A stretch of DNA of 33,248 nucleotides from Oligoflexia bacterium (GTDB lineage: Bacteria; Bdellovibrionota; Bacteriovoracia; Bacteriovoracales; Bacteriovoracaceae), in assembly GCA_015232015.1 (NCBI GenBank), contig JADGAM010000029.1, forward strand, positions 1-33,248. The letters are read 5' to 3'. The position numbers and the translations under genes were made by a program. Each line of letters starts with the position of its first letter. Positions within the stretch are counted from its first letter, which is position 1. Shown here one piece after another: positions 1 to 33,248 of the stretch. The notes below the pieces were generated by a model. The model ran no database searches. It was not told where the DNA came from and saw nothing but the letters and a program-made list of their open reading frames with translations.

Positions 1-76
1 AAATAAAGAAAATTTTTATCATTTTCTTATAGATGAGAATTACTTAACTGATGATGGTTGTAAAAAATGTTTTTAG
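1..76 (+). pseudogene. Truncated copy of the radical SAM/SPASM maturase gene
   Basis: Bases 1-70 match 2747-2816, inside the full maturase gene, with a single difference (A at 21 against G at 2767, His for Arg). Read from base 2, this encodes maturase residues 360-382, including the first two Cys of the C-terminal SPASM cluster. The match stops abruptly at base 70, and the frame ends at a TAG (74-76) after one foreign Phe codon. The last four Cys-cluster positions are therefore lost, so the copy should be inactive even if its upstream part, outside the window, is intact. It shows that a second, very recently diverged copy of the maturase gene exists or existed to the left. Confidence 0.85.
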
Positions 77-970
77 AATATTTTCTCTTTTCAATCTTTT
101 AGAAATTTTCAAAACTTTGTGAGTAGTAGTGTGTCCTGTATACATCTTTACTTTTCTCATTTTCATATCATTTAACATCGTTTGATATAAATTATAGGAT
201 AGACCTCTCCCTTGATATTGAGGGATTATTGCGATAGTTCCAATATGCCCCACTCGTTTATACTTGAAATTATACAATATGGCGGCAACACCAATAATTT
301 TATTATGATAATAGAGAGAAAATGATGATTTACTTTTACACATTTGTAGGAAGTATTTTCTCATTTCATCTCTATGGTATGCGGTATAGGTCGTAGCAAC
401 GCTACTCTCTTCTCTTTTTTGAGATATTTTATCTACGCTTAAAACCTTATCTATATCTCTTCTGTAATTCATCAGTTTTATACTGAATCCCTCTGGGAGT
501 TTTTTTGCCGTGGATTTTAATATCTCTAATCCTTTATCCACGTTACCAACAAAATTATTACCAATTTCAACAGCATTAATTTCCTTCATCAATTTTAGAA
601 TTTTCTTGTTGGAAGTATTTATAGGGATAGTAATTTCATATTTGAACTTATAAAAATTATTTATTTGTGTTAGTTCTTTTTTTATATTACTTTTAGTCAT
701 TTCTTCTTTGTTAAAATAAAACATATTACAAAGAACTCTATTTTTCCCAGTATAAGGATTTAAATTCAATTGTGCTTGTACGAACTTTTTTAAAGTACTA
801 TTTAAAATTTCATAAGAATTGTAGTTTGTATTACCATATAACTTTTTAGTGAATACTTTTTTTATTTTGGCAATGAATATTTTCGGTAAATCTTTCTCAG
901 TTATCTTTCGATAACCTTCAGTTATATCTTCAATAAATTTGTTTAATAAAACTGTGTCACCTCTAATCAT
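44..970 (-). CDS. GNAT-family N-acetyltransferase, C-terminus altered by rearrangement
   Basis: A 308-residue protein whose C-terminal third has the GNAT fold signature. A strand-loop-helix (about residues 240-262) contains the acetyl-CoA pyrophosphate-binding loop Q251-Y-Q-G-R-G-L-S258. GNAT enzymes move an acetyl group from acetyl-CoA to an amine; the substrate cannot be read from the sequence. The N-terminal 200 residues are not recognised. The start ATG (970-968) has an AGGGA ribosome site seven bases upstream. The last eight residues (301-308) and the stop codon lie in the antisense of the duplicated maturase fragment at 1-70, so the native C-terminus was replaced when the two sequences were joined. 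The acetyltransferase core precedes that point, so the enzyme may still work. It converges on the maturase remnant and is divergent from the peptide cassette. Confidence 0.75.
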   Translation of the reverse strand: MIRGDTVLLNKFIEDITEGYRKITEKDLPKIFIAKIKKVFTKKLYGNTNYNSYEILNSTLKKFVQAQLNLNPYTGKNRVLCNMFYFNKEEMTKSNIKKELTQINNFYKFKYEITIPINTSNKKILKLMKEINAVEIGNNFVGNVDKGLEILKSTAKKLPEGFSIKLMNYRRDIDKVLSVDKISQKREESSVATTYTAYHRDEMRKYFLQMCKSKSSFSLYYHNKIIGVAAILYNFKYKRVGHIGTIAIIPQYQGRGLSYNLYQTMLNDMKMRKVKMYTGHTTTHKVLKISKRLKRENILKTFFTTIIS

Positions 971-1473
971 CTTTCATCCCTTTAAATGGTTATCGATTAT
1001 TACTATTAATAGCAAACAGACATGTCTCCGCCATTCTGTGCATGTTTCAGCATGAGCATTTGGATGATTTAGCAATTACATTCTAAATATATCAATATAG
1101 TATCTCTAATCTACAATATTGAGTATAACTTAAATTTAATGGGCCCATTAAAATTTATCTTAGCAGGTTAGTGTGGAAGTTGGAATACAAAAGCGTTTTT
1201 GTCATAAGTAAGAACTGGCAATATTAATACCCATTCTTTTAAATACAATACTACCACTACTGCTAATACTTTCACCTGAAACTCATTTCCTTGCGGTTGA
1301 AAGCTCTAAAATTTTATTAATCTTTTTTCATATCTTTAAGCTATTTAAAATACAAGAAGAAGTGCAATCCAAAACTAGAATCAATTTGGCCCCATAATTG
1401 CTTCAATATTTACCAAAGGCTAGTCTAATTTTTTTTTATTTTGAAAGGTTTCAAACTTGAAAGGAGTATTGTC
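971..1473. other. Intergenic region between the GNAT gene and the peptide precursor
   Basis: About 500 bases with no credible gene on either strand. It should hold the divergent promoters for the acetyltransferase (minus) and the peptide cassette (plus). Visible elements are a perfect 14-base palindrome at 1137-1150 and a short inverted repeat (TTTGAAA/TTTCAAA, about 1440-1455) just upstream of the precursor ribosome site. No convincing -35/-10 pair could be chosen. Confidence 0.5.
1137..1150. promoter_or_regulatory. Perfect 14-bp palindrome, possible operator
   Basis: TAATGGGCCCATTA reads the same on both strands and is extended on each side by AT-rich, nearly symmetrical flanks. It lies between two divergent genes, a usual place for a dimeric repressor site. 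The binding protein is unknown and the function is inferred. Confidence 0.3.
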
Positions 1474-1602
1474 GTGAAAATTATTAGAAACAAAATCAGA
1501 AAAGAACTAAATTTGGTGTCCAGAAACTTTGGTTGTGGAAATAAATGTGGCGGCCAATGTGGAAACAAATGTGGATGCCAAGGGGATAATCAACACATTT
1601 AA
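1474..1602 (+). CDS. Cys-rich RiPP precursor peptide with CXXX repeats
   Basis: A 42-residue open frame that begins with GTG behind an AAGGAG ribosome site at 1461-1466 with a seven-base spacer. The first 20 residues form a basic, Cys-free leader (MKIIRNKIRKEL...). The C-terminal part is the core: CGNK-CGGQ-CGNK-CGCQ, then GDNQHI. This gives five Cys, four of them on an exact four-residue period, with Gly after each. Small Cys-repeat peptides next to a radical SAM/SPASM enzyme are typical precursors of thioether-crosslinked peptides (sactipeptides, ranthipeptides and the CXXX-repeat families). The peptide is very probably the substrate of the maturase encoded 69 bases downstream. The class of crosslink, the cleavage site (perhaps near residues 20-21) and the activity cannot be told from sequence. 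Confidence 0.8.
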   Translation: MKIIRNKIRKELNLVSRNFGCGNKCGGQCGNKCGCQGDNQHI

Positions 1603-1615
1603 GTAATTTTTAACA

Positions 1616-1657
1616 AAATCCAAAGGTAGTATAAGCTACTTTTGGATTTCTATTTTT
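1616..1657 (+). terminator. Stem-loop with T tract between precursor and maturase genes
   Basis: Bases 1616-1629 pair with 1636-1649: 14 pairs with one G-T wobble and a six-base loop. They are followed by CTATTTTT. This looks like an intrinsic terminator 14 bases after the precursor stop. Partial termination here would make much more precursor mRNA than enzyme mRNA, as is common in RiPP operons. It also shows that the TTG at 1656, which lies in the T tract, is a poor start for the maturase. Confidence 0.7.
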
Positions 1658-1670
1658 GGGAAAACTACAA

Positions 1671-2942
1671 ATGAAATGCTCTAGCTATAATAAATATATT
1701 CAAAAAGATGATAAATTATTTATCTATAATTATTTTACGGGATCAATAGTTGAGATTGAAAATATTAATCATTTTAATGCCCTTAAAAATAATGATCTAA
1801 ATTCTATCTCGGAACAATTAAAGGCCAATCTTGAAGATCAAGGGATAATTATTGATAAACAATTTAACGAAACAAATGAATTAAAATTTTCAAATCTGCT
1901 CGCAAGATATTCTTCGGATACCTTGGGTCTTACTATTGTAAATACTTTAAAATGCAATTTTAAATGCCCGTATTGTTATGAATCTCGTTCTAATCCATCT
2001 TCAATGAGTATTGAAATTCAAAATGCAGTAATTGATTTTGTAAAAAATAAATGGAAAGAATCCAAATTTTCAAATTTATTTATTACTTTTTTAGGTGGAG
2101 AGGTATTTAAAGATGTTGGGTCCATTGATTATATAATGGATAATATCAGCAAGGCGCAAACTGAATATAATTTCAATCTTTCTTGTTCATTAATAACAAA
2201 TGGATTTGAAATTGATCGCTATCTTGACCGCTTAGATAGATGGATGATTAAAGATGTACAAATAACTTTTGATGGAGATGAAACAAATCACAACATCACG
2301 AGATATGATAAAAATAATACGCCTAGCTTTCATAAAATATTTTCAAATATGTTACTACTTCTTGATAAGAACATTGATTTGGCCATTAGACTTAATTTGA
2401 CCACTGAAAATATTGAAGACGGATATTTATTTATTGATCGTTTAAATAAGTTAGATAAAAAACCATATCTATATTTTGGACATGTAAAAAATTATGGGAA
2501 TAGTTGTAATAGTGGTAACTGCCTAAGTAGGAGTGATTTTTCGAATGTTCATTATAAACTAACTGCTTATGCTGTAAAAAATGAAGTTCCTTGTTCAATA
2601 TTACCTAACTTACATTGGAACCACTGTGTGGCCGATACAATTAATGGATATGTAATTGATCCTGATGGGTATTTGTATAAATGTTGGCATTATGTAGGCA
2701 AAAAGGAGAGGTCATTTGCAAATGTTAAAGAGTATCAAAAAATTACAAATAAAGAAAATTTTTATCGTTTTCTTATAGATGAGAATTACTTAACTGATGA
2801 TGGTTGTAAAAAATGTGAGTGTTTGCCTATTTGCATGGGTGCTTGTCCAATGGAAAGGCATGATCTTGGCAATAAAAACTGTACTCATTTTAAATATAAT
2901 GCTGAAAAGTACATTGAACTCTATTGCGAACAAAAGGTATAG
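1671..2942 (+). CDS. Radical SAM/SPASM peptide maturase
   Basis: A 423-residue protein counted from ATG 1671; an in-frame TTG at 1656 lies in the terminator T tract and is less likely. The SAM-binding [4Fe-4S] motif is C95-NFK-C99-PY-C102. A GGE SAM-binding element follows at 142-144. The C-terminal SPASM domain carries C319, C338, C379, C382, C384, C388, C392 and C404, enough for two auxiliary [4Fe-4S] clusters. The N-terminal 85 residues probably bind the peptide leader. Enzymes of this layout cleave S-adenosylmethionine and make thioether or related links on Cys-containing peptides; the upstream CXXX peptide is the obvious substrate. A piece of a second copy lies at 1-76. The ribosome site is weak (GGGA at 1658-1661), which fits low expression relative to the precursor. 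Confidence 0.88.
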   Translation: MKCSSYNKYIQKDDKLFIYNYFTGSIVEIENINHFNALKNNDLNSISEQLKANLEDQGIIIDKQFNETNELKFSNLLARYSSDTLGLTIVNTLKCNFKCPYCYESRSNPSSMSIEIQNAVIDFVKNKWKESKFSNLFITFLGGEVFKDVGSIDYIMDNISKAQTEYNFNLSCSLITNGFEIDRYLDRLDRWMIKDVQITFDGDETNHNITRYDKNNTPSFHKIFSNMLLLLDKNIDLAIRLNLTTENIEDGYLFIDRLNKLDKKPYLYFGHVKNYGNSCNSGNCLSRSDFSNVHYKLTAYAVKNEVPCSILPNLHWNHCVADTINGYVIDPDGYLYKCWHYVGKKERSFANVKEYQKITNKENFYRFLIDENYLTDDGCKKCECLPICMGACPMERHDLGNKNCTHFKYNAEKYIELYCEQKV

Positions 2943-2955
2943 GGTTATAAGTGAA

Positions 2956-4197
2956 ATGAAAAATTTATTTAAAAATGACTTTATAAAATTAACTACAGCG
3001 AGAGAGATAAGCCTATTTGGATCAACACTCTCAGGACTTTTATCAATGTTTTGGATATATGATTTAACATCATCAATAACCCAAACAATTTGGTTTCAAG
3101 TGAGTGGTTATATTTGGGGAACAATTTTAACATTAGTTTTTGCAACTGTGGCCGATAACTATGATAAGAAGAGGCCAGTATTAATTGCAGAATTGGGTAT
3201 GTTTGCAGTTTTTTTAATTTATGGGGTGTTGGCATTCTATAAAATAAAATTACTATGGTTAATATATCTGCTACAGTTTTTTGCGGCAATTTTCAATGCA
3301 GTTCTTTCAACCTTTCTTAGTACGTGGATGATGTCGATATTGAAGGATAATTACCATAGACCGTGGGCCAGATATCAGGCCATAAGATCATTTAATCAAT
3401 TTTTATTCTTAAGCATTGCTGGAGTGCTAAGTGGATTGTTATCTTTCTGGGTAGTATTTATTATTGATGCTTTTACTTATTTGCTGGCATTTGTAATTGA
3501 GTTACAAATTGTGAGTACAGAAAAAATAAGCATAAAAATCAAAGAATTATTTTCTATGTCCTATATCATAAATGATTACAAAAAATGCTATTACTTCATA
3601 AAGAATGAACATCAATATCTTTTTATAATTTGCTGCCTATGTATGCTCTTTAATTTTCTTTCTGTACCTCTTGGAGACATGTTGCCATTTTATGTAAAAG
3701 ATATTTTTAAGGAGACTCCTACATTTTATTCTTTTCTTCTTATGGCCGGAACAGCAGGCGGATTAGTCGCTGTATTACTATTACAAAATGAAACTAAATA
3801 TAATCATTTTTCTATAAAAATGATTTGTTTTGTAATGCTCATTGAAGGATTATTGGCCATAGTATTTAGTGCCCTCAATAACAATAATAAATGGTATGCA
3901 ATTCCAATCCTATTTTTTGTATTCCTAACAGTTACAATTTTTAATATTAGTACAAGATTATTGTTAAGATCGGCAGGGGTTAAATATTTTGCTAAACTAA
4001 CCTCATTCATTGACACTCTATCAAGTCTATTTATTCCTCTAGGTTTATTATTTTCCACCTATCTTTCACAACAAAGCAATTTACAAGGAGTCTATCTTTA
4101 TAATGGATTAGGTTTAATCATACTATTTATATTAACAACATCAACATTAATTTTAACAAAAACTATTAGGTTTTACACAAGAAAGGAATTGGCATGA
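2956..4197 (+). CDS. MFS transporter, probable exporter of the modified peptide
   Basis: A 413-residue polytopic membrane protein with roughly 10-12 hydrophobic helices. The loop after helix 2 has the Major Facilitator motif A in the form A-T-V-A-D-N-Y-D-K-K-R-P. The overall look is that of the MFS_3/drug or siderophore exporter group. The open frame extends upstream into the maturase gene, but those 53 codons are the maturase in another frame. The ATG at 2956, with AGGG at 2941-2944, leaves a proper cytoplasmic N-terminus. It starts 13 bases after the maturase stop and overlaps the next gene by four bases, so maturase, transporter and secreted protein form one operon. Export of the mature peptide is inferred from position only. 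Confidence 0.8.
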   Translation: MKNLFKNDFIKLTTAREISLFGSTLSGLLSMFWIYDLTSSITQTIWFQVSGYIWGTILTLVFATVADNYDKKRPVLIAELGMFAVFLIYGVLAFYKIKLLWLIYLLQFFAAIFNAVLSTFLSTWMMSILKDNYHRPWARYQAIRSFNQFLFLSIAGVLSGLLSFWVVFIIDAFTYLLAFVIELQIVSTEKISIKIKELFSMSYIINDYKKCYYFIKNEHQYLFIICCLCMLFNFLSVPLGDMLPFYVKDIFKETPTFYSFLLMAGTAGGLVAVLLLQNETKYNHFSIKMICFVMLIEGLLAIVFSALNNNNKWYAIPILFFVFLTVTIFNISTRLLLRSAGVKYFAKLTSFIDTLSSLFIPLGLLFSTYLSQQSNLQGVYLYNGLGLIILFILTTSTLILTKTIRFYTRKELA

Positions 4198-4823
4198 AAC
4201 TCTACAAAATTAAATTTTTAATTCTTGCATTATTAACTGAATTTTATAGTAATAATATTTTTTCAATGGAAACATTTATGGGAATGACTAATTTAAAAGA
4301 TAAAAACTTTGATTCGCTTAAAATTATTGGAATGAGCAATTTGAGTAATGTAATTATAAAAAACAACTTAGAGATTATAGGTGCAACCACATTTGAAAAT
4401 AATATCAAAGTAAATGGTAAAATAAGTATTGTGGGTCCAGTTAAAATAAACAAATCATATATAAACACAGGTAAAATAGTAGGTTCATTAAAGGCAGTGG
4501 AATCAGATTTTGCAAATGAATTAAAAGTCATTGGATTAGTTGAATGTAGTCAATGTAATTTTAAGTCTGAGATAGAAATAATATCAAATAAATCAATCTT
4601 TACTAATTCTGAACTATCTACCATTAAAATCATGAAGAATGAAAATGATGGCAGTGATGATAGTTCAAAAGAAAATTCTACTTCGGTTAAGAAAAAGCAG
4701 ATTTTAATCCTAAAGGGTAATACAAAAGTTAATGGTGATGTAATCTTTGAAGATCAAAACAGCGAATTAATTCTAGATAAGAATGTAAAAATATCTGGTA
4801 AAATAATCAAGGGTAATGTTTAG
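4194..4823 (+). CDS. Secreted beta-solenoid (bactofilin-like) protein of the peptide cassette
   Basis: A 209-residue protein with an N-terminal signal sequence (hydrophobic residues about 8-16, cleavage perhaps near 24). The rest is made of short repeating strands rich in I, V, G, N and K (for example LKIIGMSNL, LEIIGATTF, IKVNGKISIVG), the pattern of right-handed beta-solenoids such as polymer-forming bactofilins. A low-complexity Asp/Ser/Lys segment (about 150-167) interrupts the solenoid before a final strand set. Its ATG overlaps the transporter TGA (ATGA), and GAAAGGA lies just upstream, so translation is coupled. Bactofilins are usually cytosolic; a signal-bearing version next to a RiPP exporter suggests a periplasmic or surface partner, or an immunity or scaffold protein. 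No homologue is recognised with certainty. Confidence 0.65.
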   Translation: MKLYKIKFLILALLTEFYSNNIFSMETFMGMTNLKDKNFDSLKIIGMSNLSNVIIKNNLEIIGATTFENNIKVNGKISIVGPVKINKSYINTGKIVGSLKAVESDFANELKVIGLVECSQCNFKSEIEIISNKSIFTNSELSTIKIMKNENDGSDDSSKENSTSVKKKQILILKGNTKVNGDVIFEDQNSELILDKNVKISGKIIKGNV

Positions 4824-5129
4824 TGATATATCCTTTTTGGCCAAAATCATTAAGGTTTATCGGTCAATAAACGATTGTTAAAGACTACTGACAACATTTT
4901 TTAATAAATATTATTATAGTTTTATAATACATTTTTTACTTTCTTCACTCGCAGGTGAAAGCGATAAACTTTCACTTGTAAGTTTCGTTTTCTATTCTGA
5001 AAAATCATATTTTCAATATTTTTCATAAGTTATTATTGTTTTTGTCTTATCTGAAATTTGGCACATCAGTTGCTATTATAAAGTTCCAAGGTTAAACCAA
5101 TTTATTAACTTTTAACAGGAGGATTATCC
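4824..5129 (+). promoter_or_regulatory. Intergenic leader upstream of the transfer operon, with a hairpin
   Basis: About 300 bases without a gene between the peptide cassette and the first small gene of the transfer region. It contains a hairpin at 4951-4979 (CAGGTGAAAG paired with CTTTCACTTG, seven-base loop) and long AT-rich stretches that could hold promoters. I could not fix a -35/-10 pair. It is the most likely place for the main transfer-operon promoter. Confidence 0.4.
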
Positions 5130-5399
5130 ATGAATTACAAAATTACTGGCAGACCACAATTTTTTGTTCCAGACATTTTTTATTTTGACATTAAAGAAAA
5201 AAGGAGATCGAAGATGAAATACCTATTTGATAAACTAAAAGATTTTATAAGAACCTTATATGGTGATGATTTTTACAAACAAATAAAAGTCAAAAGCGTT
5301 CAAGAAGAAAAAGATTCGTTGGTAGAATTAAGAAAATTACATTCTGGTTATACGGGTTTTGTTTTAGAAGAATTTAAAAAAGTATTTTTAGTAAAATAA
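5130..5399 (+). CDS. Small hypothetical protein at head of transfer region
   Basis: An 89-residue protein of unknown family, rich in Lys, Phe and Leu, without membrane segments. Two starts are credible: ATG 5130 behind a perfect AGGAGG (5119-5124), and in-frame ATG 5214 (residue 29) behind AAGGAG. Both have well placed ribosome sites, so a long and a short form may be made. The C-terminal half looks like an amphipathic helical domain (SVQEEKDSLVELRKL). It is the first gene after the leader, so it may be a regulator, but nothing in the sequence proves this. Confidence 0.55.
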   Translation: MNYKITGRPQFFVPDIFYFDIKEKRRSKMKYLFDKLKDFIRTLYGDDFYKQIKVKSVQEEKDSLVELRKLHSGYTGFVLEEFKKVFLVK

Positions 5400-5424
5400 T
5401 AACAATTTGATTTTTAAAAGAAGA

Positions 5425-5685
5425 ATGGAAATGAATTTTAAAACAATATTAACACTTAAACAATCTTTCGTGGTCGATTTAACTTGTGGATCAATTCACA
5501 AGTTAGTTGACCAATTGAAAGAGGATATTGCAATGATTGGTAGAAAATGGATTAATGGTGCTATTTTTTTCATAAGTAACAATGAGATTTTAAAATATTA
5601 TTTATTTTATTTTTTAAAAAATAAATTTTTACGAGGCAAATATATATGGAGTATCATCTTGTATCAAAAGCAGAGTCTTACTTAG
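5425..5685 (+). CDS. Doubtful small ORF over a structured leader
   Basis: The open frame would give 86 residues from ATG 5425 (a second ATG is at 5431; both ribosome sites are poor). It shows no recognisable domain. Its centre is the coding of a strong RNA hairpin (5471-5513), and its 3' end overlaps the next gene by 40 bases in another frame. I suspect that this stretch is mainly an untranslated, structured leader, but translation cannot be excluded. Confidence 0.25.
   Translation: MEMNFKTILTLKQSFVVDLTCGSIHKLVDQLKEDIAMIGRKWINGAIFFISNNEILKYYLFYFLKNKFLRGKYIWSIILYQKQSLT
5471..5513 (+). promoter_or_regulatory. Long RNA hairpin upstream of the sigma-like gene
   Basis: Arms 5471-5488 and 5497-5513 pair over 17 base pairs (two G-T wobbles, one bulged T) around an eight-base loop. 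The inner eight pairs (AACTTGTG/CACAAGTT) are perfect. No T tract follows, so it is not a simple terminator. It lies 133 bases before the sigma-region-4-like gene and could be an operator or an RNA control element. Confidence 0.45.
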
Positions 5686-6050
5686 AAGACTATAAGTTAA
5701 AAGAGTTATTAGATAAACAAACTGTTAGTGAGTATTTAAGGTCACTAAACGAAAGTGACGAATTAGTTTCTGAAACATCAACGAGGATAGAAAAATATTT
5801 TTCGTCAAAACACAAATATTTAGTAAGAGATGTATTAGGTAGATTACCACAAGTAGAGCTATCCATACTTTCTCTCTATTTCTGGAATGAGATGACATTT
5901 TATGAGATAGCAAACAAAACATCGTTATCACCACAGAATGTAATTAAAATTTATCAAACTGCAATTAACCGTTTTAAGAAAATGTTTTTGCAATATTTTC
6001 ATCAATACAACAAAAGTTACTTTGATGGATTTTTAAAGTTATCAGCATAA
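5646..6050 (+). CDS. Sigma-70 region 4-like DNA-binding protein
   Basis: A 134-residue protein. Residues about 62-113 resemble the region 4 helix-turn-helix of sigma-70-type factors: a helix ending in LGRLPQVELSILSLYF, then the turn MTFYEIANKTSLSPQ and a recognition helix NVIKIYQTAINRFKK. The N-terminal 60 residues lack a recognisable region 2. It may be a minimal sigma factor, or an activator using the sigma-4 fold (as in phage late regulators). The start ATG has GAGG about nine bases upstream. Placed directly before the secretion genes and after a structured leader, it is a good candidate for the controller of transfer-operon transcription; this is an inference. Confidence 0.65.
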   Translation: MEYHLVSKAESYLEDYKLKELLDKQTVSEYLRSLNESDELVSETSTRIEKYFSSKHKYLVRDVLGRLPQVELSILSLYFWNEMTFYEIANKTSLSPQNVIKIYQTAINRFKKMFLQYFHQYNKSYFDGFLKLSA

Positions 6051-6068
6051 AAAACTGGGAGGTTTTAT

Positions 6069-6122
6069 ATGGAGGCCATGAAATTAGTTAATACAAAAGC
6101 AGAAAACAGTGTAAACACATAG
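6069..6122 (+). CDS. 17-codon leader ORF ending in TAG immediately before, and in frame with, the next ORF
   Basis: ATG 6069 has the best ribosome site in this region (GGGAGG 6057-6062, six-base spacer). It encodes MEAMKLVNTKAENSVNT and then TAG at 6120-6122. The next codon in the same frame is the GTG of the following 109-residue frame. It is therefore either the N-terminus of that protein cut off by an amber codon, or a short coupling peptide. Confidence 0.5.
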   Translation: MEAMKLVNTKAENSVNT

Positions 6123-6452
6123 GTGTTTTATCTTTGGTGGGAAGATCGTTTATCAGTTAGGTATCCGGCAGGTGTATCATTTTTCAATAGTGCATATAAT
6201 GAATATCGCTTAAAGATCGATGCTTTTCCAAATAGTAGATACTTTTTAAGAGTTATTACTGTCCAAAATGGAAACACAGTATTTAGATTGGAAAGTTTTA
6301 TGAAGGATGATGAAAACAATTACATTAATCGTAGATTAATTGGAAAGGGTTTTATTAATCCAAGAAATAATAATGAAATTGTAATTAACTCTTTTCCATT
6401 CGAAAAGCGAATTATTTTGGTTTTAAAAAACTTTAATAAAGGAGAGATGTAA
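6123..6452 (+). CDS. Hypothetical protein of the transfer operon, body of an amber-interrupted frame
   Basis: A 109-residue frame opening with GTG that directly abuts the TAG of the 17-codon frame before it. There is no ribosome site of its own. Expression would need re-initiation at TAG-GTG or suppression of the amber codon; joined, the two parts would give about 127 residues. The sequence looks beta-rich (VFRLESF, EIVINSFPFEKRIILVL), without membrane segments or Cys. The family is not recognised. It sits just before the pilin gene (two-base gap), in the place of a small transfer-operon accessory protein. It could be a pseudogene, although the remainder of the frame is undamaged. Confidence 0.5.
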   Translation: MFYLWWEDRLSVRYPAGVSFFNSAYNEYRLKIDAFPNSRYFLRVITVQNGNTVFRLESFMKDDENNYINRRLIGKGFINPRNNNEIVINSFPFEKRIILVLKNFNKGEM

Positions 6453-6454
6453 TT

Positions 6455-6811
6455 ATGCAGATAAAACTAATTCAGCAAATTAAGCAAACCCTACTAGAGA
6501 AACAAAAAATAATTTTAAATAGATATTTTTATGTTTTTTTATTTATAGCAATTATTTTAGTTAGTAGCGATTTATGGGCCATAACTATTGGTGCTGGTGG
6601 TTTCGAAGGTAAAATAAAAAATCTTCAAGACAAATTTTTAAATGTAATCCTACCCATTGTGGCCATATTCGGACTTGGTTATGCTGGTATTTTAGCGGCA
6701 ACAGGAAATGAAGGAGCTAAAGGCAAGATTGTTCTTTGTTTAATTGGTAGTGCAATTGCGTTCTTGGCCCCATATATAATTGCCTTCGTTCAAAATGCAG
6801 TGGGGAACTAA
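6455..6811 (+). CDS. VirB2/TrbC-like conjugative pilin precursor
   Basis: A 118-residue protein with the layout of VirB2/TrbC pilins: a long basic leader (1-24), a hydrophobic signal helix (about 25-42) with likely cleavage after W-A near residue 43, then a Gly-rich mature part with two transmembrane helices (about 62-81 and 93-113) separated by a short polar loop (TGNEGAKGK). Mature subunits of this type assemble the conjugative pilus. ATG 6455 follows a good site (AAAGGAGAG, 6438-6446). The stop overlaps the next ATG by one base (TAATG), so pilin and VirB3 are coupled. Confidence 0.8.
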   Translation: MQIKLIQQIKQTLLEKQKIILNRYFYVFLFIAIILVSSDLWAITIGAGGFEGKIKNLQDKFLNVILPIVAIFGLGYAGILAATGNEGAKGKIVLCLIGSAIAFLAPYIIAFVQNAVGN

Positions 6812-7134
6812 TGGGCCTAAAAACATCAGTGGTTTATAAAAACCTGAATCGCAAAATTAAGTTATTTGGAATGGAATTAGAGGATATTTTAATTTTAGCA
6901 TTCTTTTCGTCCATCATGAATTTATTGTTTGGTAGAACAAGTCTATCTTTCTTGATGGTTTTTATTCTTCCTCTGATAATAGGGATCATTTTATATTGGA
7001 GCAAAAAAAATAAGAGTGAAAAATATTTACAACATTATATCTTATTTCTAACTCTTCCTGGCCACTTTTCGGTTGGTGAGAGTAATGAATATGACAAAAA
7101 ATTAAAAAGGAAAATATATGACAACAAATACTAG
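6811..7134 (+). CDS. VirB3/TrbD-like inner-membrane protein
   Basis: A 107-residue protein with one hydrophobic hairpin (about residues 26-62) and a polar C-terminal tail, the size and topology of VirB3/TrbD. These proteins lie between pilin and VirB4 genes and work with VirB4 in pilus assembly at the inner membrane. The N-terminal lead (VVYKNLNRKIKLFGMELED) is like the family pattern before the first helix. The 3' end overlaps virB4 by 17 bases, so translation is coupled. Confidence 0.75.
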   Translation: MGLKTSVVYKNLNRKIKLFGMELEDILILAFFSSIMNLLFGRTSLSFLMVFILPLIIGIILYWSKKNKSEKYLQHYILFLTLPGHFSVGESNEYDKKLKRKIYDNKY

Positions 7135-9589
7135 ACCGACCCTTGCAAATTTTATTAATTTTTGGCATTTTGATAATGATTTAATGGTACATCAAGATGG
7201 ATCAATCGGAAAAGGATATCATTTACAAGGAATTGATATCTCTGTGCAAACTGATGATGAGATCAATAGTTTAAATGAGAGTATTGAAAATTTTATTGGT
7301 ATTCTTCCTGAAAACTATAGATATCAGTTTTATTATCGCTTACTACCTAATGTTGAAAGTGAAATTGAAAAACATAAAGCAATATCCGCCTCTGCTCACT
7401 TTGAAACTATTATCGAAAGTAGAATTGATTTTTTAAGGGATAAGGCCAGCAAAGGAGCATTCTTTTCTCCAGATTTATATCTATTTGTTAGGAGTGCGCC
7501 CTATCCTCATAAAAAATTAAAGTTAATTGAAAGAAATAAGAAATTTCAAAATTTAAGCATTGAGGAATATTCCTCTCAAAAAGAGATCTTTTTAAATTCA
7601 CTAAAAGGAATTGAAAGTGCATTAATGGGCATTACTTCAAGTTTTAAAAGTATCTCTAGAGAAGAATGGTTTCAACTTCTCTACGAGTATTTTAATTTAT
7701 CAAGATCAGAAAATTTGATGGTTCCGAAATTTCAAGATAATGGTCATCTATTAACACCGAATTTGTTAGAGCAATTTTTTCTAACTGATCTATTTTTAGA
7801 AAAAGAGAGTATTAAATTGGGCAAATACTTTTTTAAATTATTAACTTTAAAAATATTGCCGGAATATACAAGTTCATCAATGATTGAGGCGTTTTTAAAG
7901 ATTCCATTTCCTCTTATTTTATCTCAAAGTGTACACATTGAAGATCAGGCCAAGGAAATGAATAAATTAAAACTGACTAGAAGAATGACCCACTCCTTTT
8001 TATTTGAGAGTAATAAGGGGATTCGTGATCTTGAATCTGAATCTAAGTTAAATGATATTGAGCAATTGATGACTGAATTAATTGAAAGTAATGAAAAAAT
8101 TGTAAATACAGATATGAATGTTTTAATTTGGGGAATTACTTCAGATGAAATTGAAAAGAAAAAAAATGTAATCCTTCAGGCCTTTAAAGATATGAACCAA
8201 AGTGAAGGATTAGAAGAAACAATTCCATCTATCTATGGTTTTATGAAGATGATCCCTGGTCACTGTGAACTATTTCGAGATAAACAGATGAAGAGTAGCA
8301 ACTTGGCCCATCTTTTGCCAATGTATTCTTGTTGGAAAGGTAATGATCGATCAGTATGCTTGCTTTCAAATAGGAATAACAATTTAGTTTCAATAGATCC
8401 ATTTGATTCTAAATTACCCAACTGGAATGGTTTTGTAGTGGGATCTTCTGGGAGTGGAAAAAGTTTTACCTTAAATTCGTTAGTTTCAATGTTTTGTTGT
8501 GATGATCCAGCTCCCAAAATAGTTTGGATTGATAATGGAGAATCCTCAAGAAATTTGGTGGAGATTTTTGATGGGCAATTTGTAGATTTGCGATTGGACT
8601 CAAAGATCTGTTTTAATTTATTTGACCTTGATGTAGGAGACACCACTCCTCCGGCCTCAAAAGTTAAATTAATTTTAGCGGTATTAGAATTAATGTTTAG
8701 TGAAAGCGAAATTGGTAACAAAGGACTATCAAAAATTGATAAGGCCGAATTAGAGGAGATGATCTTTGAGCTATATAAGCATAAGCAAAATAAAAATAAT
8801 GAAAGGTTACGGCCCACAACTAAAACATCGAGGCCTGCACCAACACTTAGTGATTTTAAATCATTATTGGAAAAACACCCCTCTGAGAAGATAAAAAAAT
8901 ATGCAAAAATCTTATACTCTTGGACAGGTGATCGTTCGTATGGTTCCATTCTAGATGGAGAAACCAATGTTATGCTAAGTAAAAATTTGGTTTCTATCGA
9001 AATGAAAGGATTAGATGCCTATCCCGATTTACAAAACGTATTACTGTTACTACTAACTGACTTTATTAGAAGAGAGGCCTCGAAAAATATTGAGCAAAAA
9101 TATCTTTTGATTCTTGATGAGTCATGGAAACTTTTTGAAAGCGAAAGTGGTGCCTCCTTTGCAGTTGAGGCCTATAGAACTTTCAGGAAAAGTAATGCTG
9201 CGATTTGGTCGATATCACAAAACATTAATGATTTTAGAGGAAAGGAAAGCATTGCAAATGCAATCATGCAGAACTCTCCAAGTAAAATCATTTTAAAACA
9301 ACGTGGGGTTGATTATGATTCTTTTAAAAATTTGCTTGGATTAAAAGATGTTGAGATTGAATTAATAAAATCATTGAAGCAAGTTAAAGGAAAATTTTCT
9401 GAGCTTTATTTTATTCAAGATAATCATTCGGCAGTATTGGTACTAGAACCAGATCCTCTAAGCTATTGGATATGTACTACTGATCCAATCGATAAGGCGA
9501 TAATAGAACAATATACCAACAAATATCCTAAAATGAGTAAACTTGATGTTCTAAAATTAATATCTAAAAATGAGGTTCACAAATGTTAA
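7118..9589 (+). CDS. virB4: VirB4-family type IV secretion ATPase
   Basis: An 823-residue ATPase, the usual size of VirB4/TrbE/TraC. The Walker A motif is G442-S-S-G-S-G-K-S449 and Walker B is Y662-LLILD667-E668-S-W. The RecA-like C-terminal domain includes the conserved arginine-containing strand FRKSNAAIWSISQNIND after Walker B. The N-terminal half is the membrane-associated assembly domain. VirB4 drives pilus assembly and substrate transfer at the inner membrane. ATG 7118 has AAAAAGGA seven bases upstream. The gene overlaps virB3 (17 bases) and the next gene (7 bases). It is the most certain member of the secretion operon. Confidence 0.93.
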   Translation: MTTNTRPTLANFINFWHFDNDLMVHQDGSIGKGYHLQGIDISVQTDDEINSLNESIENFIGILPENYRYQFYYRLLPNVESEIEKHKAISASAHFETIIESRIDFLRDKASKGAFFSPDLYLFVRSAPYPHKKLKLIERNKKFQNLSIEEYSSQKEIFLNSLKGIESALMGITSSFKSISREEWFQLLYEYFNLSRSENLMVPKFQDNGHLLTPNLLEQFFLTDLFLEKESIKLGKYFFKLLTLKILPEYTSSSMIEAFLKIPFPLILSQSVHIEDQAKEMNKLKLTRRMTHSFLFESNKGIRDLESESKLNDIEQLMTELIESNEKIVNTDMNVLIWGITSDEIEKKKNVILQAFKDMNQSEGLEETIPSIYGFMKMIPGHCELFRDKQMKSSNLAHLLPMYSCWKGNDRSVCLLSNRNNNLVSIDPFDSKLPNWNGFVVGSSGSGKSFTLNSLVSMFCCDDPAPKIVWIDNGESSRNLVEIFDGQFVDLRLDSKICFNLFDLDVGDTTPPASKVKLILAVLELMFSESEIGNKGLSKIDKAELEEMIFELYKHKQNKNNERLRPTTKTSRPAPTLSDFKSLLEKHPSEKIKKYAKILYSWTGDRSYGSILDGETNVMLSKNLVSIEMKGLDAYPDLQNVLLLLLTDFIRREASKNIEQKYLLILDESWKLFESESGASFAVEAYRTFRKSNAAIWSISQNINDFRGKESIANAIMQNSPSKIILKQRGVDYDSFKNLLGLKDVEIELIKSLKQVKGKFSELYFIQDNHSAVLVLEPDPLSYWICTTDPIDKAIIEQYTNKYPKMSKLDVLKLISKNEVHKC

Positions 9590-10293
9590 AAAATATTTTT
9601 ATATTTTTTGTATGTGCTTTAATAAATATTCCATTTGTAGATCCAAGTTATGCATTTATAGGAATCGGAAGTGCAGCTTCATCTTTGGCCGAAATTCCAT
9701 ATCTAGCAAAAATACTAGTGCAATCGATTAAGCAGTATGAGCAACTTAGATTAATTATTGCCCAAGGAAAAGGAAACGAATATTTACTTCGTACAATTAA
9801 TGATGGCATTAATAATGCCCAAGGATTATTGCAATCTCTACCAGTTCAAGGTGACGGTGTTCTTGATGAGATCAAACGATCTCGTAATAGTTATTCTTTA
9901 ATTGAAGATTTGTATGGTGAAACAGAAAAAAGCTCAGAAGGAAAATTACTTGAGTTACATGACAAAACAGTGGCCGAAAGTATAAAGATGGCCGTTTCAC
10001 TTGATGATTATGCTAAAACACAGGAGGAAAATTCTAAAATGATCTTTCGCCAAAGTGAATCGGCCAGTCCCAAAGGTGCAATGAGAATGAATGCTCAAGT
10101 AAATTCGCAAATACTGCATACACTCTCACAACTTTTAAAAGTTAATGGTCAAACATTAAAATTACAGAGTGAAATTCTAGGTCTTAATAACAAAAATGAA
10201 AAGGAATCGCTAAAACATTTTCGCAAAATCAACATGGATATCAGTAACAACCAATTAAACTCAAAATTAGATTTTAAATTAAATAAGTTTTAA
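9583..10293 (+). CDS. VirB5/TrbJ-like periplasmic transfer protein
   Basis: A 236-residue exported protein. A signal peptide (hydrophobic 3-16, cleavage about residue 24, YA-F) precedes a mostly alpha-helical, coiled-coil-rich body with many Gln, Lys and Leu, and the segment MRMNAQVNSQILHTLSQLL near residue 168. Size, helical content and position directly after virB4 fit VirB5/TrbJ, a minor pilus or pilus-tip component important for contact with recipients. Its ATG is inside the last codons of virB4 (AAATGTTAA), so translation is coupled. Sequence alone cannot separate VirB5 from TrbJ. Confidence 0.7.
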   Translation: MLKNIFIFFVCALINIPFVDPSYAFIGIGSAASSLAEIPYLAKILVQSIKQYEQLRLIIAQGKGNEYLLRTINDGINNAQGLLQSLPVQGDGVLDEIKRSRNSYSLIEDLYGETEKSSEGKLLELHDKTVAESIKMAVSLDDYAKTQEENSKMIFRQSESASPKGAMRMNAQVNSQILHTLSQLLKVNGQTLKLQSEILGLNNKNEKESLKHFRKINMDISNNQLNSKLDFKLNKF

Positions 10294-10356
10294 TTCATTT
10301 GATGGCCCATAATAATCTAATTTTTATAACCATTAAAGATATAAACGAGGTTTTAA

Positions 10357-11238
10357 ATGTATGAATGGTTACCTGATGTTTGTCGAGAACTTAAAGGAAA
10401 TATTGTTCATCTTTATTGGGTGTTAATAGTTCCTTATGCAATTTTTACAATTATTTTAGAATATTTTAATATTGACCGCAGTGAATATCCTAATGTCCTT
10501 AATGTTATCAAGCGAGTTGTTTTATCGATAATATTGTTAATCTCTTTTGATGAGTGCTTACATGTGGTTGCAGAATTAACCGAAGGTCTTGTTGAAAAAA
10601 TTGGAGGAATTACTAATTTAAAAATTGTATTGGATGAAATTTCAAAGAAAAATGAAGAGATCACCTTAAATTGGATTAAATTAAAGGAATTTATTATTTT
10701 CACTCTGAATTTACTTTCTTATATGGTGGCCTATCTTGGAATATTTGTGGCCAATGCTCTAATACACTTTATATGGAGTATTTTGTATATTGTTTCACCA
10801 CTAATGATACTGATGTTTGTAAATGAAAGAACATCTTATATTACCTCTAATTTATATAGAGGAATATTATCGGTTGCTGTTTGGAAGGTGCTTTGGGCGA
10901 TTTTGAGTGTGTTATTGCTTAAGTTTATCACCTCTAACAATTTAACTAGCGATACCGGTGATAATTTTATGACTACAATTTTGATAAATTTCTTTATTGG
11001 AGTCAGTATGCTGTTTGTTCCTATTACCGCCAAATCGTTAATCAATGATGGATTTGATTCTTTAGGACATCATTATGCTCAAATTTCAAGCTCGGCCATA
11101 TCTCAAACAGTTAAGAAGTTCACTACTAATGTTACTAAAGGGACGCTAAACAGAGGATGGACAGGAACAAAAAATCTAGGCGGGCGCGCTTTCAATGTAG
11201 TTAAAGAAAGGATGAAACCAAAATCAACTAAAACGTGA
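10357..11238 (+). CDS. VirB6/TrbL-like polytopic membrane protein
   Basis: A 293-residue membrane protein with about five to six hydrophobic segments (about 15-37, 50-65, 105-150 as a double span, 165-190, 205-225) and a polar, basic Gly/Lys-rich tail after residue 240. This is the topology of VirB6/TrbL, an inner-membrane channel component, and it lies in the expected place after the VirB5-like gene. GAGG lies eight bases before ATG 10357. Charged residues in the second hydrophobic segment (DECLHVVAELTE) are unusual and may mark a pore-lining or periplasmic part. Confidence 0.7.
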   Translation: MYEWLPDVCRELKGNIVHLYWVLIVPYAIFTIILEYFNIDRSEYPNVLNVIKRVVLSIILLISFDECLHVVAELTEGLVEKIGGITNLKIVLDEISKKNEEITLNWIKLKEFIIFTLNLLSYMVAYLGIFVANALIHFIWSILYIVSPLMILMFVNERTSYITSNLYRGILSVAVWKVLWAILSVLLLKFITSNNLTSDTGDNFMTTILINFFIGVSMLFVPITAKSLINDGFDSLGHHYAQISSSAISQTVKKFTTNVTKGTLNRGWTGTKNLGGRAFNVVKERMKPKSTKT

Positions 11239-11291
11239 ATTAAGTAATTGAAAATAAAAATTTAGTCATATTTATTGGAGGATATTATTTA

Positions 11292-12929
11292 ATGTCTATT
11301 AAATATAATAAAAATATTATGCCATTTTTTGGGGTGGTAATATCTATCGTATTATTGTTTTTAGTATTAAATGGTTGTCATCTTCTAGATGATGAGAAAC
11401 CTACTGATGAAAACAATATTGAAGGTAATAATAAAAATAACAATTCTGAATCAACAGGAACAACAGAAGCACCTGTAATAGAAATCACAACTCCATCACC
11501 AAGTAGTGGCAGTGAAAATGGAAATAGAAATAGCAATGGTAATAACGGTAATAATGGGAATTCAACAACTGAACATCCAGACCCAAGTGTTGTAATAACT
11601 CCAAAACCAATTCCAATACCAATTAAATTTCATTATCCTTATGAAAAATATGATCTATATGTGGGAGTTTGGTTTGGTGATATTATTCCAAAAATTGAAA
11701 GTGGATCTATTAAAAAATTTCTTATGGACACAAATTCAACTTTACCGTTGGGATTAACTTTGGATACTTCAACTGGAATTGTTAGTGGAGTGCCTAAATT
11801 TCCTAAGAAATACTTAAATGAAATTAAAGTGTTTAATGTTACTGTAAATGCCATTGATAAAAATGAACAAGTGGCCGACAAAGTAACGGTCACTTTCACT
11901 TTAAAATCAATTAATGTAGGCGATATTAGTGCAGGAAAAGATTATCTTTGCGCTTTAGCAAAAGAAAATCCATTTGAGAGTGATATTTCTTTAGGAGTTT
12001 TATGTTGGGGAAATTTATCAATATTATCTGATAAAGTTTCTATTCCTCACTTTATTTATCTATCAGATAAAAAGGAGAACTTTGATAGGATTGAAATCAA
12101 TGATAATCAAATTTGTCTTAAAACATGGAGTGAAATTAAATGTAAAACTCATAAAGATAAGAATTTTACTCCTATGTTATCTCTTGATCCCGATAGTTAT
12201 AGTGAAATTACTATTGGATTAGAACATGCATGTGCAATAGAAAATAAAAAAAAGGTTAAATGTTGGGGTAATAATAATTTAGGACAACTGGGAACAAATC
12301 CCCAAACATTAAAAAAATCAAGTCAACCAATTTCAGTGCTAGATTCTGGCAAAGACATTTCAGATATCAGCTCAGGAAATAATCACACTTGTATTTTAGA
12401 TAGTGAGAGTAAAATTTACTGTTGGGGTGATAATAGTTTAGGTCAGCTTGGAGTTTCTGGCACACAATATGGACTTGTTTTAGTACCAAAAATTTCTCAA
12501 GGTAAGATATTAACTTTTAAATCCAAGGAAAACTACAATTGCATAATAGATATGAGCGATAAGGTATTTTGCTGGGGTGAAATGCATTTAAATGGAGTAA
12601 AAAATATTTTTCCTCCAATTGAAATAAAAGGAATTCCTCCTTCTGCTTATGCACTTGATTTAGGTACGGAAAAAGCATGTGCCTCTGATAGTAATAATAT
12701 TTACTGCTGGGGAAATACAAATCAAGGAATAGAAAAAACATCAATTAGCAATGAAAAATCATTTAAATTACAAATTGGAAAAGAATTTATGTGTGCTAAC
12801 TATGGTCTGGGTCTTAATACAGTCTTGTGTTGGGGAAAAAATGATAAGGGTCAGCTTGGTGTTGGCCCAGAATTAAAATATTCGGCCAATCCAATACCTC
12901 CTCTTCCTTGGATCATAGAGCAGATATAA
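11292..12929 (+). CDS. RCC1-repeat lipoprotein with Ig-like domain, in the VirB7 position
   Basis: A 545-residue exported lipoprotein with lipobox LVLNGC and lipidated C29. Residues about 32-105 are a low-complexity Asn/Ser/Thr/Pro/Glu linker. Residues about 116-206 look like a putative Ig (He_PIG, cadherin-like) domain, with the LPLGLTLDTSTGIVSGVP signature. The C-terminal 330 residues hold RCC1-type blades with repeating CWG-N-N-LGQLG motifs (CWGNNNLGQLG, CWGDNSLGQLG, CWGKNDKGQLG) and conserved C-A/C-I pairs, suggesting a beta-propeller with a disulfide in most blades. It lies between virB6-like and virB8-like genes, where short VirB7 lipoproteins (usually under 60 residues) occur. It may replace or decorate VirB7, or act as a surface adhesin for recipients or prey. 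GGAGGA is a good ribosome site. Confidence 0.8.
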   Translation: MSIKYNKNIMPFFGVVISIVLLFLVLNGCHLLDDEKPTDENNIEGNNKNNNSESTGTTEAPVIEITTPSPSSGSENGNRNSNGNNGNNGNSTTEHPDPSVVITPKPIPIPIKFHYPYEKYDLYVGVWFGDIIPKIESGSIKKFLMDTNSTLPLGLTLDTSTGIVSGVPKFPKKYLNEIKVFNVTVNAIDKNEQVADKVTVTFTLKSINVGDISAGKDYLCALAKENPFESDISLGVLCWGNLSILSDKVSIPHFIYLSDKKENFDRIEINDNQICLKTWSEIKCKTHKDKNFTPMLSLDPDSYSEITIGLEHACAIENKKKVKCWGNNNLGQLGTNPQTLKKSSQPISVLDSGKDISDISSGNNHTCILDSESKIYCWGDNSLGQLGVSGTQYGLVLVPKISQGKILTFKSKENYNCIIDMSDKVFCWGEMHLNGVKNIFPPIEIKGIPPSAYALDLGTEKACASDSNNIYCWGNTNQGIEKTSISNEKSFKLQIGKEFMCANYGLGLNTVLCWGKNDKGQLGVGPELKYSANPIPPLPWIIEQI

Positions 12930-12965
12930 TATTATTACATCTTGTTACGACTAGGAGATTTAAGC

Positions 12966-13622
12966 ATGTTTGATAGTGATAATAACAATAAGGAAAACCC
13001 ATTACATCTAAATCATTGGTTTGCAATGAATAAAAATCTTCGATTTTATAAAGTAATGGCCATAGGCAATTTAATGCTTTCACTGATCTTAGTATTCTAT
13101 GTGGCCATAAACGAATTTAAAGCACCTCTTGTGATAGATAATAGTGAGGGGCGAAAGGTCTTTTACCAAACTAAATATAAAGAAATTGAAATTACAGATG
13201 ATGATATTAAATCATTTATTGAAAGATTTTTATACCAAAGATATCAATGGGAAAAATTTTCAATTAAAGACACAATTACAAATATTTCATCCTTTAGTAC
13301 CTCAAGTTTTATAAATATCTTGGAAAAAAATTTAATAAAAGTCGTGGATAAAGAGATGAGCAACGTTAATGCTAATGAAGCAAATAAAAATGAAAAAGGA
13401 GATAAAAATAAAAACGCACAATCATTTTCTCAAAAGATTTTAATAAATACAATTAATGTTACAGATAAAGGTGTTTTAGCGGCAATTGATCGAGTTGTTG
13501 AATTTAATGGATTAAAAGTTGTTTCTCCGCTGCAAGTTTTAATCAACCTAGTTAAAGACAAACCAATACCAAGTAATCCACTTGGTATCTTTGTAAATGG
13601 GATAATTGAACATGAAGAGTAA
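12966..13622 (+). CDS. VirB8/TrbF-like inner-membrane assembly factor
   Basis: A 218-residue protein from ATG 12966, which has AGGAG eight bases upstream (an in-frame TTG at 12942 has none). A polar cytosolic N-terminus of about 28 residues is followed by one membrane helix (about 34-54, IGNLMLSLILVFYVAI). A periplasmic alpha/beta domain follows, containing a Lys/Asn-rich low-complexity loop (about 135-152). This is the VirB8 topology, and the gene sits immediately before virB9- and virB10-like genes. VirB8 is a nucleation factor of the secretion channel. Sequence similarity is low, so the assignment rests mainly on size, topology and order. The 3' end overlaps the next gene by 11 bases. Confidence 0.62.
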   Translation: MFDSDNNNKENPLHLNHWFAMNKNLRFYKVMAIGNLMLSLILVFYVAINEFKAPLVIDNSEGRKVFYQTKYKEIEITDDDIKSFIERFLYQRYQWEKFSIKDTITNISSFSTSSFINILEKNLIKVVDKEMSNVNANEANKNEKGDKNKNAQSFSQKILINTINVTDKGVLAAIDRVVEFNGLKVVSPLQVLINLVKDKPIPSNPLGIFVNGIIEHEE

Positions 13623-14382
13623 AAATTTATTTCAAAATTTGATATTGATTACTTTTACGATTCTAGTTTCGTTTTTAACTAATACCACATTAAATACTAC
13701 TTTAAATGCTGGCATTGTAAGGGATTTAGTTATGGACGACAATCAAATAGAGATAATTAATTTAAGGATGGGTAAATCAACTGTTTTAAATTTCATAGAG
13801 ACACCTTTAAGAATTTCAATCGGTAATAAAAATTATTATAATGTTGAATTTATTGTCAATGATTTAACCATTCAACCCAAGGGTGAAGTAGAAACTAATT
13901 TATTTGTTTATGGAAAATTTCATCGGTACGGTTTTATTTTAAGAACAAATAACATTACAGCTTATGATGATTTGGTAAAAGTTCGCTGGAAGGAAGATTT
14001 GCAAAAAGAGAAAACGGAAAATGTAAAAATCGAAAAGCAAATTGATATAACAAAGGAAATAAAACCTGAACAACTCGAACAAGAAGATTACAAAATCACA
14101 GTAACCAACCTTCAAAATGATAAATTAAGAAATCTCTATATTATCGATCTTAATATTATTAATCAAAGGAGTGTAGAATTGTTTTTAAACAATATCAATT
14201 TCTCTTTTGCTAATAAAAATTCAACAAATCAGATCGTTGAAAAGATATTTTCATGCGACAGCTTAAAGAACAAAGATGACAAGTGCAATGGAAGATTATT
14301 CATGAAAATAATTAAAAATGAAAATTTTAAAATTGTAACTACCTATAACGGGAAAGAAATATTCTTTGAAATAAAGGAGTAA
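13612..14382 (+). CDS. VirB9/TrbG-like outer-membrane complex protein
   Basis: A 256-residue exported protein from ATG 13612 (a TTG two codons earlier is less likely). The signal peptide spans about residues 1-34 (cleavage near LNA-G). The body is beta-rich: an N-terminal domain beginning with I-I-N-L-R-M-G-K-S-T-V-L-N-F, typical of VirB9/TraK-type strands, a charged linker with Glu/Lys (about 128-150), and a C-terminal beta-domain ending EIFFEIKE. Two Cys in the C-terminal domain (CDSLKNKDDKC) may form a disulfide. VirB9 makes the outer-membrane core ring with VirB7 and VirB10. It is located between VirB8- and VirB10-like genes, which supports the call. Confidence 0.65.
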   Translation: MKSKNLFQNLILITFTILVSFLTNTTLNTTLNAGIVRDLVMDDNQIEIINLRMGKSTVLNFIETPLRISIGNKNYYNVEFIVNDLTIQPKGEVETNLFVYGKFHRYGFILRTNNITAYDDLVKVRWKEDLQKEKTENVKIEKQIDITKEIKPEQLEQEDYKITVTNLQNDKLRNLYIIDLNIINQRSVELFLNNINFSFANKNSTNQIVEKIFSCDSLKNKDDKCNGRLFMKIIKNENFKIVTTYNGKEIFFEIKE

Positions 14383-14387
14383 TAGCA

Positions 14388-15398
14388 CTGAAAATAATTA
14401 ATCCTTTTAAAAAAATTAAAAGTTTATTTTTAGAAAAGCATATTGGTAAAATTCGTTTAAAACTTAAAAGCGTATCAATATTACTAGGAATAATATTTAT
14501 TATTATGACTTTTTTTGTTTTATTGCAACCGGAAGCAAATAACAGTTTTGTTAAAACTAGCTTTCAAGAGTTAATAAACAAACAAAAACCTTCAGAAAAA
14601 GTTGAAGTATCGGCCAAGAATAAAGTTTCTATTGAAATACCTCATTATGATCAAAGTAGAGAAAATATAATTTCTGATGATGTTAGCGAAAGGAAACAAA
14701 TAAAAAAAGTAAAATCTATATCTGTTAAAAATAAAGCGGAACCAGTAAATGTTGCAAGTAAATCAACAATAATCTATGAAGCATCTCAAGTTGTTGAACG
14801 AAATGATGATTTATCAAAGAGTAAAAAGATTCTACCTTTTGGAGCATCCTTTGTTGGAAAGTTACTCACTTCAATTGATACCAGAAGAAAAAATAGTATT
14901 GTAAAAATCATCTTACCTTATAATGTTAAACGAAAAGGTGAAACATTTTTACAAAAAAATTCCATACTAATTGGATCAGCAGAATATTCAACACCTGATA
15001 GCAAAGTTTACATAAATATTAATAAGGGAATTCAACCTGAGGGCGATGAATTTGATATTTCTGCAAAAGTAATGAGTGTAAGCGAATCCGATGATGGAAT
15101 TAATGGCGACTATCACAGTAATAAAGCGGAAAAGTTTATAACTTTGCTGGGGATGAACTTAATTGGTGCATCTACAGAAATTTTACAAGATAGAGAGGTT
15201 TATACTAGCAGAGAGGGTATTTCAGTATTGCCAAAAGCAAAAGTAAAAAATGCACTATTAGAGGGTGGAAAAAGAACGATGGACAATGAAATACAAGAAA
15301 TCGAAGATTCTTATAATAAAATAGAACCTTTTGTAACAATAGATGCCGGAGAATATCTAATTGTAAATTTGACCCAGGCATTTAGTTTAAAAGAGTAA
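14388..15398 (+). CDS. VirB10/TrbI-like channel protein, probable CTG start
   Basis: A 336-residue protein if it begins at CTG 14388, which has AAGGAG at 14374-14379 with an ideal eight-base spacer and stands five bases after the virB9 stop. The first in-frame ATG (14505) lies inside the membrane helix and has no ribosome site, so it would remove the cytosolic tail (KIINPFKKIKS...) and half of the only transmembrane segment (SILLGIIFIIMTFFVLL, about 28-46). After a Lys/Ser/Glu-rich linker comes the conserved VirB10/TrbI C-terminal domain (about 145-336): KILPFGASFVGKLLTSIDTR at its start and DAGEYLIVNLTQAF at its end. VirB10 spans both membranes and gates the channel. Confidence 0.82.
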   Translation: MKIINPFKKIKSLFLEKHIGKIRLKLKSVSILLGIIFIIMTFFVLLQPEANNSFVKTSFQELINKQKPSEKVEVSAKNKVSIEIPHYDQSRENIISDDVSERKQIKKVKSISVKNKAEPVNVASKSTIIYEASQVVERNDDLSKSKKILPFGASFVGKLLTSIDTRRKNSIVKIILPYNVKRKGETFLQKNSILIGSAEYSTPDSKVYININKGIQPEGDEFDISAKVMSVSESDDGINGDYHSNKAEKFITLLGMNLIGASTEILQDREVYTSREGISVLPKAKVKNALLEGGKRTMDNEIQEIEDSYNKIEPFVTIDAGEYLIVNLTQAFSLKE

Positions 15399-15426
15399 TT
15401 CTAAATTAAAAGCATAGGAAATGAAT

Positions 15427-16875
15427 ATGAGCAAAAATAATAATGGGATGATAAATTTGAATTTATTTATAAATTCATTTTTATCATCACTTAGTAGTAT
15501 CAAATTTTTAAAAGTTGATACTTGGTTTTTTATCATAAGTGAAATTATCTTCATAAATATTTTTATTAACAAAAAAATTCATTTACTCTTTTGGAGTAAA
15601 TTATTTAAAAGTGAAAAATCAGTTAAGATGTTGCTGTTTTTAATCAGTCACAATCTATTAGTTCACAAAATACTAATCTTCTTAATGATAAATGCACTGA
15701 TTTTATTTTTTATGAGTATAAGCAAATATCTTTTATTAAAAAAGTATCAAAACAATTTAAATCTAATTAAATTAGAAAATGGAGAAAACCAACGTCCACT
15801 CGTTTGCAAAATTAAAAAAATTGATTCTTATAAAACCAAGTTATCGCTTGTAAGTGCAGGTATTGGAATTAATCACTACACAAGTAAGAAAAATGATTTG
15901 GAAGCGGCATTTGGTGAAAAAATTGAAAACATCATTAGTGGAAGTAATCCGAGAAATATTTCAATAACATTCACTAAAAATGTAATAGCAAGGTTAGTAA
16001 ATTTTGATGAATTTGATATTAATAAATTAAAAACGAATCATTTTTTACTTGGTAAATCAATAAATGGATTTGAAATGCAAAATATTAATGAGCTTCCACA
16101 TCTATTAATTGCAGGAACAACGGGCCAAGGGAAAAGTGTGTTCATGAAACAAGTTTTATTAACTTTAATGATAAGCTCGCCTCATTTACAAATATTTATT
16201 TTGGATATGAAAAAAGGTGTGGAGTCAAAAGATTTTCAAGATTTTCCAAATGTCACTGTTGCAAAAGATATTAGTGAAGCATTGCTGGTTTTAAATAAAG
16301 TAAAAAAGGAAATGAACAAACGATTTACTTATTTGGAAGAACATGGGCACAAGGAGATTGACTCTAAAAGAGACAAAATGGATAAACTTATTATCTCTAT
16401 TGATGAGGCATCTCTTCTTTATATGAAAAAAAATGGTGGTGATAATGAAGAAATTCAATTGGTAAATAAAGCAAGAAAAATTACTGATGAATTGGCCAAA
16501 CTATCACGTGCTGCAAACATCAATTTGATCATGGCCACACAAAAGGTAACTAAAGATACAATTGATACTCACATTCAAGAAAACATTAGTGGGAAGTTTT
16601 GTTTAAAGACAAACACTCTTCAAGGATCATTAACTGTTTTAGGTAATAAAATGTCTTATGTTCTTCCTGATATTCCTGGGCGTGGCATTTGGAGTTTGGG
16701 AAGCAATTTTACTGAAATACAGGCAACATACGTTACTTCAGATGATATTAACAAATATAAAGAAATAATAAAAAATAATTTCAAGAAAGGAGAAAGGAAA
16801 ATGTTACAGACAAAACTTGCAATTGAAAAACCTGAAGAGGTTAATATTGAAATTCAAAATGGAGATTTATGTTAA
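15427..16875 (+). CDS. FtsK/TcpA-type coupling ATPase
   Basis: A 482-residue protein from ATG 15427, six bases after AGGAA (another ATG at 15421 is too close to it). Two N-terminal membrane segments (about 35-55 and 73-103) precede a RecA-like motor. Walker A is G-T-T-G-Q-G-K236-S and Walker B is L-I-I-S-I-D326-E-A, followed by NLIMATQKVTKDTID, which is characteristic of FtsK/SpoIIIE-like DNA translocases. Such proteins (TcpA-like) act as the type IV coupling protein that delivers DNA to the channel. Classical VirD4/TraG members are larger and different in motif context. The stop overlaps the next start by seven bases, tying this ATPase to the replication-relaxation protein. Confidence 0.82.
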   Translation: MSKNNNGMINLNLFINSFLSSLSSIKFLKVDTWFFIISEIIFINIFINKKIHLLFWSKLFKSEKSVKMLLFLISHNLLVHKILIFLMINALILFFMSISKYLLLKKYQNNLNLIKLENGENQRPLVCKIKKIDSYKTKLSLVSAGIGINHYTSKKNDLEAAFGEKIENIISGSNPRNISITFTKNVIARLVNFDEFDINKLKTNHFLLGKSINGFEMQNINELPHLLIAGTTGQGKSVFMKQVLLTLMISSPHLQIFILDMKKGVESKDFQDFPNVTVAKDISEALLVLNKVKKEMNKRFTYLEEHGHKEIDSKRDKMDKLIISIDEASLLYMKKNGGDNEEIQLVNKARKITDELAKLSRAANINLIMATQKVTKDTIDTHIQENISGKFCLKTNTLQGSLTVLGNKMSYVLPDIPGRGIWSLGSNFTEIQATYVTSDDINKYKEIIKNNFKKGERKMLQTKLAIEKPEEVNIEIQNGDLC

Positions 16876-17627
16876 AATGCAGAAGAAAAATATGCATAAA
16901 CGACAAAGACTTAAAACTAATCGAGTATCTTTATCTTAACAAAATAGCAAAACCAAACCAAATAAATAGAGATGTACTAGGTGTAGTTTCTAAAACCAAT
17001 GTGAATAGGAGACTCAAACGCTTGTTTGATAATAGGTTAATTGAAAAACATTCTATAGTTGTGAACTCATTTCCTATATTGGCCTATTCACTTTCACAAC
17101 AAGGATTTAATAAATTCATTTTAAACAGTGGTAAAAATTCATTAGTCAAACAATACAAAAGTAATTCGATATTACATGATTTGAATTTAGTTGATATCCA
17201 AAATAGATTTTTATCTTTTAAGGGAGTTAAAAGTTATTATACTGAAAATTTGTTGCGCTCAAAATCAGATTTATCTAGGACGATTTACTCCGATATACTT
17301 GATGGGGTAAATTGCGATGCCGTTATCGAGATAATTACAACATTGGGATCGGAATTGGTACCAGTTGAATATGAGATAAATCTAAAATATGCCCAAAGAT
17401 ATAATAATTTATTTTTGGATTATTATCTAAATCAAAAGATAAAAGCAGTATTTTACATCATTCAAAATGAAGAAATTTTAAATAAAATTGAAAAAATTGC
17501 TAAAGAAAATGGAAAAAACTTTTCACCAAAATTGTATTTTACTACTTTTAAAAAATTTATGGATGCAAACCAAAATGTCATATTCTCCAATATCAATGAG
17601 AAACAAATAATCTTAAAAAAAATTTAA
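16869..17627 (+). CDS. Replication-relaxation family protein (Replic_Relax-like)
   Basis: A 252-residue protein. The N-terminal 90 residues look like a winged helix (DLKLIEYLYLNKIAKPNQI, then TNVNRRLKRLFDNRLIEK). The C-terminal part has H103-D104, D150 and the pair E167-Y-E169 followed by K173, a spacing reminiscent of a PD-(D/E)XK-like metal site. This arrangement matches the replication-relaxation family, found in conjugative plasmids and elements beside FtsK-like coupling ATPases, as here. Its exact biochemical role is not settled. As no classical relaxase is visible, it is the best candidate in the window for initiating DNA processing. GGAG lies before ATG 16869, and the start overlaps the coupling gene. 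Confidence 0.7.
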   Translation: MLKCRRKICINDKDLKLIEYLYLNKIAKPNQINRDVLGVVSKTNVNRRLKRLFDNRLIEKHSIVVNSFPILAYSLSQQGFNKFILNSGKNSLVKQYKSNSILHDLNLVDIQNRFLSFKGVKSYYTENLLRSKSDLSRTIYSDILDGVNCDAVIEIITTLGSELVPVEYEINLKYAQRYNNLFLDYYLNQKIKAVFYIIQNEEILNKIEKIAKENGKNFSPKLYFTTFKKFMDANQNVIFSNINEKQIILKKI

Positions 17628-17644
17628 TTGTATTGCTCACCGAT

Positions 17645-17674
17645 CTGTTGCTAAGGCCAGTTCAGCGACAACAG
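17645..17674 (+). other. Stem-loop in a 200-bp gap after the Replic_Relax gene, candidate oriT or terminator
   Basis: CTGTTG (17645-17650) pairs with CAACAG (17669-17674), and inner CT/AG pairs follow after a three-base bulge. A second small hairpin, GCACC-CCT-GGTGC, is at 17760-17772. The gap lies just after the putative DNA-processing gene, a common place for a transfer origin, but no nick-site motif is recognised. Confidence 0.25.
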
Positions 17675-17828
17675 GAAAGTAAAATAGGATTTTTAAACTT
17701 TATTAATCTTTAAGAGTATTTAAGCGGAAAAAAGAAATTCATAATTTTAACAACTAAATGCACCCCTGGTGCTTAAAACAAACTTTAAAACATATTTAAC
17801 TTTTAATACAATTTCAGGAGGAAAAACT

Positions 17829-18416
17829 ATGCATAATATCTATTATCGTATTCATGCAATTACACTCGTATTCTTGCTAATAATACCTTGCTTACTATTT
17901 AACAGTTGCTCAACTCTAAAACAAACAACCTCATTAGGAGCAATAATTGGAGGAATTACAGGCGCACTTATGGCCCCAGGATTTGTTAAGAAAGATAAAG
18001 AGAAGGCATTAATTATTGGATCACTTGCAGGATTATTAATTGGCGGTATCAGTGGAAAATTAATACATGATCAAGTTGAGACAAGAGAAAAGGAATTAAA
18101 AAAGAAAATATTATTTAATTTAGAGAATCAAGATGTTTTAACTCCGTTCAATAAATTTGATGGTCAAAAACAAGGTGTACCTCAAGTATTAACTCCCAAA
18201 GTGGAACGTGTTTGGGTGGAACCTAAAGTTGAAGGGTCTAAATTTATTCAAGGGCATTATGTTTACGTGATTGTTGATGAGGCCCACTGGAATACTAATA
18301 CTGCCATCGCTGCTGATAAAGCGAAGGAAAACACTGTTGATGCCAAAGAGAATAAAGAGAAGTCCAAAGGAAACAATAATAATAAAGAAACAATAGAAAA
18401 CGAAAATAAGGAGTAA
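17829..18416 (+). CDS. Glycine-zipper lipoprotein of the transfer module
   Basis: A 195-residue lipoprotein from ATG 17829, which follows a perfect AGGAGG; the frame is open 20 codons further upstream but without a ribosome site. The signal helix ends in lipobox LFNSC with lipidated C27. Residues about 36-75 are a Gly-rich double hydrophobic stretch (LGAIIGGITGALMAPG, then IIGSLAGLLIGGISG), the glycine-zipper pattern of membrane-inserting lipoproteins. A folded segment RVWVEPKVEGSKFIQGHYVYVI follows in the 120-145 region, and a Lys/Asn/Glu-rich tail closes the protein. Glycine-zipper lipoproteins accompany several transfer systems (TrbH-like) and may act in the outer membrane or in entry exclusion; the role here is inferred. 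Confidence 0.7.
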   Translation: MHNIYYRIHAITLVFLLIIPCLLFNSCSTLKQTTSLGAIIGGITGALMAPGFVKKDKEKALIIGSLAGLLIGGISGKLIHDQVETREKELKKKILFNLENQDVLTPFNKFDGQKQGVPQVLTPKVERVWVEPKVEGSKFIQGHYVYVIVDEAHWNTNTAIAADKAKENTVDAKENKEKSKGNNNNKETIENENKE

Positions 18417-18421
18417 ATAAT

Positions 18422-18760
18422 ATGTCAGAATCTAAAAAAGTGTATCATCTCATTCTAAAACCAGAGACAGGAGATAAGTTGCAACAAATGCTAGATGACT
18501 TAAAGAACGAATCAAAATTTTTAAAAATGAACATTACAAAACTTTGTGAATGGATAATAGATAATTATCAAAATAAATATTATCAAAAAGAAAAGCAACG
18601 AATAATTGAAGATCACTTCAATCAAAAAGAGTTTTTAAAAGATGCGCTAGGTGGGTTATCTGCCGATGAAGATGTATTTAAAAAGATACAGGATTTGATT
18701 AATAAAACGAAAAACACCAATGGGAACAGAGTAGAAAAAGTTAAAAATGACATCAGTTAA
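18422..18760 (+). CDS. Ribbon-helix-helix-like accessory protein
   Basis: A 112-residue charged protein five bases after the lipoprotein stop, with AAGGAG upstream of ATG 18422. The N-terminal 50 residues follow the ribbon-helix-helix plan: a strand (VYHLILKP), helix A (ETGDKLQQMLDDLKNE) and helix B (MNITKLCEWIIDNYQ). The rest is helical and Lys-rich. Proteins of this kind bind oriT or operators as relaxosome accessory factors or repressors. Position between lipoprotein and excisionase suggests control of transfer or excision. The family match is weak. Confidence 0.5.
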   Translation: MSESKKVYHLILKPETGDKLQQMLDDLKNESKFLKMNITKLCEWIIDNYQNKYYQKEKQRIIEDHFNQKEFLKDALGGLSADEDVFKKIQDLINKTKNTNGNRVEKVKNDIS

Positions 18761-18842
18761 AAACGCAATTTCTCCTCTGAAAAATGATATTTTTTTAGAT
18801 TTTTTCTTCGAAAATTTATAGTAAAATTTGGGAGAAAGTGAT

Positions 18843-19094
18843 ATGTTACATATTAATAAAAAACATCAGAATTATAGATCAAAATATGATTCTGATGAGT
18901 TCTTTAACAATCAAATATGGCGTGTTAATGATGTGGCAGATTATTTAAGATGTTCTGTAAAGCATATCTATAATCTGACATATAGACGAGAAATACCGTT
19001 TGTAAAAAAAGGAAAATTACTGTTTTTCATTCCAACAGAAATCCATAATTGGATTTTAGAAGGAGATTTAAATGAAAAACATTATTCCGCTTAA
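18843..19094 (+). CDS. Excisionase-like helix-turn-helix protein
   Basis: An 83-residue protein from ATG 18843, which has GGGAGAAAG upstream. Its centre is a MerR/excisionase-type winged helix (HTH_17): IWRVNDVADYLRCSVKHIYNLTYRREIPFVK, then a wing (GKLLFFIPTEIHNWI). Such proteins bind DNA beside attachment sites and turn the integrase toward excision, or act as its transcription regulator. The gene overlaps the integrase gene by 23 bases, an overlap that normally couples synthesis of the pair. Confidence 0.78.
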   Translation: MLHINKKHQNYRSKYDSDEFFNNQIWRVNDVADYLRCSVKHIYNLTYRREIPFVKKGKLLFFIPTEIHNWILEGDLNEKHYSA

Positions 19095-20346
19095 AGCTAG
19101 AAGATATGAGGCCTTAAAGAAATATGTTGGTATTCGAAAAGATCTTGTGTGTGAAAAGTATGAAGCATATAAAACTATTAATGGTAAGAGATATTCATCT
19201 CAATTTGCTTCGCTCTTAGAAGCGATTAAGTGGAGAAATGAATTTGTTCCTGATGAGAAAACCCATGGAGCTGCAATCGAAGCAAATAACCTTTTACCTT
19301 TAAAGACAGCAGTGGAAGCAAATATGGAAGCAAGTAGAGATGAGAAGTTCAATTTTCCAGATGAGTGGAATGGTAGAGATAGAAAAATTCTTTTTGCTGA
19401 AGTTTGGGATCGTTATCAAAAAATTCATTTCCCAACTTTGGCAACTTCAACAAAAGCAAAGCTGTTAGAGAGATCTCGTATTTTTGAACCTTTCAAAAAT
19501 AAAAAAATGGGATTTTTAAGTGCAGAGTACTTTGATAGCTTCATAGAGCAACAGAAGCGATTTGTGTTGGCCGGGAGTGATCTTAGGAGAAGTAGCTTCC
19601 GTGCTGAATTAAAGATATTAATTACAATCCTTAACTGGTATCGAGAAAATTATGATCGTTTCTTTTTTATGCCTATTCTAAAAAGACATTTTACAATGGG
19701 AATAATTAGAAAAATAGAAAAGGCAAAGAAGAAGATGTCACCAGAAAACTTAATTCGCTTCTTTAAAGCACTTCCACCTTTTTGGAGAGATGTGGCCGAA
19801 TTTCAATTTTATATTGCGGGAAGAATTGGCGAGGTATGTGGATTACAAAAAGGCAGTATTGATTTTGAAAGAAATACTGTCTTAATTGAAAATAGTGCAG
19901 TCTTTAATCACACAGGTAATAAGCATATAATCGAATTAAAGCTTCCTAAAAATGGCGAGGTAAGAATTTTAGAAATGACGGAAGGGATGAGGGAGATATT
20001 AGCGAGGAGAATTCAAAATTCGCCTAAAGATTGCTCCTTTGTGTTCAACCTTAGTGGAAAGTCTCTTACCTATAGACAGTGCCAATGCCACTACAATAAG
20101 GGATTAAGGAGAGTTGGGCTCTACAAACAAGGTTATAGATCAACTCATTTTATAAGGCATAGTACGGCCACAATAACTAGGGGCCTTTTTGATAACATCG
20201 ATTATGCAGCAGCAATCAGTGGTCATAAAGATCTAAAGGTTCTTCAGCAGTATGCGGCCTTAGATGTAAAGAAAGTTCAATCCGATGCCTCAAAGAAACT
20301 AGAAGAGTATATGTTTGGCCTGGAAAACAAAATTGCTAAGAAATAA
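19072..20346 (+). CDS. int: Tyrosine recombinase/integrase of the ICE
   Basis: A 424-residue tyrosine integrase. The N-terminal part (1-90) includes an AP2-like or arm-binding region (YEAYKTINGKRYSSQFASLLEAIKW). The core-binding domain covers about 105-205, and the catalytic domain about 222-400. Catalytic residues are visible: R251 (AGRIGEVCGL), H359-F-I-R362, H385 (SGHKDL) and the nucleophile Y394 (LQQYAAL). A Lys in the beta-hairpin near 290-293 completes the set. It joins and separates the element at its attachment site. ATG 19072 has GGAG upstream. It is the last gene of the element, reading toward the 3' end of ssrA 135 bases away, the usual place for an ssrA-specific integrase. Confidence 0.92.
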   Translation: MKNIIPLKARRYEALKKYVGIRKDLVCEKYEAYKTINGKRYSSQFASLLEAIKWRNEFVPDEKTHGAAIEANNLLPLKTAVEANMEASRDEKFNFPDEWNGRDRKILFAEVWDRYQKIHFPTLATSTKAKLLERSRIFEPFKNKKMGFLSAEYFDSFIEQQKRFVLAGSDLRRSSFRAELKILITILNWYRENYDRFFFMPILKRHFTMGIIRKIEKAKKKMSPENLIRFFKALPPFWRDVAEFQFYIAGRIGEVCGLQKGSIDFERNTVLIENSAVFNHTGNKHIIELKLPKNGEVRILEMTEGMREILARRIQNSPKDCSFVFNLSGKSLTYRQCQCHYNKGLRRVGLYKQGYRSTHFIRHSTATITRGLFDNIDYAAAISGHKDLKVLQQYAALDVKKVQSDASKKLEEYMFGLENKIAKK

Positions 20347-20410
20347 TTTCCGATTTTCCAATTTTACTTCCATCAAAAAAAATCACAAAAAAGATCATAG
20401 CATTTCGTCA

Positions 20411-20429
20411 AATGTGCAATGAATGTGCA
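20411..20429. repeat. Direct repeat of AATGTGCA, one helical turn apart
   Basis: AATGTGCA occurs at 20411-20418 and 20422-20429, an 11-base period, between the integrase stop and the ssrA end. Such phased short repeats often are arm or accessory protein sites of integrases. The role is inferred. Confidence 0.4.
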
Positions 20430-20481
20430 GTTGAATTTTCAGAGGAAAAAATTGAATGATTTTAATGATTAACGTATAGCA

Positions 20482-20520
20482 TGGTGGAGGTGGCGGGAAT
20501 CGAACCCGCGTCCAGAAATA
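20482..20520. other. Probable ICE attachment site at the 3' end of ssrA
   Basis: The last about 39 bases of the tmRNA gene (T-arm and CCA end) lie at the junction of integrase region and chromosome. Many tyrosine integrases recombine in this part of ssrA and restore its sequence, which leaves a direct repeat at the other end of the element. No second copy of the stretch is visible between 1 and 20400, so the left end must be outside the window or the identity is very short. Confidence 0.65.
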
Positions 20521-20881
20521 AATCTAATAAGCGGACTACGTGCGTATTTTAAGTAATGTCGCCCTTAAACTGGCCAGCTGATTTTATAAAATTAGCAAAA
20601 CCCCGGTGATTTCAAAATAACCATTGGTTACTTCACTCTGTTTTCCCGGCGATTCAGAGGAGAGATGATTGAAAAGTTCTCTCTAAACTTTTTTGTCAGC
20701 TTGTTGTTATCGGATGCTGACCCCTCAGCAAGCTATGAAGCAATTAAGCGGCCATAGCGTATGCATGTTCGACTTGTGTGTCGGCATTTAAATTTTAGTC
20801 TCCTTTTTACTAGGCCCGGTGGAGACTAACCTAGGCACGCCCACATATTTTCAATATCCCTGTCGAAACCAGTGCACCCCC
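20482..20881 (-). ncRNA. ssrA: Transfer-messenger RNA (tmRNA)
   Basis: The 5' end (minus strand, from 20881) is GGGGGTGCACTGGTTTCGAC and the 3' end is TTCGATTCCCGCCACCTCCACCA read down to 20482. The ends pair in a seven-pair acceptor stem with the G3-T wobble that marks it for alanine. The T-loop TTCGATTC is present. The tag frame runs 20785 to 20744: it resumes at a GCC codon and encodes ADTQVEHAYAMAA followed by TAA. tmRNA rescues stalled ribosomes together with SmpB and adds a proteolysis tag. The gene is intact although it is the integration site, so the element supplies or retains a functional 3' end. Length, about 400 bases, is usual. Confidence 0.96.
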
Positions 20882-21006
20882 ATTGTTAATTTAAGAGTAT
20901 ATTAACATATTTTTAAAAATAATGTGAGTAGATTTTTATTGAATTAAGGTGATTAAGATAATGCTGTTTGTTTGGTATTCTGGTTTGATTACTGAGATGA
21001 AGTATA

Positions 21007-21681
21007 TTATTTACTATTTTTATTAGGCATGATTTTTTTGATATATTTTTTGAATAGGTCAATAATTTGTTCACTTTTCTTTAATTTATTAACACTTGTT
21101 GTAGTAGATGTAGATTGATCTTTTGCTTTAGTGGCGGCGCTAGTGCTACCGGTGGCAGTGGCATCTTTTCTATTTTTGTCTCTCTTAAAATCATTAAAAT
21201 TTATTCCACAGTTTGGACAATTGCTAAATTTATTGGGGCCAAAATCTTTAAGATCTCCTCTGCTTTTGTCATTAATATTTTTTCTATTAAAAAAGAATTC
21301 TTTTAAAATAGTATTTACTAGGTAACTTGGTTCCATATAGCGATTATGGGCCTCACGCCGAATTCTTTCCATTATATCTTTATCAACTTCAACAAAATTT
21401 CCGGCCCATGCACCGATATGACCTGTAAGATTAGAATTGTTTTGTTGATTATGTTTAGGATTGTTGTCTGAATTAATGCCGCCCATACCACTCATGACTC
21501 CAATTTGATTAGAGTCATTATATTTTTTACCTGCATAATGAGGTCTTCTTTGGCCATCCCTATTATCCGGTCTTCTGTCTCTATTGTCTCTATTATCTCT
21601 ATCGCGATTCCAATTATTGTTTGATCTATTGTAGTTGCTGTTATTGTAAATTTTTTTCTTTTCTGGTTTATTGTCGTCCAT
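21007..21681 (-). CDS. Ribbon-helix-helix/zinc-knuckle protein with Arg/Asn-rich N-terminus
   Basis: A 224-residue protein. Residues about 10-50 are a disordered Asn/Arg/Asp-rich tract with repeated DNRD-type units, resembling RNA-binding low-complexity tails. Residues about 94-130 have the ribbon-helix-helix plan (strand NFVEV, helix DIMERIRREAHNRY, helix PSYLVNTILKEFF). A single C-P-N-C pair at about 155 could bind metal, perhaps by pairing between subunits. The C-terminal part is Ser/Thr/Ala-rich and ends in basic residues. Function unknown; DNA or RNA binding is likely. AGG lies nine bases before ATG. It is the first chromosomal gene beyond ssrA and is convergent with the element. Confidence 0.6.
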   Translation of the reverse strand: MDDNKPEKKKIYNNSNYNRSNNNWNRDRDNRDNRDRRPDNRDGQRRPHYAGKKYNDSNQIGVMSGMGGINSDNNPKHNQQNNSNLTGHIGAWAGNFVEVDKDIMERIRREAHNRYMEPSYLVNTILKEFFFNRKNINDKSRGDLKDFGPNKFSNCPNCGINFNDFKRDKNRKDATATGSTSAATKAKDQSTSTTTSVNKLKKSEQIIDLFKKYIKKIMPNKNSK

Positions 21682-22079
21682 TGTGTTTACCTGTTTAATT
21701 TATTATATGTAAAAATTTTGCGAGTTTAAATCACAAGTATAAAAAGTATTTGTCATATTCAATTTAGTATCGGCAATGTTCGAATTATTCTAGATATAAA
21801 TTTATGATGTTTTAATAAAAAATAATTTTTTAAATCATCTATTAATCAAATATATAACGTAAATACCTTAAAAGATCTCGCAAAAAGCAATAAAAATCAA
21901 GCTAATTTATTTTTATTTTATTTTTATTACAATCGGTCAAATAATTTTTATTTTCAATCATGATGTTTAACCAAGATATTTATTCTTGCTGGTTAGGTGT
22001 GTGATGAATATGATAACAAGGAATAACTACAATTATATAAATTATATGAATTATATGAATTATATGAATACACAATATG
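21682..22079. other. Intergenic region with a 9-bp repeat
   Basis: About 400 very AT-rich bases between two minus-strand genes. No gene is supported. It contains four tandem copies of AATTATATG (the first ends in A) at 22031-22066 and should hold the promoter of the ribbon-helix-helix gene. Confidence 0.45.
22031..22066. repeat. Four tandem copies of a 9-bp unit (AATTATATG)
   Basis: Units at 22031, 22040, 22049 and 22058; the last base of the first unit differs. It is a simple-sequence repeat near the 3' end of the following minus-strand gene. Confidence 0.8.
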
Positions 22080-22544
22080 TTATGAACATAGGTGTGTACG
22101 TAAAATTTGTTTTAACTCGTCTTCGGTAAGGGATTCTCTTTGTAGTTGAAAAATAAATTCTTCATCCATAAAAGCAATTAGTTTTTTTAAAATATCTTCT
22201 TTAGAAATATTCTTTCCAATATTTTTAGTATTAACATTTTTATAAACATTTTCGAATGAATGATAGACATCTGGAGTATTAGTAAGATTAAAACCTAAGA
22301 AATATTGTTTTTTAGTTGCTGATTTTTCTTTATCTTTTTCTATTTCTTTATCTTTGTCTTTTTTATTTTTTTGTTTTTGTTTTTTTTGGTCTTTATCGTC
22401 AGTTATGTCTTCTTCGCTTGCTTCAAGTGTTTCGCTTGCTTCGAGTGTTTCAAGTGCTTCAGGTGATAATTCATTTTGAGTTTGAATTTGAGTTTTTCCG
22501 TTTATAATTTCTAGATCAGTATTAAGAGTAGAATCCATATTCAT
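22080..22544 (-). CDS. Hypothetical low-complexity protein
   Basis: A 154-residue protein of unknown family. The N-terminal half is highly charged and repetitive: a duplicated ETLEAS unit (about 31-42) and a Lys/Asp/Gln tract (about 48-76). The C-terminal half is a small, probably helical domain (NISKEDILKKLIAFMDEEFIFQLQ..LTEDELKQILRTHLCS). There is no signal peptide or membrane helix. The start ATG follows GGAGAA. Upstream, on the minus strand, lies the 71-bp tandem duplication, which could change the promoter. Confidence 0.55.
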   Translation of the reverse strand: MNMDSTLNTDLEIINGKTQIQTQNELSPEALETLEASETLEASEEDITDDKDQKKQKQKNKKDKDKEIEKDKEKSATKKQYFLGFNLTNTPDVYHSFENVYKNVNTKNIGKNISKEDILKKLIAFMDEEFIFQLQRESLTEDELKQILRTHLCS

Positions 22545-22634
22545 AATTATTCTCCGTAGTTTCGTTGGACATTTTTTTAAAAAATAGATGTTATAATTAA
22601 TTCATAATTTATCTATTAATTTGTTAATAATTAT

Positions 22635-22776
22635 CTATAAATAATAAATAATATTAAAGATAGTAATATAAGCAAAATAATGTAAATAAAATAGTAGTGA
22701 TAATACTATAAATAATAAATAATATTAAAGATAGTAATATAAGCAAAATAATGTAAATAAAATAGTAGTGATAATA
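22635..22776. repeat. Exact 71-bp tandem duplication
   Basis: 22635-22705 and 22706-22776 are identical over the whole unit (beginning CTATAAATAATAAATAATAT). Total identity indicates a recent event or slippage. It lies upstream of the low-complexity minus-strand gene. Confidence 0.92.
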
Positions 22777-22811
22777 CTTTAGTTTTAAATATATGAAGGT
22801 CGCTGAAAACC

Positions 22812-22945
22812 GAAATTTGACGAATTCTGGATTAATTTCTTAAGAACATGTTGAGAAATAGTGCATCTACGTTGGCGCCATCGTCGTCGCTCCTCGACGT
22901 ACGAGTAGTCCCTCGAGGGAACGAATCCAAGATCTGACAAAATCC
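22812..22945. other. GC-rich segment flanked by imperfect inverted repeats, possible structured RNA
   Basis: Bases about 22861-22930 are much richer in G and C than the surroundings and contain the perfect palindrome TCCCTCGAGGGA (22909-22920). Flanks 22814-22834 and about 22923-22944 are complementary at most positions if G-T pairs are allowed. The whole could fold as one long hairpin with a branched GC-rich head. No open frame or tRNA is seen. A small RNA or the remnant of a mobile repeat is possible. Confidence 0.35.
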
Positions 22946-23041
22946 AAATTATTTATCGCAATTACTATTAGAGTTTTAGCGTTTTATTTAGCGCTGGATA
23001 AATTAATTCTCTTTCTTTTATTTGGTCTTTTATTCGGCCTT

Positions 23042-25135
23042 CTATTCGGCCCGGAGTGCTTCAATAATTTGTAGACGTTCTGCTTTTATAGCGGGAATGA
23101 TTCCTGCTAATATTCCAACAATAATTATAGAAATAAGTGATATCGATAATGCCCAATAATTAAAAACCCATTCAAATTGAATTTTAGGGATAAAACTACT
23201 GGCCACAAAAATTATACTTTCATAAATTACAATACCAAAAAATAAACCGGCAATTCCCGCAATAAAACAAATGATAATTGCTTCACTTAAAAAGAGTAAT
23301 CTAATAGATTGATCGCTGGCGCCGATGGCCTTTCTAATTCCAATTTCTCTATATCTTTCGGCCACACTTACCATCATCATATTTGCAACGCCTACTCCTC
23401 CTACGGTTAAACAAATGCTGGCCAATACTCCTAAAATAATTGTAAATAAAGTTAAGACTTTTTCCATTTGAGAAAGAAGGGCGCTATCATAACCAATAAA
23501 AAATTTTCCACTTATTCCATATTTTTTTTCAAAAAATAATTTTATTTTTTTTCCAAATAATTCAATATCAGCATCGGGATTAGTTTTAATTAAAAATTGT
23601 CTTATTTGTGATTGCCAAAAATTTCTAGAATTTCCTAGATAAAAGGTGAAAGGAAGATGAATGGTGTTATTGGGTTTTAACCAATCTTTATTACTACTAG
23701 TTTCTTTTAATACTCCAATTATCTTGCAAACAAATTGTGAATCACCATTTGCTTTTATAGATATAATTTTCCCTAGGGAATCATCATCTTTAAATAAATT
23801 TTTATTTATATCAAACCCAATAATACATACAGCACTTTTATCATCTACATGAAAATTATTAAAATATTTTCCTTTAAGTAGCTCTTTATGTTCTATAATA
23901 TTCCAACCATCGGCACTCATGGCGTTTAATCGTATGTCTTTTTCTAGTATGTTTGCTCCATGGGTTACAGTTACATTCCAATCCATCATAGTCGGTGTGA
24001 AGGCCATTATCTCAGGAAATATTCTTTTTAAAGGTAATAAATCTTTTTCATAACTAAATGATTCGAACATTACAGGAGTAATATCGCTGGCCTTTAATTC
24101 CCAATTTCTATATCCATTAAAATTTACAATATTAGCACCTAATTCGGAAAACGATTCTATAACTTTACTTTTAGTAAACAATCCTAATGTTACCATTGAT
24201 ATCATCGAGGCAACACCAATAGTAATTCCAATCATGGTGAGTAGGGTGCGAATTTTATTTTGTTTAAGATTTTTTTTAACGGAAGAGAGTAGATTTAAAA
24301 TATTATATTTAGAATTAAATGATTGTTTGTTTTGTTCATTCTGTTGTCCATTATTACTAGCAACTATATTACTAGTAGCTATATTTGAAAGAAAAGTTTG
24401 ATTGTTTTGATATGCTATTTTATTTGTAATCTCTTCAATAATGATTCCATCTTGAATGTGATAAATTCTATCACACTCTTTAGCAATTTCATTATCATGA
24501 GTAACAATAATTATGGTTTTATTTTTTGCCTTTAACTCTTTGAAGAGAGTTATTATTTCATTGCTAGTTTTTGAATCTAAATTACCTGTGGGTTCATCTG
24601 CTAAAATTATTTGAGGGTCATTTATTAGTGCGCGAGCAATGGCCGTACGTTGTTGCTGGCCTCCTGATAATTCATTGGGAAAGTGACTTACTACATCTTG
24701 AATTCCCAGTGTATTTAGTATTGTTGGTAGTATTGTTGATATTTGATTTGATTTATTAAAAGTAGTAGCGGAAGTAGAAGAAGGCGTGGAAGAGTAAGAT
24801 AGTGGTAATAAGACATTTTCTAAAACATTTGCGTGAGATAGTAAATGGAATTGTTGAAATACAAAGCCTAAGGTTTTTTGTCTAAATTGGGCCAATTCAT
24901 TGCTATTTAATTTGCATAAATTTTGATTAGCAATTAAAATTTCACCTTGTTTGATTTTAAGAGTTCCTCCAATAAGATAGAGTAGAGTTGATTTACCTGA
25001 TCCAGATTTTCCTTGAATGGCGATCATTTCACCATGGTTTATATTCAAATTTATGTCATGTAAGACTGGAACATTTTTTTTGTTTGTAGAATAGGTATAG
25101 TAGAGATTTTTTATTTGTATTATTGAAGCGCTCAT
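23042..25135 (-). CDS. macB: MacB-like ABC transporter (fused ATPase and FtsX-type permease)
   Basis: A 697-residue fusion. The ATPase domain (1-235) has Walker A G42-KSGSGKST50, Q-loop FVFQQFHLL, signature L156-S-G-G-Q and Walker B LAD180-E181. A Ser/Thr-rich insert at about 113-133 before the signature is unusual. The second half is the MacB permease: a first membrane helix (about 300), a large periplasmic domain, and three C-terminal FtsX helices (about 565-690) with the coupling motif AERYREIGIRKAIGA. MacB works with a MacA-type adaptor and a TolC-type channel to move toxins, lipopeptides or macrolides from the periplasm outward. It is the last gene of a four-gene minus-strand operon, 33 bases after macA-like. 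Confidence 0.88.
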   Translation of the reverse strand: MSASIIQIKNLYYTYSTNKKNVPVLHDINLNINHGEMIAIQGKSGSGKSTLLYLIGGTLKIKQGEILIANQNLCKLNSNELAQFRQKTLGFVFQQFHLLSHANVLENVLLPLSYSSTPSSTSATTFNKSNQISTILPTILNTLGIQDVVSHFPNELSGGQQQRTAIARALINDPQIILADEPTGNLDSKTSNEIITLFKELKAKNKTIIIVTHDNEIAKECDRIYHIQDGIIIEEITNKIAYQNNQTFLSNIATSNIVASNNGQQNEQNKQSFNSKYNILNLLSSVKKNLKQNKIRTLLTMIGITIGVASMISMVTLGLFTKSKVIESFSELGANIVNFNGYRNWELKASDITPVMFESFSYEKDLLPLKRIFPEIMAFTPTMMDWNVTVTHGANILEKDIRLNAMSADGWNIIEHKELLKGKYFNNFHVDDKSAVCIIGFDINKNLFKDDDSLGKIISIKANGDSQFVCKIIGVLKETSSNKDWLKPNNTIHLPFTFYLGNSRNFWQSQIRQFLIKTNPDADIELFGKKIKLFFEKKYGISGKFFIGYDSALLSQMEKVLTLFTIILGVLASICLTVGGVGVANMMMVSVAERYREIGIRKAIGASDQSIRLLFLSEAIIICFIAGIAGLFFGIVIYESIIFVASSFIPKIQFEWVFNYWALSISLISIIIVGILAGIIPAIKAERLQIIEALRAE

Positions 25136-25168
25136 ATTGTGTCTTATGTCTGTTTTCTATCGTATTTT

Positions 25169-26134
25169 TTATTTTTTGTTTTGTACAAGTTTTGTGAAAT
25201 CAATCATCTTGACCTGATCTCCTTCTTTTAAACCTTCAGTGATTTCAAAAACCTCTTCATTTTGCGTTCCCACTTTAATATCTTTTTTGCTTCCATCACT
25301 CATAATGACATAATAATTATTATCTTCTTTGTAGATAAATTCGTGAGGTAAAGTTAAAACATTACTTTTTTTATTAGAAATGATATCAAAAATTACTGAC
25401 ATTCCAGGAAGTAATATGGGATCCGTATCAAGTATTTCTAAACGAATAATATAATCAGAGAGTGCGGCCCTATCCCAGCGATCTTTTTTTTCTTGAGATG
25501 CTAACGAGAGATAACTAATTACCGCTTTAAATGTACGATTACTAATAGCGGTTAATTTCACTATGGCCTCTTGGCCTAATTTTATTTTAATTCTATCAAT
25601 TTCTCCAATGGTAGCATTAACATATAATTTACTTAAATCATCAATTCGTACAATGTAATTTTCTGTATCCGCTTCCCTGGCAAATTCACCTTCGTTTAAT
25701 TTGATTTGTACTACAGTTCCTGCATAAGGTGCACGAATTGGATATACTGTGTCTGTTGAATCTGCTGTTTGAGTAATGCTTACAATAGGGTTTCCTTTTT
25801 GTAATTTATCACCCATTTTAACGAATAATTGCTTTATGTAACCATTATAGGGAGCGGTAATTAAAGTTCGTCTCTTTGGTTCAATACTACCTCCCATACT
25901 TACTTTTTGAATTAAATCTTGTTTTTTTACCTTTATAATATCTTTTTCTTTTGAAGATTTGTCGGTGCTCTTATCTAGAGATGTTTTTATTTTAGAACAA
26001 CCGATATTGAAAATATTTATAGAGAAAAGAAATGAAATTAGTAATAAGATTTTTAATAATGATTTTGAATAAATAATAATAATATTAATATTATTATTAT
26101 TATTTAAAGGTTTTTTTAAGTTTAATAAAGTCAT
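25169..26134 (-). CDS. MacA-like periplasmic adaptor lipoprotein lacking the alpha-hairpin
   Basis: A 321-residue membrane-fusion (HlyD/RND-MFP type) protein. The N-terminus has a signal helix with lipobox FNIGC, lipidated C46, so it is anchored as a lipoprotein. The two lipoyl half-motifs (about 94-121 and 132-150) are separated by only about ten residues, so the coiled alpha-hairpin that normally contacts TolC is missing. A beta-barrel (about 150-235) and a membrane-proximal domain follow. E. coli MacA is about 50 residues longer. An Asn run (residues 11-15) derives from a triplet repeat. AAGGGA precedes ATG 26134. The start overlaps the tolC-like gene by 35 bases. Confidence 0.82.
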   Translation of the reverse strand: MTLLNLKKPLNNNNNINIIIIYSKSLLKILLLISFLFSINIFNIGCSKIKTSLDKSTDKSSKEKDIIKVKKQDLIQKVSMGGSIEPKRRTLITAPYNGYIKQLFVKMGDKLQKGNPIVSITQTADSTDTVYPIRAPYAGTVVQIKLNEGEFAREADTENYIVRIDDLSKLYVNATIGEIDRIKIKLGQEAIVKLTAISNRTFKAVISYLSLASQEKKDRWDRAALSDYIIRLEILDTDPILLPGMSVIFDIISNKKSNVLTLPHEFIYKEDNNYYVIMSDGSKKDIKVGTQNEEVFEITEGLKEGDQVKMIDFTKLVQNKK

Positions 26135-27500
26135 GTAGAGTCCCTTGATTGAAATAATAACTGAAGATACCTTTTTTTAAATCATAAAAGGCAGAATAGA
26201 ATCTTGTTTTAGCATCGATTAAGGATTTTAAGGCAGTAATTAAATCTAGATATTGAACTTTACCATTACGATATTCAGCATATATTAGTTGATAACTATC
26301 TTTTTCTAAGAGCAATAATTCTTCACTATTTTTGAAGTTACTAATTCTTTCTTGTAAATCAATAAGTAATTTACTCATATTGGTTTTTAAAACTAATACA
26401 TCACTTTCAAATTGTTTTTTTTCTGAAATTTGTCTATTAAGCGCCATCTCCTTGTTGCGACTTCGTACACCCCAATCCAAAATATTATAATTAATTTTAA
26501 ACAAAATATTCCAACTAGTACTATCGTTATCTGTGAAAGAGGTATGCCATGATTTAGTACTTCCCATATAGGTGTTAGTGGAATAACTTACGCCACTTGA
26601 TATTGATAATTCAGGCCAATTTTTTCTATCTATCATGGAGGTTTCTAACTCTGTTATGTCTTGTTGGAGTAAGGAATTTTTATATTCAATATAACTTTCA
26701 ATTTTTGGTGTTTCAAAAGTAGTATTTAAATTAAATTTTAAGGTATCATTATTTTCATCTATAGGAATAAAATTGGTTTTGGGATATTCTTCATATGGTA
26801 AATTAATTAACTTAAATAACTCCATTTTAGATCTTTCAATGCTATTTATAGTTGCAAGTAAATCTACTCCCATTCTATTAAGATCAGTTTTAGAGCGCAA
26901 ATAATCTTTTTTAGTTTTTAACCCTTGATAATAAGTTTTACTTATTATTTCATTTTGTCTTTTTAATAGGGATAATTGTTCTTCTTGAACAGAAAGTAGT
27001 TTTTTAAGATAAGAGTAGTTTAAAAATTCATTACAAAAATCAGAAGTTAAACGTTCAAGTTCTTTTTTATAATTAAGTTCACTTTTTTGTTTTTTAAGCT
27101 GACTTATTTTATAATTGGCCCTACTTACTCCATTATCATAAAAGGTTTCTGATAGATCTAGCGATAGATTTGAAGTCCACATGTTTTTTTGAGGATTATT
27201 ATAGTTTGAGTAACTATCATGCAACCCATGTGTGGCCTGAAAATCTAGAGAGGGAAGGAATGCTGCAAAGGCATTTTTTTTACTTAAATCATTATTTCTA
27301 ATTTCTAATTCAAGATTAATTAAAGTGGGGGCATTAGTTGTAAGAAAATTTACTCCTTCAAAGAGAGTAATATGTTTATAGGTATTCGAAGAATTAGCTG
27401 CCAATAAAATATTACAATTAAAAAGAGTAATTATTGAAGTAATTATCGAAGTAATTATTAAAAATAGTAGAAAATTTTTAATTTTTTTTTTAAGCAACAT
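26100..27500 (-). CDS. TolC-like outer-membrane efflux protein
   Basis: A 466-residue protein from ATG 27500 (an in-frame TTG lies at 27515; neither has a strong ribosome site). An N-terminal signal helix (about 8-36) is followed by two long coiled-coil-rich halves with many Leu, Lys, Asn and Glu, each with amphipathic beta-strand pairs (for example LSLDLSETFYDNGVSRANYK and LFKINYNILDWGVRSRNKEM), the OEP/TolC pattern. It forms the outer-membrane duct of the MacAB-type pump. The start overlaps the hemerythrin stop by 11 bases, so translation is coupled. A Cys in the hydrophobic stretch (ITLFNC) could be a lipobox, as TolC-type OprM proteins are often lipidated. Confidence 0.85.
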   Translation of the reverse strand: MLLKKKIKNFLLFLIITSIITSIITLFNCNILLAANSSNTYKHITLFEGVNFLTTNAPTLINLELEIRNNDLSKKNAFAAFLPSLDFQATHGLHDSYSNYNNPQKNMWTSNLSLDLSETFYDNGVSRANYKISQLKKQKSELNYKKELERLTSDFCNEFLNYSYLKKLLSVQEEQLSLLKRQNEIISKTYYQGLKTKKDYLRSKTDLNRMGVDLLATINSIERSKMELFKLINLPYEEYPKTNFIPIDENNDTLKFNLNTTFETPKIESYIEYKNSLLQQDITELETSMIDRKNWPELSISSGVSYSTNTYMGSTKSWHTSFTDNDSTSWNILFKINYNILDWGVRSRNKEMALNRQISEKKQFESDVLVLKTNMSKLLIDLQERISNFKNSEELLLLEKDSYQLIYAEYRNGKVQYLDLITALKSLIDAKTRFYSAFYDLKKGIFSYYFNQGTLHDFIKLKKTFK

Positions 27501-27924
27501 ATTTATTTTTTTCAAATGAATTACTAAGATGTGTTTTAAATTGCATATCTTGATCTTTAATATGATTTATCCAAAAATTTTGTAAACTATTTATTAGTTC
27601 AATTTGTTCATCTACAACAGGTAAATAAAGAAGCCGATTAACTACATCAGAGACAACAGAGGTTAATTCGGTATGAGATATTTGATGGTCGGCCAAGTCA
27701 GGATATTTAGCTTTTAATAAAATTCCTTCTTCACATTGAATATGATATTGAACGTAATGTTCTAGCTCTTCCATTTTTTTTTGACCAGTAGGCAGTTTAT
27801 TTATTACGACATCATAAAAACTATTTATTAATTCAACTAAAAGTTTGTGTTGCCCATCTATGTCTGAATTTCCAATTTTAATTAAATCACTCCAGATGAC
27901 CTTGTTAGTTGTTGTCGTTGTCAT
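27490..27924 (-). CDS. Bacteriohemerythrin-like protein
   Basis: A 144-residue single-domain hemerythrin. All usual iron ligands of the four-helix bundle are present: H26 (DGQHK), H57-x3-H61-x3-E65, H80-x3-H84, and H121-x4-D126. W11 and IGNSDIDGQHKLLVELIN match the family start. It binds O2 (or NO) at a di-iron site in the cytosol and may act as a store, scavenger or sensor. AGGA lies before ATG 27924. It is the first gene of the operon with tolC-, macA- and macB-like genes, so the pump may be connected to oxygen or nitrosative stress; this is an inference from position. Confidence 0.88.
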   Translation of the reverse strand: MTTTTTNKVIWSDLIKIGNSDIDGQHKLLVELINSFYDVVINKLPTGQKKMEELEHYVQYHIQCEEGILLKAKYPDLADHQISHTELTSVVSDVVNRLLYLPVVDEQIELINSLQNFWINHIKDQDMQFKTHLSNSFEKNKYVA

Positions 27925-28059
27925 AATTTTTCCTATTTATTTAAGTATTATGATTAATCTTATTTTTAATAGTATCAGTTGATATACCTCTAATCAAATT
28001 AAAGATAATTCATATATAATCACTTTGATGTTCGTGTTCCAAATATTTTATTGATATCA

Positions 28060-28094
28060 AAGACAATTTGGAACACTTTGTTCCAAATTGTCTT
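28060..28094. promoter_or_regulatory. Perfect 16-bp inverted repeat, probable operator
   Basis: AAGACAATTTGGAACA (28060-28075), loop CTT, then its exact complement (28079-28094). TGTTCCAAAT occurs a third time at 28035-28044. There is no T tract on either side, so a regulator site is likelier than a terminator. Confidence 0.6.
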
Positions 28095-28186
28095 GCCAAG
28101 AAAAAATGTTTATCTTATAAGTAAATTATGGATGGTTGATTAAGGAATAATCGAACCAAACAAAAATAAAAACAATAAATATTAAC

Positions 28187-28236
28187 AAAGGTAACCAGTA
28201 GGTTATTTTTTAAAGTTAGGAATGGTTCCCATTCCT
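28187..28236 (+). promoter_or_regulatory. Two leader hairpins before the DUF4360-like gene
   Basis: The first hairpin pairs 28187-28196 with 28201-28210 and is followed by a short T tract, as in an attenuator. The second is AGGAATGG (28218-28225), loop TTC, CCATTCCT (28229-28236). It ends two bases before the AAGGAG ribosome site, which can also pair with the preceding CCTT. These could control translation. Confidence 0.4.
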
Positions 28237-28249
28237 TAAGGAGATCATT

Positions 28250-28924
28250 ATGAGACTTAGATTAAATGGAAAGAATCTTGAACTAAGGAATGTTTTTAAA
28301 TTAGCACTTACTGGACTACTCTTTTCTGGAATAATGCTTATAAATACTGTTACAGATGCTAATGCAAAAAGTGCTACTGACAATAAGCATTTCACAACTC
28401 CAATTTTTGGAACGCCTCAAGCAGCAGGAACAGCATGTCCTGGCGGAGTTATCAATTATGAGTATTTTGCAGAGGAAGGAAGATTGGTTTTGTCACTAGA
28501 AGGTTATATGGCGATGGCCGGAGGTTCAAGCGGTAAAAGATTAGATAGAAAAACATGTAATATCGCAATTCCTGTTAGTATGCCTAAAAAAGTTAGTATT
28601 GGATTAGCAGTAAAACCATTAAATGGTTGGGCGCAATTACCACTTGCGGCCAGTGCTAAGGCCAGAGCTGAAGCATTTTTTGCAGGTACAACAGGTGTTG
28701 TTGTTGAAAGAGATTTTACAAGTGTTATAGATAGTAATTACTTTGATAGTGGTTGGGATACTTTTGATGAAGAAAATTCTACAATTTGGAGTCCATGTGG
28801 AGTTAACAGTAATTTAAGATTAAACACAAGTTTGTTGGTTAAAACAAATAGTGCGCTCGAAGAGGCGATTGCTGAGTTTGGACCTTCAATAGATTTAGAA
28901 ATTAAATTTAGAAGTTGTGAATAG
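28250..28924 (+). CDS. Exported DUF4360-like protein
   Basis: A 224-residue secreted protein. A long signal peptide with a hydrophobic stretch (about 15-34) and cleavage likely after A39 (ANA-KS). The mature part resembles DUF4360: G-T-A-C63-P-G-G at the start, C103 (RKTCNIAIPVSMP), then a central beta-sandwich and two further Cys near the C-terminus (SPCGVNSNLRLNTS and FRSCE), so two disulfides are likely. DUF4360 proteins are exported and of unknown function. It is related to the C-terminal part of the gene product at 29869-31155 (same Cys pattern, RLNTS and the closing strand), so the locus holds two paralogues around a regulator. AAGGAG precedes ATG 28250. Confidence 0.75.
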   Translation: MRLRLNGKNLELRNVFKLALTGLLFSGIMLINTVTDANAKSATDNKHFTTPIFGTPQAAGTACPGGVINYEYFAEEGRLVLSLEGYMAMAGGSSGKRLDRKTCNIAIPVSMPKKVSIGLAVKPLNGWAQLPLAASAKARAEAFFAGTTGVVVERDFTSVIDSNYFDSGWDTFDEENSTIWSPCGVNSNLRLNTSLLVKTNSALEEAIAEFGPSIDLEIKFRSCE

Positions 28925-28936
28925 GATAAAATAAAA

Positions 28937-28968
28937 ATAAGAAAATAAGAAAATAAGAAAATAAGAAA
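28937..28968. repeat. Four tandem copies of ATAAGAAA
   Basis: Units at 28937, 28945, 28953 and 28961, followed by more A. It lies in the 78-base gap before the TIGR02147 gene, so copy-number change would alter spacing of control elements but not reading frame. Confidence 0.85.
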
Positions 28969-29002
28969 AAAAGTGAAATGAAATAAAAATTAGGAGATAT
29001 TT

Positions 29003-29872
29003 GTGAGGGATACTTCAAAAGATCTCAGCATGGATGGGCAGATGGTCTTCAAGATGAAATTAGTGGAGTTATTTAGTGAGGCCCAAAATAAAAATAGCGC
29101 ATATTCTCTGAGGGCATTTGCACGTAAGTTGGCCGTAAGTCCCTCCGCGCTCTCTGAAATATTGAATGGTAAAAGAAGAGTCTCTCGTAAATTTGTACAA
29201 AAAACTCTTACAAGACTGGCACTACCACCAAATGAAAGTTACTCGATACTTGAGCATTTTCCTTTGGTGGTAGTTTCCCCTTCAAAAAATAATAATTCGA
29301 CTAATAATAAAAATAAAGCAAAATCAAAAACTGCAGAAGTGGCAAAAAACAATATGCCATCAATGGAGTTGGCGATGGATCAGTATCATTTAATCTCCGA
29401 GTGGTATCACTTTGCTATACTTTCATTAGTAGAGACGGAAAATTTTTCCAGCGATGTTAAATGGATTGCTTCCCGCTTAAATATAAAAATTCCTGAGGCC
29501 AAGGCAGCGATAAATCGTTTATTGAAGTTAGGATTTATTAAAGAAGACAGTAAAGGAAATTTAATTTCCACTGAAATACAATATAAAACCTCTGATGAGG
29601 TAGCAAATTTGGCCATTAGAAGAGCGCATGTTAGGAACTTAGAATTGGCCCAGAATTCGCTAGATAAATATGGAGTAGGTGAACGAGATTTTACATCGCG
29701 CACCTTTGCTATTGATGTAAGTAGATTATCGGAAGCAAAAAAATTAATTAGAAAGTTTCGAGAAGATATGAGTAATTTATTAGAAGTAGGAAAAAAAACT
29801 GAAGTGTATAAGGTATGTATTAATCTTTTTCCTCTAACAGATTTGCATTATAAAAATGAGGAGATTTTATGA
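29003..29872 (+). CDS. TIGR02147 (DUF4423) family regulator
   Basis: A 289-residue cytosolic protein beginning with GTG behind AGGAG. Residues about 25-70 form a helix-turn-helix (SLRAFARKLAVSPSALSEIL, NGKRRVSRKFVQK). After an Asn/Lys-rich linker (about 93-115) comes the domain typical of TIGR02147/DUF4423 proteins: MDQYHLISEWYHFAILSLVE at about 123, a winged helix, then DFTSRTFAIDVSRLSEAKKLIRKFREDMSNLL. The family is common in Fibrobacter and Bdellovibrio-like bacteria and lies by exported-protein genes. It overlaps the following exported-protein gene by four bases (ATGA) and so probably controls this locus. Confidence 0.85.
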   Translation: MRDTSKDLSMDGQMVFKMKLVELFSEAQNKNSAYSLRAFARKLAVSPSALSEILNGKRRVSRKFVQKTLTRLALPPNESYSILEHFPLVVVSPSKNNNSTNNKNKAKSKTAEVAKNNMPSMELAMDQYHLISEWYHFAILSLVETENFSSDVKWIASRLNIKIPEAKAAINRLLKLGFIKEDSKGNLISTEIQYKTSDEVANLAIRRAHVRNLELAQNSLDKYGVGERDFTSRTFAIDVSRLSEAKKLIRKFREDMSNLLEVGKKTEVYKVCINLFPLTDLHYKNEEIL

Positions 29873-29901
29873 ATATGAATATGAATATGAATATGAATAT
29901 G
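29869..29901 (+). repeat. ATGAAT repeat providing six consecutive ATG starts
   Basis: Five exact ATGAAT units (29869-29898) and a further ATG (29899). Because the unit is six bases, copy change keeps the frame but changes the distance from the GAGGAG ribosome site and the coupling to the upstream stop. Confidence 0.85.
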
Positions 29902-31155
29902 AGTAGAGATAGGAATATGAATATGCGCCTGGGAAAACTTACATCATTTAAATCAATTTTGACCAAAACAATCAGTATTGCAGCCGTTAGTTTATTAATG
30001 GCCAGTAGTACTACTTGGGCCGCTTCTTCATCAAAGATATCAATTTTAGAGGCCTTTAATAAAAGCAATGGTTCTATTGCTATTACAAATAATAGTTCAA
30101 GTGTTAATGATAAATTTAAAAATAATGATTATTTCAATAATTATTTTAAATCATTTATGGAGGGCCACGATGAAAATAATGGTGGTGATCATGTTCGCGC
30201 AACCTTCATAAAAATGGGTGAGACAGTTTTGAAATTTCTAACCTCCACAGATGAGGGAATGAAGATAGTAACTGATTTTAATCTAGATTATACTAGCTTA
30301 AAATCTACGCTAACAATCGATGTAATTACGGCCGCCCAAGGTCCTTTGATTGACAATAATGGTTCAATTGTGGATGCTCTGGGTGTCCCAGGAAGAATAG
30401 TTTTAGATCATGATAAATTTTTTGAACACTTTGAAAAAGATAGAGATGTATATTATTTGGTTTTTCATGAGATGCTTAGAGCGATAGCAGTTAATGACGA
30501 TGATTATGTGATCTCGAAGACCATAAATCCCTTTAGATCTACCATGAGAATAATTACCCATATTGCTACAAAATATCCTCTGCTAGGTGATCAATTACTT
30601 TCAACCATTGTATTAGCAAATCAAATAGCAATAAGCGGTACAGGGTGCCCAAAGAGCACCGATAGTTTATTTGCAGATTTTGATTTTGAAAGAAATATTT
30701 TAGATATATCTTTTAAAAAATATTTATTAGGAACTTCGACAGCGAAATCTCCAAATACAACAACTCCAATAATTTTAACTTCAATCTATAGGAAAAATTG
30801 TGCTCTATCCATTCCTGTTCAATTACCCGTTAATAAACGATTGGTAGTATCTCAAATAGATATGAGTGAGAAATTGGATTTGGCAGATGTTGGAGTGGCA
30901 GTATCCATGCAATTTGAGGCCTTCTTAACAGGGCAAAGCGCTCCAGTTTTAAAAAAGGAGTTTACTAGTAGTGCTGAAAGTTTAAGAGGAAAACTTCTTC
31001 TTAGGAGAAATGATATTTTAAATAGTAATTGCGGAGGTAGTGATTTACTTAGACTTAATACCTCTTCTATCATGAAAACAACTACTGGAAATGCAAATCT
31101 TGCAGAGGTTGATCGTATTACTTTATACTTTAAAGTCGAAGATTGCTCTCTCTAA
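29869..31155 (+). CDS. Exported protein with degenerate HExxH-like motif and DUF4360-like C-terminus
   Basis: A 428-residue exported protein. The N-terminus is M-N repeated five times from an ATGAAT microsatellite, then a signal helix (about 34-51, cleavage near WA-A). Residues about 100-235 are a separate domain containing H200-E-M-L-R204 with NDDDYVISKTINPF after it. This resembles a zincin motif (HExxH) with Arg in place of the second His, and metallopeptidase activity is uncertain. Residues about 256-428 parallel the DUF4360-like protein encoded at 28250-28924: GTGCPK, YRKNCALSIPVQLP, SNCGG..LLRLNTSS and the final strand ending VEDC. It overlaps the TIGR02147 gene by four bases, so the two are coupled. 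Confidence 0.75.
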   Translation: MNMNMNMNMNMSRDRNMNMRLGKLTSFKSILTKTISIAAVSLLMASSTTWAASSSKISILEAFNKSNGSIAITNNSSSVNDKFKNNDYFNNYFKSFMEGHDENNGGDHVRATFIKMGETVLKFLTSTDEGMKIVTDFNLDYTSLKSTLTIDVITAAQGPLIDNNGSIVDALGVPGRIVLDHDKFFEHFEKDRDVYYLVFHEMLRAIAVNDDDYVISKTINPFRSTMRIITHIATKYPLLGDQLLSTIVLANQIAISGTGCPKSTDSLFADFDFERNILDISFKKYLLGTSTAKSPNTTTPIILTSIYRKNCALSIPVQLPVNKRLVVSQIDMSEKLDLADVGVAVSMQFEAFLTGQSAPVLKKEFTSSAESLRGKLLLRRNDILNSNCGGSDLLRLNTSSIMKTTTGNANLAEVDRITLYFKVEDCSL

Positions 31156-31156
31156 T

Positions 31157-31206
31157 TCAATTCCATTCACTTCAATTCCATTCAATTCCATTCCATTCAA
31201 TTCAAA
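31157..31206. repeat. ATTCAATTCC-type simple repeat
   Basis: Imperfect copies of ATTCAATTCC/ATTCC follow the stop of the exported protein gene. No gene or hairpin terminator is evident; it is a degenerate simple-sequence repeat. Confidence 0.7.
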
Positions 31207-31335
31207 TTTTTATACTTTTTTTTAAGTAAGATCCCATTTTTTTTAAAATATTCTAAATCAAAGCCGATACGATAAATAAGTTATATTTTTAGTAATGAAA
31301 AACACTAGTATATTAAAATATTATGGAGATTATTC

Positions 31336-32610
31336 ATGAGTAGTAAAAAAATATTATTTAGTCTGTGCCTGATGTTTACTCTTATTTTCATTAATTCTAA
31401 TTCTAATTTTAATTTCAATATAAACGCATATGCGCTCACTAGTAGTGAGGATATAGAAAAATTGATAAATGAAGATAAGACAAGAGATAAAAATATTGCC
31501 AAGAAAAAAGCGATTAAAGATTATAAGCAGCAAAAGTTTGATGACTTATATAATAAGTTGCAAGAACTTAAAAGTGAATGCCTAGAAGAGGATAACGAAT
31601 ATAAGGATGGTTTAAGAAAAGAATATATTGCTATTCAAAAGGAAAGATTTTACGCCGAGGAAGCGCTTAAAGAGAATAGCAAGATTAGCGGATGTGATTG
31701 GTATAGTTGGACCAAGGAGGTAGATAAAGAGAAGTGTGAAAAATATAAGGCAGATAAGGTTAAATTTAATGAGGTCTTAAAAGCGACAAAGGAAAGATAT
31801 AACGGGATTAAGTCTAGTCTGGATGCTTATTCTAATAAAACAGCTATGCTAAGAGCAAGAATAAAAGATACTGAGAGCAATTTAAGAATCTTAGATAGAG
31901 AGCTTAATAGTCTTAAACCAAAACCGGTAGTGGCAGCAGCACCAAGAGATAGGAATGACAGAGATAGGCGGCATACAAAAGTGGCAAAAAAATCTCATGC
32001 ACCAACAAAATCCTCATCTTCTCCTCGAACATCTTCTGCAGACGATGATGAAGGAGAGGAAATTTTGGCGGCGGAAGCGGAGGATACCTCCACTGATGCA
32101 TCTTCGTCATCAGATGATGATGGGGGGGGGCCTTCTGCAGCTTCGTTAAAGGCCAAACATAAATCAGGTAGTAGAAAAGGAAAAGCTAGTCCAAGTGATA
32201 CAAGAAAAATGGAAGCAGTTACTGAAAAGGTACGAGTCGCTAGACAAGAGGCCACAGATTTATTGGTAAAAGTATTAGAGCATACTTCAGAAATACAATC
32301 TGAGCAGCAAAAGGTAGGTGAAAAATTAAATGAAATTTCTAAGGAGTTAGATAAATCATATCTTGGAATGTATATGGATAAAAAAATGGAAGAATCCAAT
32401 GGACAAATAGTACAGGCAGTAGGATCTCAAATGCAGATGTTTGGTCAAGCTTTACAAGCAATGTCTAAGAAGATACAAGAGATTGAAAAAAATTGTAAAT
32501 GTGCAACTGCAGCGACTACAACTACTAAACCTCCAGTCCTAGATCCTCAAGCGGCATTACATGGTGCTGATGGTGGTGGAACGAGGTGTGCTACTGGTAC
32601 CTGCCAATAA
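31336..32610 (+). CDS. Secreted coiled-coil protein with G9 tract
   Basis: A 424-residue exported protein of unknown family. Signal peptide 1-33 (hydrophobic 6-18, an Asn/Phe run, cleavage near YA-L). Residues about 37-200 are long charged helices (coiled coil) with C79-type Cys pairs around GCDWYSW and EKCEKYKA. A Ser/Asp/Arg-rich low-complexity linker (about 204-300) contains residues G263-G-G265 encoded by nine consecutive G (32122-32130). A second coiled coil (about 300-390) is followed by a C-K-C and a Cys-containing tail (RCATGTCQ). Loss or gain of one G would stop translation within about 20-30 bases and remove the second coiled coil. GGAG precedes ATG 31336. Confidence 0.7.
   Translation: MSSKKILFSLCLMFTLIFINSNSNFNFNINAYALTSSEDIEKLINEDKTRDKNIAKKKAIKDYKQQKFDDLYNKLQELKSECLEEDNEYKDGLRKEYIAIQKERFYAEEALKENSKISGCDWYSWTKEVDKEKCEKYKADKVKFNEVLKATKERYNGIKSSLDAYSNKTAMLRARIKDTESNLRILDRELNSLKPKPVVAAAPRDRNDRDRRHTKVAKKSHAPTKSSSSPRTSSADDDEGEEILAAEAEDTSTDASSSSDDDGGGPSAASLKAKHKSGSRKGKASPSDTRKMEAVTEKVRVARQEATDLLVKVLEHTSEIQSEQQKVGEKLNEISKELDKSYLGMYMDKKMEESNGQIVQAVGSQMQMFGQALQAMSKKIQEIEKNCKCATAATTTTKPPVLDPQAALHGADGGGTRCATGTCQ
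32122..32130 (+). repeat. Homopolymer of nine G inside a coding region
   Basis: Nine consecutive G in an otherwise low-GC sequence, exactly in frame (three GGG codons). Both shifted frames meet a stop soon afterward (TAA ending at 32149 in one frame, a TAA about 32162 in the other). Confidence 0.85.
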
Positions 32611-32629
32611 AATATTTGTTTTATTCGTT

Positions 32630-32989
32630 CTACTTTGTTCTTAATTTAAAACTTTTACAGTTAAATACTGGCGTCTCTTCGTAGGTTAAATTAATTAACT
32701 TACCATATTTATCTTTTTTATCACTTGTAAGACAAATTCCTTCAGCACCTTTTTCCTCATAATTTTCATGAAGTGGTGTTTTTTTTGTTTGGTTACTACT
32801 ACTAAGTTGAAAATTAGAGCAAAATTTACATTTAGGACGTAACTCATAATCATCAGGTGCTAAATCCTCAGCAGAAACAGTTTTTTTTGTTCTTAGATCA
32901 ATGCCTGTTTCCATATCAACAGGGGCAAATTCTTTAACATCTTTATATTTTAATTCAAATGGGTGTTTTGAGTTTGCTTGTTTATTCAT
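32630..32989 (-). CDS. Small Cys-rich hypothetical protein
   Basis: A 119-residue cytosolic protein. The pattern is K-C-K-F-C-S-N-F (about 54-61), C at about 87 (GICLTS) and C at about 111 (NCKSF), with the spacing C-x2-C...C...C. It may hold a zinc or iron-sulfur site. The order of Cys-rich small units is reminiscent of the small subunits of glycyl-radical enzymes, but I cannot support a name. The ribosome site is weak. It converges with the coiled-coil gene (19-base gap). Confidence 0.5.
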   Translation of the reverse strand: MNKQANSKHPFELKYKDVKEFAPVDMETGIDLRTKKTVSAEDLAPDDYELRPKCKFCSNFQLSSSNQTKKTPLHENYEEKGAEGICLTSDKKDKYGKLINLTYEETPVFNCKSFKLRTK

Positions 32990-33063
32990 TTTTGTTTTCT
33001 CTTTTGTTCTCTCTTTCTTAGTTTAGTTTTATTTTTTGTTATTTATTTTTTATTTTTTATCAT

Positions 33064-33248
33064 TTATTTTTTTGGTTTTAATATCCACTCTTTTGCTACA
33101 GCAAAGACTAAAAATGCTAATATTGCAAATGGCACGTAAGGGAAGACATCACTTTGAGCAAGTGATGCTGATAAGTTACTAAAGTTAAAGCTGGCAGTCC
33201 AACTCTCTTTGAGTGAAAGTATTGCTAATGCAATTCCTGCGATAGCGC
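33064..33248 (-). CDS. C-terminal part of a membrane protein (5' end outside the window)
   Basis: Reading from the right edge, the frame encodes about 61 residues ending KEWILKPKK and TAA at 33066-33064. It contains a hydrophobic segment AIAGIALAILSL, a polar loop, and a final transmembrane helix YVPFAILAFLVFAVAKEW with a basic tail, so the protein ends in the cytoplasm. The family is not recognised. Confidence 0.5.
   Translation of the reverse strand, partial: AIAGIALAILSLKESWTASFNFSNLSASLAQSDVFPYVPFAILAFLVFAVAKEWILKPKK

What the first reader, a model, noticed from the sequence alone, without database searches (positions are those of the whole stretch)
1474..4823. Four-gene RiPP cassette with a CXXX-repeat precursor, carried near a conjugative element
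A 42-residue peptide with core CGNK-CGGQ-CGNK-CGCQ is followed by a radical SAM/SPASM enzyme, an MFS exporter and a signal-bearing beta-solenoid protein, the last three tightly packed (13-base gap, then a 4-base overlap). The Cys/Gly period of four implies repeated crosslinks. The combination of CXXX precursor, MFS rather than ABC exporter, and a secreted bactofilin-like partner is one I do not recognise as described. In a probable predator lineage, mobility with an ICE suggests a peptide used in competition or signalling.
Basis: partly seen in the sequence, partly recalled or inferred. Interest (0 to 1): 0.8.

Follow-up and report, generated by a model that had tools for sequence, protein, structure and literature searches.

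The report
Mobile RiPP cassette with secreted solenoid partner
A conjugative element carries a small gene set that makes and exports a chemically modified cysteine-rich peptide; in related bacteria unrelated peptide-making sets keep the same secreted, rope-like (bactofilin-like) partner protein, an arrangement that does not seem to have been described.

Summary
In detail: a 42-aa Cys/Gly-rich peptide (1474-1602), an intact radical SAM/SPASM enzyme (1671-2942), an MFS exporter (2956-4197, after a 13-base gap) and a signal-bearing beta-solenoid protein (4194-4823, 4-base overlap). A perfect 15-bp attenuator-like hairpin separates precursor and enzyme. The enzyme's predicted fold is nearest CteB, a thioether-forming RiPP maturase; it is only distantly related (about 33%) to Clo7bot maturases, passes no NCBIfam cut-off, and the precursor's leader does not resemble Clo7bot leaders.

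The new result is the fourth gene. Its family was found in only 4 of 369 genomes of the phylum; in all 5 loci whose neighbourhood can be read it lies beside a radical SAM enzyme, four with an MFS or ABC exporter. Precursors and enzymes differ (one enzyme is of another class), yet the secreted bactofilin-like protein is the best-conserved part (34-50% identity and an invariant CxxC in its close family). Position beside a T4SS-integrase-ssrA element makes the cassette probable ICE cargo. Best reading: a radical SAM RiPP system whose exported peptide works with, or is tolerated through, a conserved envelope beta-solenoid. Chemistry and function are inferred. New variant of a known kind.

The parts
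1459..1466 (+). Shine-Dalgarno (AAAGGAG) of the precursor gene
   Evidence: sequence
1474..1602 (+). precursor peptide, 42 aa, GTG start, core CGNKCGGQCGNKCGCQ
   Evidence: no family match
1616..1649 (+). 15-bp stem-loop with T-rich tail between precursor and enzyme (likely attenuator giving more precursor than enzyme)
   Evidence: like hairpins in Sarcina p8 and G059:C35
1671..2942 (+). radical SAM/SPASM peptide maturase, 423 aa; CxxxCxxC at C95/C99/C102; N-terminal RRE-like fold
2956..4197 (+). MFS exporter (MFS_1/MFS_3), 413 aa
4194..4823 (+). signal-bearing bactofilin-like beta-solenoid protein, 209 aa, CxxC at C118/C121
5646..6050 (+). sigma-70 region-4-like protein, first gene shared by the related conjugative elements
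6455..18760 (+). T4SS operon (VirB2/B3/B4, VirB9/B10-like, FtsK-like coupling protein, TraV)
19072..20346 (+). tyrosine integrase at the element's right end
20482..20881 (-). ssrA (tmRNA), probable attachment gene of the element
1..70 (+). truncated second copy of the maturase's 3' part at the contig edge (real duplication or assembly chimera)

Best explanation
The four genes make, export and accommodate a radical SAM-modified peptide. Step 1: the precursor is made in excess because a hairpin attenuates transcription into the enzyme gene (inferred from sequence). Step 2: the enzyme binds the leader with its N-terminal RRE-like domain and uses its radical SAM and SPASM clusters to oxidise the Cys/Gly core, most likely forming Cys thioethers (fold and cluster ligands shown by prediction and alignment; product inferred). 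Step 3: the MFS protein moves the product across the inner membrane (inferred). Step 4: the solenoid protein, secreted by Sec, acts at the periplasmic side or cell surface as the constant envelope partner of the peptide: a scaffold or protector for the producer rather than a peptide-specific antidote (inferred from its conservation across unrelated peptides). The cassette is probably cargo of an ssrA-integrated conjugative element (position shown; left boundary not found).
For: Enzyme: full-length model (pLDDT 83) best matches CteB (5why, E 2.5e-18, aligned over the whole length with the RRE); all radical SAM and SPASM cysteines are present; the nearest families are all maturases of Cys-rich peptides. 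Precursor: strong SD, period-4 Cys, hairpin. Partner: family found in 4 of 369 genomes; 5 of 5 readable loci beside a radical SAM gene, while enzymes are only about 25% alike or of another class and exporters 20-24% alike or swapped for ABC, and the partner stays 34-50% identical with a fixed CxxC in its close family. Solenoid core predicted at pLDDT about 97. Toastrack-type beta-helix proteins sit in the same place in the Clo7bot plasmid cassette and in a second cassette of the same genus; toastracks are tied to protection against membrane permeabilisation (PMC11237479). ICE.
Against: No experiment. The core lacks the Cys-X3-Asp pattern of PapB products and other known acceptors, so thioethers are not certain. 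Leader similarity to Clo7bot was tested and failed. No conserved precursor ties the cassettes together, and the G060 precursor candidate has no Cys. The partner's bactofilin assignment is below Pfam's cut-off and has no significant PDB fold match. The distant G140 partner lacks the CxxC and its locus has no exporter. The left end of the element was not located.
Confidence: 0.6

Rival explanations
1. The solenoid protein is a peptide-specific immunity protein that sequesters the exported toxin.
For: Last gene of the operon, secreted, next to an exporter; toastrack relatives occur in antimicrobial-stress operons.
Against: It is the most conserved part across cassettes with unrelated peptides; specific antidotes normally co-vary with their peptide.
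Confidence: 0.2
2. The modified peptide is not a toxin but a small metal- or redox-binding peptide or signal, and the solenoid is its envelope receptor or scaffold.
For: CxxxC-rich cores can bind metals (general knowledge); SCIFF ranthipeptides are reported in quorum sensing (reference within PMC8326336); two related cassettes are divergent from a conserved sigma-54 response regulator.
Against: The regulator is absent beside the window's cassette; no direct evidence of signalling; mobility on an ICE fits competition as well.
Confidence: 0.2
3. The cassette is a plain distant Clo7bot-type locus and the solenoid gene is a neighbour without a role.
For: Best NCBIfam hit is the Clo7bot maturase; CxxxC cores are similar in style.
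Against: 219 bits against a cut-off of 600; leader test failed; tree does not join them with support; solenoid gene overlaps the exporter gene by 4 bases and recurs in 5 of 5 loci.
Confidence: 0.1
4. The short ORF is not the real precursor (or the cassette is decaying; the contig edge shows a broken copy).
For: No homologous peptide found; 70-bp broken repeat of the enzyme at the contig end.
Against: Strong SD, hairpin, period-4 Cys right before an intact enzyme; all four window genes are intact.
Confidence: 0.07

Closest known systems
Clo7bot Cys-rich peptides with maturase CtpM (TIGR04334), Paraclostridium bifermentans plasmid
   Same: about 33% identical enzyme, CxxxC-spaced short precursors upstream, exporter and a beta-helical (toastrack-type) protein downstream
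   Different: below the family cut-off (219 of 600 bits), different leader, one precursor instead of many, ABC exporter there, a toastrack-type protein without an evident signal sequence instead of a secreted bactofilin-like protein
Sarcina sp. JB2 plasmid p8 locus
   Same: small ORF, hairpin, radical SAM enzyme (32%), MFS overlapping by 4 bases
   Different: its small ORF has a single Cys and no solenoid gene follows
CteB/SCIFF and PapB ranthipeptide maturases
   Same: fold with RRE, radical SAM and SPASM domains (CteB)
   Different: 16-18% identity to CteB, below family cut-offs, no Cys-X3-Asp or six-Cys SCIFF precursor
Bactofilins (PF04519)
   Same: beta-solenoid; two relatives of the partner score E 3.9e-6 and 1.9e-5
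   Different: below gathering score, signal sequence instead of cytoplasmic, no PDB fold match at E < 0.001

Membership tests
radical SAM/SPASM RiPP systems | CxxxCxxC radical SAM motif and SPASM cysteines | tested here: met
radical SAM/SPASM RiPP systems | N-terminal RRE | tested here: met
   predicted strand-strand-strand-helix-helix-helix at residues 1-80; full-length match to CteB; predicted only
radical SAM/SPASM RiPP systems | small precursor gene adjacent | tested here: met
radical SAM/SPASM RiPP systems | modified peptide product | not testable with these tools
   needs mass spectrometry
Clo7bot (TIGR04334) | maturase above the curated cut-off (600 bits) | tested here: not met
   218.7 bits
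Clo7bot (TIGR04334) | MKFIxKP-type leader | tested here: not met
   499 of 500 leader shuffles score at least as well
CXXX-repeat target family (TIGR04115) | maturase above cut-off (350 bits) | tested here: not met
   55.9 bits
CefB (NF038107) and TIGR04463 | maturase above cut-off (600 / 525 bits) | tested here: not met
   202.5 and 189.5 bits
PapB ranthipeptides (NF047865) | maturase above cut-off (340 bits) and Cys-X3-Asp/Glu core | tested here: not met
   115.7 bits; no such pattern in the core
bactofilin (PF04519) | Pfam gathering score 27.9 | tested here: not met
   14.1 bits; closest relative 27.5
bactofilin (PF04519) | cytoplasmic polymer | not testable with these tools
   signal sequence argues for export; polymerisation unknown
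integrative and conjugative element | T4SS operon, integrase, tRNA/tmRNA site | tested here: met
integrative and conjugative element | both attachment sites | tested here: inconclusive
   left end beyond the contig; no repeat found
integrative and conjugative element | relaxase | tested here: inconclusive
   none among the window proteins scanned; not all ORFs were scanned and it may lie off the contig

The most novel reading that the evidence does not exclude
The secreted bactofilin-like solenoid is the defining and constant module of a new class of RiPP systems in this phylum: interchangeable radical SAM peptides are exported and then bound or covalently fixed (perhaps through the conserved CxxC) on a periplasmic or surface solenoid, giving peptide-armed or peptide-protected envelope structures that spread on conjugative elements.
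Probability: 0.15. Interest if true: 0.8.

Novelty: new variant of a known kind. Interest (0 to 1): 0.55.

Why it matters
RiPP cassettes are usually defined by their precursor and enzyme. Here the constant part is a secreted structural-type protein while precursor, enzyme class and exporter change, which suggests a shared step after export that is not part of the radical SAM RiPP pathways known to me. It gives a searchable marker (the solenoid family) for finding precursors that have no common sequence, and a concrete, testable link between bactofilin/toastrack-like solenoids and peptide natural products.

Tried and rejected
Clo7bot membership: rejected by family score, leader profile and unsupported tree position. 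Peptide homologues in plasmids: none; MFS and solenoid in plasmids: none. Solenoid family in viral contigs: none. Close enzyme relatives in order and phylum: none above about 30% identity; direct scan of genome contigs with the single protein: none. Weak solenoid hits in six other genomes were looked up: no related radical SAM enzyme beside them (one weak radical SAM hit about 7 kb away in L173); the two re-scored ORFs look like a prepilin and an FHA-type protein. PDB fold match for the solenoid: nothing significant. Second ICE attachment site by tmRNA/tRNA 3'-end repeats: not found. MFS as a common exporter among other-phylum relatives: not among their 25 commonest neighbour families; ABC dominates.

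Full report
What is in the sequence. The window is a whole contig (G000:C221) of a 413-contig genome. The precursor starts at GTG 1474 after AAAGGAG; the enzyme at ATG 1671; the MFS gene at 2956 after 13 bases; the solenoid gene at 4194, overlapping by 4. Between precursor and enzyme lies a perfect 15-bp stem with a T-rich tail; similar hairpins lie between small ORF and enzyme in Sarcina p8 and in G059:C35. Four Cys at period 4 occur once in the window and rarely by chance.

The enzyme. It carries CxxxCxxC and the SPASM cysteines. Its best NCBIfam models are three maturases of Cys-rich peptides (Clo7bot 219 bits, CefB 203, TIGR04463 190), all far below their cut-offs. The predicted structure (pLDDT 83) has an RRE-like N-terminus and matches CteB best, then TigE and anSME. 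A 53-row tree leaves it on a long branch without supported sisters. So it is a radical SAM/SPASM peptide maturase outside the named families; thioether formation is the most likely chemistry by kinship and Cys content, but the core has no Asp/Thr acceptor arrangement of known ranthipeptides (compare PMC8326336).

The precursor. Its core looks like the Clo7bot CxxxC style, but a profile of 26 Clo7bot-like peptides taken from five Clostridia loci does not recognise its leader: shuffled leaders score better. I therefore dropped the idea that it is a Clo7bot peptide.

The fourth gene is the real finding. A search of the phylum with the solenoid protein found a narrow family: a second copy in the same genome (C65), one in the same genus (G059:C35) and two in another genus (G060); a profile added G140 from another family of the phylum. 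Reading the neighbourhoods: C65 has a broken radical SAM gene, MFS and solenoid; G059:C35 has two short peptides ending SINCCCGKGGLNN and GINCCCGVGSNN, radical SAM, ABC exporter and solenoid; G060:C27 has a Gly-rich Cys-free 41-aa peptide, MFS, radical SAM and solenoid; G140 has radical SAM, a 441-aa protein without a Pfam match, a signal-bearing 76-aa peptide ending GCVSNSGCGAT and solenoid, with no exporter seen. The sixth lies at a contig end. Thus all five readable loci (the window's own included) pair the solenoid with a radical SAM gene. With about six such genes in a 4.9-Mb genome, a random gene would lie within 5 kb of one about 1% of the time; the loci share ancestry, so this is only a rough guide. 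The weak hits in other genomes have no related radical SAM enzyme beside them (one weak hit lies about 7 kb away in L173).

What changes and what stays. The enzymes are 25-27% identical, and that of G060 belongs with mycofactocin/StsB/WgkB-like enzymes, without a detectable BLAST match to the window's. MFS proteins are 20-24% identical to the window's, or replaced by ABC. The solenoid is 34-50% identical in the close family, with an invariant CxxC (the distant G140 protein lacks it). It begins with a signal sequence (VSA/ALA-type cleavage sites in relatives) followed by a beta-solenoid predicted at pLDDT about 97. Pfam Bactofilin hits relatives at E 3.9e-6 and 1.9e-5, just under the gathering score; no PDB fold match is significant, so 'bactofilin-like' is a sequence-level statement. 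A second cassette type in the same genus (G059:C20) has Cys-rich peptides, radical SAM, ABC and a secreted DUF4097/toastrack-like protein (weak match) in the same slot, and the Clo7bot plasmid of Paraclostridium has a toastrack-type protein there. Toastracks are beta-helix proteins associated with envelope-stress systems and protection against permeabilisation; the paper places them inside the cell, unlike the secreted proteins here (PMC11237479). No paper in the held library contains both 'bactofilin' and 'radical SAM'; subscription papers are not covered.

Mechanism. Shown (by sequence or prediction): intact operon, maturase fold, signal sequence, recurrence. Inferred: precursor-to-enzyme ratio set by the hairpin, Cys oxidation to thioethers, export by MFS, and an envelope role of the solenoid. 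Because the solenoid is better conserved than any other part while peptides differ, a generic role (scaffold, anchor or broad protection of the producer) fits better than a peptide-specific antidote.

Mobility. 5646-18760 is a T4SS operon syntenic with elements in other genomes of the order (VirB4 in 24 of 129). The window's integrase abuts the 3' end of ssrA, and related elements abut tRNA-Asp or tRNA-Ala or lie near tmRNA. The cassette lies about 0.8 kb outside the first conserved backbone gene, on the side away from the integrase, so it is probably cargo; the left boundary is off the contig and no att repeat was found. Related cassettes lie near a tyrosine integrase (G059:C35), a serine-recombinase-type protein (G060:C27) or an IS transposase (C65).

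Verdict.

Noticed in passing
window 1-70: 70 bp, 99% identical to 2747-2816 in the enzyme gene, then a stop: a truncated second copy or an assembly chimera at the contig edge.
   Followed up: partly
L024 (G000:C65) 1-480: Radical SAM gene appears as two overlapping pieces on opposite strands at the contig start, again suggesting a chimeric contig end or inversion.
   Followed up: no
L023 (G000:C35) 5606-7312: Signal-bearing 78-aa peptide ending SECCGPYSQCFCGSAFIGG directly before another radical SAM enzyme, no exporter: likely a Sec-exported RiPP.
   Followed up: partly
L022 (G000:C398) 10615-12328: 61-aa peptide ending CSCYDSQKCWDWW before a radical SAM enzyme 37% identical to that of C35: a further RiPP locus in the same genome.
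   Followed up: no
L021 (G059:C20) 4933-8759: Radical SAM, two peptides with GACCLSGACCKGG cores, ABC-2 exporter and a secreted toastrack-like protein; the same contig also carries an ICE of this family about 43 kb away.
   Followed up: partly
L020 9063-10648 and L139 10875-12581: Conserved sigma-54 response regulator followed by a 69-70-aa ORF, divergent from the cassettes in two genera; absent beside the window's cassette.
   Followed up: partly
window 44-970: GNAT acetyltransferase on the opposite strand; GNATs are also among neighbours of distant radical SAM relatives (3 of 36 proteins).
   Followed up: no
window 11292-12929: RCC1-repeat and Ig-domain protein inside the T4SS operon, kept in two of three related elements of the same genus (L159, L161).
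   Followed up: no
window 22635-22776: Perfect 71-bp tandem duplication outside the element.
   Followed up: no
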